NCBI GenBank assembly: GCA_021234155.1
Contig: JAJEKV010000035.1
Location: forward strand, 10,292,407 to 10,356,406
Origin: Isoetes taiwanensis
Lineage: Eukaryota; Streptophyta; Lycopodiopsida; Isoetales; Isoetaceae
Reading direction: 5' to 3'
Length of the DNA stretch: 64,000 nucleotides
In this document: positions 1-64,000 of the stretch, in pieces
Position numbering within the stretch: the stretch's first letter is position 1
How the letters are laid out: each line of letters starts with the position of its first letter
Translations under genes and position numbers: made by a program
The notes under the pieces: model-generated
Seen by the model: the letters and a program-made list of their open reading frames with translations, nothing else
Databases searched by the model: none
What the model was told of the DNA's origin: nothing

Positions 1-31
1 AGTTAAGGTTTTTTACTATATTCTTCATGTT

Positions 32-377
32 GTCGTCGATTCGCGTAGCGAATCGGCATTCTTGCTCAAGACGAGCATGCATGCATTGCATGCGTCGCAT
101 GCATGCATCGCATGCGTTTTGGGCCGTTCGTCAGGTTGGGCGTTTGCTACTTATTGCGGAATTCTCTTCTCTCAGCAGTACCTTTTCTCTTTGAATTGTT
201 TCCAGGCAGGGGAGGGGCTTCTTCCTGCCTGGTTTGGCCAATTTGGCGTTGCTTTCCTGCTGTCTTTTCTGGCCTTTAGCCTTCATCCTGTGACCTTCGT
301 CCTCGATCCTAGTTTGTTAAGGAAGTCCTTTGGTATTCGGGCGCTTTGTTGGTTTCATGCGAGTCGCAGTGCAAGAA
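32..377 (+). mobile_element. Small nonautonomous element, short form (346 bp)
   Basis: It starts GTCGTCG followed by a palindrome (CGATTCGC-gta-GCGAATCG) and ends GCGAGTCGCAGTGCAAGAA, which contains a small TGCGA/TCGCA palindrome. It shares its first ~150 bp and last ~40 bp with the two longer copies but has a different middle. It abuts the next copy with one T between them. The short ORFs in it are not convincing. Confidence 0.75.
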
Positions 378-378
378 T

Positions 379-1074
379 GTCGTCGATTCGCGTAGCGAAT
401 CGGCATTCTTGCTCAAAGACGAGCATGCATGCATTGTATACGCCGTGATGCATGCATCGCATGCGTTTTGGCGCGTTCGTCGTTGGGCGTTTGCTACTTA
501 TTGCGGAATTCTTCATCGACGTTTCATCGGTGCTTCCTCTTCTCAGCAGTACCTTTTTTCTTTGAACCCACCCTCCCCCTTCTTTGTTTATTCTTTTTTT
601 TTGTACAAGTTCTCATTTATCATGTTTTTCCACCCGGTGGGTGATGCTTTTTTCCACCCACCGGGTGATGCTATTCTTTGGTATGTTTCTCGTTTGTTGT
701 TGGTGATGTGCGGTGCGGTGCTGGCGGCGCCATCCATTTTGACTTCTCCATGCGGGTTTTTGGGAGCGATTCTATGCCTTTACGTTTGTCTAAGCCCCTT
801 GTCGGCTTATCACTAGGGTTTTTCCTCGAAAACCCGAAGGGCGGGTTTTTTAATCCCGGTGATAAGCTTTCGGCAGGTACATCAGCCACTCATCTATTAG
901 CATTGTATTTGTTTTGGGGTCCAAGTGATATAATTGGATTTTCCCTTTATTTTTTGTGGATAGTTCGCATGTGTGCGGCTATCCACTGTCCACCATTGTA
1001 GAAATCTGCTGAGATGAATGAGAAGCCTATCTATCAGGCGCTTTGTTGGTTTCATGCGAGTCGCAGTGCAAGAA
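379..1074 (+). mobile_element. Small nonautonomous element, long form (696 bp)
   Basis: About 90% or more identical to 2,708-3,407, with the same ends. The interior holds alternating TGCATGCA runs (~423-470), a doubled CCACCCGGTGGGTGATGC motif (628-671) and a larger inverted repeat whose outer arms are GCTTATCAC and GTGATAAGC (808-867). Sites at 45,807/45,808 and 52,111/52,112 are the uninterrupted versions of this insertion point and show no target duplication longer than one T. Insertion at T-T with hairpins at both ends recalls Helitron2/Helentron-like or MITE elements. The class is inferred. Confidence 0.75.
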
Positions 1075-1659
1075 TCATAATTTGTTAGCAAATTTGCTGG
1101 TCCAAAGTCTCATAAAGTTATTTCTTGCTTCAGGCCTATGGAACTAAAACAACGTTACCCAACACCGTGTTTCCTTCAAAATTGATGTACCCGACATGTT
1201 GATATTGAAAACTTCCCGGCTAAGTTAATGGCAGGAAGCATCCTATCCCCACCATCAATCTTAACACCAGACATAAATAGTTTTTGAAAAATTAGGTTAA
1301 AAATTTTATAGAGAGCATTGCCTAAAGTGTGAACTCAAAATCAACAAAATTGGCATATAACATGTATGTGTGAATATAATGCCTTAGTGTGAGTACCAAT
1401 TTAACAGAATTGGTTATATTACAAGTTAACATGATGGATTAGGTGTGGACATAGACTAAACTTAATTCGTTATATTACCAGCTAACAGAACTGCATGTGT
1501 GAACCAACTGTAAATTTTTGCCTTTAAGTTTGGAGAATCGTCTCTCTTGGTTTAGCCAGGGATAGGCTATGAGAGGCTTGTGATGGGCTTTATACGAAAA
1601 GTGAGGCATCCAAGGTGAGAAATAATATATCCAATAAGTATTAATCATGATGGATGATG

Positions 1660-1880
1660 GCTCAAACATGCCACCTAGGCTCCAACATGCCACCTAGGCT
1701 CAAACATGCCACGTGGACTCCATAATGCCACGTGGGCTCCAACATACCAAGGTGGCTCAAACATGCCACCTAGGCTCAAAAATGCCAAGGTGGCTCCAAC
1801 AAGCCAACTAGGTTCCAACATGCTCAAACATGCCATGCGGGCTCTAACATGCCACCTATGCTCCAACTCGCCAAGGTGCC
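1660..1880 (+). repeat. 19-bp satellite, block 1
   Basis: About eleven monomers of 19 bp in two main forms, one with core GCCACCTAGGCTC and one with core GCCAAGGTGGCTC, joined by (A/C)AACAT. A CACGTG-containing form also occurs. It is the same family as the blocks at 46.4, 52.9 and 55-63 kb. The monomer has no stop codon in most frames, so ORFs across it are spurious. Confidence 0.95.
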
Positions 1881-2707
1881 AAGGTTAGAAGACACATTAC
1901 AAACAACACCACTTTTTTTCTATGTGTTATAATAATGTTTTTTTACATGTCCTTATTTAAGGAAAACAATAGTTAGTAGCATAAAAAACAATAGCACTTT
2001 TTGAAACTATATTGGAGGAAAAAATATCAGCACATAGAAAGATGGAAAACATTTGAAAACAACAACTATTTTAAAGTAATACATGTGGGTTTCTTGAATA
2101 TTATATATCCTTTTTTGGGAAAACAATATCAACTTAAAAAACTACAAGTAGAGAAGAAAAAAATAATACACATTGCAAAGGAAAAAAAGAATAGTCTTTT
2201 TGAGTTTTCCACATGTACTAGTATTGAAACTAATATTGTACTAATGTTGTAATTTAGCTTTTCATATGTGGTATTATCGAGACCTACGCATGTAATTCTG
2301 AAGATAAACAATGCATGATTCCACTAAAAAAATACACGTTGACAAACAAATCACAAAAACTATGTCAACTTTTTCTACGGGTGAAATTTTCTGCCAAAAG
2401 ACCACTGTAGGAAATTTCTACCAAAAAACCACTGTCTCTTTGTGCAAATCCGAATAAACAGGCCACGTGAACTTTTGGGGCCATTTTGGTGTTGTTTTCG
2501 GCATAAAACAGCACTTCCATACAACTAAAAAACAACTGTGGACCAAAAATCGGGGTCAGTGTGATGCCTTCACATGTCCATGACTAATGTTCGACATCGC
2601 CGGGCACATGTTTCTAGTTATTATTAATAATACAATCATTTGTAATAGAATCACCATATTATAATCACCAATGTTGTTAATAATACAATCATTAATCTTC
2701 TAATTAT
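1881..2707. other. AT-rich noncoding stretch
   Basis: A/T-rich with runs of A and T. I find no credible exon. A Helitron-like 3' end lies at 2,588-2,617. Confidence 0.6.
2588..2617 (+). mobile_element. Degenerate Helitron 3' end
   Basis: An imperfect hairpin (2,588-2,606) is followed by a short spacer and CTAG at 2,614-2,617, then T. Compared with the perfect hairpins at 25,485 and 43,034, the left arm reads TGTTCG where TGCCCG is expected. The 5' end was not found. Confidence 0.5.
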
Positions 2708-3407
2708 GTCGTCGATTCGCGTAGCGAATCGACATTCTTGCTCAAGACGAGCATGCATGCATTGCATGCGTCGCATGCATGCATCGCATGCGTTTTGGAC
2801 CGTTCTTTCGGTTGGGCGTTTGCTACTTATTGCGGAATTCTTCATCGACGTTTCATCGGCGCTTCCTCTTCTCTCAGCAGTACCTTATTCTCTTTGAACC
2901 CACCCTCCCCCTCTTTCTTTGTTTATTATATTTTGTACAAGTTCTGTTTTTCCACCCGGTGGGTGATGCTTTTTTTCCGCCCACTGGGTGATGCTATTCT
3001 CTGGTATGTTTCTCGTTTGTTGTGTTGGTGATGTGCAGGTACAGGTTGGCGAGCGCCATCCGTTTTGACTTCTCCATGCGGGGGTTTTTGGGAGCGATTC
3101 TATGCCTTACGTTTGTCTAAGCCCCTTGCGTCAGAGGCTTATCACTAGGGTTTTTCCTCGAAAACCCGAAAAGCGAGGTTTTTAATCCCGGTGATAAGCT
3201 TTCGGCAGGTACATCAGCCACTCATCTATTAGCATTGTATTTGTTTTTGGGGTCCAAATGATATAATTGGATTTTCCCTTTATTTTTCGTGGGTAGTTCG
3301 CATGTGTGCGGCTATCCACTGTCTACCATTGTAGAAATCTGCTGAGATGAATGAGAAGCCTATCTATCGGGCGCTTTGTTGGTTTCATGCGAGTCGCAGT
3401 GCAAGAA
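2708..3407 (+). mobile_element. Small nonautonomous element, long form, copy 3
   Basis: Full-length 700-bp copy of the element at 379-1,074, with the same GTCGTCG start and GCAAGAA end. It sits between ...AATTAT and TAACAC, again between T residues. The interior keeps the inverted repeat with GCTTATCAC/GTGATAAGC arms (3,138-3,199). Confidence 0.75.
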
Positions 3408-4119
3408 TAACACACCTATGCCAATTTCAAAAGTTATAGATGTACATTTTACAAGCTTTATCATACATTGTCGCGTTTTTAGTTCTATGAGAAGAACGAC
3501 TGTCCGAAATGATGCATTGCTAAGATCTGCGTCACACTTCTAACATTGTAGAAAAGCATTAACCTTGTACTTATACAATTGCTTTTTCTTTTTCTTTTCT
3601 TTTCTTTCTTTTTTGCTGCCTAGATATTTTGATTTTATTTTTTTAAGGTATTACATAAGTCTTTATGGTAAGAGTTTGGGCCAAAAATAAGTAAGGTTTG
3701 GCTTCTCATCTCCCACACTTATGTTCCTTCTTGAGTTCCAAGCATGGATTTCGTGGGCCAATTACGTGCCTTGATGCGTCCTATTATATACAAATCTATG
3801 GTTTGTGCATTTTAGCCCTTAACATTCGAACCACATGATTATAATCCAACTCTTTGTAGTATATCATGTTCATGGTGGGTTTTAGATTGTTCATGATGGG
3901 TTTTAGAATGCAAAAATACTGAACAAGAATGACTTGGTAAATATGCTTGAAGAACTATATGACTTATCCTATATGGATGACATGAGAGTCTAATTTGTGT
4001 AGATAAATGTCAAATGTAAAAACCAAAACAATTTGAATCGCTCTAACATCTCTATTCTCTAAGGTTTATTATATAACAATAAATAAAAGAACAAAACACT
4101 TCCATTACAAGAGTAAATC
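3408..4119. other. Noncoding interval
   Basis: A T-rich pyrimidine run near 3,580-3,620 is the only notable feature. There is no ORF with coding character and no recognisable element boundary. Confidence 0.5.
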
Positions 4120-4243
4120 ATTTAAACAATTATATTAATAAAAATAAAGTCTATATAAAACTCAAGGCAATTCAAAAACATAATGCTTGCCTTTGAATGA
4201 AGCTCTTTTTAATACAATTCCAATATTTTATGCCCGACTAAAA

Positions 4244-4271
4244 GCCCAGCAATGTTGGGCACGTTTTCTAG
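4244..4271 (+). mobile_element. Helitron 3' end
   Basis: The hairpin GCCCAGCAATGTTGGGC (4,244-4,260) is followed 7 nt later by CTAG (4,268-4,271) and then T, the classic Helitron 3' structure. It is repeated at 47,730-47,757. The element body is broken upstream, because the two copies diverge before 4,120. Confidence 0.75.
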
Positions 4272-4541
4272 TTATAATATAAAAGATTATTTTAAAGGTT
4301 GTGGGGGGCGGGGGTTGTGTGCGAGGGGCATCTATATATAAAGGGATGTGCCTTGTGTGAGAATAGCTATATTTTGATTTTCAAAAAGTAATGTTTTGGA
4401 TATTATTATTATTCAAAATCCCATAATGATCACATATTGCTACTTGATTATATACAGGTTTTCAACTTTTGTTAAAGAATGCTAGGTAGTGTCATTTTAC
4501 AAATCATTTATAGGTCCCAAATATTACAAGTTCCAACCTGC

Positions 4542-4573
4542 GCCCAGCAAGCAACACTGGCCACCTTAACTAG
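4542..4573 (+). mobile_element. Second Helitron 3' end (degenerate hairpin)
   Basis: The sequence GCCCAGCAAGCAACACTGG then ACCTTAACTAG ends at 4,573. The upstream words (ACAAGTTCCAA) match the copy at 43,020-43,061, so it is probably the same family with a damaged stem. The counterpart is 48,020-48,052, where the stem is lost. Confidence 0.55.
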
Positions 4574-4697
4574 TAAATATAACAAAAAATTTCTGATACA
4601 ATACACAATTGGTCTCCTTAGAGTACCTGGATTAGGGACTTGTATATAGAAGTAATTGCACTTATTTCGAAGTTACACCAAATCGACTCAATTCTAG

Positions 4698-6114
4698 TTA
4701 CACCAACAAATCCTCGATTGATGAAAATGACTCCTCGCCGGTGGTTAATATTTCTTCCTTGATAATCCAAAGTTCCTGGCATATCTCCTCAAAGGAAGGA
4801 CGTTGAGAGGGCTCTTGACTACAAGTACGGCGAATCAATTCGAGAAGTCTACTATTGGCCTCACCTTTAAGGAGAAGAATCTCAGAACAAATAATGCCGA
4901 AACTATACACATCTGCCTTCTTTGAGTAAGAACTCCCATAATTGTGACTTACTTCCTGGGCCTCCATGTATGATGTTGTCTGTGGCTTCTTTTTGGTGCC
5001 AAATTTGCTTTTCTTCAGCCAGTGAGTACTGTAATTGTGTTTCCCTTCTGAGGTCATGTGTTTTGTTTCTGCTTTCTTCTTGGTGTCTTTCAATATTCTT
5101 TTGCTCTTGTTGTTGTTGCTTTTGTTGTAAATATCATCATTGCACCTTGCTTCTGGGGCTAAGCACGTGTTATTCTGGATATGTGCTCGTTATTCACTCG
5201 GAGGACTCACTTTTACATAAACCAAAATAGGCAAGCTTAACCAAATAATGGTCATTACTTCTTCTTCTCACTAGGATATTCTGTGGTTTTAAGTCACAAT
5301 GGACTACATCATTTTTGTGCAGGTATAACATTCCTTTGGCTATTTGAAGCATAATATCAGTTATTTCTAACAAAGGCACTTCTATGGGCTTACCTATCAG
5401 GTCTGCTATATTCATGTCCATGAGCTCGAAAATTAGAAGCTTGTACATCTCTTGGTGGCACCAACCTAGCAATTTTAAGATGTGTGAGGAATCCAGAGCT
5501 TGTAATTTGGTTGTCACAGAGACGAACTCTTCGTCATAAAACGTCTTCACAGCCACGTGTAATCCTCTCCAATTTGCCTTCATCACTGCCTCATTACTTC
5601 CAGCGCCCAATATCTCTAGATCGTGGTATCTAATCTGTGGAAGAGGGCTGTACTGGGATGAAGAGCTTGAAAAAACATCTTTGAGGATTACCCTTGAAAG
5701 GTTCCAGTCAAGTTCCACTTTCTTCTCCAGATGGGTGATAAGACTAGAATTCTTGGAAAGGGGTGAAATTAGGCGTCTTAATAGCCTACTTATCATGTCT
5801 ATGTATCTTCTAAGATCATCACTAATCTCCACAAATTCTCCTTGATTGGCATCGTCTCAAGAACATTTTGGGACTTCTTTGATTACTCGTTAAGCTCCGG
5901 GGCCTTTGTAAAAGCGCAACTAGACACTCTCCCACTTTGCCTCTACTGCCAATTCAATTCCTCATCAAAATGAGGAGTGCATCGCGGAAAAATCTTGAAC
6001 CGCAAGAGCTGAAATAAGCTGGAGAGTGGAATATCTTGCATCATTTACATCTAATTGATTGATCTGCTTTGAGATATCTACGAAATTACGAATCCAAATA
6101 TTCGTAAAGGCCAT
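4698..6114 (-). pseudogene. Degenerate plant protein kinase (TKL/RLCK-like), copy 1
   Basis: The likely start is the ATG at 6,114 (MAFTNIWIRNF...). A helical N-terminal region follows with two or more frame breaks around 5,830-5,980. The kinase domain is open from 5,832 to 5,194. Visible motifs are a glycine loop altered to GAGSNEAV, the VAVK lysine, hinge residues LLIFELMDMN and catalytic loop HCDLKPQNIL. The metal-binding DFG is changed to YFG (KLAYFGLCKSE). An intron lies between about 5,194 and 5,080; the second part holds the activation-segment end (TSYMEAQE in place of the usual APE), KADVYSFGIICSEIL and a C-terminal lobe to the stop at 4,698. The HCD catalytic loop, YFG and mutated glycine loop suggest an inactive kinase or decaying copy. 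Subfamily is inferred. Confidence 0.85.
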
Positions 6115-6197
6115 TGATCTGTCATGGAGTGATCTCCTCTGAAATCGCGGTTCAACTTTGTTAATTTGCTTGAGTTACATATAAAAAATTCTGTCCA

Positions 6198-6726
6198 TGA
6201 ATAGTTCTTTAAGGTTTCCACGCTTGTGCGAAGTTTCCTTGCAATGTATAAGAACACCATATATCTGTACATCAACAGGACTCTATAAAAGAAATAAATG
6301 CAAATATCAAATGGTTTGAACATTGTATATGTGGGGTTAAAATTTTCCTTGTTATAACACGAGCTCGCAATACTACAAGCAACCAACAGTAATCGACAAG
6401 CAATCTCAATGTCATATACAATGTTCAAACCATTTATTTTTTGGCACAAAAGTCCTGTTGATGTATAGATAGTCCACTATGGTGTTGTTCCTATACATTG
6501 CAAGGAATCTTCGCACAAGCGTCACTTCTACAAAAATGACACAAAAGTGACATTTATGCTCCGCCTTTTTATGGAGCATAAATGTCACTTTTGTGTCATT
6601 TGGGGGGCACAAACGTCATAAATGGCACAAAAGTGATGTTTCTGCTCCGTAAAAAGGCGGAGCATAAATGTCACTTTTGTGCCATTTCTGCCTATTTTTG
6701 TAGTAGTGACTTTAAAGAACTATTCA
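6198..6726. repeat. Imperfect inverted repeat with a MITE in its right arm
   Basis: The left arm (6,198-6,331) is complementary to 6,413-6,522 plus 6,709-6,726 and the loop is about 80 bp. The right arm is split by the MITE at 6,523-6,708. The structure is kept in the second copy of the segment (about 49,690-50,218). A transcript would fold into a long hairpin just upstream of the kinase start. Confidence 0.75.
6523..6708. mobile_element. CACTA-like MITE (186 bp) made of two hairpins
   Basis: It starts CACTTCTACAAAAATG and ends with the complement of CACTACTACAAAAAT, a CACTA-type terminus. Inside are two palindromes side by side: a perfect one with arms of about 29 bp (6,534-6,602) and a second of about 31 bp with a few mismatches (6,618-6,690). 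No clear 3-bp target duplication is visible. Confidence 0.75.
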
Positions 6727-7016
6727 TCCTAAATAAAGAAACTTCTCCACGACGGGCAATTGCCCAAGTGCTGCCCTTCATTTGCCATACAGATTATATT
6801 TTTATTTGTTTTGACAAGCAAAAATCCCAAAAACAGACATGAATGTCGACAAATTCCAGCCCTGACCAGAAGGAATATATTGAGGAATACATGTTTTTTA
6901 GTGGCCCCGGCGGGCCAATTGGCCATACATTCACATTGTTCAAAAAGTAATTGGCCACATCAGAGTAGAGTAGGAATTGCATTCGCGCCATGAGCAAAGG
7001 GTGATGGCCAATTCAC

Positions 7017-7177
7017 AACACCAAATTATTAAATTCATTCCATAAGTGGCCAGTTTAGTATTTGCCAAGTCTTCATAAACATAGGGCATGGCCATTTGAC
7101 CAAATTATTAAATTCATTCTATAAGTGGCCAATTTATTATTTGCCAAGTCTTCATAACCATAGGACATGGCCATTTG
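7017..7177 (+). repeat. 79-bp tandem duplication
   Basis: Two copies of a 79-bp unit beginning CCAAATTATTAAATTC (7,020 and 7,099) differ at a few positions. The surrounding 6,880-7,290 is rich in the words GGCCATTTG and GGCCAATT. Copy 2 lies at about 50,511-50,662. Confidence 0.8.
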
Positions 7178-7368
7178 AAAATATTATCTGCACTAAAAAC
7201 CTGCTGGGGTGGCCATTTAAAGCATGGAAGAATTGTAAATATATAGGCTTGTGGCCATGGGCAATTGTAGGGGGGACACGATTTCACCACTTGTAGGGGT
7301 TAAATTTTTGTTATGTTTTAATAATATAGTATTTTTTCAAATTTTATTATACAATCTATATATTTTTA

Positions 7369-8340
7369 TTATATTGTATTTTTATACAATCTGTACCTGT
7401 GGTTGCTGTTGTGACCAGAATAGATATTAGGAGGGAGCTGCTTTGCAAGGCCAAGGATGCCAAAGGAAGATACAACATGGCAAAAGCGGGCACCTGCATG
7501 TGTGTTTATTGCGTCTTCCACACTATCTTCAAAGGGAAAGCAAGGAAATGCACAAACCTGAATCTTAAAACAGTCCATTAAGCTCAGGATTCAAAGCATC
7601 TCGATTTCTGTCTCTGCTACTGCTACTCTTTATTTTGCATAGTCTCATATTTTCTAAAGGGTTAAACTTCCCTTGAAAAAAGTTCTTTTTTGTACACTTA
7701 ACTATACTTAAATATAAATAGCCTTCAATCAAAAAAGAATTATGATATGCATAGTTATTCCTTTTTATGCTTTCTATATATAACGTGACTGAAAGACACG
7801 AAGATAAAATTTTACTACAGTTAGTAATGGATGCTGATGCAATGGATGCTTTGTTTTCCATGCAAAATAGTAACTCAGACATGGAATCCTCGAACATCTC
7901 ATCAGAGCAGCTAGAATTAACATCTCATGTTACAGGTCTGTTGATCAGATTAATTTCGCATTGCTAAAATGTATAGATTACTGTTCCATCAAAATCTCTT
8001 ACCATTGAAAGGGGAGACTCCTATCCATCAAGAAGTGCAGTTTGCTCATGGAGCCATCAATTTATGCTTATGCAGAGGACATGGGGTGTTTCAGGGGGAA
8101 GATTATGTTGGCTATAAAGTGCTTTAATGCACAACTATGGTGTTTTATCAAACGATGTTGTATTTCTGGCTCTCATAACAGTTTGTCATGCAGGCTTGGT
8201 TGGGCTTGGTTGTTGAAGATGGATGAATATCATGAATTAAGACCAAACGTATGTTATGTGATCTCCATGATCTCTTGGGGCACACAAGCTAATTTACAGT
8301 AAAAGATGTGCCTACGACCACAGTAAAGGTAGATATATAA
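7369..8340 (+). other. Unrecognised coding-like region
   Basis: Several open stretches on both strands are conserved with 50,884-51,860, for example a plus-strand piece at 7,767-7,967 containing DALFSMQNSNSDMESSNISS. I do not recognise the protein. In this copy the words after LLQLV are VMDADAMDALF and in copy 2 RHLPFADAMDALF. The region may be exons of a captured gene or chance ORFs in a duplicated segment. Confidence 0.3.
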
Positions 8341-8473
8341 CCCTTGCAGAATGCACTTTAATGTGGAGTTAGTCCTAATGCTTTGATCAGATTGTTATCT
8401 TCGATCTCTGTATGCTCCAGGATATATTCTCATGCTGAATATTTATGCGACGGCATAGTATAAAATACATTTT

Positions 8474-8731
8474 AACCATCATTCATTTAAATTGGATTTA
8501 TGTCTGTTCCAAAAGCACGCCACTTTTGCATACCCTTTTCTCACTATAGTGTTTTGTTGTGTGACATGCTGTTTTGCATTGTTGCAAATTTTTGCATTGT
8601 AGTAGTGGGTGGTTTAACATTTTCTTGTTTTAGTGAGAAGAATGTGGTGTTTGATTAGCATATGTAGTTAACAACACATCAATATACAGAGAACACTTTT
8701 TACATTGTATTCACTTGATATGAAGATTACA
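8474..8731. other. Spacer downstream of the HAD-domain gene
   Basis: The first ~30 bp (AACCATCATTCATTTAAATT...) are the reverse complement of 45,660-45,690, just before unit A copy 2. The rest is A/T-rich and probably 3' flank of the minus-strand gene that ends at 8,732. Confidence 0.5.
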
Positions 8732-9371
8732 TCATGGAGGAACTAGTCCTTTCTTTGTCAAATAACTCTCAAGATAGGGATCCATCTCCTTAGTCCGATC
8801 TAGTTCTGGATGCGTTTTGACAACATCTGATACTGTTTTACCAGAAGCCAAGCCACTCATGATGGACATGAATAGTACTAGAAACTCATCTGTTGAGTAA
8901 TCTTGTGGAGTATAAGTTGGTGGATTTAGAGCCTGACCTTGATTATAAAAGCACTTAAGAGCATCATCATCTACTATTATGATGTCCTCTTTCTTTTGAA
9001 TGCCAAGCTGATCCATCATAGTACCAAGATGTTTCACGAAGACCGGTTTGCCATCCGGATCTCTTGGATGTGGAAACTTTATACACTTACTTTGGTCCCA
9101 AATCGTCACAAAGTCTCGATTCATGCCTGGTAACACCCTAAGTACTTCATCAACATTTCTGCGTTCCATTGAGGACCAGATGGCAACTCGAAACAATCTG
9201 AACGCCTCATTCATCATATCTTCTAAGTGTGGACGAGGATAGATCCACTTAGTATTCGATTCTAGAGGGACTTGCTCGAAGTCATCCCTGTTAATAAGCT
9301 TCTTAGGAAACGTTTTACACAGGACACCATTCAGATCGAAGACAATGATTTTGTCACAAGCAGGTGGAGGC
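8732..9371 (-). CDS. Last exon: FCP1/SCP1-type HAD domain
   Basis: This exon encodes about 213 residues. Near its start it reads KIIVFDLNGVLC, where the DxDx(T/V) signature of FCP1-like phosphatases appears as D-L-N-G-V; the second acidic residue is asparagine. IYPRPHLEDMM, VAIWSSMERRNVDEVL and IIIVDDDALKCF follow in the order of HAD motifs II and III. Plant FCP1-like proteins with DLNG are known to me. In classical members the second Asp acts as general acid, so activity is uncertain. The acceptor at 9,372-9,373 joins ...DDER to PPPACDKII in frame. Confidence 0.85.
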
Positions 9372-12300
9372 CTGAACCATGGAAAACAAAGAGTTAGCCA
9401 TGCAAAAGTGTTCTGCAATACACGCCAAGCGCGTTTTATGCTTCATAAATAAGCTACGTATCGCGCCTGGCGTGAATTACCTTTCATCATCGCCGTTATC
9501 CGCGTCTACTTGACTCCCCGGATGCTTACTGTCAGAAGCATGAACGCCACCGTGAAGTTCGGACACGTTCTCTTCTATGAAAGCTACCACAGGGGTTTGA
9601 TTCCTAACCTCAGTGGTTGCATCTGAGCTTGCATGGTCATCCTGGCTGCCATCAGCAACTGCCGCAGTCGTACCCCCAAGCTGGACATTACCAGGTGGAA
9701 TGTTTTGAAGCATGGACGCCAAATTTTTCTCCATGGTCTCACGTTCCCGCGCTAGCATTTCGGCCTTCTCCTCGGGGGTTGCATTGCTTTTTGAACATTC
9801 AGGAGTTGCACTCGGAGGCTTTTGTGAACTAGTATTCTCCTTCTGCCCTTCGTAAGGTACCAAAGCCAACGGTTTTTTATCTTTGACAGGACCCCAATCA
9901 GCCGTGGCTAGTACCTTTTCGAAAAACACTTCAAGGAAATCCCTGGACTGGTCATCATTGACGAAACTTAAACATCTTCTTGATGTCTTCAGGGCCTCTC
10001 TACCAATATACCCTCCAACATGCAATTCACAGCAAGTGGTATCAAGTGGTGCAAATGCCTCAACAAGATAGCTTGCCAGATTGATTGCAAACCCATGTTT
10101 ATTCAAGGGCCCTTTTTCTTTTGTCGGCAATTCCGAGTGATGTCTTTCCCGTGCAATTCGGGAACATCAAATTCCTGGCATTCATTCGCTTCATCCTCAT
10201 CATCTGCTTTGTAGAAGACATTTTTCAAGTTGGGTTCATCCAAAAGAAAACACTGCCATGCACCTTTATCCGATGCCCCTTTGTTCTTAGCTACCTCATA
10301 GTCGCTCATCCGCACAAGGGATATCATTATGAAGATTATACAAGCTTTTTAAACCTGCATCCTCATATCATTATCCTTTGTCTCAAAGAGAAGAGAACCT
10401 TCCCTAACGACCTTTAGGCATTCCAAGTCATATGAAGCCACCAAAGCATGCATATGAGGCTCTCTGGGGGCATATGATGACAATAGTAAAGAGCTTCGAA
10501 AGTTGTTAAGCCTATGCGGCTACTAAAAAACTGCTATACTCTGTTGAGTCATCCCCTTCTCTCCTTTTGCAGTCCTGCTATCCAATACAAACAGAGAAAT
10601 ATTACGAGGGCCTATTGTTGTATCGGGTAGGAGACCTTTATAGCCGATGAGAGACCAGGTATTGGAGTGCGGGTAAGTCACCACCAACATCTTTCGGGAT
10701 CTGCAACCTTTCTTCTCACCAGCCATAACCTTATCCGATAGTTTTGCGGTGTCTTTGTTGGTTCTTTGATTTCTGTTTTGCGAAAATTCCTTCGACCAAA
10801 AGACGTATTTCTTGATGTCATCAGCCAGACACGCCATACTTGTCTAGCAGGCCGACTTCAGACAATGTAACATCACCAGATAGCTTCTGAAGTTCTTCAC
10901 CAACTGCTACCTTCATAACTCGCATGTTCTTTATATGAGTGCAACAATCAATGAAGGACATTTTGTCCTTAACTGAAGAACCCTTCTTGTACAGAACTTC
11001 TTTGTTTATGCATTGATTTAACAACCAAATGATTTCATCATCTTGAAGGCCCTGTACTTTCCTCATCTCGGTAGTCTTGAGATCAAATATTGAAGTATCT
11101 TGAGGAGGCACTCGTCCCATTTGGTTTGGTAGCTGTTTCTGAGCATAAGCATCCCAGAACTCGTTCCACTTCGCCCAGACTTCGTCCTTAGCGAAGACGA
11201 TCTTGTAGGCATCTGTAGGACCTCTTGTAGCTGCCTCAGACGTCTCGCCTGCTTCCTCCCCAGTTTTTTTTCCTGTTTTTTTGGCCCTTGGTTTCCTATC
11301 TTGGATGATAGTCTGAGCCAAGGTCTTTTCCAATGCCTTAAACTCCTCAGACTTCGTTCCTCCCTGTTTTGTTTGCAGGGGTCTTCCATATTCTATCCAT
11401 TGCTTGGGGGCATGACCGGAGTTGTTCCACGTAAGGGCGCACGCGTGGAAAAAGCATGTTAGCCAATACCGCTTTTTAGATCAAGCAAAATGATAATCAG
11501 GAACGTTAAAGGCCGTGCCAATTCGCGCCTGGCGTGTATTCATGCTGCCAATTCGCGGACGAATACACGCCAGGCGCGAATAGAGACGTTTCCAATTCGC
11601 GCCTGGTGTGAATTCAGGCCGCCAATTCGCGCGTGGCGTGTATTCATCTTTGCCAATTCGCCGGGCGTGTATTCGCGCTTGAATTGTCAACATGAATACA
11701 CGCCAGCGCGACGTATTTTACGCTGGCGTGTATTCATGCCGCCAATTCACGCACGAATACACGCCAGCGCCGAATTGGCAAAGATGAATACACGCCACGC
11801 GCGAATTGCCACGCCTTGACACACGCCTAATCTACTACTGTTATTGCTACTTGATATATCTGACTCTATTCCATAAAATATACTAACCTTCTATAAAGAA
11901 AGACTTCGCCCATTTCGTTCAATGTTGCACTAATCTCCGCCAGTCCTCTCATAGGGTATGGGGGCTTAGAAACCCACACCTCCCCTGTGGGTTGTAATGT
12001 AGCGTATACATTGTTTGTCCGGGTTTGCTTAGCCTGGTTGGATAGGGATCGTTGTGCCTCAATAGAATGTCAGTCCGCCAATAATAAGGAAGCATACATT
12101 AGGGTTCTCCATCGCTAGCTCTTCTAGTGTTGTCCATCGATTGGAGCATCCTTTTTCTTATCCCAAGGAAGCACGCCTCACGGGCATAGGAACTTGGCCC
12201 GGATTCCTTACCATCGCCTCAATATTTCTCTTGCATGCTCGTGGTCATACCTCCCCGCTAACAAGACTTGACTTATGTGATCTCACCGCATCGGTCAACA

Positions 12301-13576
12301 TGGATGGGATGTGTAAAAGATTGGCCAAGTGGGTAGTTGTTCCAGATACTTGACTAGCCTACTCATTGCCTCCAAATGCAATTTCTTTTCGAGTCATTTT
12401 CTTCGCCAAAATGCCATCAATTGTTGCAAATGGGATGTCCTTTCCTAAGTCCAAAGAATCTTCGTGACATCCCTCGATATCATTTTGATGCTTCATCTCC
12501 TCCGTAGTAACTTGGAGAAGGTCCTCATAAAGCTCTCCTCACTCGCAGACACCGCTTCACTAATAGAAACCGGAGTGAGGATGTATTTTGAGGCCATCCG
12601 GTATTTGAAAACATGACTCAAAGACTCATGTCCTTCTTCATCGCACCATCTTTGAAAGCAGTTGCCCCCGACATGTGTAACTGACGATATCTTTCTTGTG
12701 GTTCTTCACAACCTCCACTAGGAGTTGACAACATATGTCATCCCCGCTCCTCACAAGTGATAAGAATACCTTGTTTCTTCATAAGATCGGTCTCTTTCTT
12801 TTCTCGAGTGTAAAACAAGATCCACCTTTACCGCTTGTTTTGCCTACATCAACATACCACTCCGCCCGCCATCCATCTTCTCCTCGGGGCATGGAGGATC
12901 TCAGGTTCGCCTTCGATAATGGATCCGCTATCATCCATCGACAATGCATAGGATACCGCGTCCTCATTGGGCTTTCCTTCTTCTCGTGGAGTCGGAGTCA
13001 TTGGAGTATCTTCCGAGCCTCTTGCTTTCTTAGGAGGAGGTGTAGGAGCTACCGTTCGGTTTTGTCTCTTCTTCCCTGCAAACGAGGATGCAATACACGC
13101 TTAGCGCGATTTCGGGTGGTCATCAACTCCGGCCAGGCTAAAGCACGTAATGGCATACCCCCAATTACGCATATGCACTCATAAGGTGTGCCAATTACGC
13201 CATGCCGACTGCATTTACAAAGGGCAAAGCAACTAAACACGGTCATACTACTTTACAAATTATATACAGAACAGTTAATCACGAGCAGGACAATTTAACA
13301 CAGGAAGGACATTTATTATGTAGATGCAAATACAAGTCACAGCAGAAATGAGCAGCTAAAGAAATGATAGACAGGAGTGTCAGCAGCTATAGAAATTCAA
13401 GTCACTGCTACAGAAATCTTGGACATGAGTATAGGCAGAAGATACAGAGCAAATACAGTAAATACAGAGCAATAAACAATGAATGAATAACACACAAAAT
13501 GATGATAATACTGACCTTGAGCATCGTCTCTCGCGGCCCGGCCTGAGTTTGGAGCAGCACGACCTTTGGGCGGCAT
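8732..13576 (-). CDS. Multi-exon gene with C-terminal FCP1/HAD-like domain
   Basis: The gene model runs from an ATG at 13,576 to a stop at 8,732. Supported pieces are exon 1 (13,576-13,516), exon 2 (13,075-12,852), broken coding sequence (about 12,420-11,888), a large middle part (about 11,430-10,530), an acidic/low-complexity part (10,327-9,481) and the phosphatase-like exon (9,371-8,732). Donor/acceptor pairs keep frame at the first and last introns. A TATA box lies about 105 bp upstream. Several internal frame breaks remain, for example near 10,840, 10,120 and 12,300. These may be errors, small introns or real damage. The N-terminal two thirds match no family I know. The whole could be a cellular gene or a domesticated or mobile-element gene. 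Confidence 0.65.
9372..9480 (-). other. 109-bp intron carrying dispersed minisatellite words
   Basis: Donor GTAATT and acceptor TTCAG keep the frame between ...DDE(R) and PPPACD. The intron holds two inverted copies of the CACGCCAGGCGCG-type word found in the array at 11,490-11,815. Confidence 0.7.
9481..10327 (-). CDS. Acidic/low-complexity exon(s) upstream of the HAD exon
   Basis: The stretch from 10,327 (SLVRMSDYEVAKNKG...) and the one ending at 9,481 overlap in different frames at about 10,100-10,130, at an A/T-rich GGCCCTTTTTCTTTTG tract, so a one-base error or a small intron is likely. The second half is rich in Ser, Thr, Glu and Asp, with a short helical stretch (EEKAEMLARERETMEKNLASM). 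It ends GAAAG|GTAATT, a good donor. I recognise no domain. Confidence 0.6.
10530..11430 (-). CDS. Middle coding part of the HAD-domain gene
   Basis: The frame from 11,333 to about 10,845 holds a Lys-rich patch (KPRAKKTGKKTGEEAGE) and a globular part with DEVWAKWNEFWDAY and DDEIIWLLNQCINKEV. It runs into a stop at GVSG*, while the next frame carries on as ADDIKKYVFWSKEFSQNRN... to 10,530. The switch falls at a CTG-rich spot (near 10,830). Open sequence upstream of 11,333 extends the protein to about 11,430. The family is unknown to me. Confidence 0.55.
11490..11815. repeat. GCGCCTGGCGTGTATTC minisatellite in both orientations
   Basis: About ten units of roughly 27-32 bp built from GCCAATTCGCGCCTGGCGTG and its reverse complement, so the block can fold on itself. 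Single copies occur at 9,420-9,480, 13,085-13,205 and 14,940-15,240, all in or beside the HAD-domain gene. It lies in the putative intron between 11,888 and 11,440. Confidence 0.85.
11888..12420 (-). CDS. Broken coding stretch of the HAD-domain gene
   Basis: On the minus strand the pieces LGKDIPFATIDGILAKKM, TTHLANLLHIPSML, VRNPGQVPMPVRRAS, TTLEELAMENPNVCFLIIGG and TNNVYATLQPTGEVWVSK appear in order but in alternating frames. Two of the in-frame interruptions are TAG or TGA next to CAG/CTG-like words. The stretch ends FLYRR|GTTAGT, a good donor at 11,887. The order and amino-acid texture argue for one real exon with indels. Confidence 0.5.
12852..13075 (-). CDS. Exon 2 of the HAD-domain gene
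   Basis: The acceptor TTTGCAG (13,076-13,077) joins exon 1 ...DDAQ to GKKRQNRTVAPTPPPKKARG in frame. The exon is Pro/Lys-rich then acidic and looks disordered with a possible basic nuclear-localisation patch. The frame stops at 12,849, while an adjacent frame continues with EDGWRAEWYVDVGKTSGKGG, so an indel near 12,880 is likely. Confidence 0.6.
13516..13576 (-). CDS. First exon of the HAD-domain gene
   Basis: It starts MPPKGRAAPNSGRAARDDAQ and ends CTCAAG|GTCAGT at 13,516/13,515, a strong donor. The 5' leader (13,594-13,650) contains four 18-bp repeats of the type GAACTCCGAGGCGCTCAG. The start is chosen because translation upstream of it only crosses these repeats. Confidence 0.65.
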
Positions 13577-13870
13577 CTTCACGATGATCTTGAGTGCCTC
13601 GGAGTTCCTGAGCGCCTCGGAGTTCTTGAGCGTCTCGGAGCAAGTCGACAATCAAAAACCAAGAAATGGAATTCAAAAACTTATATAGATTTCCATAAGG
13701 CGATTAGGTCGGGTTTCGATCGACGGGTTTCATTCGGATCGACTATTGATCGACGGTCCGATAGAAGCGAGTGGTTATTAAAATTTTGCGGATCGACTTT
13801 TAATCGACGGTCCGATAGAAGGGAGCGGATATTTAAATTTCGCGGATCGACTTTTAATCGATGGTTAGTA
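13577..13870 (-). promoter_or_regulatory. Promoter region with TATA box and 61-bp repeats
   Basis: On the minus strand TATATAAG (13,680-13,687) lies about 105 bp upstream of the ATG. Upstream of it, 13,735-13,865 holds two full and one partial copy of a 61-bp repeat containing GGATCGACTTTTAATCGA(C/T)GG, itself partly palindromic (ATCGAC...). The repeats could be regulatory or just a local duplication. Confidence 0.5.
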
Positions 13871-15330
13871 ATCTTACGATTGGGCCTAATGGATGGGACG
13901 CGATCGCATTTGAAAAAGAAATGGCTCTACCTAATCGCTGTATTGTCAAATCCCATAATTAGATTTCACTCAGCGCTAGAAAAGCAAAGACAATTAATCG
14001 GATAATTTGAAACTACCACCTAATCTTTGCCGCCCTTTCTTGTCATTCAACTCGAAAGAACTTGGAAGAACAGAAGAACTCGAAAGAACTCTAAGAACTG
14101 AAGAAGCTCTGGCTCGGGCGATGTCGAAATGCCTTCATGTAAGTTCATCTACTCTTCCGAACCCAAGCTCCAAATTAATCCCATGATCTTGCGACATTGA
14201 ACAAATTGGAGAAGAATGCTACATGCCGACGACAAATTTGAAGAGGAGGGTGGGAAATTGCAAGATAGAATCGGTCGATCCGAAGCAATCGCCATGGAGT
14301 TCCTCTTGAAATGATCATGTGAAGATTCTAGTAACCGGGCTGCCATTTCAACGACGAAGCATTACCCGTAAGGCATCCCCGATGGAGACATAGTGGGTGA
14401 AAGCATCTAACCTTTGTTGCATGGCCAAGAATTCGCTTAAAGAAGGTGAGTTTCATTTTCTTGAAAGACATAGAGGAAGATTGAGTGCTAATACTAAAAT
14501 GCACACGCTGATTCTCGCCATATGTATGAAATTGAGACGCTTTGCATGCCGCACCATTCATTCAATATTGCAAAACTATAAGGCCTACGCACTGCAAAGC
14601 ATTCGTGAATTTAAAAACACCGTATTCTTTACATGGATGGGATATTATTTAAAGAACCCGCATTCTTTACATTGTTTTAATTACATCCGTAGTGTTATTC
14701 ATCTATGTGTCATTCATCCGCAGTGTTGTTCCTCAAGAGTCTCAAATGTCGGGCAAAGTAGATGGTGCAGCCTATTGGGATATTACCCAAAATGGCTTCG
14801 AGGTCCCAAACTCTAATTATCAGCTTAGCATTCTCCATTTCAAGCCCCTCCAAGAGCACTCATTACACTACTCATTGAATAAGCTTATGCTTGTAGCCTA
14901 TGCCGGGCACGTGAGGAACTTCAGTTGAATACGATGTTCTGCTGAATACGCCCAGCGCCGGAATTCATAAATCAGTAGTTAGAGAGAAAAAAACAAATTA
15001 GTGATTTCAAGCCATGAGCTTGAATTTAAATGTCATGCGCGTATCCCGTGTTGTACTTTAAAGCAAGATCGTAATTTCTTCAAAAGTCGTATCGTAATTC
15101 TAATTTTGAGAGAGATGATGCGCCGAAAGCTTTTTGTGTAAAATGTTTATTATTGAACACGCCGGGCGGAACCGCATAAAGCTAATTATCAGATGCAATT
15201 CACGCCAGCGGTATTGGACCGCTTGACAATTTAAACATTTTGCACACAAAACATATTTCGCTACCGGGCGTGATCTCACTTCAGCTCTCAAATTTAAGAA
15301 TGAAAGAGACGGATTCAAAACAAAATCAAG
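13871..15330. other. Intergenic, no supported gene
   Basis: Plus-strand open stretches (14,397-14,928) lack recognisable motifs. Words of the CACGCC...GCG minisatellite recur at 14,940-15,240. I see nothing else. Confidence 0.5.
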
Positions 15331-15600
15331 AAATTACAGCTTATGCTTTCAAGTTAGAGTTGACACTAAGGAAACATATTGCGTCAAGAAAATCCTTGTA
15401 TTGCCATTGAAAATTTTTACATAAGGCCTTTTATTAGAGTTGCCGCAATTCAAAACAACCTTCGCAGAAATTACGCTTCTGCTTTCAAGTTAGAGTAGAA
15501 ACTAAAGAAACACATTACAACAAGAAATCCTTGTATTGCCATTGAAAAAGTTTACATAAGGCCTTTTATTAGAGTTGCCCAAATCTGTTTACAAAATTAC
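15331..15600 (+). repeat. Direct repeat, two copies about 132 bp apart
   Basis: The words CAAGTTAGAGT, CCTTGTATTGCCATTGAAAA and ACATAAGGCCTTTTATTAG recur in the same order at 15,348-15,446 and 15,486-15,577. Confidence 0.8.
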
Positions 15601-16250
15601 GTAAGGTCTAGGCGCTTTAAGGAGATGCCTAGCTCCATTCATAATCCTCATAACCAAAAACTAAATAACAAAACAAAAAAAATTCAGCCCTCTACCTCCT
15701 CCTCCTCTTCCTCCTCCTCTTCTTCCTCCTCGAGCTTTCATCCGCCATCTTCGCCGATGTCTTCGGCAAAGATCTTCGCCTTTGGAGGAGGAGAGGGCGT
15801 CCCATAATCACCGCTTTTTTCTTCTTCTAATTCTTCCCCCATTCTTCATCCGCTTCCTCCATTTCTTCTTCTTTTTTTCAATCTCGCTTCTCCATCTCCT
15901 CATCCGAATCAAGGGGAGTATGGGGACTCTGGCTGCTGGTGCCGGTGCTCGATAATCTTTCCCCGCTAAGCTTGCCCCGAAGAAATAACTCCTCGCAATT
16001 ATCCTGACCTGGGTGCGAGAGCAGCCACAATGCATCTCATGGGAGGGGGGAATGGATTTCTTTATCAATTTTTTTATTTGCCTCTTTTGCCTCTGAGGAG
16101 GCGAAGTCCGGGGGATGGAGCGGAAGAGGCTCGGGCAAAGATGGCTCACCATGGTAAGGAAGGAAGAAAGAACGGATTGGCTTAGAAGGAAGAAAGGATT
16201 GGCGGTTGAAAGAATGGAGGGTTTTATGCATGCAAGGTTTCTTATAGGCG
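15601..16250. other. CT-rich stretch with an uncertain minus-strand ORF
   Basis: A CTC/TTC microsatellite covers about 15,690-15,740. The minus-strand ORF at 15,808-16,152 is Arg/Lys-rich because of the GAA-type composition and has no domain. It is not called as a gene. Confidence 0.4.
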
Positions 16251-17259
16251 CTGTAATTATGATTCCATCACATCATACAAGATTTATATCCTAACCTATA
16301 ATACTTAATTAGCTATCATTACTTCTATTAAATTAATTACGCCCTAGGTTATCATTAATTCTCTATAGAATTACCCACATGTCGCCTATACTTAAAACCT
16401 ATGTTTTCATTAATTTTGTATAATTACCTAGACCTCAAATATACTTACACACAACTTTGGCCTATCTAGATTTACATTTACCTATACTTACCTCATTAGT
16501 ACTACTAGCATACACCCTATGTTACCATTAATTTTGCAATAATTACCTACACCTAAGCTATACTTACAATCTATTTTTACGCACTTACAACATATATTTG
16601 TCCATTTAATGGTTTTTGGTATTTCTTAAAGTTCCTTTTAATCGGTTCTCAAAATTACTTTGTCCTTTTTTCTAACTAATATTAAGACATTTAACTTTAT
16701 ATAGGTGAAGCGCATGGATCCTAAAAAGGGTAAAATGTAATACCTATCCCCCAACATGTTTCAACATTGTTACCACATGTTCTTATCACATTGTTCCCCC
16801 ATTGTAAACATTGTTCTTGTAGGTCAATGTCGTGGACCACCCAAAGGGTGTTGAGGCCGAGGCTACTAAGCAAATTATCCTCTACAAAAGAGGGTTGGAT
16901 TGGAAGAATAAGAAGGTGAAACCGAAGCACCAATGCAATAAGGAGCTAGTAGGTGAAGGAACTATCATACTAGCTGATCCTATCCAGCCACAATGATGAA
17001 AGGTTAGGAGAGGATAAAGTGGGTGTGGCCATAACAAGTTTAGAGGAAAAATGGAAGGAAAAAGGATCAAATCACCGTGATTGCAATCGCTTGTATTAAA
17101 CAATTGAGGTTCCATGCATCATGCCATGGCCTATAGCCCCATTGAGTTTATAGGAGAATTCCTTTACCGAGCCGAGGTTGTGGATGACACTCCATTTTCT
17201 TAATGCACCTCCAATAGCTGCCAGACCACATTTTCGTGAGAAGAGGGCACACTCAAGGT
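16251..17259. other. AT-rich diverged tandem repeat and spacer
   Basis: 16,330-16,580 holds about three diverged copies of a unit with CCTATGTTNNCATTAATTTTG and AATTACCTA. 16,700-17,250 shows no convincing exon, though the DUF7869-like gene may have 5' exons here. Confidence 0.5.
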
Positions 17260-17804
17260 GAAACATTATCCTAGCAAGAGGTCCAAGTCAAGTAGTGATT
17301 GTTCACGTGAAGCTCGACTAAGGTAAGGGGAATGGAATGTTGTTGGGCTAATTGTGTTCGAAGTTTGAAATTGATGAATTGGTGGAAGCAAGAGCCACCT
17401 TCCAAGAGTATACTTGTGATGAGAGGAGGACTTACATGTACTCCATTCATGAGCTTGCACTTCAAGATGAAAAATTTCCAAAGAAAAAAAAGATACCCAA
17501 TCGCTAGGGACATGGATATGTAAAGTTGCATGGATACATATTCATGGCATTCCAATTTCGTCTTGGCAAAATTGGCAAGCAAGTCATGCAAAGGGGAGTA
17601 AAATTGCATTACATGGAAATAATGGCATGTTGAGGCCAACTTCTAGGATCCTGGTTGCTAGGGAGGTTTTTGAAAAATATGTTGAATTCAATGCTGAGAA
17701 TATGCCACATAAAAGTAGGAAAGATCAACAGGGAAAAATAGTTGTCGAGAAGAGATTGCCATCCCATTGTACCCAGAAGAGCATATTGGAGGAAGTGAAT
17801 GCTT
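17260..17804 (+). pseudogene. DUF7869-like gene, part 1 (N-terminal)
   Basis: Plus-strand coding in alternating frames: a Cys-containing start near 17,331 (ECCWANC), FEIDELVEARATFQEY, RRTYMYSIHELAL, then from about 17,528 AWIHIHGIPISSWQNWQ, HGNNGMLRPTSR, AENMPHKSRKDQQGKIVV and LPSHCTQKSILEEVNA. Order and motifs match the N-terminal half of the large DUF7869-type family (Cys cluster, IHG, HGN.G, PHKSR...GEK-like). The coding sequence is cut at 17,804 by the CACTA element and resumes at 38,606 as LLRELQVPQYL. The family name comes from memory of the motifs. Function is unknown, possibly transposon-derived. Confidence 0.65.
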
Positions 17805-18300
17805 CACAACAAGAAAAGGGTCATTTAGCGACGCCAATAGCGACGCCATGGCGACGCCCGCGACGCCCGACGGCATAAGCCGACGTCACGCCAGACGCCG
17901 TTCGCATTACACGCCGCATGCGACGCGCGCCGCGATGCGTTGCCTAAGCCGTCGGCGCCGCTACAGACGTCGCTAAGCAGACGCGACATAGACGCCGGCA
18001 GACGTCGCGATGGCACGCGACACGCGAAATATACACGCGGAATATACACGCGGAACATCACCAAAATCCACGCGCCTGTCCGTAAAAGCCACGCGGTATA
18101 CGCCGCATGCGCGCGTGACGCGTGGAACGCATTACGCGGAATATACACGCGGCATATACACGCGGAATATACACGCGTAAAAGCCACGCGGTGTACGCCA
18201 GATCTTGACGTGACACGGGAATATACACGCGGAAAATTCAAAATCCGGCGTATAGAAAGCCACGGGCAAAAAAGCCGCGGGATACGCCGATGCGACGTGT
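17805..18300. repeat. CACTA left TIR and subterminal repeats
   Basis: After the 29-bp TIR come densely packed GCGACG/CGTCGC words and, further in, about ten copies of ATATACACGCGG-type words (18,030-18,235). CACTA transposition proteins of the TNPA kind bind such subterminal repeats in known elements. Confidence 0.8.
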
Positions 18301-18490
18301 AGGGGAAAAAAAAAAAAAAAAAAAAAAATATTTATATAAAAATATAAATATAAAAATATTTTTAAATAATCACAAAAGTGTTTTTATATTCATATTTTTA
18401 AATAGTCACAAAATTATTTTTTATATTTATATTTTTAAATAATCACAAAAAGTGAATTGTATTTATATTTTTAAATAATCACAAAAGACT
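18301..18490 (+). repeat. A-tract followed by a ~60-bp AT-rich tandem repeat
   Basis: A run of about 24 A residues is followed by about three units of TATTTTTAAATAATCACAAAA spaced about 60 bp apart. Confidence 0.8.
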
Positions 18491-20560
18491 CGTTAAGAGG
18501 AGTATCCACCCTTTTAGCCTAGAGCTACTCTCTCTCGATTCGCTGGAGTAGTCATCCGAGCACGAAGTTAGAGTACACCTCAAACCGTCACCCCGCATCG
18601 GTTATGATTGATGGCTCTCCAAATGACGCTTGCGATCCCTCGCCTCCCGAGCCCCATGTCATGCTCTAGACCTTCATTCATATCCGCCATCGCTTCCTAT
18701 AAAACCAAAAGAATATGGCGCACGTGTAGTTCATAGAATTATAATAATTTTCTACAACGCACTCCCCATTCCCCGCCGCTGGTGGGAGAGTTCCCTCGTC
18801 GATAACCGTTGATACAGATAAACAAATTTCCACGCCCGCGGCTACTTGTAATGTCTTTGCTTGTTAGGTTTAAACCCGTATAGATGTTCCTATGACAATA
18901 TAACGAGTATTAGCTAGTGACATTTAAAGTTCTTATTAAAATTAATGTGAACTAATATAGCTCTTACTAATCTATAGAGAAACCCTTTTCCGATCACGGA
19001 GCCCAAATGAGATTCGGCTTTAAGCTCACTTTTAGTTGCTTTTGTTCCGGTCCGAGCTCTATGTTTGCTTTCTCGATCCTTTTTGCATCGCTCAATGCAA
19101 TCCGATTGCAAGGCACACAACATTATCACAAGTTAAAGTGAACGAATGACAAAAAAATAAGAAATACCTTGATATCTTCCTTTGTGGAGATTAAGTGGTT
19201 TAGGACTTTTGACCAATCGCCCCTTCTTTTTCGCAAGTCCGCTTCAGCCTCCTTGACCACATGGTGCCTTTGACATAAATCGATAGATCAACGCCATATC
19301 AAAATAATAAAACAAGACTATGACTAGGTCATGTACCTCCTTTTCGTGATAAGTCGCCCATCATCGAAGTGAGCTTCTTCCGCTAAACGCCTTTGCTTTT
19401 TCTATCTCGAAACTCGCTTTCATTTTATTTTTGACGCCTCTATTTCGCTGTTGGTCATAAGCGCCGTGCCACTCCCTATACCGCTGGGAGGCCATAAACG
19501 AGAGATATTATTTGTGACCGCGTCCCTCGCTGTAGTATAAAAGACACTTCCCTCATCATCCTTCTTAGGAAGATCGTCCCCTCAAGCATAAATGGTGGGT
19601 ATATAAAAGCGTGTTTATGTCTACCCGCCAATATACATATCCCGGGTCCCATTAAGAACCTTTTGAGCACTTTACAATGTATTCTAAGTGAAGAGAATGA
19701 ACAAAACAACAAATTTAGATGACAAAGTACTAATATTTAAGGTTGATATCTTAAATAATATGTTCACATAACTTACATCAAAAAAATTATTATTAATATG
19801 ATAGTCGGGTATATTCGGGGCCAAATCACCCTTGAGACTTACGTGTCTAAAACAAAGCTTAAATGGACGCTTTCTTCAAGTGACACGTGGACGTCGTCGA
19901 TCCTTCCCTCTCCAAGTCGGCGAGCGACCATGTTCTTCGGATCCCGAACCCTGTGATGATCGTCGCGATCTCTCCACTACTTCTTGACCTGGGAAGTAAT
20001 GAGAGAATGAGCATCTTTAACATGCTGCAACCAAAGAAATGTTTGGTACGTAGTGGATATATATTTACTGTTGAAATCTTCCTCCAAGTTCCTTGCATTA
20101 GAAAAATCTGTTCCGCCTCTTGCCTAGAACGGGAGTCCATACTACGCCTAGCATTCTCAATATTCTCGCGAACGTGGAGGCCGATAATCAACACTATGTC
20201 GCTGGGGAATAGGAGCGGGAGGTCGCCTTAACCGGGCGTTGGTGTCAAAGAGGCAAAATATGCTACAATTTGGTCTCTCTCGGAGACATGTTTTGCGAGG
20301 AAAGGCGGGGCTATGAGGAGGAGGCAAAGCACAAATATCATGCAAAAAAACAATTCATTTATTTATTATTTTTATAAAAGCTATCTTAATACCCAAACCC
20401 TTTGCGGGTGTAGTGATAGGTGGAGGTTGGCGCCTTGGAGGAACATCAAAGCACGATTGCCCCTACCTCGTGGAGTCCTCCTCCTATTTTCTCTAAACTC
20501 GTCCCTTTCCTCTACACAACAAATTAAAACTCCATGCATAAACTCACATACCTAATTAGA
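18491..20560 (-). other. Possible minus-strand exons inside the CACTA element
   Basis: Minus-strand pieces look coding: DDEGSVFYTTARDAVTNNI (about 19,570-19,500), KQRRLAEEAHFDDGRLITKR (about 19,400-19,340) followed by GT, then after CAAAG a stretch HHVVKEAEADLRKRRGDWSK to about 19,169 followed by GTATTT, then a Lys/Arg-rich piece (19,090-18,970). They are charged and probably helical. They could be remains of a CACTA-encoded DNA-binding protein or a captured gene. I do not recognise them. The ORF at 19,859-20,194 is less convincing. Confidence 0.35.
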
Positions 20561-21539
20561 GGGTAAAGCGTATAATAAAAACTATATAAATACTTACCTT
20601 CGTCTTGCTCATTCTCCCCGACGATTATCATTACCTCTATTCATCGTAGAAAAAAAGAGCACACCTAGATCAAAAGAAATTGTGAGAGAAACATTTGATA
20701 ACCATGAATGATATTGGTTGCAATAATAGAATGATACTTACAAACCATAGAGATGAAAAATAGTATTTTTATGGTTCAAATGTGCCACTAATGAGCCCCT
20801 GGACTTATCATAGCCTTGACCGTCCTTGACCCGGGGGAGGGGAGACGCATAATGCCATGAATATTGCATCAGCAGAAAGAGGGCCACAATGAGGAAAACC
20901 GCTAAGAATTGAGCCTCCGCCATGACTATATATATTAATTTGAACATAACGAGAATTAGCGAGAGAAAAGCTTTGAACAAGTGTCTTTGAATAAATACCT
21001 AAATTTATATTCTTATCTTCTTATTTATATTAGAAAAGTATCTCGTATATAGGTATGGGGTGCATATCGAACTCTAGGTTGCCATATTATCGTGCCATGT
21101 ATCATGTCATACAATCAACCCTAAATTATCCCATCGTGGCATTTTTAGTGCCACATCATGAAACCCTACGCTATGTGGTGGCACATCATCAAACCCTAGG
21201 TTGTGTCACGTCGCGACTTCCTATTGCCACATCATAGTAAGTGCCATGTCATCAAACCCTAGCTTGCGTGTGCCACATCATCAAACCCTAGATTGTGCCA
21301 CATGGCATTTACAATCTAGGGTTTGATGATGTAGCACACAAAACCTAGGGTTTGACGTCTGTAGCGACACTTTATCTACAAGTTATGATTAATAATTTAT
21401 TTACCATCCTTTATTATAAAGTTTTAGTGTATGTCGTGCATAAAACCCTAAAACTTTCGGACGGCCAAGATTTGATTAATATTTTCGACTGGCCGAAATA
21501 TCCTTTCTCTTCTCATTTGTATGCGATTTAGGGATTTAG
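20561..21539. repeat. Noncoding, with CACATCATCAAACCCTAG minisatellite
   Basis: 21,040-21,360 carries six or more copies of the word TGCCACATCATCAAACCCTAG or close variants, including one in reverse orientation (21,318-21,340). 20,561-21,040 shows no supported gene. Confidence 0.7.
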
Positions 21540-21632
21540 GGCATCTCCGATTTACGGCATCTCCGGGGGCATGGCGGCCGTTGCGTAAATCTTCTTCGCC
21601 AGATTAAGTCGCCCGCCCCTTTTTGACCGCCA

Positions 21633-21890
21633 ATGTTCTTACTGGCTTCGAATCAATCTTCTCTGCCGGTTGAAGAGATAAAAAGCGATGTAATATTTAG
21701 GGTCCAAGGCGGTAGGAAATTTGAAGCGCTTTGGTTCGAAGATGTTTGTGCGCATTACCGGGGAATTGTAGAGCTCGGAAGAATGTTGCGAGGAGGTATT
21801 TGTCATCTTATGAAGCTCTTACGCACCTCAATCTCGATGTTTTTGTGTTGTTCCGAATTGGTCTTTGCCTTAGAACGTTCGACATGAGAT
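21633..21890 (+). pseudogene. Possible exon upstream of the CHR19-like fragment
   Basis: Open sequence reads PVEEIKSDVIFRVQGGRKFE and ALWFEDVCAHYRGIVELG, then in another frame RRYLSSYEALTHLNLDVF. It lies just 5' of the SNF2 motif I exon on the same strand. I do not recognise it as part of the CHR19 family and it may be a separate captured piece. Confidence 0.35.
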
Positions 21891-21892
21891 TT

Positions 21893-22497
21893 TTTCTTTT
21901 TCTTCTGACCATTCTTGCGGATGAGATGGGCCTTGGAAAAATGATCCGGGTGAATTCACTTTCTTTGGTTCATCTAGAAGTTACGTTGTTAGCATTGTAT
22001 AACTTAAGTCACGTTTTTGTTAGGCTCTTGCATTTCTAGCCCTCCTCCAACATCCGGAAGGAGATCCTGGTCCTCATTTAATTGTGCGCCCAAAGATCTG
22101 TGCTTGAAAACGCCGGCAAAGGAACTAGAGAAATGGTGTCCTTCTTTTGATGTGGTACTATTCCATGGCGCTAATCGGATGTCGACAAAAGAAGATTTGC
22201 AATATCTTTGCCAAGACTCACCAACCAGCACCATTTCATGTACTTGCTCGCCCGATTATTCACAATTTGAGAGACGCAGTATTTTATGCATCATATATTT
22301 AGCTGATTAGTATTTCTCTAAAGTTTGAAAGGTATGCCCGTGCATCCTCAAAAGAGGACCGTAGTATGTTGAGGAAATGGAATTGGAGCTGTGGTGGTTA
22401 TAGATGAGGCACATCTTTTAAAGGATAGAAACAACTTAAGAACAAAGCACTTAAGATTGATTGCACAAAATGCAAGGCACCTAGGTTAATGATAAGC
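21893..22497 (+). pseudogene. SNF2 ATPase fragment, CHR19/SMARCAD1 (ETL1)-like
   Basis: Exon one contains motif I, ILADEMGLGKMIR, and ends at 21,949 with donor GTGAAT. A 74-bp intron follows and the next exon (from 22,024) continues in frame ALAFLALLQHPEGDPGPHLI. After a one-base shift come KELEKWCPSFDVVLFHGANR and a broken PAPFHVL...YSQFERRS. A further exon has KEDRSMLRKWNWSC, then after another shift motif II, VVVIDEAHLLKDRNNLRTKH, and a decayed motif III region (RLMISAHRRNDL, normally RLMLTGTPLQNDL). Word order and the DPGPHLIV, KKWCPSF and DEAH-LKD signatures fit plant CHR19. Only the first ATPase lobe is present. This is probably cargo of the CACTA element. Confidence 0.85.
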
Positions 22498-23270
22498 GCA
22501 CACCGCCGTAATGACCTCGGTGTGCATGTTTGGCTTCAAAGAAAGTCGGTTTCAACAAACTCTGTCTTTCGAAGTCGATTCAAAGAATTCGATTTATGCA
22601 CATTAGTCTTCAGCCAGGATCGGGAGTTTGCTTTTACAAAATTTCGGCATGTTTGTCTGGCGTTTTTCTTGAGTTGTGGCGATTTGCTTGAAGCTGAAGT
22701 TTTGACCTGATTGATTCTGGCTTTCAGCTTTATTATAATGACAAAGATAACTTGAAGTTTACTCACGAAGGGCATCGAATTTCCAAACCTTTGCATGGGC
22801 AATTTGATGTAAGTACTTACCATGTAAATTAAGCTCTTAAGCTCAGATGAGGAAGGATATCATATTTTGTAAATTTTCTCTTGTTTGTTCCTTAGCTCTA
22901 ATATACCTTTTACTCCTTCGTGATTGCCAAGACGAAATTAGTAAGAGTCACGCTTTTCCGACGGTAAAAGAAGATTTGATAACACTCAACTTTAAAGGTA
23001 TGATCGGAAATCATGCCCATGAGTCTAACATTGGGATCTTGCTCATTTGTTCAAAATATTTGTTTTCTTTTATTTAGGAATTTGCTCCCATCACAGCATT
23101 ATATCTTTGGGCGATCCTGCCTTTGGAGTTACGCTCCCCGGTGCATTGTTACATGTTGTAGCGCTATGGCTTGGTTCAATTTTTATAGTCTCCTTTTATC
23201 GGTATAAAAGTTGTCCTTTTCTTGATACAAAAGGACCCTTGCCCGAAGTAGTTACAACATCTTATTGAGA
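22498..23270 (+). other. Unrecognised exons downstream of the SNF2 fragment
   Basis: Two stretches look like real exons: CTTTCAG|LYYNDKDNLKFTHEGHRISK... ending GAT|GTAAGT (22,731-22,808), and DEISKSHAFPTVKEDLITLNF ending AAAG|GTATGA (about 22,931-22,997). A third possible exon starts after TTTAG near 23,079. Splice signals are good but I do not recognise the protein, and it is not part of SNF2 lobe 2. Confidence 0.4.
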
Positions 23271-23329
23271 GACATGAAGAGGCATTATTAAAGGCATGTA
23301 ATGATTCTTTGAAAAACCCAAATAAATCC

Positions 23330-23420
23330 TGATATCTTTGAAGAATACGAGTTTCACTCCAACTGTGGATATTTATACTTTGAAGAATACGGTTTCACTC
23401 CAACCGTGGATATTTATCTT
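23330..23420 (+). repeat. ~46-bp tandem duplication
   Basis: The unit TTTGAAGAATACG...TTTCACTCCAAC.GTGGATATTTAT occurs twice. The copies differ at ACGAGT/ACGGT and at CTG/CCG. Confidence 0.85.
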
Positions 23421-24559
23421 GAGAAGTTATTCTCAATAAGTTTCCTTGAGTTTACCGGTTTTATAGTCCTTTCTACTTCTGTATAGGTAAAATTGGGAGG
23501 GAACTCCTAATGCTTATACATTATCTTGAATTGAACAAGCTGGAATATGTAAAATATTAAAGAAGTTTGATAAAAAGGTTGGTATCGAGTTGGAGAACAT
23601 TATCCTGCAAAGACAATTAACCACCCCCACTCTTAGCTTCACTGTTTTATGAACAACCGGGTATTTAAGTCAAGAACAATATAGAATAATTTGATGCGGT
23701 GTCTTGGTGGCATAATTGCTTTTGTTAATATAGGTGAATCTGTATGTGTCTAGGTTATCAACATAACATGAAAGTGGAGAATATGAATATGAAGGCCCAT
23801 ATATGCATGGTTTACGCCATTCCTTATACATCGTACTCAAGCTTGCATTATTTTCTAAAACCATGGCCCTTCTCTAGCAAATCTAGGTTGCACAATGGTA
23901 ATGAGAATTTAAAAACTTCTCCTTGGAAATTGACCGTTCCTCAATTTGTTTTATTGGCAGGCTTTGGTTAAATTTAATCAGAAAAGATCTCTTTGCATGG
24001 AGGGAATGCTATATTGGGGTAGATTTATAGAATGCTTAGAACTACAAGAATTATGCAAGGTGGCAAACAAATGATTGCAGTTGATCTACATATTCAACTA
24101 CATTGCCATGTTCTTTTCCAACAATTACAATTTTACATTTAAATATTTAATTGTATTTCAATGTCCTTTTCCAATGCCATGTTCTTTTCCAACAACTACA
24201 ACATTATACTTCAATAATTTTCCAACAACTACAACTACCCTTGATTAATTTAGCAGCTATTAGTAGTGTTGCAAAATATATCATCATATAGAGAAGGAAA
24301 TAGACAAATTTCATCATATAGAGAAGGAAATAGACAAATTTGTTAGATCATCATATAGAGAAGGAAATAGAAAAATTTGTTAGATCGGGAAATAGGTAAA
24401 TTTGTTAGATCGTATGAAAAGAAAGGGTGGAATGATGTGATGTGGATAAAAAGGCTTCCTTCTTAAAGAACTTTCTCTCTAATGTTCATTGCCTTTTTAA
24501 CCTTTTCACCTACTGCCTTTTTTTGCCCCTTATATACGACCTCCAAGCCTTATATTTGC
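23421..24559. other. Noncoding with short tandem repeats
   Basis: 24,105-24,235 repeats the word GTTCTTTTCCAACAA(C/T)TACAA. 24,270-24,420 repeats CATCATATAGAGAAGGAAAT and TTTGTTAGATC about four times. I see no gene. Confidence 0.6.
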
Positions 24560-25262
24560 AGAGGATCTAGGTCCTAGCTGTATCTTAGGCCAAAGATGGA
24601 AGACAATAATGAACACAACTTAGGTACCAAAAATCTTGGCATCATTATCAACCCTAGGTAAGATATATTTTCTGATGCATCCAAGAAAATGTATCAATTT
24701 AACATCATGCTTTTGTTTTACAGATGCCTACAAAAAATGATACAGACGATGTGCTCCAACACATTCTCAATTGGAGCAATCAATCGATGATTTACATGGT
24801 TCAATGACGTCATTCGATGTGAACTTAGATGAATGCCCAGACATCACCCTCCCACAATTGAATGCATTTCAAGCTATACTTTGCCAACATCTATATTCTT
24901 GGCACCCATTCATTTTTATCCTTTGTACAAAAATTACGAGAAAAGAAAAGCCAAGATATACATCACAAACAACGAAATACATACAACAAAATACATAGCA
25001 AAACTTGAGTTATTTATCAACAATCTATAGGTCCGTAGGATTGGATATTGGACAATGTATGTCATGTTGTCCTATCACACCGAAGAAGACGAACAACTGG
25101 AGACTGAAGAGCAACAAGCAGAAAGCCAGGAGAGTGATGACCAACATATGCGGAGCCAACAACCAGGATTCGATCAAGACTTGGTAGAGATACTCGAAGA
25201 ATACACCTTGGAACTCCTCGCCACCTCACAGAGACTTTGACTATAACCTCACCTCAAACCTG
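24560..25262 (+). other. Unrecognised coding-like stretch ahead of a Helitron end
   Basis: Overlapping frames read DLHGSMTSFDVNLDECPDIT (24,771-) and, from about 25,055, EEDEQLETEEQQAESQESDD then DLVEILEEYTLELLATSQRL before a stop at 25,240. It is acidic and Gln-rich. It may be a gene fragment captured by the Helitron that ends at 25,512. Confidence 0.35.
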
Positions 25263-25484
25263 CATAGATTAACATTTTACTTCCACTCAAAATTGCTAAG
25301 AACAAGCATCACAATGTTCTACTCAAAGCTCTCAGAGATACTGATGCAAAACCATCTAACATGAAGGAGATAGGCTTCTTAAACGTTCTTAAACCTTTGG
25401 AATGTTTTCGTTATAATAAAAAGGTACAAATATACTGCACACTTTTCTCATTGTGGCTAAAACATTTACAACCTCCCAAAGTAT

Positions 25485-25512
25485 GCCCAGCAACGCTGGG
25501 CACCATTACTAG
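25485..25512 (+). mobile_element. Helitron 3' end, intact hairpin
   Basis: A perfect 7-bp stem (GCCCAGC-AAC-GCTGGGC, 25,485-25,501) is followed by 7 nt and CTAG (25,509-25,512), then T. This is identical in design to 43,034-43,061. The 5' TC end was not identified, so element length is unknown. Confidence 0.8.
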
Positions 25513-25621
25513 TTAATAATAATTTTTTTGATTAATAAATTACTTTTTTCATTAGTAATTTTGACTAAAAAACATTTATTGGTTGCAACAAGCCTCAAAT
25601 AGGAAGACAAAATTATATTAA

Positions 25622-27136
25622 TCACTTCTTGCAAGCATTTAACAGTAGCTTAGCCATCTCAAGTGGATCACCACACTTCATATGTCGTCTCTCTCTCACA
25701 ACTATATCGGAAGAAAGCCCCCGCTTTGTTTTGAACACATCGACGACGCAGAAAGCAATAGATGGGCGATCCATGTGCACCAGCTCTCTATCCATCATCA
25801 TTTGGACCTTCATATGTTGGATGATGTCCAATGTGCTAAAGTATCGGTTCGGTTGGGTTTATCTCAACACACAACCCCATAAGCGCATTGCCCGGACAAA
25901 ATCAAGGAGCATCTCGTAAATGTAGCCCGGGGAATATATGTCGATATCTCATGCCCCCCATGATGCTTGGTCATCTGATGATGATGTAAAAACTCTCTTC
26001 TCCCACCAAGGATATCGCATCGTTCCATCTTGTAGTGTATAACGGCTCTTCAATTTGGGCATTCGCTCCTTGCAAAAAACGGGAGGGCCGTGTCCCAATC
26101 ACCAATAGCCACCCACACATTTTGTAAAGGGAGTCATCAAAATGGAGTTTGACCCTTTTGCAATTGAGCTTTGTGTGTGTCCAACTGGAGCGTGGATGGC
26201 ATAGACTCCTTACTGCAAGAGCGAGAGCTATTTACGGGACGTACTTATACACGAGTCTCTCATTTTGGCTTTCCACTCATACTTATCTTCATATCAGCCC
26301 TTCTTGGAGCACTATGCATTGCATTTGACCATCTCCTATAAGAAGAGAATTGGCTCGGAAGATGGTCAAGTAATTCTGCAAAGGTTCCTCCATTCATGAA
26401 TGGCAGGACTACCATTGGTCCCTGTGGCTCATCTCCACAAAAGACCTCAGGGGCAAGTCCAAGGGGTGTGGCCAATGCTGGACTTGGGCTCTTGAAACGG
26501 ATATACTTGTCAGCCAACAACCATGATGCAGCTCTATCTTGGCCTCTCCACATAATGCCAGTATAATAATCATCTTGATTAAAGTACAGGGTTCCCAAGA
26601 TCTGGATTTGGTATATCTGGCAGTCTTGTTTACTACCAATGCACTTTACAACTCCAACAGCATCCACAGGAATGCTGTCAATAAATGCAACACATTTATC
26701 ATGAGCATGTAATGATAATCTAGCCCTCGCACCAATAGAGCTCCCACCATGGATAAGACTATCTAACTCCTTCACCTGTTCATCATTGAGACTGCTACTG
26801 GCCATCTTGTGATCTTTGCGTCGGACCTTTGCACTTCGCCACGAATTAGCCCATCGTCCCACGTATGCCTCATAGATAGGGGCTCATAAGTGGCACTTTA
26901 TACTTAAGTAGCATCCTCAATTAAACTCGATTGCAAACCCAAGACTTTAAGTTCTTTCTCATCATATCTTCCAACTCAGACTCATGCTCTGGCCACCTCC
27001 CACATAATTCAGACCGACATTCTTTCTCAACTGATGCTACAAAACGGTTAATTCGATCATCGGTTGCATATGTCGTTAGGGCCTGTCGCCAATGCGATAT
27101 GTGATTGATGAGGATGCGCCTAATTTCACTAAGCAT
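25622..27136 (-). pseudogene. Unrecognised minus-strand gene, weakly kinase-like
   Basis: Minus-strand pieces in order: MLSEIRRILINHISHWRQAL... (27,136-26,921); MASSSLNDEQVKELDSLIHG through GPMVVLPFMNGGTFAELLDH (26,805-26,300); and TLDIIQHMKVQMMMDREL...LLLNACKK (about 25,840-25,622). The phrase VVLPFMNGGTFAELL resembles the hinge and helix D of a protein kinase, but I see no glycine loop, catalytic loop or DFG, so this is only a hint. Stops and frame changes separate the parts at 25,840-26,260. Confidence 0.4.
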
Positions 27137-27495
27137 CTACGTCCTTAATTGAGGCCATTTTATGCCTACAAACAAAACAAAATAATGAATACAAAAAGCA
27201 AAGCATGCACAAAGTAAATGCAACATAATCACGACAATATCAAACATGTATGGACCATATAATCATTACTTATAACAGCCCTATGGCGACTAATACCTTG
27301 TGATTGATGAGGATGCCTAATTTCACTAAAGCATCTCTGTCCCATCGAGGCCATTTTATGCCTACAAACAAAACAAAATAATGAATACAAAAGCCAAGCA
27401 TGCACAAAGTAAATGCAACATATCTGACAATATCAAACATGTATCAGGACCATATAATCATTACTTATAACCGCCCTATGGCGACTAATACCTTA
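27102..27495 (+). repeat. ~196-bp tandem duplication
   Basis: 27,102-27,300 and 27,302-27,495 are near-identical, starting TGATTGATGAGGATG and ending GGCGACTAATACCTT. Differences include CTACGTCC/CTCTGTCC, AATCACGACA/ATCTGACA and ACAGCC/ACCGCC. The left copy overlaps the start of the minus-strand gene. Confidence 0.9.
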
Positions 27496-27980
27496 TCCCA
27501 CCCCCATCCAGGTACTAAACAAGAAAAAACTAAATAGGTTAGATTAGGGGTATTCGGACCACGGTCAATTTACATTCGTATTACTAGTTAATTAGTTAGC
27601 GGATAGTCCCAAAATTTAGTTAACTTTTTAACCAAAAACACTACCTAAACTTATCTTCAAGACCTTGTTCGGATTAGTTAGCAAAATTAACTAAAAAATT
27701 AACTAAATTAGAAATTAGCACTATAGAGGTCACTTTAAGTTTAGTTAATTGTACATATAATTTTTATGCCTTTGGCTAACTTAACTAGACATGTTAGAAT
27801 AATTTAGTTAATTAGTTAAGTTATTTTTTTTACCAACGCTTTTTTAGTGCAATTAGTACTACATTAAGTTAGCCTAACCTATTTTTTTTTTAACTAGCAC
27901 GGGTGTGAAGGGAATCATCCAATTCTTTGTTAACTTAACCTAGCCCTAGCTACCTCTAGCTAAAACCCCGACAATAAACG
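27496..27980. other. AT-rich noncoding with TTAGTTAA words
   Basis: Many direct and inverted copies of TTAGTTAA/TTAACTAA. No coding sequence. It could be a degraded MITE or the repeat core of a larger element. Confidence 0.5.
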
Positions 27981-27984
27981 TGAA

Positions 27985-28390
27985 CTAAGGCCCGAACACA
28001 CGGTCCTCCCCACTCGCAAGCGGTGGAGCCACCATGTCCTTGCCGTAGCCACATCTACCTAAGAATGAAGAGAAAAGTGGACTTGGACCCGGACACCTAG
28101 TCCTCTCCACTTAAGGTGGAGCCGTAGGCCCTTGAACAAGCCACTACAATTTTATTTTAAACCTAAAAATAACAAGTGGGCCGAAAGTGGACTTGAACAC
28201 CCGGGCATCGTGGTCCTCTCCACTCTAGGTGGAGCCGGCCGTGCCAGCAGAACAAACCACTCATTAACCTAGGAAACATTTATGATTGTAGTGAAAGTGG
28301 ACTTGAACCCTGGGTACATGGTCCTCCCACTCTAGGTGGAGCCGAGGCCGTGCCCTTGAACAAACCACTCCATCAATTTTTAACCTACTT
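27985..28390. repeat. ~105-bp tandem repeat, four diverged copies
   Basis: Each copy holds GTGGACTTGAACCC-like, GGTCCTC(T)CCACT, GGTGGAGCCG and CCCTTGAACAA.CCACT words. The reverse complement contains GGTTCAAGTCC, which resembles an RNA polymerase III B box, but no A box or tRNA fold is evident. Confidence 0.7.
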
Positions 28391-28459
28391 AAAACTATAA
28401 AAATAAAATGCAAGTCACGATCAACTACTTACCAAAATAAGGGCGTGTACAAGATCCCT

Positions 28460-29320
28460 GTCGGGTCCAAATCGTAATAGAAAGCTGCAAATGAAGTAAC
28501 AAAGCATTAGAAGAATAAGAACAAAGAAGAAAAAAACAAGAAGAAAAAAAAAAGGAAAAAGGGGGATAGAAAACAAGAGATAGAAATAAAACAAGAGAAA
28601 GAAATAAGAGAATAGAAGGGAAGAAATAAGGATAGAATAGAGAAGAAATAAGAGAAGAAACAAGAAAGAATGAAGAAAAAATAAGAGGAAATAAGAGAAG
28701 GGAAGGGAATAGAATGGAAGGAAGAAATAAGGGAAGGGAAAGAAAGGATCGAATGGAAAGAGGAAGAAATGTGAAGAATAAGAAACAAATGAAGAATGAA
28801 GAAATGAAATTAAAAAAGAATGAAGAATAAGAAATGAAAAAAATGAAGAATATGGAAGGGAAGAGAAGAAAGAAATGGGGGAAGGGAGGGAAAGAATGAG
28901 GAATGAGAAGCATGAAAAAGAAATGGAAATGAGAAACAAATGAGAAAGCATAGAAAAGAAATGAGAAAGAAATGAGAAAGCATGAGAAAAGAAATGAGAA
29001 AGCAAAAATGAGAAAAGAATGAGGAAAGAATGAGAAAGAGTGAGGAATAAAGAATGAGAAAGCATGAGGAAGAAAGAAATGAAGAAAGAATGAGGAAGAA
29101 AGAATGAGAAAGAAATGAGGAAAGAAGAAATATGGGAAGAAAGAATGAGGAAAGAATGAAGCATGGAAGAAGGAGGAAGAAATGAAGCATGAGGAAGAAT
29201 GAGGAAGAAATGAAGCATGAGAAAGAAAGAAGGAGGAAGAATGAGCGAGGCATGGAAGAATGGGAAGAAAAAAATCAAGAACAAAGAAAGAAGAGGAAGG
29301 AAAGGAAACCAAAAAGAGGA
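28460..29320 (+). repeat. ~850-bp polypurine tract
   Basis: The plus strand is almost entirely A and G (GAAGAAA, GAATGAGAAAG and similar words). Long minus-strand ORFs rich in Ser, Phe and Leu are a consequence of this composition and are not genes. Such mirror-like purine tracts can form triplex DNA. Confidence 0.9.
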
Positions 29321-29654
29321 AGGTTGGGCATGCACCATTCAATCCAAAAACCTATTCAATCTAAAAACATGATATACTAACCTTAGAATAGTTGCTTGCG
29401 GGGTAGATCAGGTACTAGCGCCCATGATCGCCCAAGAACCTCGAAGAAGTAGGGCAAAAAGAAGTTCCTTAAAAGCCGGCCGCCCGGTTTCAAAATATTA
29501 CAGAGCGTCGATAAATGCGTCCGCCGCATCGCGACGTTATTTCATCTAGCGTCGCCGCGGCGTCCATGACGTATTTTGTTATAGCGGCGTTATTGTTTTG
29601 CATCTTTTTTAATGTGAAGCTCATTAAAGTTTGTCCCTAGGCTTATTTGAACAG
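29321..29654. other. Spacer with GCGTCG-rich words
   Basis: 29,505-29,595 is rich in GCGTCG/GCGACG words like those at the CACTA ends, but no TIR is visible. It may be an internal remnant of a related element. Confidence 0.4.
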
Positions 29655-32600
29655 TCCGGTGGATCCTTGAGCGGAGGATTCAACGGTGGGATATATAGGG
29701 GCTGAAGCCGGGGAGGGTGTTCATTAGCATCTGATCCCCGAGGCGGTGCAGGGGACGGCTGCCTCGAAGCGTTTTGGGGTCCGTCTCACCGGGGCGGGAC
29801 TCTCCCCTCTTGAGGTGGCCATTCAAAGTCGCCTTGTTTGACTTGGGGAAGGGTGCCATCATGCTTGCCCAACAACGGGCTGCCCTGGACCGTTCTAACC
29901 CCCAACGCTTGGAGTGGGACCTTATCCGAAAATTTTGGAAATTTTCCGTATCTTTGGTGATGACCATGGAAGCCAGTGACCAAAACCATAATTTAATTCC
30001 ATGCCATGCATTAACTACGAATTTATAAACCATAAATGCAATAAAATGCATAACTAAAAGAGTGTGCATCGAAAAAAGGCGAGTCTTTGACCGGGGGCAA
30101 CAAAGGCGGTCTTGACACATTAAAAAATTTTCACTTGGAAACTATGAAGCAATCTTTCATCAAGGTACAATTGTTTCGACAAACAAAACCAGTTCATTAC
30201 AAGTTAGTTATGCCATCCATGTCAAATAGCTTTAGAGAGCGAAAAAAACCAAAACAAAACCCTTCTAGAATCGGCAAGTCCGCAGGGGTTTCGTCCAATG
30301 CAATCTTAGACCAAGTATAGCGTCCAAATGAGCCAAGGTCAACCCCAAAGTACAACGATCCCACAAACTCCATTCCTTTGACCTTAGCTAACCCTTTGAC
30401 CTAGACCTCCAAAATTTCAAAATTGGGCTGTGTGATGGAGATGGATTAGGAATCAAGCGGCAAAAATCAGAAATTTATTTTTGTACAATGTATTAATTAT
30501 GAATTTATGAATGTCTTGCCTTTAAAAGCCCCCAGACTTCTACTTTTTGCCACATCGGAGGAGGACAGGCCCAAACTCCGCTCCGTCGGTTCCCCTTGCT
30601 CCGTATTCTCCTGCGGCTTCTCGGCTAGGTCCCAAGTGCAACAGACCAAGTCACCGGCCTCCAAAAAGCAAACCCTTCTAGAACACGGCAACCCACGGGT
30701 TTTACGTTTTGGAGGCCCTCTCCTTGTCGGTTCGGGGGGACCTTTGCGTAGTGAATTGGCGTGGAGTGGGGGTGTTGATGCGAGCACGGACCATAAAATC
30801 CCGGGCTGCTTGCCCCGAATTTCCTCTCCCAAGGCCACGGGGGCCGGGACGGGCGACCTCCCCTCTCGAGCTGCGATTTGACTACGCCAATGGACTCGAG
30901 CGTCGGCGTTGCCCTAGGGACCAAGTTACGTGGCGAGAAGACCAAAAAACTTCGGCCCCCAAACAAAACCCTTCTAGAATCACGGCAAGTCCACGGGGTT
31001 TACGTTTGAGCCCTCTCCTTGTCGCTTTTGGTGGGGACCTTGCAACCAGATCTTGACATGGAGTGGGGTGTTGGCCTTGAGGAGCTGGGACCCTAAACTC
31101 CCCTAAGTTGCTTGCCCCGAATTGGTTCATTACAAGTTAATTATGCCATCCATGTCAAATAGTTTTTAGGGCCGTCCAGTTGAACAAGGGGCATTCTCTC
31201 TATCCATATGCCTTTGTCTTGAAACACAACCATCATCACAAGCAACCAAATCTAACCCCCAACCCGCACTAGTCTTTTGCTTTTCTGTAATCATTTATCT
31301 TCATTCTAGTAGTTATGATGCTTTTCTCGTAATCATTTATCTTCATTCTAATAGTTATGATGCTTATATTCTCAATGCAATCTTAGACCAAGTATAGCGT
31401 CCGGCGAGCCAAATGCCAAGGTCAACCCCAAGTACAACGATCCCACAAACTCCATTCCTTTGACCTTAGCTAACCCTTTGACCTAGACCTTCTCCAAAAA
31501 TTTGAAAATTGGGCTGTGTCTTTGGAGATGGGTTAGGAATCCAAATGGCAAAAAATCAGAATTTATTTTTAGGTACAATGCATTAATTATGGAATTTATG
31601 AATGTCTTGCCCAGCGCAAAAGCCCCCAACTTCTACTTGCCACATCGGGAGGAGGACAGGCCCAAACTCCGCTCGTCGGTTCCCCTTGTTCAGATTCTCG
31701 GCTGCGGCTTCACCGACCAGTCCCAAGTGCAACAGACCAAGTCTCGGCCCCAAAAGCGCCAAACCCTTCTAGAACACGGCAACCCACTTTGGGTTTTGCG
31801 TTTTGGAGGCCCTCTCCTTGTCGGTCGGGGGGACCTTTGCGCGGTGACTTGACGATGGGGGGTGTTGGCCTTGAGCACGGACCCTAAAATCCCCTTCGGC
31901 TGCTTTGCCCCAAATTTCCTCTCCCAGGCCACGGGGACCGGGCGGGTGACCTCCCTCTCGGGATCACGATTTGACTCTGCCAATGGACTCGAACGTCGGC
32001 GTTGCCACAGGGGACCAAGTTCCGTGGCCAGAAGACCAGCCCGACCTCCAAGAAGCGCCAAAGTAGCTCACTTCCATCACACTCGTAGTCAATTGGCCTA
32101 GGATGTGGATGCGGGGATCTTGTCGTGGAGGCGTGAGTGTTTCTTTCTTTTGCAAAACCCACCTTGTAACTTGCTCCCTAGGGTAATTTTAGCCATTCCG
32201 GACGATTTGGCGGGGTCGATTTTGCCATTCCGAACCTCCCGGTGCCCGAACGACAAGACAACCCTGCCCGGTTTCTACAAAGGCCCTTGACCTCGGGGCG
32301 CCCGGTTTTGACAAGTTCTCGGGGCCGTCTGGAATCTTTTGGGCCTTCCCGAAGGGCCCCCGAGCGGAGGATCCAACGGTGGGATAGGGGAACCGAGCTC
32401 CGGGAGGGTGGTCATTAGCGTCTGCCCGAGCGCCGCCAGAAGGGCGCCTCGGGGAACTTTTTTTGGATCCCGCCTCTTGGGGTCCTGGACTCTCCCCTCT
32501 TGTGAGGGATCCCCGCAAGGTCCCTCGGCCTTTGACTTGGGGAAGGGTGCCACTGGTTTGCCACGCAATGGGCTGCCCCACCGTTCTAATGCTAACCCTT

Positions 32601-35600
32601 TGACCTAGACCTTCTCCGAAAATTTGAAAATGGGGCATGTGCTTTGGAAATGGATTAGGATTCCAAATGGCAAAAATCAGAATTTATTTTCGTTTACAAT
32701 GCATTAATTGCGAATTTATGAATGTCTTGCCATCGCAAAAAGCCCCCGACTTCTACTTGCCACATCGGGAGGAGGACAGCCCAAACTCCGCCCGGTCAAT
32801 TCCCTTGCTCCGTATTCTACCGCGGCTTCTCGGCCAGGTCCCAAGTGCAGCGGACCAAGTCTCGCCCCCAAAACGCAAACCCTTCTAGAACCCGGCAACC
32901 CACGGGGTTTTACGTTTTGGAGGCCCTCCTTGTCGGTCCGAGGCGGGACCTTTAGCGCGACTTGGCGTGGAGTGGGGGGTGTTGGCCTTGAGCCACCGGA
33001 CCCTAAAATCCCGGGGCTGCTTGCCCGAATTTCCTCTCCCCAAGGCCCTGGGGGCCGGACGGGCGACCTCCCTCTCGAATGCGATTTGGCTACGCCAATG
33101 GACTCAGAGCGTCGACATTGCCACAGGGACCAAGTTACGTGGCGAGGAAGACCACCCGACCTCCAAGAAGCGCCAAAGTAGCTCACTTCCATCACACTTT
33201 CGTAGTCAATTGGACTAGGATGTGGATCGGGGATCTTTATCGTGGAGAAGCGTGAGTGTTTCTTTTCTTTTACAAAACCGACCTTGTAACTTGCTCCCTA
33301 GGGTAATTTAAGCCATTCGGACGATTTGGCGGGGTCGATTTGCCATTCGAGCCTCCCGGTGCGAACGACAAGACAACTGCGGTTTCTACAAGGCCGACCT
33401 CGGGGCCCGCCGGTTTGACAAGTTCTCGGACCGATCTGGAATCTTTTGGGCCTTCCCGAAGAGGGGCCCCCCGAACGGAGGATCCAACGGCCGGATAGGG
33501 GAACCGGGCTCCGGGAGGGTAGTCATTAAGCGTCTGCAGCCCCTGGGGGCCGCCGGGAAGGGCTGCCTCGGGAACTTTTGGATCCCGCCTCTTGGGGTCC
33601 CACTCTCCCCTCTTGTGAGGATCCCCGCAAGGTCCCGCCTCGTTTGACTTGGGGAAGGGTGCCGGCTCGGTTGCCGCAACAGCGGCTGCCCGACCGTTCT
33701 AATGCTAACCCTTTGACCTAGACCTTCTCCTCAAAATTTGAAAATTGGGCTGTGTGCTGGAAATGGATTAGGATTCCAGCCGACAAAAAATCAGAATTTA
33801 TTTTAGCATACAATGCATTAATTGCGAATTTATGAATGTCTTTGCCACGCCAAGCCACCCGACTTCTACTTGCCACATCGGAGGAGGACAGGCCCAAACT
33901 CCTCCCGCCAGTTCCCCTTGCTCCGTATTCGGCTGCGGCTTCGGCCGAGTCCCAAGTGCAAATGTACCAAGTCCCGGCCCCCAAAACGCAAAACCCTTCT
34001 AGAACACGGCAACCCACGGGGTTTACGTTTTGGAGGCCCTCTCCTTGCATGTCGATTCAGGCGGGACCTTGCGCGTGATTCTGACGATGGAGTGGGGTGT
34101 TGGCCTTGAGCCGCGGACCCTAAAATCCCCTAAGTGCTTGCCCGTTTCCCTCTCCCCAAGGCCACAGGGGCCGGACGGGCGACCTCCCCTCTCCCAATCG
34201 CGATTTGACTACGCCAATGGACTCGAGCGTCGGCGTTGCCACAGGGACCAAGTTCCGCGGGGCGAAGACCACCCGACCTCCAAGAAGCCAAAGTAGCTCA
34301 CTTCCATCACACTTTCGTAGTCAATTGGCCTAGGATGTGGATGCGGATCTTGGCGTGGAGGGTGGTGTTTCTTTCTTTTGCAAAACCGACCTTGTAACTT
34401 GCTCCCTAGGGTAATTTAGCCATTCCGGACGATTTGGCAGGGTTGATTTGCCATTCAGGAGCCTCCCGTGCCCGAACGACAAGACACTGCGGTTTCTACA
34501 AGGCCGACCTCCGGGGCCCCGGTTTGACAAGTTCTCCTTAACCCGTCATCTGGAATCTTTTGGGCCTTCCCAAGAGGGGCCCCCCCTAGCGGAGGATCCA
34601 ACGGTGGGATAGGGGAACCTGCTCGGGAGGGTGGTCATTAAGCGCACGGCCCGGGAGCGCCGCCAGAAGGGCTGCCTCGGGAACTTTTTGATCCCGCCTC
34701 TTGGGGTCCTGACTCTCCCTCTTGTGAGGGATCCCCGCAAGGTCCCGGGCCTCGTTTGACTTGGGGAAGGGTGCCCGCTCGGTTGCCCCCGCAACCGGGC
34801 TGCCCCGGACCGCTCTAATGCTAACCCTTTGACCTAGACCTTCTCCTAAAATTTAGAAAATAGGGTCTGTGGCCGGAAATGGATTAGGATTCCAGGTGGC
34901 AAAAATCAAAATTTTTTTCGCACAATGCATTAATTGCGAATTTATGAATGTCTTGCCAGCAAAAGCCCCCAGGCTTCTACTTGCCACATCGGGAGGAGGA
35001 CAGGCCCAAACTCCGCTCCGTCGGTTCCCCTTGCTCCGTATTCACCATTGCGGCTTCGGCCCGGTCCCAAGTGCAGCGGACCAAGTCACGCCCCCAAAAC
35101 GCAAACCCTTCTAGAACACGGCAACCCACGGGGTTTACGTTTTGGAGGCCCTCTCCTTGTCGATTTGGGGGACCTTGCACAGTGACTTGACGTGGAGTGG
35201 GGATGTTGGCGCCGAGCACGGACCCTAAAATCCCCCTAAGTCGCTTGCCCTAATTTCCTCTCCCCAAGGCCACGGGGATGGGCCAGGCGACCTCCCCTCT
35301 CCTAATCACGATTTGACTGCTCGCCAATGGACTCGAGCGTCGGCGTTGCCACGGGGACCAAGTTCCGGGGCGAGAAGACCACCCGACCTCCAAGAAGCCA
35401 AAGTAGCTCACTTCCATCACACTCGTAGTCAATTGGCCTAGGATGTGGATCGCGGGATATCTTGTCGTGGAGGCGTGAGTGTTTCTTTCTTTTGCAAAAC
35501 CGACCTTGTAACTTGCTCCCCTAGGGTAATTTTACCATTCCCGACGATTTGGCGGTCGATTTGCCATTCAGTAGCCTCCCCGATTGCGAACGACAAGACA

Positions 35601-35905
35601 TGCCCGGTTTCTACAAGGCCGACTTTAGGGCCGCCCAGCGGTTTTGACAAGTTCTCGGACCGATCACGGAATCTTTTGGGCCTTCCCAAGAGGGGCCCCC
35701 CGAGCGGAGGATCCAACGGTTGGATAGGGAACCGGGCTCCCGAGGGTGGTCATTAGCGTCACAACCCAGGAGGCGCCAGAAGGGTCACCTGGGGGAACTT
35801 TTGGATCCCCGCCTCTTGGGGTCCTGGACTCTCCCTCTTGTGAGGGATCCCCGCAAGGTCCCGGCCTCGTTTGACTTGGGGAAGGGTGCCAACTTCGGTT
35901 GCCCA
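29655..35905 (+). repeat. GC-rich tandem array, ~1.11-kb unit, five-plus copies
   Basis: The anchor GAATTTATGAATGTCTTGCC occurs at 30,501, 31,592, 32,712, 33,826 and 34,938, giving spacings of about 1,091-1,120 bp. A partial unit begins the array (29,655-29,910). Each unit runs through CTTGCTCCGTATTC, CCCTTCTAGAACACGG, GGAGTGGGG, AAGCCAAAGTAGCTC, CTAGGATGTGG, TTTGCAAAACC, GGATCCAACGG and GACTTGGGGAAGGGTG. Many ORFs cross it on both strands but none is shared intact by all units. Reverse-complemented, about 500 bp of each unit aligns with the spacer of the 54-64 kb array. Confidence 0.9.
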
Positions 35906-36284
35906 TCGCTCTTTTTTTTCTCCACAATTCCATCGCAGCAAGGCAAATGTGCTTCCTGCGTTGATTTTTGGAATGACGAAATTTGAAACAAAAATCCAAC
36001 GCTAGAATCGGTTATCAAATCAAAGTCACGCCCCACTTGGTTGCACAAGCACGAAATGAAATGCCGGTCTCAAGGACTTTCTTATCTAACCAATCTACAC
36101 TATCTTGAGAGCCAACTAGATCCACCACGAAATATCGGTGGAGTGTCTAGCATAATATCCTCTAAATCAACTTTTGTGGCACGATGGCTCGATTATCAAA
36201 CGTGAATCCAAGCTCTCTGAAAAGATGACGCGCATCATTTTCTATACTCCTTGCCAACCCTGATTGTTTGCACCTTGATTGTTT
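35906..36284. other. Noncoding interval
   Basis: No coding or repeat structure that I can support, apart from the end of the 1.1-kb array. Confidence 0.4.
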
Positions 36285-36613
36285 GCCCTAAATCGCTTTA
36301 AAAACAATGGGAACATGAATTGAAGGAAAAAGTAGTACCATCTGTCAAGCTATCTGTGTACATATACCATGAAGATCAGAGAAGAATAAATTGTGTTGAA
36401 TTTTGTAAGCACGACATTGTGCTTACTACATATGGAACCATTTCTTCTGAATTACAGAAGCCATCTGAAGAGGATGAAAAGAAGCAGCCCCCCAGGCTAA
36501 GGGGCACACTGTCGAACATTAGGTGGTTTAGAATTATTCTGGATGAAGCTCAATCCATTAGAAATGCTCACACTAAAAGTTCATGTGCTTGCTGGGGCTT
36601 AAGGGCACAATGA
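36285..36613 (+). pseudogene. SNF2 ATPase fragment, CHR27/CHR28 (FRG, RAD5/16)-like
   Basis: The plus-strand frame reads CPKSL, then an in-frame TAA, then KQWEHELKEKV, LSVYIYHEDQR, CKHDIVLTTYGTISSELQ, a charged linker, LSNIRWFRIILDEAQSIRN and CACWGLRA before a stop. These match motifs Ia, Ib and II (DEAQ) of the plant CHR27/28 subgroup of RAD5/16-like SNF2 proteins, where LDEAQSIKN and ACWGLRAKRRW are characteristic. Motif I and the second lobe are missing. It is a different subfamily from the fragment at 21.9 kb and lies in the same CACTA element. Confidence 0.85.
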
Positions 36614-36661
36614 AGATGGTGCCTTTCTGGAACATGCGACCTTCTACGACACATATGTCAC

Positions 36662-36776
36662 GAAAGTTCTAGAATGTTCTAGAAAGTTTTAAAAAGTTAA
36701 AATATAAGAGAATCTTGGGTGAGCCTAAGGAATCCTTCTAGAAAATTCCAGAATGTTGTAGAAAGTTCTAGAATGA
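36662..36776 (+). promoter_or_regulatory. Two clusters of heat-shock elements
   Basis: 36,662-36,690 reads GAA-nn-TTC-nn-GAA-nn-TTC-nn-GAA in perfect 5-bp phasing. 36,736-36,776 carries about eight consecutive nTTCn/nGAAn pentamers with one mismatch. This is the binding pattern of heat-shock factors and is seen in LTRs of heat-responsive plant retrotransposons. No transcript can be assigned. Confidence 0.65.
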
Positions 36777-36979
36777 ATGTTGCGAGAGAATACACTTATT
36801 TTCTTCCCAAAGCATTTTGCTAGATGACCAATTAAAATATTTTGGTTCAACCAACTCCACAATTCTCTTGATTTTCGATGAACAAACTTGTCCAAGAAGG
36901 CAACAGCCTCCACAACCTCAGAATGGCCATAATGAAGAAATTAAAAAAGACAGTTAAGAGATTTCTCGAAAAAAAGCGA

Positions 36980-37945
36980 TGATTTTTCTTTCAGTATGTT
37001 GTGATTTGTCGGATCATACAATCGATGCAAAGAAGAACCCATAAAAATCTTGGCTCAAAGCGAACAAGTTCATGAGTCATGAAGCGAAAACAATCTGAGC
37101 ATGGCGTTAAAAAACTGCACCAAAGGATCTGATTTTGGCATGTAGGAGAAGAGAGGTCTGTTTTTCGGTATTGGGTGTTCGTGAAGAACCCCCAAATGTC
37201 GGCAAGCTCAACCTCAACCTTGTGATCCCTAAGCTCCAGTCTGAAGCCCATTTTCCTTTGCACCATGACATGCTCTACTTTGAAGACTTCCAAGGTAACA
37301 GCTGGCAGTTTAGATACTCTTACTGGCATAGCAGCCAGAGCTATGTTCCAATTCCACTTTCCATGTATGGATCTCCGAAACAAGGCCATCAACAGGTGTA
37401 GCCACATAGTATCTCGGCTTTTCAAAATCCTCATCAATGGGGTCGGCTTCATATGGAACTTGTGCAATTGAAACGCAAATTCCTCCACCATCATATATCA
37501 CAAAATCATCCAGACGTTTGGCAGGTAAAGTTGCAAGTTCAAGCATTGCTGATTCCAACCTTGATGTTGATCTTTCAACTTCCATAGTGCCATTAGAATT
37601 ACTTGTATACCCAGCATGAGATTTTAGATCATAACCTTCTTCCCCCTGTATTGACGTATCCATATGTGCTTCTTTGGTTTGCTGATATAGTTCCAGACAA
37701 TATTTTTCCAGCTCTTGCAAGCTCTCAAAGCCCCCAAAAACCATTTTTTCCGCAGTTCGGTTTCTGAAGAGTCTAGATGAAGGAGATAAACCTAGAATCC
37801 GCCATCGACGCGTCCGGGACAAGCGGCTGCAAGTCATATTAAACACTATAATGCTTCGGCGGACAAAAGGTAAAAGTGTGGGATTTTTCTTGTGTTCTTG
37901 CACAAATTTTAAGGCTTTATCCTGTTCTTCTCTCAGCAACAATGA
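36980..37945 (-). pseudogene. Unrecognised minus-strand gene fragment
   Basis: The frame from 37,942 includes LREEQDKALKFVQEHKKNP, GFESLQELEKYCLELYQQT, ATLPAKRLDDFVIYDGGGIC, IAQVPYEADPIDEDF and [21 protein letters not shown] second frame continues with [20 protein letters not shown] and [19 protein letters not shown] toward 37,150. The amino-acid texture is that of a real globular protein. I do not recognise the family. It is probably captured cargo, with a frame break near 37,330. Confidence 0.5.
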
Positions 37946-38189
37946 TTGACAACAAGCCTATTGTCAAGTTACCTTCAAGGATTGTAAACTTGGAACAACT
38001 AGATTTTGACACAGACAACGTCAGTTTTATAATGAACAATTTATAGCGTTAGCACATCTACGGTGATGATGCATGCTTGTGCAACACGCTTAAATGAAGC
38101 CGCAGGTTGGTCGCCGAGTCTTTTTCGCATTGTATCAATCGACAATTATTGAATTTGTAATCCTAAAAACCATTAACCTTCGTGGTATA

Positions 38190-38602
38190 AAAAAATATCG
38201 TCACATGCGACCACCTACGTCACATATATACGCATCGACGTGTCATATACGTCACATATACATCGACGCGTGTCATATACGTCCACATATACGTCTTCGA
38301 CGTCACATACGCCACATACGTCATCGGCGTCACATACGACACATACGCCACATAACGACACATACGTCACATATACGACGCCGCATGCGGCGCCACGTCA
38401 GAACATCCACCGGCGAGACACTGCCACCGCCGCCCACCCGCGCAAAGCGCCCACCGGCGTGTGTCGTGCGTCGCACTACACGTCGCATGCGACGTGTCTA
38501 CGACGTGACGTCGCTTTGACGTCGCATGGTGACGTTATTTGCGACGTCACGTCGCACAGACGTCGCAAGCCCACGTCGCTAAATGTCCATTCTCTTGTTG
38601 TG
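38190..38602. repeat. CACTA right subterminal repeats and TIR
   Basis: First come about fifteen copies of (T)ACGTCACATA-type words (38,195-38,370), then GCGACGT/ACGTCGC words up to the TIR. The layout mirrors the left end, with an ACGTCGC-rich zone next to the TIR and a shorter tandem word further in. Confidence 0.8.
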
Positions 38603-38605
38603 CTT

Positions 38606-39221
38606 TGCTTCGAGAACTACAGGTACCGCAATATCTCAACCCAACTTGATGAACTATGGAGGAAGCACTTCAAGCATGTCACTATAGACACTTCGAACAA
38701 CTTTGCAAAGTGCAACTTGTGTGCTAAGTTGAAAGAGATTCTTGATAAGACCAAGCAACCAAGCCAAAGGGCTAAGATAAGGGAGCAAATGAAAGATCAC
38801 ATGACTATCATGTAGATCCACTTATTGGATGTGGAGAACATTATCATGTTTGGAACCCAATAACTATGTTTGTATTATCCATGACAAGATGGATCAATCG
38901 AAGACTTGTTTGCCACAGTATAGTTACATACCCAAGCAAATCAATAGAGCTTATCCTTTGCAAGTCTCTCCGACAAAAAGCAATAGTGCATGGCTCTAAG
39001 TGCCAATTTATTATGGCCATTTTAGTTTGCAATTGTGGAGTGATGGTCCTGATTTTCATATTGGAAGTGTGATGAGGTGCTTGAGGAACTATGAGAGTGG
39101 TTATTCTGGTGACCTCCACAACCCTGGAGGTGGTAGCCAACCACTCTTCAGTGCATTGTTGGATAGAAAGCCTAATAATTTAGAGAAGTTTACTAAGGCA
39201 AGGTTTAGGAAGTCAGGTGCT
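38606..39221 (+). pseudogene. DUF7869-like gene, part 2 (middle)
   Basis: The sequence resumes LLRELQVPQYL, shifts frame, then ISTQLDELWRKHFKHVTI, NNFAKCNLCAKLKEIL, RAKIREQMKDHMT, later IIHDKMDQSKTCLPQ, YGHFSLQLWSDGPDFHIG and AKARFRKSGA-like residues. The FAKCNLCAKLK and MDQSKTCLP words are typical of DUF7869-type proteins. It is cut at 39,221 by the second insertion. At least three frame changes occur, mostly by one base. Confidence 0.65.
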
Positions 39222-42200
39222 TGTAACGGACCTAGGATTTTGAGGTAAATTGTGGATTATTTTATTTAAAAGATGCAAAGGAATATTAATCAAAATATCA
39301 CGCATGCAGAGAAATACGTCGTATATGTAGAGATTATACGGACGAAATACTGTGGTTAAAAATAAATATAAGTACAGAGAAAAGCATTGGGAAAAGATTG
39401 ATTCGCGGAGGGATTGTTTGAAGGAGCCAATCGTGCGTGCAAAACTCGGGGCGTGTTGGAGCCGCTGGGCAAGCAACAAAGCGGGATTCCGTGGGGATCA
39501 AGCCTTACACACAGGGTTTTCTAAGCGTAGCAAAATTGTGCATGCTTGAATTGTGTTGATCTGTTAGGATTGTTATGAAACTTAGTATTGATTTAGAGTT
39601 AAACTAAAAAGTGCGTGAATATGGAAAAAGCTTGCATGATTGAATTTGGAAGTATTTTATGATGGCATATTGACGATTGCAAAAGTATCCGGATCTAAGT
39701 GAGACAAGCATCTAGATCATGCGGAAATCTTTGGAATAGCTCATATTAGAACATGAGGGATGGATTAAGGTAAAGGGATGGCTGGAATCGCTTAAAAGCG
39801 TGTTAAAAGCATAATAGTTTCCTTGCATCTTTACTTGGATTTATATAACGGGATCCTGGTATCGGTGATGATCTGGAAGCATGAAATGTGATGAGAAATG
39901 GGTCGATTTGGGCCTTAGGGAGGCCGAAATGGAAAAGGAATGAGGAATCAGGAAGATCAAAGCAAGATTTAGCTGTAAATTCCATGATCTTGGTGCTCAG
40001 GAATTGATCCGGAACTGCCGGATTTGGGTCAGAAACTGGCCGAAATGGCCAGAAAACCTCCTTGCAGCCAAAATCGGGAGGAGCTAGGGAGTTTTGGCAT
40101 GGATTCGATGGCCTGGAGGCCATATCCGGGAGCAGCAGGCCGGATTCGTCACCTGTAACTGCGTTAGGGTTAGGTTAGAATCATCGAAAATGTTAACAAT
40201 TGATTAATTGTTAGTAAAGTAGTAATAAAATAAGTTAAGTTTAAGCTAAGGCTATGAGTTAAGGTAAATATCAAGGGTTAGCTGGAACCATGAGTTGGGT
40301 GAGGAATTTATTTGAGATTGAGGCCTAAATAAGGAGTTTATGCTAATGGATATTCTTTATATTATAATGTTATTGGGTAAGTATGTCGTCAACGAAACCC
40401 TAACCCTAATTTCGGAAAGCAAAAAAAAAATATGGAGAACCTACCTCGGGCATTAGATCTCAGAAGCGAGCCAATCTTATTGACCGTTTAAGTGCTCAAA
40501 AAAGAATATGGATCCGGGAGCCGCATATCTGGCTATGGCGACCACAAAACCTTTTGCTCCTCCATTACTCTGTGCATAAACAGGGGAATATGGATCCAGC
40601 GGCTGCATCTCTGTCTATGGCGAGTATAACATTTTTTGTTCTTTTGTTTTGTCTCAGTTCGGCTATTTACGGGTTTCGTGTTCTATAACTTCCGTTTTTT
40701 CTGTTTCATTGCATAGCTGAGAATCTTACCTCAACGAACTCATCTAGGGCCATAAATATTGCTGTCGATTCGATGGATACCCAGGGAAAGGCCAAGTGTA
40801 TATTTCGTTCTTTGGTGATTAAGGATGAAGAATATGATTCGGAAGCTGCCGGAGTTGAGGATGAAGATGGCTTGAACAGAGCACAGGGGCATTCTTTTCC
40901 TTTATCATTCAAATCCAAGGCCTTCCATTCCGATATTGCCTACGAATCCACTCTTGAGCCCGTTTTAAGCTCCAGACAATCCTTAATCGGCTAAGGAAAT
41001 GCTTCAGAGATTTGAGATTCGTGGCAGAGCTACTAACAACAAAGGTACTCATGTTTTGTACTAAAGTCTTGCTTTTAATTTGATAGATTTTGACATGCAT
41101 TGCTCAGATTTAAGGAACCCAGTTGCTACATCTGAAGATTTGTGCCATTTTTTTACACCTTAAAAAAAGGCCAAACTTAGCGTAGTTATACCCCTGCTCT
41201 GTCTCCTCTGGTTGATGAAATGGCTTGATATGCTAAAAAGCTCCGTGTGATTGATGAGTCAACTGCTGTAAGCTCCAATATAATCTGCTCCTGATATGCC
41301 GAACAAAGAAGAAAAATGGGTGTTGGGTTTGCCTCATTCAAGCAATCATTCAAACAGCAGGTGATGGAGACATATATAAAAATAGTTGTTGGTTATAACA
41401 GATAGATTAATTGGGTATATTACTGCCACAACTGAACTCTCTTCCCGAATCCTCCAAGCAGTATTTTAAGTCTGTACTAGCAAAGCATGTTCATTTCTAC
41501 TTTACAGGTTTGAAAACGTAGCATTCCTTTAGACTGCAGATATCTTGGAGTAGTATATCGACTTTAGGTAGTGGGTTTTCTTCTGGAATAGGACCCAAAA
41601 GTTCCAAGATAGAGATTTTGGCGTTTGACATTGCAAATATGATTGTAATGGGATTCAATTTGAACTTGGCACTTTTAAATAGAGAAAATTGCTACAGCAG
41701 TATAGTATCAAATGGCTTGCATAGCTTCTTGATGAATTTGTATATTTTCAATTTGTGTGGGATTATGAATAATTTCTGTAAAGCATCTTCTGATTTCAGA
41801 GGACTGGAAGTGTTTATTTGCAAGTTAAGGCATTTTGGCAATCACTGTAAAGATCCACAATGGCCAAATCTTCAATTCAAGCAAAACTGACATTGATATC
41901 ATGCTAACATTGGGCCTTTCTTTGGCTGTGTTCTATATTTATTTCTTGGGCTATGATTTGTTGAAGTAAATGGGCCATATGTAATTTTCAGTTTGTTTTT
42001 GAACCAGCGTTTCAGGTCTTTCCTATTGTTGTAAGCAATCACCTCTATACTTGATAATTTACATGTATATATTTGTATTATGCTCACATATTCATTAGAT
42101 TCATTTATCTGCTGCTTTATGATTATTTACCTATTTTGTGCAGGAACGTAAGTGGGGCCTTTTCTTATTTTGTAGCAGGGCGCATGGAAGAAGTGTCATG

Positions 42201-44255
42201 CTTTGTTTTCATGGTATCTTCAAAGACACCCTTTTGGTCTGCTTAACAAGAAAAGCAGCATTAAAGTAAAGCAGCAACAAGAATGCCAAATTATTGGACC
42301 TTCAAAAGTCTAAACACGGCAATGATGGCACAGTTGTGGAGCTTAGGAGCTTAAGAAAAACCTGAAAGAAAAAGCTGCACCTCAGCTTAGGAATCTAATA
42401 ATATTGTAGTGTGTATTATAGCGTAAAACAATCATTGTGATTTTATGATGGTACTTGCAGACAAGTGCAGAGAATGATAATGCACACCAACAGATTTATT
42501 GTATCATGTGTACAAGTTGAATTGATATTCACCTCTGCTGTCAAGCAATTCCCTATATGTTTTGGTATTAATGTACATGTCAAGCAATTCTCTATATGTT
42601 TTAGATTGACGTTTTGAAATCTTATTTAATATGCTTTGAAATCTCATAAAATTAAATGATGTCTAAAGAGAATGGAGAATATAAGTGAGGAGGATGGAGG
42701 ATTGGTTTTCAACTCATCATCAAAGATTCATAGGTTTTTCTTATTGGAAAAAAGAAAGGCTCAACAAATAATCAAAGATCCGGTATCTATTACAAATAGT
42801 CGTTGGCATTACATCATGTATTTGAACAATGAATTCTTAGGCAAGATTGACAATTAAGAACACTATAGAAGAACAACATGATGACTTTGATTAAATTCCA
42901 ACAACGTGATGAGAAACAACTACAAAACATACCTATTACAATTAAATTACATGCCCAAAAGTAAAACCCGTTCTACATGATGTTCCTATGCAATGTCCAG
43001 AAAGCGCCCCAACATTTGCAAGTTCCAAATCATGCCCAGCAACGCTGGGCATCCTAACTAGTACGTAATTGACGATTACAATATGAGTAGTCTTAAAAAT
43101 TAGCTAGCTATATATTTAACCTTGGAATTAGCTAAATTGAAGTGGGAAAAGAAAATACAAGGCATAGGGGTTAGAATGTTATGGATTAATATTATTAAAG
43201 TCTCTAATAACCTTATTGTTAGTGAATCTATGAAAGATATAGACGTCATTTTTAATTTAATAGTGAAGGTTGCATTTTTGCATTATTAAGGCTATGGTTG
43301 GACATTTCATGTTACATAAAGTGTGAATTATGGAATGTATTTGATGTTGAGTATGTTAAGGCATGGGCATGATGGTGAATTGTATGTAATTGTATATGGT
43401 GAAATTCTTTGATATAGACCTCTGGGGCCGGAGTCTAGGTGCGATGGTCTAGACTCACGGTTTTGCAATTTTGCTATGTAAATGGTATTTTGAACATCGG
43501 GCGTTGGTGCCGTAAGGTACAACGTCATGCACGATAAGTGGTCCTCCAATCTTTGGGCCTTGGCGTGGAAGGGTGTGTACACCGTGGTTACCCGCCTCTA
43601 TGTCAGCGGCTTTGTCGGCCGAGTTGACCTTGCTTTCGAGACCCGAGAGGAATATTGGTTGCAATGTTGATGCTATGGTTGCTTGGCCAGAGTATATGAG
43701 GTTTTTAATGCTGGAATCAAGTTGCAATGGTTGTGCTTAGAATAATTATGCATTGTGTTTATGTTGGTTGGACTAGTAACTTGGATTGCAGGGGCGAGGT
43801 TACGGTAAGGCTAAGTTATTGTTCTAAGTTAATGCTTGTGGTAATTGATGCTTGATATATTCTAAATCCCCGATCCCCACTTAGTCCGTGTGACTAACCC
43901 CGTGGTTAAATGGTGTAAGCAGAAGTGCGAGATGCTCCGAAAAGTAGCCAAGCTGCAGAAAGGCGAGAGTAGGAGTGTGTGGATTGCTAGACCATATATT
44001 TGCTTAATATTCTTATTATCATTATGAATTGGCTTAAAACTATAATTTTTTTTTAAAACTTGGTTGTTGTGTGGGGTTTTGACGTGCAATGGCAAGTATA
44101 GAATTTTTTGGGACCTTAGAGCACGTATAAAGATTAAATTCTTTACCTAAGTATGCATGTATTAATTTCTTGAGTTGCAACGGTTAAATAGATCCAACGG
44201 TAGAGATCGATGGGATCTCCAGTTACCGAGAGGTTAACTGGCCAGGCCCGTCACA
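39222..44255. mobile_element. 5.03-kb TG...CA insertion (probable solo LTR with nested Helitron)
   Basis: It starts TGTAACGGACC and ends GGCCCGTCACA, short inverted ends of the LTR type. A 5-bp target duplication GTGCT flanks it (39,217-39,221 and 44,256-44,260). Removing it joins the frame ...RKSGA|SEHVGASS. I find no second LTR and no gag/pol motifs. A Helitron end at 43,061 implies that part of the middle is a nested insertion, leaving about 2-2.5 kb that could be a solo LTR. Confidence 0.75.
40400..43061 (+). mobile_element. Nested Helitron with possible captured exons
   Basis: The 3' end is clear: a perfect hairpin (43,034-43,050), then ATCCTAACTAG ending at 43,061, then T. The start is only approximate, since I could not fix the 5' TC end. 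Inside are intron-like A/T-rich stretches and open pieces such as ATG-initiated MDTQGKAKCIFRSLVIKDEE (40,773-40,994) that look like exons of an unrecognised gene. Plant Helitrons commonly capture gene pieces. Confidence 0.5.
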
Positions 44256-44260
44256 GTGCT

Positions 44261-45509
44261 TCTGAACATGTTGGAGCCTCAAGTTCACGTCTCCAACCTC
44301 GAGATCTACCACCAAGGTTCCTCCTCCAACTTGACAATTGTGCTGGACAGAATAAAAACATGTATATGTTCTCATTCCTATCTTATCTAACAGCCGTGGG
44401 TGTCTTTGAAAGAGTGAATTTAGGGTTCTTAATGCCTGGACATACTCATGAGGATGTGGATGCATTGTTTGGGAAGTATAGTGCGCAGTTGAAATCTCAA
44501 ACTGTGACCAATCTTCCTAGACTAATGGAAGTTCTTAGTGAATGCATTTCACCTTCTCCTATAGGGTTGATCATACAAGAGGTGCCTGATTGGAAGAATT
44601 TTATCGAAGGTTATGCTCTTGATATGGAAGGTCAATCTAGACCTCTTGATTACACTTTTACGGTCATGGGAAATAAGCCAATCATGCAATGGAAGATGAG
44701 ACCTTCGATGATAAATGGAGGCGGATGAGGGAGTACCTATATGGCACGAAGATGAAAATGGTAAACCCTAAGATTCCAAGGGGTCAACCAAAAGCTCTTA
44801 AGCCTTTTCGAGAGGTGGATTCATTGCAAAGCACATTGGGCCGGCATTTACGAATCGTCAAGTATTGGAAAAATAACCCGATGATACCAACCTTGCATTG
44901 ATAGATTATTGGACACGGGTACATGGATTATTGGGACAAGTAGACACATCCTCCGATGAACTCAAAGATGGATGGCTACCTAAGACTAGGTGGAGAGAGT
45001 TGATAACACACGAGGAAGCCGATGATGTGGTTAGTAGTATTAGCAAGTCCATGGCTCCTCCAATTTCTTTGAAAAACACTATGTTGGTCCTAGGAAAGGA
45101 AGGCCTAAATATCTCGGGCCGGAGGATTATGATCCCAAAGATGACTTGCTTTGCCATCAATTTGCACTTATAGTACCCGGCGCAAAGAGATATACCACGT
45201 GTGGATGGGTTACACCATCTCGGAGGTTTGCAAAGAAGTAGGTGACCGCTTAATGTGAACAAAGTTAGGTGTGGAGTGGTGGTGTCCAAAGCACCGGTTA
45301 AATCTGATGTGAGGGAAGAAAGGTATAGAGAGCTGTTGGACAAAGAGATGGAAGAGAAACCCTATTGAAGGGGATGATTGGGTTGAGTTAGATACTATTT
45401 TGTTTTCATGGACCCCAAAGGCCATCCCAGGCAAGACTGCTAGGGTTACAATACCTGTGGAAGTGAGGAAGAAAGCTATGATATCTCTAGGGGTCACTTC
45501 TGAGAAGTA
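44261..45509 (+). pseudogene. DUF7869-like gene, part 3 (C-terminal core)
   Basis: The strongest motifs of the family are here: FLLQLDNCAGQNKNMYMFSF then GFLMPGHTHEDVDALFGKY, a D-N-C...H-T-H-E-D-x-D pattern suggestive of an RNase-H-like/DDE fold. This is followed in successive frames by DKWRRMREYLYGTKMKM, DGWLPKTRWRELIT, DDLLCHQFALIVPGAKRY, REERYRELLDKEMEEK and GDDWVELDTILFSWTPK, ending ...ISLGVTSEK at a stop near 45,509. At least five one-base frame changes lie between 44,725 and 45,365. A role in transposition is possible but not shown. Confidence 0.7.
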
Positions 45510-45694
45510 ATTGGCAATATGTAACTCGACATGCATATGTGAAGTATTTTTAATTTTTAATGCAATCATGTTGTGCTGTTATAAAAAAAAAGTCACATTC
45601 TCGATGCAAATTTACTAACCCGGGAAAAAGTTGCAGTGCCAAAATGGTCCAAAATCCTGACATAAATCCAATTTAAATGAATGATGGTTTTTTG
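45510..45694. other. 3' flank of the DUF7869-like gene
   Basis: Noncoding. Positions 45,660-45,690 are the reverse complement of 8,474-8,503, marking an edge shared with the duplicated segment. Confidence 0.5.
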
Positions 45695-46425
45695 GCTGTA
45701 TTCAACATTGTTATACCTTGAGCAAGATTAGTTTCCACATGCTTCGAAGCCTTGGTTCGCTTTGATAAAATATGTACAGTTAAGGTTTTTTACTATATTC
45801 TTCATGTTCATAATTTGTTAGCAAATTTGCTGGTCCAAAGTCTCATAAAGTTATTTCTTGCTTCAGGCCTATGGAACTAAAACAACGTTACCCAACACCG
45901 TGTTTCCTTCAAAATTGATGTTGTCAAACTAGGCAGAGTAACCCGACATGTTGATGTTGAAAACTTCCCGGCTAAGTTAATGGCAGGAAGCATCCTATCC
46001 CCACCATCAATCTTAACACCAGATATAAATAGTTTTTGAAAAATTAGGTTAAAAATTTTATAGAGAGCATTGCCTAAAGTGTGAACTCAAAATCAACAAA
46101 ATTGGGTATGTTTGAAGTTAATATAACGTGTTTGTGTGAATATAATGCCTTAGTATGAGTACCAATTTAACAAAATTCGTTATGTTAGAAGTTAACATGA
46201 TGGATTAGGTGTGGACATAGACTAAACTTAATTCGTTATATTACCCGACTAACGAATCGCATGTGTGAACCAACTGTAAATTTTTGCCTTTAAGTTTGGA
46301 GAATCGTCTCTCTTGGTTTAGCCAGGGATAGGCTATGAGAGGCTTGTGATGGGCTTTATACGAAAAGTGAGGCATCCAAGGTGAGAAATAATATATCCAA
46401 TAAGTATTAATCATGATGGATGATG
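45695..46425. repeat. Unit A, copy 2 (uninterrupted)
   Basis: It begins TTGGCTGTATTCAACATTG and ends at the first satellite monomer. The empty target site for the small element lies at 45,807/45,808. It repeats 6,301 bp downstream at 51,996. Confidence 0.9.
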
Positions 46426-47252
46426 GCTCAAACATGCCACCAAGGTTCCAACATGCCACCTAGGCTCAAACATGCCACGTGGACTCCATAATGCCACGTG
46501 GGCTCCAACATACCAAGGTGGCTCAAACATGCCACCTAGGCTCAAAAATGCCAAGGTGGCTCCAACAAGCCAACTAGGTTCCAACATGCTCAAACATGCC
46601 ACGCGGGCTCTAACATGCCACCTATGCTCCAACTCGCCAAGGTGGCTCAAATATGCCACGTGGGCTCCAACATGCCAAGGTGGCTCAAGCATGCCACGCA
46701 GGCTCCAACATGCCACCTAGGCTCTAACATGCCAAGGTGGCTCAAACATGCCACGTGGTCTCCAACATGCCACCTAGGCTCCAACATGCCAAGGTGGCTC
46801 CAACATGCCAAGGTGGCTCAAACATGCCACCTAGGCTCCAACGTCTCAAACATGCCACCTGGCCTCCAACATGCCATGTGGGCTCCAACATGCCAAGGTG
46901 GCTCAAACATGCCACCTAGGCTCAAACATGCCACCTAGGCTCAAACATGCCAAGGTGGCTCAAACATGCCACCTAGGCTCCAACATGACAAAATGGCTCA
47001 AACATGCCACCTAGGCTCCAACATGCTCAAACATGCCATGCGGGCTCCAACATGCCACCTATGCTCCAACTTGCCAAGGTGGCTCAAATATGCCACGTGG
47101 GCTCCAACATGCCATCTAGGCTCCAACATTCCTAGGTGGCTCAAACATGCCACCTAGGCTCAAACATGCCAAGGTGGCTCCAACATGCCACCTAGGCTCC
47201 AACATGCCACCTAGGCTCAAACATGCCAGGTGGCTCAAACATGCCAGGTGGC
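46425..47252 (+). repeat. 19-bp satellite, block 2
   Basis: About 43 monomers. The CCTAGG and CCAAGGTGG forms alternate irregularly, with interspersed CACGTGGG, CATGTGGG and ACAAAATGG variants. The first ~200 bp copy the order of block 1 exactly, so blocks 1 and 2 descend from one array. Confidence 0.95.
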
Positions 47253-47617
47253 CATACCTTTGTGGATTCTCCTGGCAACGCACTGATTTATCCGGCATAA
47301 CTGTAGTATTGCCACCTCTTTCTGCATTAATCGGCAATCCAAGATCAGAAGAGAAGAAGCTTGAGAGCAAGAACGGGATTGAAAAGAGCCATATCTCACA
47401 GTCCGCGCAGTGGAAAATGAGATTGAAAATGAGATCGCTGTCGAAGCAGGGGAGCACTTTGCCAGAATGCCGGAAGTCCAAATATTCTCCACAAAAGAAT
47501 ATTTGGGACGTTATTGACAATAATCATTGGAATATTCTCTTAGAAAGAATATTCGAGAGGTTATGTGATATAACCACTCAGTGATCCAACGGTAGATAGC
47601 GGTCCGATGCTTAGAAC
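47253..47617 (+). other. Unique fragment between satellite and segment copy 2
   Basis: Plus-strand frames read AVEAGEHFARMPEVQIFS and WDVIDNNHWNILLERIFERL, which look coding or gag-like, then GATCCAACGGTAGATAG. It contains several GAATATTC words. It might be a remnant of an LTR element; unproven. Confidence 0.35.
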
Positions 47618-48174
47618 CTTTAAACAATTATAAAGTCTATATAAAACTCAAGGCAATTCAAAAACATAATGCTTGCCTTTGAATGAAGCTCTTTTTAATA
47701 CAATTCCAATATTTTATGCCCGACTAAAAGCCCAGCAATGTTGGGCACGTTTTCTAGTTATAATATAAAAGATTATTTTAAAAAAAGTTGTGAGGCGGGG
47801 TTGTGTGCGAGGGGCATCTATATATAAAGGGATGTGCCTTGTGTGAGAATAGCTATATTTTGATTTTCAAAAAGTAATGTTTTGGATATTATTAGTCGCA
47901 AATCCCATAATGATCACATATTGCTACTTGATTATATACAGGTTTTCAACTTTTGTTAAAGAATGCTAGGTAGTGTCATTTTACAAATCATTTATAGGTC
48001 CCAAATATTACAAGTTCCAACTGCTTGACAAAACAACAGCCACCTTAACTAGTAAATATAACAAAAATTTACGATACAATACACAATTGGTCTCCTTAGA
48101 GTACACGGATTAGGGACTTGTATATAGAAGTAATTGCACTTATTTGAAGTTACACCAAATCGACTCAATTCTAG

Positions 48175-49610
48175 TTACACCAACAAATCCTCGATTGATG
48201 AAAATGACTCCTCATGGGTGGTTAATATTTCTTCCTTGATAATCCAAAGTTCACGGCATATCTCCTCAAAGGAAGGGCGTTGAGAGGGCTCTTGACTACA
48301 AGTGCAGGCCGAATCAATTCGAGAAGTCTACTATTGGCCTCACCTTTAAGGAGAAGAATCTCGGAACAAATAATGCGAAAACTATACACATCGCCTTCTT
48401 TGAGTAAGAACTCCCATAATTGTGTCTTACTTCCTGGGCCTCCATGTATGATGTTGTCTGTGGCTTCTTTTTGGTGCCAAATTTGCTTTTCTTCACCCGA
48501 TGAGTCTGTAATTGTGTTTCCCTTCCGAGGTCATGTGTTTTGTTTTACGCTTTCTTCTTGGTGTCTTTCAATATTCTTTTGCTCTTGTTGTTGTTGCTTT
48601 TGTTGTAAATATCATCATTGCACCTTGCTTCACGGGGCTAAGTCTCTGTTTGTTATTCTGGTTTATGCTTTCGTTATTCACTCGGAGGGACTCACTTTTA
48701 CATAAACCAAAATAGGCAAGCTTAACCAAATAATGGTCATTACTTCTTCTTCTCACTAGGATATTACGTGGTTTTAAGTCACAATGGACTACATCATTTT
48801 TGTGCGAGGTATAACATTCCTTTGGCTATTTGAAGCATAATATCGGTTATTTCTAACAAAGGCACTTCTATGGGCTTACCTATCAGTGTCTGCTATATTC
48901 ATGTCCATGAGCTCGAAAATTAGAAGCTTGTACATCTCTTGGTGGCACCAACCTAGCAATTTTAAGATGTGTGAGGAATCGAGCTTGTAATTTGGTTGTC
49001 CGCTGAGAGGCGAACTCTTAGATCATAAAAGCGTCTTCACGACCACGTGTAATCCTCTCCAATTTGCCTTCATCAACGCCTCATTACTTCCGGCCCAATA
49101 TCTCTAGATGGTGGTATCTAATGTCGTGGAAGAGGGGCTGTCTTGGGATGAAGAGCTTGAAAAAAACATCTTTGAGGATTACCCTTGAAAGGTTCGATCA
49201 AGTTCCACTTTCTTCTCCGGATGGGTGATAAGACTAGAATTCTTGGAAAGGGGTGAAATTAAGTCTTAATAGCCTACTTATCATGTCTATGTATCTTCTA
49301 AGATCATCACTAATCTCCACAAATTCTCCTTCGGTTGGCATCGTCTCAAGAACATTTTGGGACTTCTTTGATTCTGCGTTAAGCTCCGGGGCCTTTGTAA
49401 AAATCGCAACTAGACACTCTCCCACTTTGCTTAGCCTCTGCGCGAATTCAATTCCTCATCAAAATGAGGAGTGCATCGCCGAAAATCTTGAACTGCAAGA
49501 GCTGAAATAAGGCGGAGAGTGGAATATCTTGCATCATTTACATCTAATTGATTGATCTGCTTTGAGATATCTCCACGAAATTACTTAATCCAAATATTAG
49601 TAAAGGCCAT
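48175..49610 (-). pseudogene. Degenerate plant protein kinase, copy 2
   Basis: Counterpart of the kinase at 4,698-6,114, starting MAFTNIW at 49,610 and ending at 48,175. The N-terminal linker is better kept here (TKAPELNAESKKSQNVLET then EGEFVEISDDLRRYIDMISR). The kinase domain is more broken: frames change near 49,230, 49,020, 48,880 and 48,800. KLAYFGLCKSES shows that the YFG change is shared with copy 1, so it predates the duplication or is a feature of the family member. The C-terminal DVYSFG region is split by an indel near 48,380. Confidence 0.8.
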
Positions 49611-50016
49611 TGATCTGTCATGGAGTGATCTCCTCACGAAATGCGGTTCAACTTTGTTAATTTCTTTGAGTTACATATAAAAAATTCTGTCCATGAATAG
49701 TTCTTTAAGGTTTCCAAGCTTGTGAAGTTTCCTTGCAATGTATAAGAACACCATATATCCGTACATCAACGGGACTCTATAAAAGAAATAAATGCAAATA
49801 TCAAATGGTTTGAACATTGTATATGTGGGGTTAAAATTTTCCTTGTTATAACCACGAGCTCGCAATACTACAAGCAACCAACGATGTCGACAAGCAATCT
49901 CAATGTCATATACAATGTTCAAACCATTTATTTTTTGGCACAAAAGTCCTGTTGATGTACAGATAGTCCACTATGGTGTTGTTCCTATACATTGCAAGGA
50001 ATCTTCGCACAAGCGT

Positions 50017-50200
50017 CACTTCTACAAAAATGACACAAAAGTGACATTTATGCTCCGCCTTTTTATGGAGCATAAATGTCACTTTTGTGTCATTTGGAGG
50101 GCACAAACGTCATAAATGGCACAAAAGTGATGTTTTACGCTCGTAAAAAAGCGAGCATAAATGTCACTTTTGTGCCATTTACGCCTATTTTGTAGTAGTG
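50017..50200. mobile_element. CACTA-like MITE, copy 2
   Basis: Same double-hairpin element as 6,523-6,708, carried by the segmental duplication. The perfect first hairpin is preserved. The second differs at TTCTGCTCCG/TTTTACGCTCG. Confidence 0.75.
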
Positions 50201-51995
50201 ACTTTAAAGAACTATTCATCCTAAATAAAGAAACTTCTCCACGACGGGCAATTGCCCAAGTGCTGCCCTTCATTTGCCATACAGATTATATTTTTATTTG
50301 TTTTGACAAGCAAAAATCCCAAAAACAGACATGAATGTCGACAAATTCCAGCCCTGACCAGAAGGAATATATTGAGGAATACATGTTTTTTAGTGGCCCG
50401 CGGGCCAATTGGCCATACATTCACATTGTTCAAAAAGTAATTGGCCACATCGAGTAGAGTAGGAATTGCATTAAGCCATGAGCAAAGGGTGATGGCCAAT
50501 TCACAACACCAAATTATTAAATTCATTCCATAAGTGGCGAGTTTAGTATTTGCCAAGTCTTCATAACCATAGGGCATGGCCATTTGACCAAATTATTAAA
50601 TTCATTCTATAAGTGGCCAATTTATTATTTGCCAAGTCTTCATAACCATAGGACATGGCCATTTGAAAATATTATCTGCACTAAAAACCTGCTGGGGTGG
50701 CCATTTAAAGCATGGAAGAATTGTAAATATATAGGCTTGTGGCCATGGGCAATTGTAGGGGGGACACAATTTCACCACTTGTAGGGGTTAAATTTTTGTT
50801 TGAGTTTAGACCTAAACTTCTAAAAGTATGTTTTAATAATATAGTATTTTTTCAAATTTTATTATACAATCTATATATTTTTATTATATTGTATTTTTAT
50901 ACAATCTGTACCTGTGGTTGCTGTTGTGACCAGAATAGATATTAGGAGGGAGCTGCTTTGCAAGGCCAAGGATGCCAAAGGAAGATACAACATGGCAAAA
51001 GCGGGCACCTGCATGTGTGTTTATTGCGTCTTCCACACTATCTTCAAAGGGAAAGCAAGGAAATGCACAAACCTGAATCTTAAAACAGTCCATTAAGCTC
51101 AGGATTCAAAGCATCTCGATTTCTGTCTCTGCTACTGCTACTCTTTATTTTGCATAGTCTCATATTTTCTAAAGGGTTAAACTTCCCTTGAAAAAAGTTC
51201 TTTTTTGTACACTTGCCTATACTTAAATATAAATAGCATTCAATCAAAAAAGAATTATGATATGCATAGTTATTCCTTTTTATGCTTTCTATATATAACG
51301 TGACTGAAAGACACGAAGATAAAATTTTACTACAGTTAGTAAGACATTTACCTTTTGCTGATGCAATGGATGCTTTGTTTTCCATGCAAAATAGTAACTC
51401 AGACATGGAATCCTCGAACATCTCATCAGAGCAGCTGGAATTAACATCTCATGTTACAGGTCTGTTGATCAGATTAATTTCGCATTGCTAAAATGTATAG
51501 ATTACTGTTCCATCAAAATCTCTTACCATTGAAAGGGGAGACTCCTATCCATCAAGAAGTGCGGTTTTGCTCATGGAGCCATCAATTTATGCTTATCTGA
51601 GGAGGACATGGGGTGTTTCGGGGGAAGATTATGTTGGCTATAAAGTGCTTTAATGCACAACTATGGTGTTTTATCAAACGATGTTGTATTTCTGGCTCTC
51701 ATAACAGGTTTGTCATCACGGGGCTTGGTTGGGCTTGGTTGTTGAGGATGGATGAATATCATGAATTAAGACCAAACGTATGTTATGTGATCTCCATGAT
51801 CTCTTGGGGCACACAAGGTAATTCTGATAAAAGATGTGCCTACGACCACGCGGAAAGGTAGATATATAACCCTTGCGAATGCACTTTAATGTGGAGTTAG
51901 TCCTAATGCTTTGATCATTGTTATCTTAGATCTCTATGCTCCAGGATATATTCTCATGCTGAATATTTATGCGACGACATAGTATAAAATACATT

Positions 51996-52893
51996 TTGGC
52001 TGTATTCAACATTGTTATACCTTGAGCAAGATTAGTTTCCACATGCTTCAAAGCCTTGGTTCGCTTTGATAAAATATGTACAGTTAAGGTTTTTTACTAT
52101 ATTCTTCATGTTCATAATTTGTTAGCAAATTTGCTGGTCCAAAGTCTCATAAAGTTATTTCTTGCTTCAGGCCTATGGAACTAAAACAACGTTACCCAAC
52201 ACCGTGTTTCCTTCAAAATTGATGTTGTCAAACTAGGCAGAGTAACCCGACATGTTGATATTGAAAACTTCCCGGCTAAGTTAATGGCAGGAAGCATCCT
52301 ACCCCCACCATCAATCTTAACACCAGACATAAATAGTTTTTGAAAAATTAGGTTAAAAATTTTATAGAGAGCATTGCCTAAAGTGTGAACTCAAAATCAA
52401 CAAAATTGGCATATAACATGTATGTGTGAATATAATGCCATTGTGAGTACCAATTTAATAGAATTGGTTATATTAGAAGTTAACATGATGGATTAGGTGT
52501 GGACATAGACTAAACTTAATTCGTTATGTTACCAGCTAACAGAACTGCATGTGTGAACCAACTGTAAATTTTTGCCTTTAAGTTTGGAGAATCGTCTCTC
52601 TTGGTTTAGCCAGGGATAGGCTATGAGAGGCTTGTGATGGGCTTTATACGAAAAGTGAGGCATCCAAGGTGAGAAATAATATATCCAATAAGTATTAATC
52701 ATGATGGATGTGAAGCGTTAGTTTCTATATGGACTTCATAAGAAATATATTCAATATTTTAAGGTTGGGAATTTGGGTGGGCCCTCTTCTTCCTTACAAC
52801 AATGGTATGTGTTGAAATAACATCTCATACAACATTATAGCAAATGCTTCAGCACATAAACCACCTCATAGCTTTATGCCATTTCCCTATTCA
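51996..52893. repeat. Unit A, copy 3, plus a 0.2-kb unique insert
   Basis: 51,996-52,708 matches unit A copies 1 and 2, again with the empty site for the small element (52,111/52,112). After GATGGATG, where the other copies enter the satellite, this copy has about 185 bp of unrelated A/T-rich sequence (52,709-52,893) before the satellite begins. Confidence 0.9.
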
Positions 52894-54540
52894 ATGCCAG
52901 GTGGCTCAAACATGCCAAGGTGGCTCAAACATGCCACCTAGGCTCCAACATGCCACCTAGGCTCAAACATGCCACGTGGACTCAATAATGCCAATGGGGC
53001 TCCAACATATACCAAGGTTGCTCAAACATGCCACCTAGGCTCAAAATGCCAAGGTGGCTCCAACAAGCCAACTAGGTTCCAACATGCTCAAACATGCCAC
53101 ACGGGCTCTAACATGCCACCTATGCTCCAACTCGCCAAGGTGGCTCAAATATGCCACGTGGGCTCCAACATGCCAAGGTGGCTCAAGCATGCCACGCTGG
53201 CTCCAACATGCCACCTAGGCTCTAACATGCCAAGGTGGCTCAAACATGCCACCGGTCTCCAACATGCCACCTAGGCTCCAACATGCCAAGGTGGCTCCAA
53301 CATGCCAAGGTGGCTCAAACATGCCACCTAGGCTCCAACGTGCTCAAACATGCCAAGGTGGCTCAAACATGCCACGTGGCCTCCAACATGCCATGTGGGC
53401 TCCAACATGCCAAGGTGGCTCAAACATGCCACCTAGGCTCAAACATGCCAAGGTGGCTCAAACAGGCCACCTAGGCTCCAACATGACAAAATGGCTCAAA
53501 CATGCCACCTAGGCTCCAACATGCTCAAACATGCCACTTGGGGCTCCAACATGCCACCTATGCTCCAACTTGCCAAGGTGGCTCAAATATGCCACGTGGG
53601 CTCCAACATGCCACCTAGGCTCCAACATTCCAAGGTGGCTCAAACATGCCACCTAGGCTCAAACATGCCAAGGTGGCTCCAACATGCCACCTAGGCTCCA
53701 ACATGCCACCTAGGCTCAAACATGCCAGGTGGCTCAAACATGCCAAGGTGGCTCAAACATGCCACCTAGGCTCCAACGTGCTCAAACATGCCAAGGTGGC
53801 TCAAACATGCCACGTGGGCTCCAACATGCCACATAGGCTCCAACATGCCATGTGGGCTCCAACATGCCAAGGTGGCTCAAACATGCCACCTAGGCTCAAA
53901 CATGCCAATGTGGCTCAAACATGCCACCTAGGCTCCAACATGACAAAATGGCTCAAACATGCCATCTAGGCTCCAACATGCTCAAACATGCCACGCGGGC
54001 TCCATCATGCCACCTATGCTCCAACTTGCCAAGGTGGCTCAAATATGCCACGTGGGCTCCAACATGCCACCTAGGCTCCAACATTCCTAGGTGACTCAAA
54101 CATGCCACCTAGGCTCAAACATGCCAAGGTGGCTCCAACATGCCACCTAGGCTCAAACATGCCAGGTGGCTCAAACATGCCACCTAGGCTCCAACATTCC
54201 TAGGTGGCTCAAACATGCCACCTAGGCTCAAACATGCCATGCAGGCTCACTTAGGCTCCAACATGCCAAGGTGGCTCCAACATGCCACCTAGGCTCAAAC
54301 ATGCCAAGGTGGCTCAAACATGCCACCTAGGCTCAAACATGCCAAGGTGGCTCAAACATGCCAAGTGGACTCCATAATGCCACGTGGGCTCCAACATGCC
54401 AAGGTGACTCAAACATGCCACCTAGGCTCAGACATGCCAAGGTGGCTCCAACATGCCACGCAGGCTCCAACATGCCATCTAGGCTCCAACATGCCAAGGT
54501 GGCTCAGGCATGCCACCTAGGCTCAAGCATGCCAGTTAGG
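52894..54540 (+). repeat. 19-bp satellite, block 3
   Basis: About 85 monomers. Large stretches repeat internally with a longer period, for example the succession ACAAAATGG, CCTAGG, ATGCTCAAAC, CACGCGG, CCTATG at 53,490, 53,945 and in block 2 at 46,985. ORFs such as HLGSNMPPRLKHAKVAQTC are 19-residue repeats caused by 3 x 19 bp. Confidence 0.95.
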
Positions 54541-55229
54541 AACCCCAAGTGGTGACATGGCATGCCAAGTAAGCAAGGTCAAGTTTTGACTAGGCGAAAA
54601 ATGAAAAGATGTCCATCTTTGGTCTTTTCATTGGATGATGTTGGCAAATTTTAGGTGACATGGCTAGATGATGGTGACATGGATATGATGACTAGGACTT
54701 TATGCATATGATAACCTTTGAAATTTTTAGTAGGGAGTTTGGCAAGGGATAGAATAGAGGGATCTTGGAGAACTTAAAGCGCTGACACCCTTCCCCAAAT
54801 CGAACCAGGCCAGGACTTTGCGCAGCTTTCTTACCAGAGGGGAGAGGCCAGATCCCAGGAGATGGACCTCAGAAAGGTTGGCGAGGCAGCCTTTCCTATC
54901 AGCGCTCCTCTGGGAGGGCAAATGCCAATACCACCCCCTCCGGGAGCTCAATTTTCCTATCCGACCATTGAATCCGTCATTCAAGTAACACCTTGAAGCG
55001 GGCTCAAAAGAATCAAGATCCGTTCTAGCATCAAACCCGCGTAGAAAACCAAGTGTTTTGTCGTTTGGGCAGTACAAAGGCTCTGGAATGGAGATTCGAC
55101 TTCGCCATGTCATCCGGAATGGCGAAATTACCCCAGGGACCAAGTTACATGGTCATTTTTTGCAACGAAAGAAACACGAACCCTCTACATAGCGGTATTC
55201 CGCAGCCACCTCCTAGGCCAATTGACTAC
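54541..55229 (+). repeat. Spacer reference copy of the higher-order array
   Basis: The left third holds GACTAGGCGAAAAATGAAAAG, GATGATGTTGGCAAA and TGATGGTGACATGGATATGA. The right two thirds runs ACACCCTTCCCCAAATCG, GAGATGGACCTC, CCTATCAGCGCTCC, TCCGACCATTGAATCC, AACCAAGTGTTTTGTCG, GGGACCAAGTTACATGG and TCTACATAGCGG. The right part is homologous, in reverse orientation, to the unit at 29.7-35.9 kb. Frames read GEAAFPISAPLGGQMPIPP but are interrupted in every copy, so I do not call a gene. Confidence 0.85.
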
Positions 55230-58200
55230 GAACATGCCACCTAGGCTCCAACATGACAAAATGGCTCAAACATGCCACCTAGGCTCCAACATGCTCAAAC
55301 ATGCCACTCGGGCTCCAACATGCCACCTATGCTCCAACTTGCCAAGGTGGCTCAAATATGCCACGTGGGCTCCAACATGCCACCTAGGCTCCAACATTCC
55401 TAGGTGGCTCAAACATGCCACCTAGGCTCAAACATGCCAAGGTGGCTCCAACATACCACCTAGGCTCCAACATGCCACCTAGGCTCAAACATGCCGGTGG
55501 CTCAAACACCAAGGTGGCTAAAACATGCCACCTAGGCTCCAACATGCCAATGTGGCTCAAACATGCCACCTAGGCTCCAACGTGCTCAAACATGCCAAGG
55601 TGGCTCAAACATGCCACGTGGGCTCCAACATGCCACATAGGCTCCAACATGCCATGTGGGCTCCAACATGCCAAGGTGGCTCAAACATGCCACCTAGGCT
55701 CAAACATGCCAATGTGGCTCAAACATGCCACCTAGGCTCAAACATGCCAAAATGGCTCAAACATGCCATCTAGGCTCCAACATGCTCAAACATGCCACGC
55801 GGGCTCCAACATGCCACCTATGCTCCAACTTGCCAAGGTGGCTCAAATATGCCACGTGGGCTCCAACATGCCACCTAGGCTCCAACATTCCTAGGTGACT
55901 CAAACATGCCACCTAGGCTCAAACATGCCAAGGTGGCTCCAACATGCCACCTAGGCTCAAACATGCCAAGTGGCTCAAACATGCCAAGGTGGCTCAAACA
56001 TGCCACCTAGGCTCCAACATTCCTAGGTGGCTCAAACATGCCACCTAGGCTCAAACATGCCATGCGGGGATCACTTGGGCTCCAACATGCCAAAGTGAAA
56101 CCAACATGCCACCTAGGCTCAAACATGCCAAGGTGGCTCAAACATGCCACCCTAGGGCTCAAACATGCCAAGGTGGCTCAAACATGCCAAGTGGACTCCA
56201 TGTGCCCGTGGGCTCCAACATGCCAAGGTGTCTCAAACATGCCACCTAGGCTCAGACATGCCAAGGTGGCTCCAACATGCCACGCAGGCTCCAACATGCC
56301 ATCTAGGCTCCAACATGCCAAGGTGGCTCAGGCATGCCACCTAGGCTCAAGCATGCCACTTAGGCACCCCAAGTGGTGACATGGCATGCCAAGTAAGCAA
56401 GGTCAAGTTTTGACTAGGCGAAAAATGAAAAGATGTCCATCTTTGGTCTTTTCATTGGATGATGTTGGCAAATTTTAGGTGACATGGCTAGATGATGGTG
56501 ACATGGATATGATGACTAGGACTTTATGCATATGATAACCTTTGAAATTTTCGTAGAGGAGTTTGGCAAGGGATAGAATAGAGGGATCTTGGAGAACTTA
56601 AATGCCACCTGACACCCTTCCCCAAATCGAACCAAACATGGGGACTTTGCTGGCTTTCTCACCGAGAGGGAGGGCGAGATCGAGGAGATGGACCTCAGAA
56701 AGGTTGGCGAGGCAGCCTTTCCTATCAGCGCTCCTCTGGGAGGGCAAATGCCAATACCACCCCCTCCGGGAGCTCAATTTTCCTATCCGACCATTGAATC
56801 CGTCATTCAAGTAACTTGCCCATGGCGGGCTCAAAAGAATCAAGATCCGATCGGGAGAACTTATCAAACCCGCCATCGTTACAGCGGGTTGACCTTTTTG
56901 TCGTTCGGGCAGTACAAAGGCTCTGGAATGGAGATTCGACTTCGCCATGGCATGGCGAAATTATCCCAGGGACCAAGTTACATGGTCATTTTTTGCAACG
57001 AAAGAAACACGAACCCTCTACATAGCGGTATTCCGCAGCCACCTCCTAGGCCAATTGACTACGAACATGCCACCTAGGCTCCAACATGACAAAATGGCTC
57101 AAACATGCCACCTAGGCTCCAACATGCTCAAACATGCCACGCGGGCTCCAACATGCCACCTATGCTCCAACTTGCCAAGGTGGCTCAAATTTTCCTATTC
57201 GACCATTGAATCCGTCATTCAAGTAACCTGCTTCGAGCAGGCTCAAAAGAATCCAAGATCCGTCCAGGAGAACTTATCAAACCACGAAGCGTTCTGCGGG
57301 TTGACCGCGTAGAAAACCAAGTGTTTTGTCGTTCGGGCAGTACAAAGGCTCTGGAATGGAGATTCGACTTCGCCATGTCATCCGGAATGGCGAAATTACC
57401 CCAGGGACCAAGTTACATGGTCATTTTTTGCAACGAAAGAAACACGAACCCTCTACATAGCGGTATTCCGCAGCCACCTCCTAGGCCAATTGACTACGAA
57501 CATGGCACCTAGGCTCCAACATGACAAAATGGCTCAAACATGCCACCTAGGCTCCAACATGCTCAAACATGCCACGCGGGCTCCAACATGCCACCTATGC
57601 TCCAACTTGCCAAGGTGGCTCAAATATGCCACGTGGGCTCCAACATGCCATCTAGGCTCCAACATGCCAAGGTGGCTCAGGCATGCCACCTAGGCTCAAG
57701 CATGCCACTTAGGCACCCCAAGTGGTGACATGGCATGCCAAGTAAGCAAGGTCAAGTTTTGACTAGGCGAAAAATGAAAAGATGTCCATCTTTGGTCTTT
57801 TCATTGGATGATGTTGGCAAATTTTAGGTGACATGGCTAGATGATGGTGACATGGATATGATGACTAGGACTTTATGCATATGATAACCTTTGAAATTTT
57901 CGTAGAGGAGTTTGGCAAGGGATAGAATAGAGGGATCTTGGAGAACTTAAAGCGGCCCACACCCTTCCCCAAATCGAACCGGGGCCGGGACTTTTTGGCG
58001 GCTTTCTCACGAGGGAGGAGAGGCGGATCCCGGAGATGGACCTCGGAAAAGGTTGGCGAGGCAGCCTTTCCTATCAGCGCTCCTCTGGGAGGGCAAATGC
58101 CAATACCACCCCCTCAGGGGCTCAATTTTCCTATCCGGCCATTGAATCCGTCATTCAAGTAACACGCCCGGCGGGCTCAAAAAAGAATCAAGATCCGTCC

Positions 58201-61200
58201 GGAGAACTTATCAAACCACCTAGCGTTCAAACATGCGGGTTGACCGCGTAGAAAACCAAGTGTTTTGTCGTTCGGGCAGTACAAAGGCCCTGGAATGGAG
58301 ATTCGACTTCGCCATGTCATCCGGAATGGCGAAATTACCCCAGGGACCAAGTTACATGGTCATTTTTTGCAACGAAAGAAACACGAACCCTCTACATAGC
58401 GGTATTCCGCAGCCACCTCCTAGGCCAATTGACTACGAACATGCCACCTAGGCTCCAACATGACAAAATGGCTCAAACATGCCACCTAGGCTCCAACATG
58501 CTCAAACATGCCACGCGGGCTCCAACATGCCACCTATGCTCCAACTTGCCAAGGTGGCTCAAATATGCCACGTGGGCTCCAACATGCCATCTAGGCTCCA
58601 ACATGCCAAGGTGGCTCAGGCATGCCACCTAGGCTCAAGCATGCCACTTAGGCACCCCAAGTGGTGACATGGCATGCCAAGTAAGCAAGGTCAAGTTTTG
58701 ACTAGGCGAAAAATGAAAAGATGTCCATCTTTGGTCTTTTCATTGGATGATGTTGGCAAATTTTAGGTGACATGGCTAGATGATGGTGACATGGATATGA
58801 TGACTAGGACTTTATGCATATGATAACCTTTGAAATTTTCGTAGAGGAGTTTGGCAAGGGATAGAATAGAGGGATCTTGGAGAACTTAAAGCGCTGACAC
58901 CCTTCCCCAAATCGAACCAGGCCAGGACTTTGCGCAGCTTTCTCACCAGAGGGGAGAGGCCAGATCCCAGGAGATGGACCTCAGAAAGGTTGGCGAGGCA
59001 GCCTTTCCTATCAGCGCTCCTCTGGGAGGGCAAATGCCAATACCACCCCCTCCGGGAGCTCAATTTTCCTATCCGACCATTGAATCCGGCCATTCAAGTA
59101 ACACCTTGAAAGCGGGCTCAAAAGAATCCAAGATCCGTCCAGGAGAACTTATCAAACCACAGGCGTTACTCATGGGTTGACCGTTTTGTCCAAGTGTTTT
59201 GTCGTTCAGGCGATACAAAGGCTCTGGAATGGAGATTGACTTACGCCATGTCATCCTAGATGGCGAAATTACCCCCGAGGACCAAGTTACATGGTCATTT
59301 TTGCAACGAAAAGAAACCTTTTAACCCTCTACATAGCGGTATTCGCGTGACCATCTCCTAGGCCAATTGACTCTGAACATGCCACCTAGGCTCCAACATG
59401 ACAAAATGGCTCAAACATGCCACCTAGGCTCCAACATGCTCAAACATGCCTCCAACATGCCACGGGCTCCAACATGCCACCTATGCTCCAACATTGCCAA
59501 GGTGGCTCAAATTTTCCTATCCACCATTGAATCCACCTCATTCAAGTAACTCCAAACATGCCACCCTTCGAAACATGCCAAGGCTCAAAAGAATCCAAGA
59601 TCCGGCCCATGTGGAACTTATCAAACCATGCCACCTGGGGTTGACCGCGTAAAACCAAGTGTTTTGCCACCTAGGCTCCAACAGTACAAAGGCTCAAACA
59701 TGAATGGAGATTCGACTTAAGCCATGTCATCCCAATGGCTCAAATTACCCCGGACCAAGTTACATGGTCATTTTTGCAACCTAAAAAGAAACCACCCTAA
59801 CCCTCTACATAGGGTGGCTCAAACATTCCGGTGGTGGCCCACCCACCCCTAGGCCAATTGATCACATGAACATGCCACCTAGGGCTCCAACATGACAAAA
59901 TGGCTCAAACATGCCACCTAGGCTCCAACATGCTCAAACATGCCCACGCCCGGGCTCCAACATGCCACCTATGCTCCAACTTGCCAAGGTGGCTCAAATA
60001 TGCCACGTGGGCTCCAACATGCCATCTAGGCTCCAACATGCCAAGGTGGCTCAGGCATGCCACCTAGGCTCAAGCATGCCACTTAGGCACCCCAAGTGGT
60101 GACATGGCATGCCAAGTAAGCAAGGTCAAGTTTTTTGACTAGGCGAAAAATGAAAAGATGTCCATCTTTGGTCTTTTCATTGGATGATGTTGGCAAATTT
60201 TAGGTGACATGGCTAGATGATGGTGACATGGATATGATGACTAGGACTTTATGCATATGATAACCTTTGAAATTTTTAGAGAGGAGTTTGGCAAGGGATA
60301 GAATAGAGGGATCTTGGAGAACTTAAAGCGTGACACCCTTCCCCAAATCCCGAACCAGGCCAGGGACTTTTAACATGCGCAGCTTTTCTCACCCGAGAGG
60401 GAGAGCCGGATCCCGGAGATGGACCTCGAAAGGTTGGCGAGGCGAGCCTTTCCTATCAGCCAATTTCTCCGGGAGGCAAAAATGCCAATACCACCCCTCC
60501 CTGCCAGGGAGCTCAATTTTCCTATCCGACCATTGAATCAAGGCATTCAAGTAACACCGCCCGACGGGGCTCAAAAGAATCCAAGATCCGGCCGGGAGAA
60601 CTTATCAAACCATGGGTTGCATCATTGACCGCGTAGAAAACCAAGTGTTTTGTCGTTCGCGATACAAAGGCTCTGGAATGGAGATTCGACTTTATGTCAT
60701 GTCATCAGGAATGGCGAAAATTACCCCGAGGACCAAGTTACATGGTCATTTTTGCAACAAAAGAAACACGAACCCTCTACATAGCGGTATTATTCCGACC
60801 ACCTCCTAGGCCAATTGACTCTGAACATGCCACCTAGGCTCCAACATGACAAAATGGCTCAAACATGCCACCTAGGCTCCAACATGCTCAAACATGCCAC
60901 GGAGGCTCCAACATGCCACCTATGTCCAACTTGCCAAGGTGGCTCAAATATGCCACCTAACATACCACCATTGGGCTCCAACATTCAAGGTTGGCTCAAA
61001 CATGCCACCTAGGCTCAAACATGCCAAGGTGGCTCCAACATGCCACCTTAGGCTCCAACATGCCACCTAGGCTCAAACATGCTTGTGTGGCTCAAACATT
61101 TTGTCCAAGGTGGCTCAAACATGCCACCTAGGCTCCAACATGCCAAGGTGGCTCAAACATGCCACCCAGGCTCCAACGTGCTCAAACATGCCAAGGTGGC

Positions 61201-64000
61201 TCAAACATGCCACATGGCTCCAACATGCCACATAGGCTCCAACATGCCATGTGGGCTCCAACATGCCAAGGTGGCTCAAACATGCCACCTAGGCTCAAAC
61301 ATGCCAATGTGGGCTCAAACATGCCACCTAGGCTCCAACATGCCAAAATGGCTCAAACATGCCATCTAGGCTCCAACATGCTCAAACATGCCAATGGCGG
61401 GCTCCAACATGCCACCTATGCTCCAACTTGCCAAGGTGGCTCAAATATGCCATCCTGGGCTCCAACATGCCACCAGGCTAGGCTCCAACATTCCTAGGTG
61501 ATTCAAACATGCCACCTAGGCTCAAACATGCCAAGGTGGCTCCAACATGCCACCTAGGCTCAAACATGCCGTGTGGTTCAAACATGCCAAGGTGGCTCAA
61601 ACATGCCACCTAGGCTCATCCCTAGGTGGCTCAAACATGCCACCTAGGCTCAAACATGGTCATTTTTATGCGAAAGAGGACTCCAACATGCCAAAACCTG
61701 GCTCCAACATGCCACCTAGGCTCAAACATGCCAAGGTGGCTCAAACATGCCACCTAGGCTCAAACATGCCAAGGTGGCTCAAACATGCCAAGTGGACTCC
61801 ATAATGCCACGTGGGCTCCAACATGCCAAGGTGACTCAAACATGCCACCTAGGCTCAGACATGCCAAGGTGGCTCCAACATGCCACGCAGGCTCCAACAT
61901 GCCATCTAGGCTCCAACATGCCAAGGTGGCTCAGGCATGCCACCTAGGCTCAAGCATGCCACTTAGGCACCCCAAGTGGTGACATGGCATGCCAAGTAAG
62001 CAAGGTCAAGTTTTGACTAGGCGAAAAATGAAAAGATGTCCATCTTTGGTCTTTTCATTGGATGATGTTGGCAAATTTTAGGTGACATGGCTAGATGATG
62101 GTGACATGGATATGATGACTAGGACTTTATGCATATGATAACCTTTGAAATTTTCGTAGAGGAGTTTGGCAAGGGATAGAATAGAGGGATCTTGGAGAAC
62201 TTAAAGCGCTGACACCCTTCCCCAAATCGAACCAGGCCAGGACTTTGCGCAGCTTTCTCACCAGAGGGGAGAGGCCAGATCCCAGGAGATGGACCTCAGA
62301 AAGGTTGGCGAGGCAGCCTTTCCTATCAGCGCTCCTCTGGGAGGGCAAATGCCAATACCACCCCCTCCGGGAGCTCAATTTTCCTATCCGACCATTGAAT
62401 CCGTCATTCAAGTAACCTGCTTCGAGCAGGCTCAAAAGAATCCAAGATCCGTCCAGGAGAACTTATCAAACCACGAAGCGTTCTGCGGGTTGACCGTTTT
62501 GTCGTTCGGGCAGTACAAAGGCTCTGGAATGGAGATTCGACTTCGCCATGTCATCCGGAATGGCGAAATTACCCCAGGGACCAAGTTACATGGTCATTTT
62601 TTACAACGAAAGAAACACGAACCCTCTACATAGCGGTATTCCGCAGCCACCTCCTAGGCCAATTGACTACGAACATGCCACCTAGGCTCCAACATGACAA
62701 AATGGCTCAAACATGCCACCTAGGCTCCAACATGCTCAAACATGCCACGCGGGCTCCAACATGCCACCTATGCTCCAACTTGCCAAGGTGGCTCAAATTT
62801 TCCTATCCGACCATTGAATCAGGCATTCAAAGTAACATTTAACTTCGGGGCTCAAAAGAATCCAAGATCCGGCCCAGGAGAACTTATCAAACCGCGGCGT
62901 TCTGCGGGTTGACCCAGAAAAACCAAGTGTTTTGTCGTTCGGGCAGTACAAAGGCTCTGGAATGGAGATTCGACTTAAGCCATGTCATCCTAATGGCGAA
63001 ATTACCCCGAGGGACCAAGTTACATGGTCATTTTTTGCAAAAAAAAACCACAACCCTCTACATAGCGGTGATGCCACCACCTCCTAGGCCAATTGACTAC
63101 GAACATGCCACCTAGGCTCCAACATGACAAAATGGCTCAAACATGCCACCTAGGCTCCAACATGCTCAAACATGCCACGCGGGCTCCAACATGCCACCTA
63201 TGCTCCAACTTGCCAAGGTGGCTCAAATATGCCACGTGGGCTCCAACATGCCATCTAGGCTCCAACATGCCAAGGTGGCTCGGGCATGCCCACCTAGGCT
63301 CAAGCATGCCACTTAGGCACCCCCAAGTGGTGACATGGCATGCCAAGTAAGCAAGGTCAAGTTTTGACTAGGGCGAAAAAATGAAAAGATGTCCATCTTT
63401 GGTCTTTTCATTGGATGATGTTGGCAAATTTTAGGTGACATGGCTAGATGATGGTGACATGGATATGATGACTAGGACTTTATGCATATGATAACCTTTG
63501 AAATTTTCGTAGAGGAGTTTGGCAAGGGATAGAATAGAGGATCTTGGAGAACTTAAAAGCGACACCCTTCCCCAAATCGAACCGGGCGGGGACTTTTTGC
63601 GGCTTTCTCACCCCGGAGGGAGAGGCGGATCAGGAGATGGACCTCAGAAAGGTTGGCGAGGCAGCCTTTCCTATCAGCGCTCCTCTGGGAGGGCAAATGC
63701 CAATACCACCCCCTCCGGGAGCTCAATTTTCCTATCCGACCATTGAATCCGTCATTCAAGTAACCTGCTTCGAGCAGGCTCAAAAGAATCCAAGATCCGT
63801 TCTGCGGGTTGACCGCGTAGAAAACCAAGTGTTTTGTCGTTCGGGCAGTACAAAGGCTCTGGAATGGAGATTCGACTTCGCCATGTCATCCGGAATGGCG
63901 AAATTACCCCAGGGACCAAGTTACATGGTCATTTTTTGCAACGAAAGAAACACGAACCCTCTACATAGCGGTATTCCGCAGCCACCTCCTAGGCCAATTG
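54541..64000 (+). repeat. Higher-order satellite array with a ~0.7-kb spacer
   Basis: Blocks of 19-bp satellite alternate with a spacer that starts TGGTGACATGGCATGCC (54,551, 56,373, 57,722, 58,661, 60,099, 61,977, 63,328) and ends CTAGGCCAATTGACTACGAA. Satellite blocks restart at 55,230, 57,063, 57,498, 58,437, 59,375, 59,878, 60,823, 62,671 and 63,101. Step sizes are therefore about 1,833, 435, 939, 938, 503, 945, 1,848 and 430 bp. Short steps contain only the right half of the spacer. The array continues beyond the window. Copies at 59.2-61.7 kb are visibly more degraded than the rest. Confidence 0.95.

Follow-up and report, generated by a model that had tools for sequence, protein, structure and literature searches.

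The 20.8-kb stretch at 17805-38602 of the window, as we call the whole 64,000 nucleotides of Isoetes taiwanensis DNA that were analysed, is with a probability of about 0.95 a non-autonomous CACTA (CMC/En-Spm) element inserted, with duplication of CTT, in one of the many copies of a repeat that encodes DUF7869. It is a composite unit whose transposase region has probably been lost or replaced and which later received a Helitron. Its ends, its target site duplication and the reading frame that is rejoined at its junction all bear out the preliminary description of a CACTA-type, non-autonomous insertion. The insertion is real, and its family is apparently new but of a kind already known, namely CACTA elements of large size that contain pieces of genes and a satellite array.

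The left terminal inverted repeat (TIR; CACAACAAGAAAAGGGTCATTTAGCGACG, 17805-17833, + strand) and the right one (CACAACAAGAGAATGGACATTTAGCGACG on the reverse strand, 38574-38602) had been described as matching 29-bp repeats, and they are identical at 26 of 29 bases. They are bordered by the flanks ...GAATGCTT on the left and CTTTGCTTCG... on the right, and the two copies of the CTT duplication (17802-17804 and 38603-38605) are confirmed both by these flanks and by the empty sites described below. Inwards of the TIRs lie the subterminal regions, the left one (17834-18305, +; 74-82% identity to left-end copies) with GCGACG-type repeats and the right one (38151-38573, -) with GACG/CGTC repeats. 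GCGACG/CGTCGC occurs 8 times in the first ca. 500 bp and 9 times in the last ca. 500 bp and is almost absent in between, so that the subterminal repeats previously described for this element are present at both ends, in the direct and inverted form expected of CACTA (CMC/En-Spm) elements. The 3-bp target duplication expected of this class was read at both ends in two elements only, the one in the window (CTT, with exact empty sites) and the one at C299 (ATA). A point against the assignment is that the termini are CACAA, not CACTA; the TIR starts with CACAACAAGA, one change from CACTACAAGA, and all loci read have this same start motif.

In the window, the TIR pattern matches only the two ends of the element (up to 3 mismatches; 0 matches in 100 shuffles). 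A search of the Isoetes taiwanensis contigs (1,658,258,908 bases, 1,110 contigs) with up to 2 mismatches rendered 579 forward and 551 reverse matches, 1,130 in total, while the reversed-pattern control gave 0. Two types were found genome-wide, GAAAAGGG corresponding to the left end and GAGAATGG to the right end, which, among the matches listed, often face each other at distances of 5-36 kb. The DNA outside the TIR was different at the 18 ends read, which fixes the TIR boundary. The preliminary description would have been refuted if no other locus shared the two ends, but other loci do share both, and the copy number of the family is at least several hundred.

The preliminary description further held that excision of the element rejoins a DUF7869-like frame, a claim open to the objection that the flanks might never have been contiguous in other DUF7869 copies. 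They are contiguous, and uninterrupted genomic copies read across the junction. The joined flanks (450 nt) rendered 1,745 first-look candidates and at least 40 scored places at 95-97% identity. Two aligned empty-site copies carry the uninterrupted sequence GAAGTGAATGCTTTGCTTCGAGAAC, which corresponds base for base to the window minus the element and minus one CTT, and two further copies are collinear across the junction by BLAST; the reading frame over the junction in the empty-site copies is ...ILEEVNALLRELQVPAISQPSF.... In the window, the right flank of the element lacks one base near the junction with respect to the copies. The target is 98.2% identical to two empty-site copies over about 1 kb, which implies that the target copy in the window is not very old. 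The 5' part of the interrupted repeat lies at 15980-17804 (+) and is collinear with the copies L043 and L044, the continuation is found at 38606-39222 (+), and the 3' part, beyond a second insertion, at 44250-45407 (+), with a match to PF25273 at 44204-44725 (E=7.9e-36).

A domain search of the genome for DUF7869 detected 10,445 first-look places, and the matches listed, from 150 scored, were all above the cut-off. Together with the 1,745 places for the exact target, this number indicates that the target is a high-copy repeat and not a single host gene. The description of the target as a coding exon thus holds in that a frame is interrupted, but not in that it would be an ordinary host exon, since the frame belongs to a very high-copy repeat, and the insertion is a transposon nested in a repeat rather than the disruption of a normal gene. 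Plausibly, the DUF7869 repeat is itself a transposon; it contains the conserved motifs LDNCAGQNKN and GHTHEDVD, which may belong to a DDE-type transposase. No paper naming DUF7869 was found in the openly accessible literature. Most DUF7869 frames in the Isoetes taiwanensis genome are repeats, and it would be wrong to include them in a count of ordinary genes. The DUF7869 copy that contains the CACTA element has a second interruption at 39222-44255, a 5.0-kb insert that begins with TG, ends in CA and is accompanied by a duplication of 5 bp, GTGCT; it is perhaps a solo LTR or a decayed LTR element. Either side of the DUF7869 locus, about 43 kb apart, a 4.4-kb direct duplicate is located (4144-8473 and 47630-51997, 94.6% identity).

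Inside the element, scanning the larger ORFs against Pfam revealed no transposase, nor did any of the places listed in genome searches for TNP2 fall within it, in line with the previous observation that no intact transposase is visible; an own TNP2, as an autonomous element would have, is thus absent from the larger interior ORFs scanned. TNP2 (Transposase_21) is present, however, in relatives with the same ends, as expected of a CACTA (CMC/En-Spm) family, and the relatives with a transposase that had been suggested as worth looking for do exist, although their transposase is often damaged. The TNP2 at C1037 (PF02992, E=1.8e-73) has an uninterrupted frame of 457 aa over the domain, while many other TNP2 copies contain stops. 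Its relatives are located about 7-11 kb inside family right ends at C1, C1048, C1067, C1049, C1101 and C1025, and in all six an SNF2 fragment lies between TNP2 and the right end. The element at C299 is compact, about 9.5 kb, and complete, with both TIRs, the ATA duplication, TNP2 and DUF4218 toward the left end and the SNF2 fragment at the right end, and at C1019 left end, core, TNP2 and right end follow in that order over 26.9 kb.

The interior of the window copy consists of a left part with no recognised gene (18306-21406; tested ORFs without Pfam match), a Helitron, a family core sequence (25513-28400), a purine-rich simple tract (28421-29340), a satellite-like array and the SNF2 fragment. 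For the core segment 25513-27300 there are 765 first-look places in the genome, the scored ones mostly at 89-96% identity. Alignment of the interior between copies, proposed earlier as a way of seeing which cargo moves with the ends, was informative in the case of C1077, a sibling of about 14 kb in which the two end regions, the left interior, the family core, the purine-rich tract and the right end are all found, together with part of the satellite; the shared blocks have 87-93% identity and stand in the same order as in the window. This sibling has kept only part of the array and part of the SNF2 region, and its outermost left bases are damaged. The several gene fragments of the preliminary description come down to one clear SNF2 fragment; the second, a weak SNF2-like motif, is located inside the nested Helitron, and the other interior ORFs tested rendered no convincing Pfam match. 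Antisense ORFs at 26263-26883, 36994-37497 and 37313-37957 were discarded as genes: they have no Pfam match, and in other copies their frames are broken and a codon-position signal is absent.

The Helitron (21407-25512, +, 4,106 bp) has 5'-TC and CTRR-3' ends (A/TC...CTAG/T), a 3' hairpin and a position between A and T without target duplication, all of them features that define this class. At this position C1077 has the exact empty site ACCA/TTAATAATAA, from which it follows that the Helitron inserted later than the CACTA element, of whose total length it makes up about 4.1 kb; C1077 has a different insertion, a Helitron of this family that sits elsewhere in reverse orientation. The core, which sits 3.6 kb inside the left ends at C985, C1019, C1059 and C930, lies 7.7 kb inside in the window, as the insertion of the Helitron predicts. 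The 3' end pattern of the Helitron matched 1,836 + 1,897 places in the genome, 3,733 in total, against 0 for the control. The SNF2-like motif at about 21.9-22.0 kb (PF00176, E=0.031, below the cut-off) was rejected as the 5' part of the captured SNF2 gene because of its position inside the Helitron.

The 6-kb satellite-like array is also real. It occupies 29669-35904, that is, about 29.7-35.9 kb, with a unit of about 1.1 kb, the first units being incomplete, and is shared with C1077. The same unit forms arrays at several places in the genome, and a right TIR of the family follows within 3.6 kb in 3 of the 6 arrays whose right side was read (C1104, C1100 and C1034), while no right end was found in the stretch read at C985, C941 and C952. 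A left end lies upstream of the C985 array. The location beside family ends at C1104, C1100, C1034 and C985 indicates that the array belongs to the family as a recurring component. On the opposite strand, a further, outer array (54540-64000) contains a 19-bp minisatellite; over about 460 bp it is 66-76% identical to the inner 1.1-kb unit.

Such a patchwork interior could also be expected if the two ends belonged to different CACTA copies that by chance flank unrelated host DNA, a composite of the macrotransposon type, and this could account for the sharp boundary between the satellite and the SNF2 block at 35904/35910, a position at which the relatives with TNP2 carry a different sequence. However, the CTT duplication and the exact empty sites require that the whole block was inserted in one event, the distance between core and left end is constant, 3.6 kb, at C985, C1019, C1059 and C930, and the identical block order in C1077 largely refutes a chance arrangement, which we regard as very unlikely. 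An artefactual joining of unrelated contigs is conceivable in a repeat-rich genome assembled from Nanopore reads with optical scaffolding (PMC8566536), but the junctions are base-exact, with TIR and target duplication, and at many loci the same ends are found again next to different flanks, so that an assembly error has a negligible probability.

The SNF2 fragment (35910-38150, +) has exon parts at about 36302-36610 and 37758-38043, and as a piece of a host gene between the TIRs it gives the element the hallmark of gene-capturing, Pack-CACTA-like elements. The first part matches PF00176 with E=7.5e-12 in the Pfam scan, and a longer exon at C299 with E=6.2e-22; the fragment is tentatively filed as RAD5/RAD16-like. 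The region 36050-38150 has 827 first-look places in the genome, the best full-length ones at 92-95% identity. A functional SNF2 gene was ruled out, since in 8 copies most frames are broken and changes in the main exon are evenly distributed over the codon positions (27, 20 and 25). It can be argued that the fragment is nevertheless a working gene of the family, retained because its protein helps transposition: many copies, whether or not they have TNP2, carry it beside the right end, and at C299 an open stretch of 156 aa runs across the ATPase motifs. The even changes and broken frames speak against this, as does the fact that the copies read hold only part of the ATPase domain, which renders such a role extremely improbable. 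That the fragment benefits the family in another way, for instance through an RNA acting against an ATPase with which the host silences chromatin, is also scarcely likely, given that coding constraint is lacking and that no more than 13 identical bases in a row are shared with the host gene at C1055. This gene, located with a CHR28-like query and to be taken as a lead rather than the outcome of an orthology test, is the closest and the only related one among the host genes read, with aligned stretches at 36-52% aa identity, one 113-bp stretch at 73% and a longest identical run of 13 bases. It was discarded as the direct parent for being too dissimilar, and no direct parent was found. The fragment is an old passenger at the right end, common to the TNP2-bearing relatives.

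We therefore favour the interpretation of the region as a non-autonomous CACTA insertion. The element inserted, duplicating CTT, into a DUF7869-encoding repeat copy, most likely by cut-and-paste, the TNP2 being provided by other members of the family that share its ends. The composite, made up of left end, core, purine tract, satellite array and right end with the SNF2-gene fragment, travels as a unit, as the order of the blocks in C1077 shows. The window copy probably derives from TNP2-bearing relatives through loss or replacement of the TNP2 region, as the shared blocks, rather than a tree, suggest, and the 4.1-kb Helitron entered it afterwards, as the empty site in C1077 shows.

With these results, a CACTA family of very high abundance is on record for a lycophyte; a search of the openly accessible literature found no publication on such elements in Isoetes, which does not prove that none exists. 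Size and cargo, previously considered unusual, are not exceptional, since facing family ends are up to tens of kb apart and a CACTA element of Chenopodium quinoa is 16,523 bp long, has a satellite array of 5,550 bp close to its 3' end, an array that recurs in other copies, and has relatives with captured gene fragments (PMC8978399). That family, Jozin (PMC8978399), resembles the present one in being of the TNP2 type, with gene fragments in some copies and a satellite near the 3' end, but its monomer is of 171 bp and its host an angiosperm, whereas here the unit is about 1.1 kb, the host a lycophyte and the window copy devoid of TNP2. Tgm-Express1 of soybean (PMC1947982) is likewise a CACTA element carrying exons and introns of host genes, although it is of 5.7 kb, with five gene fragments, and lies in an intron of a pigment gene; the part of that report available to us mentions no satellite array. 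Pack-CACTA elements (PMC8903248) share with the window copy CACTA ends around captured coding DNA and the absence of an own transposase, but here the captured fragment is also found in TNP2-bearing relatives, which implies that its capture was not an event confined to the non-autonomous copy. A pattern known from angiosperms thus recurs in a lycophyte: gene fragments and a satellite array are acquired close to the 3' end, after which the whole is multiplied as one unit.
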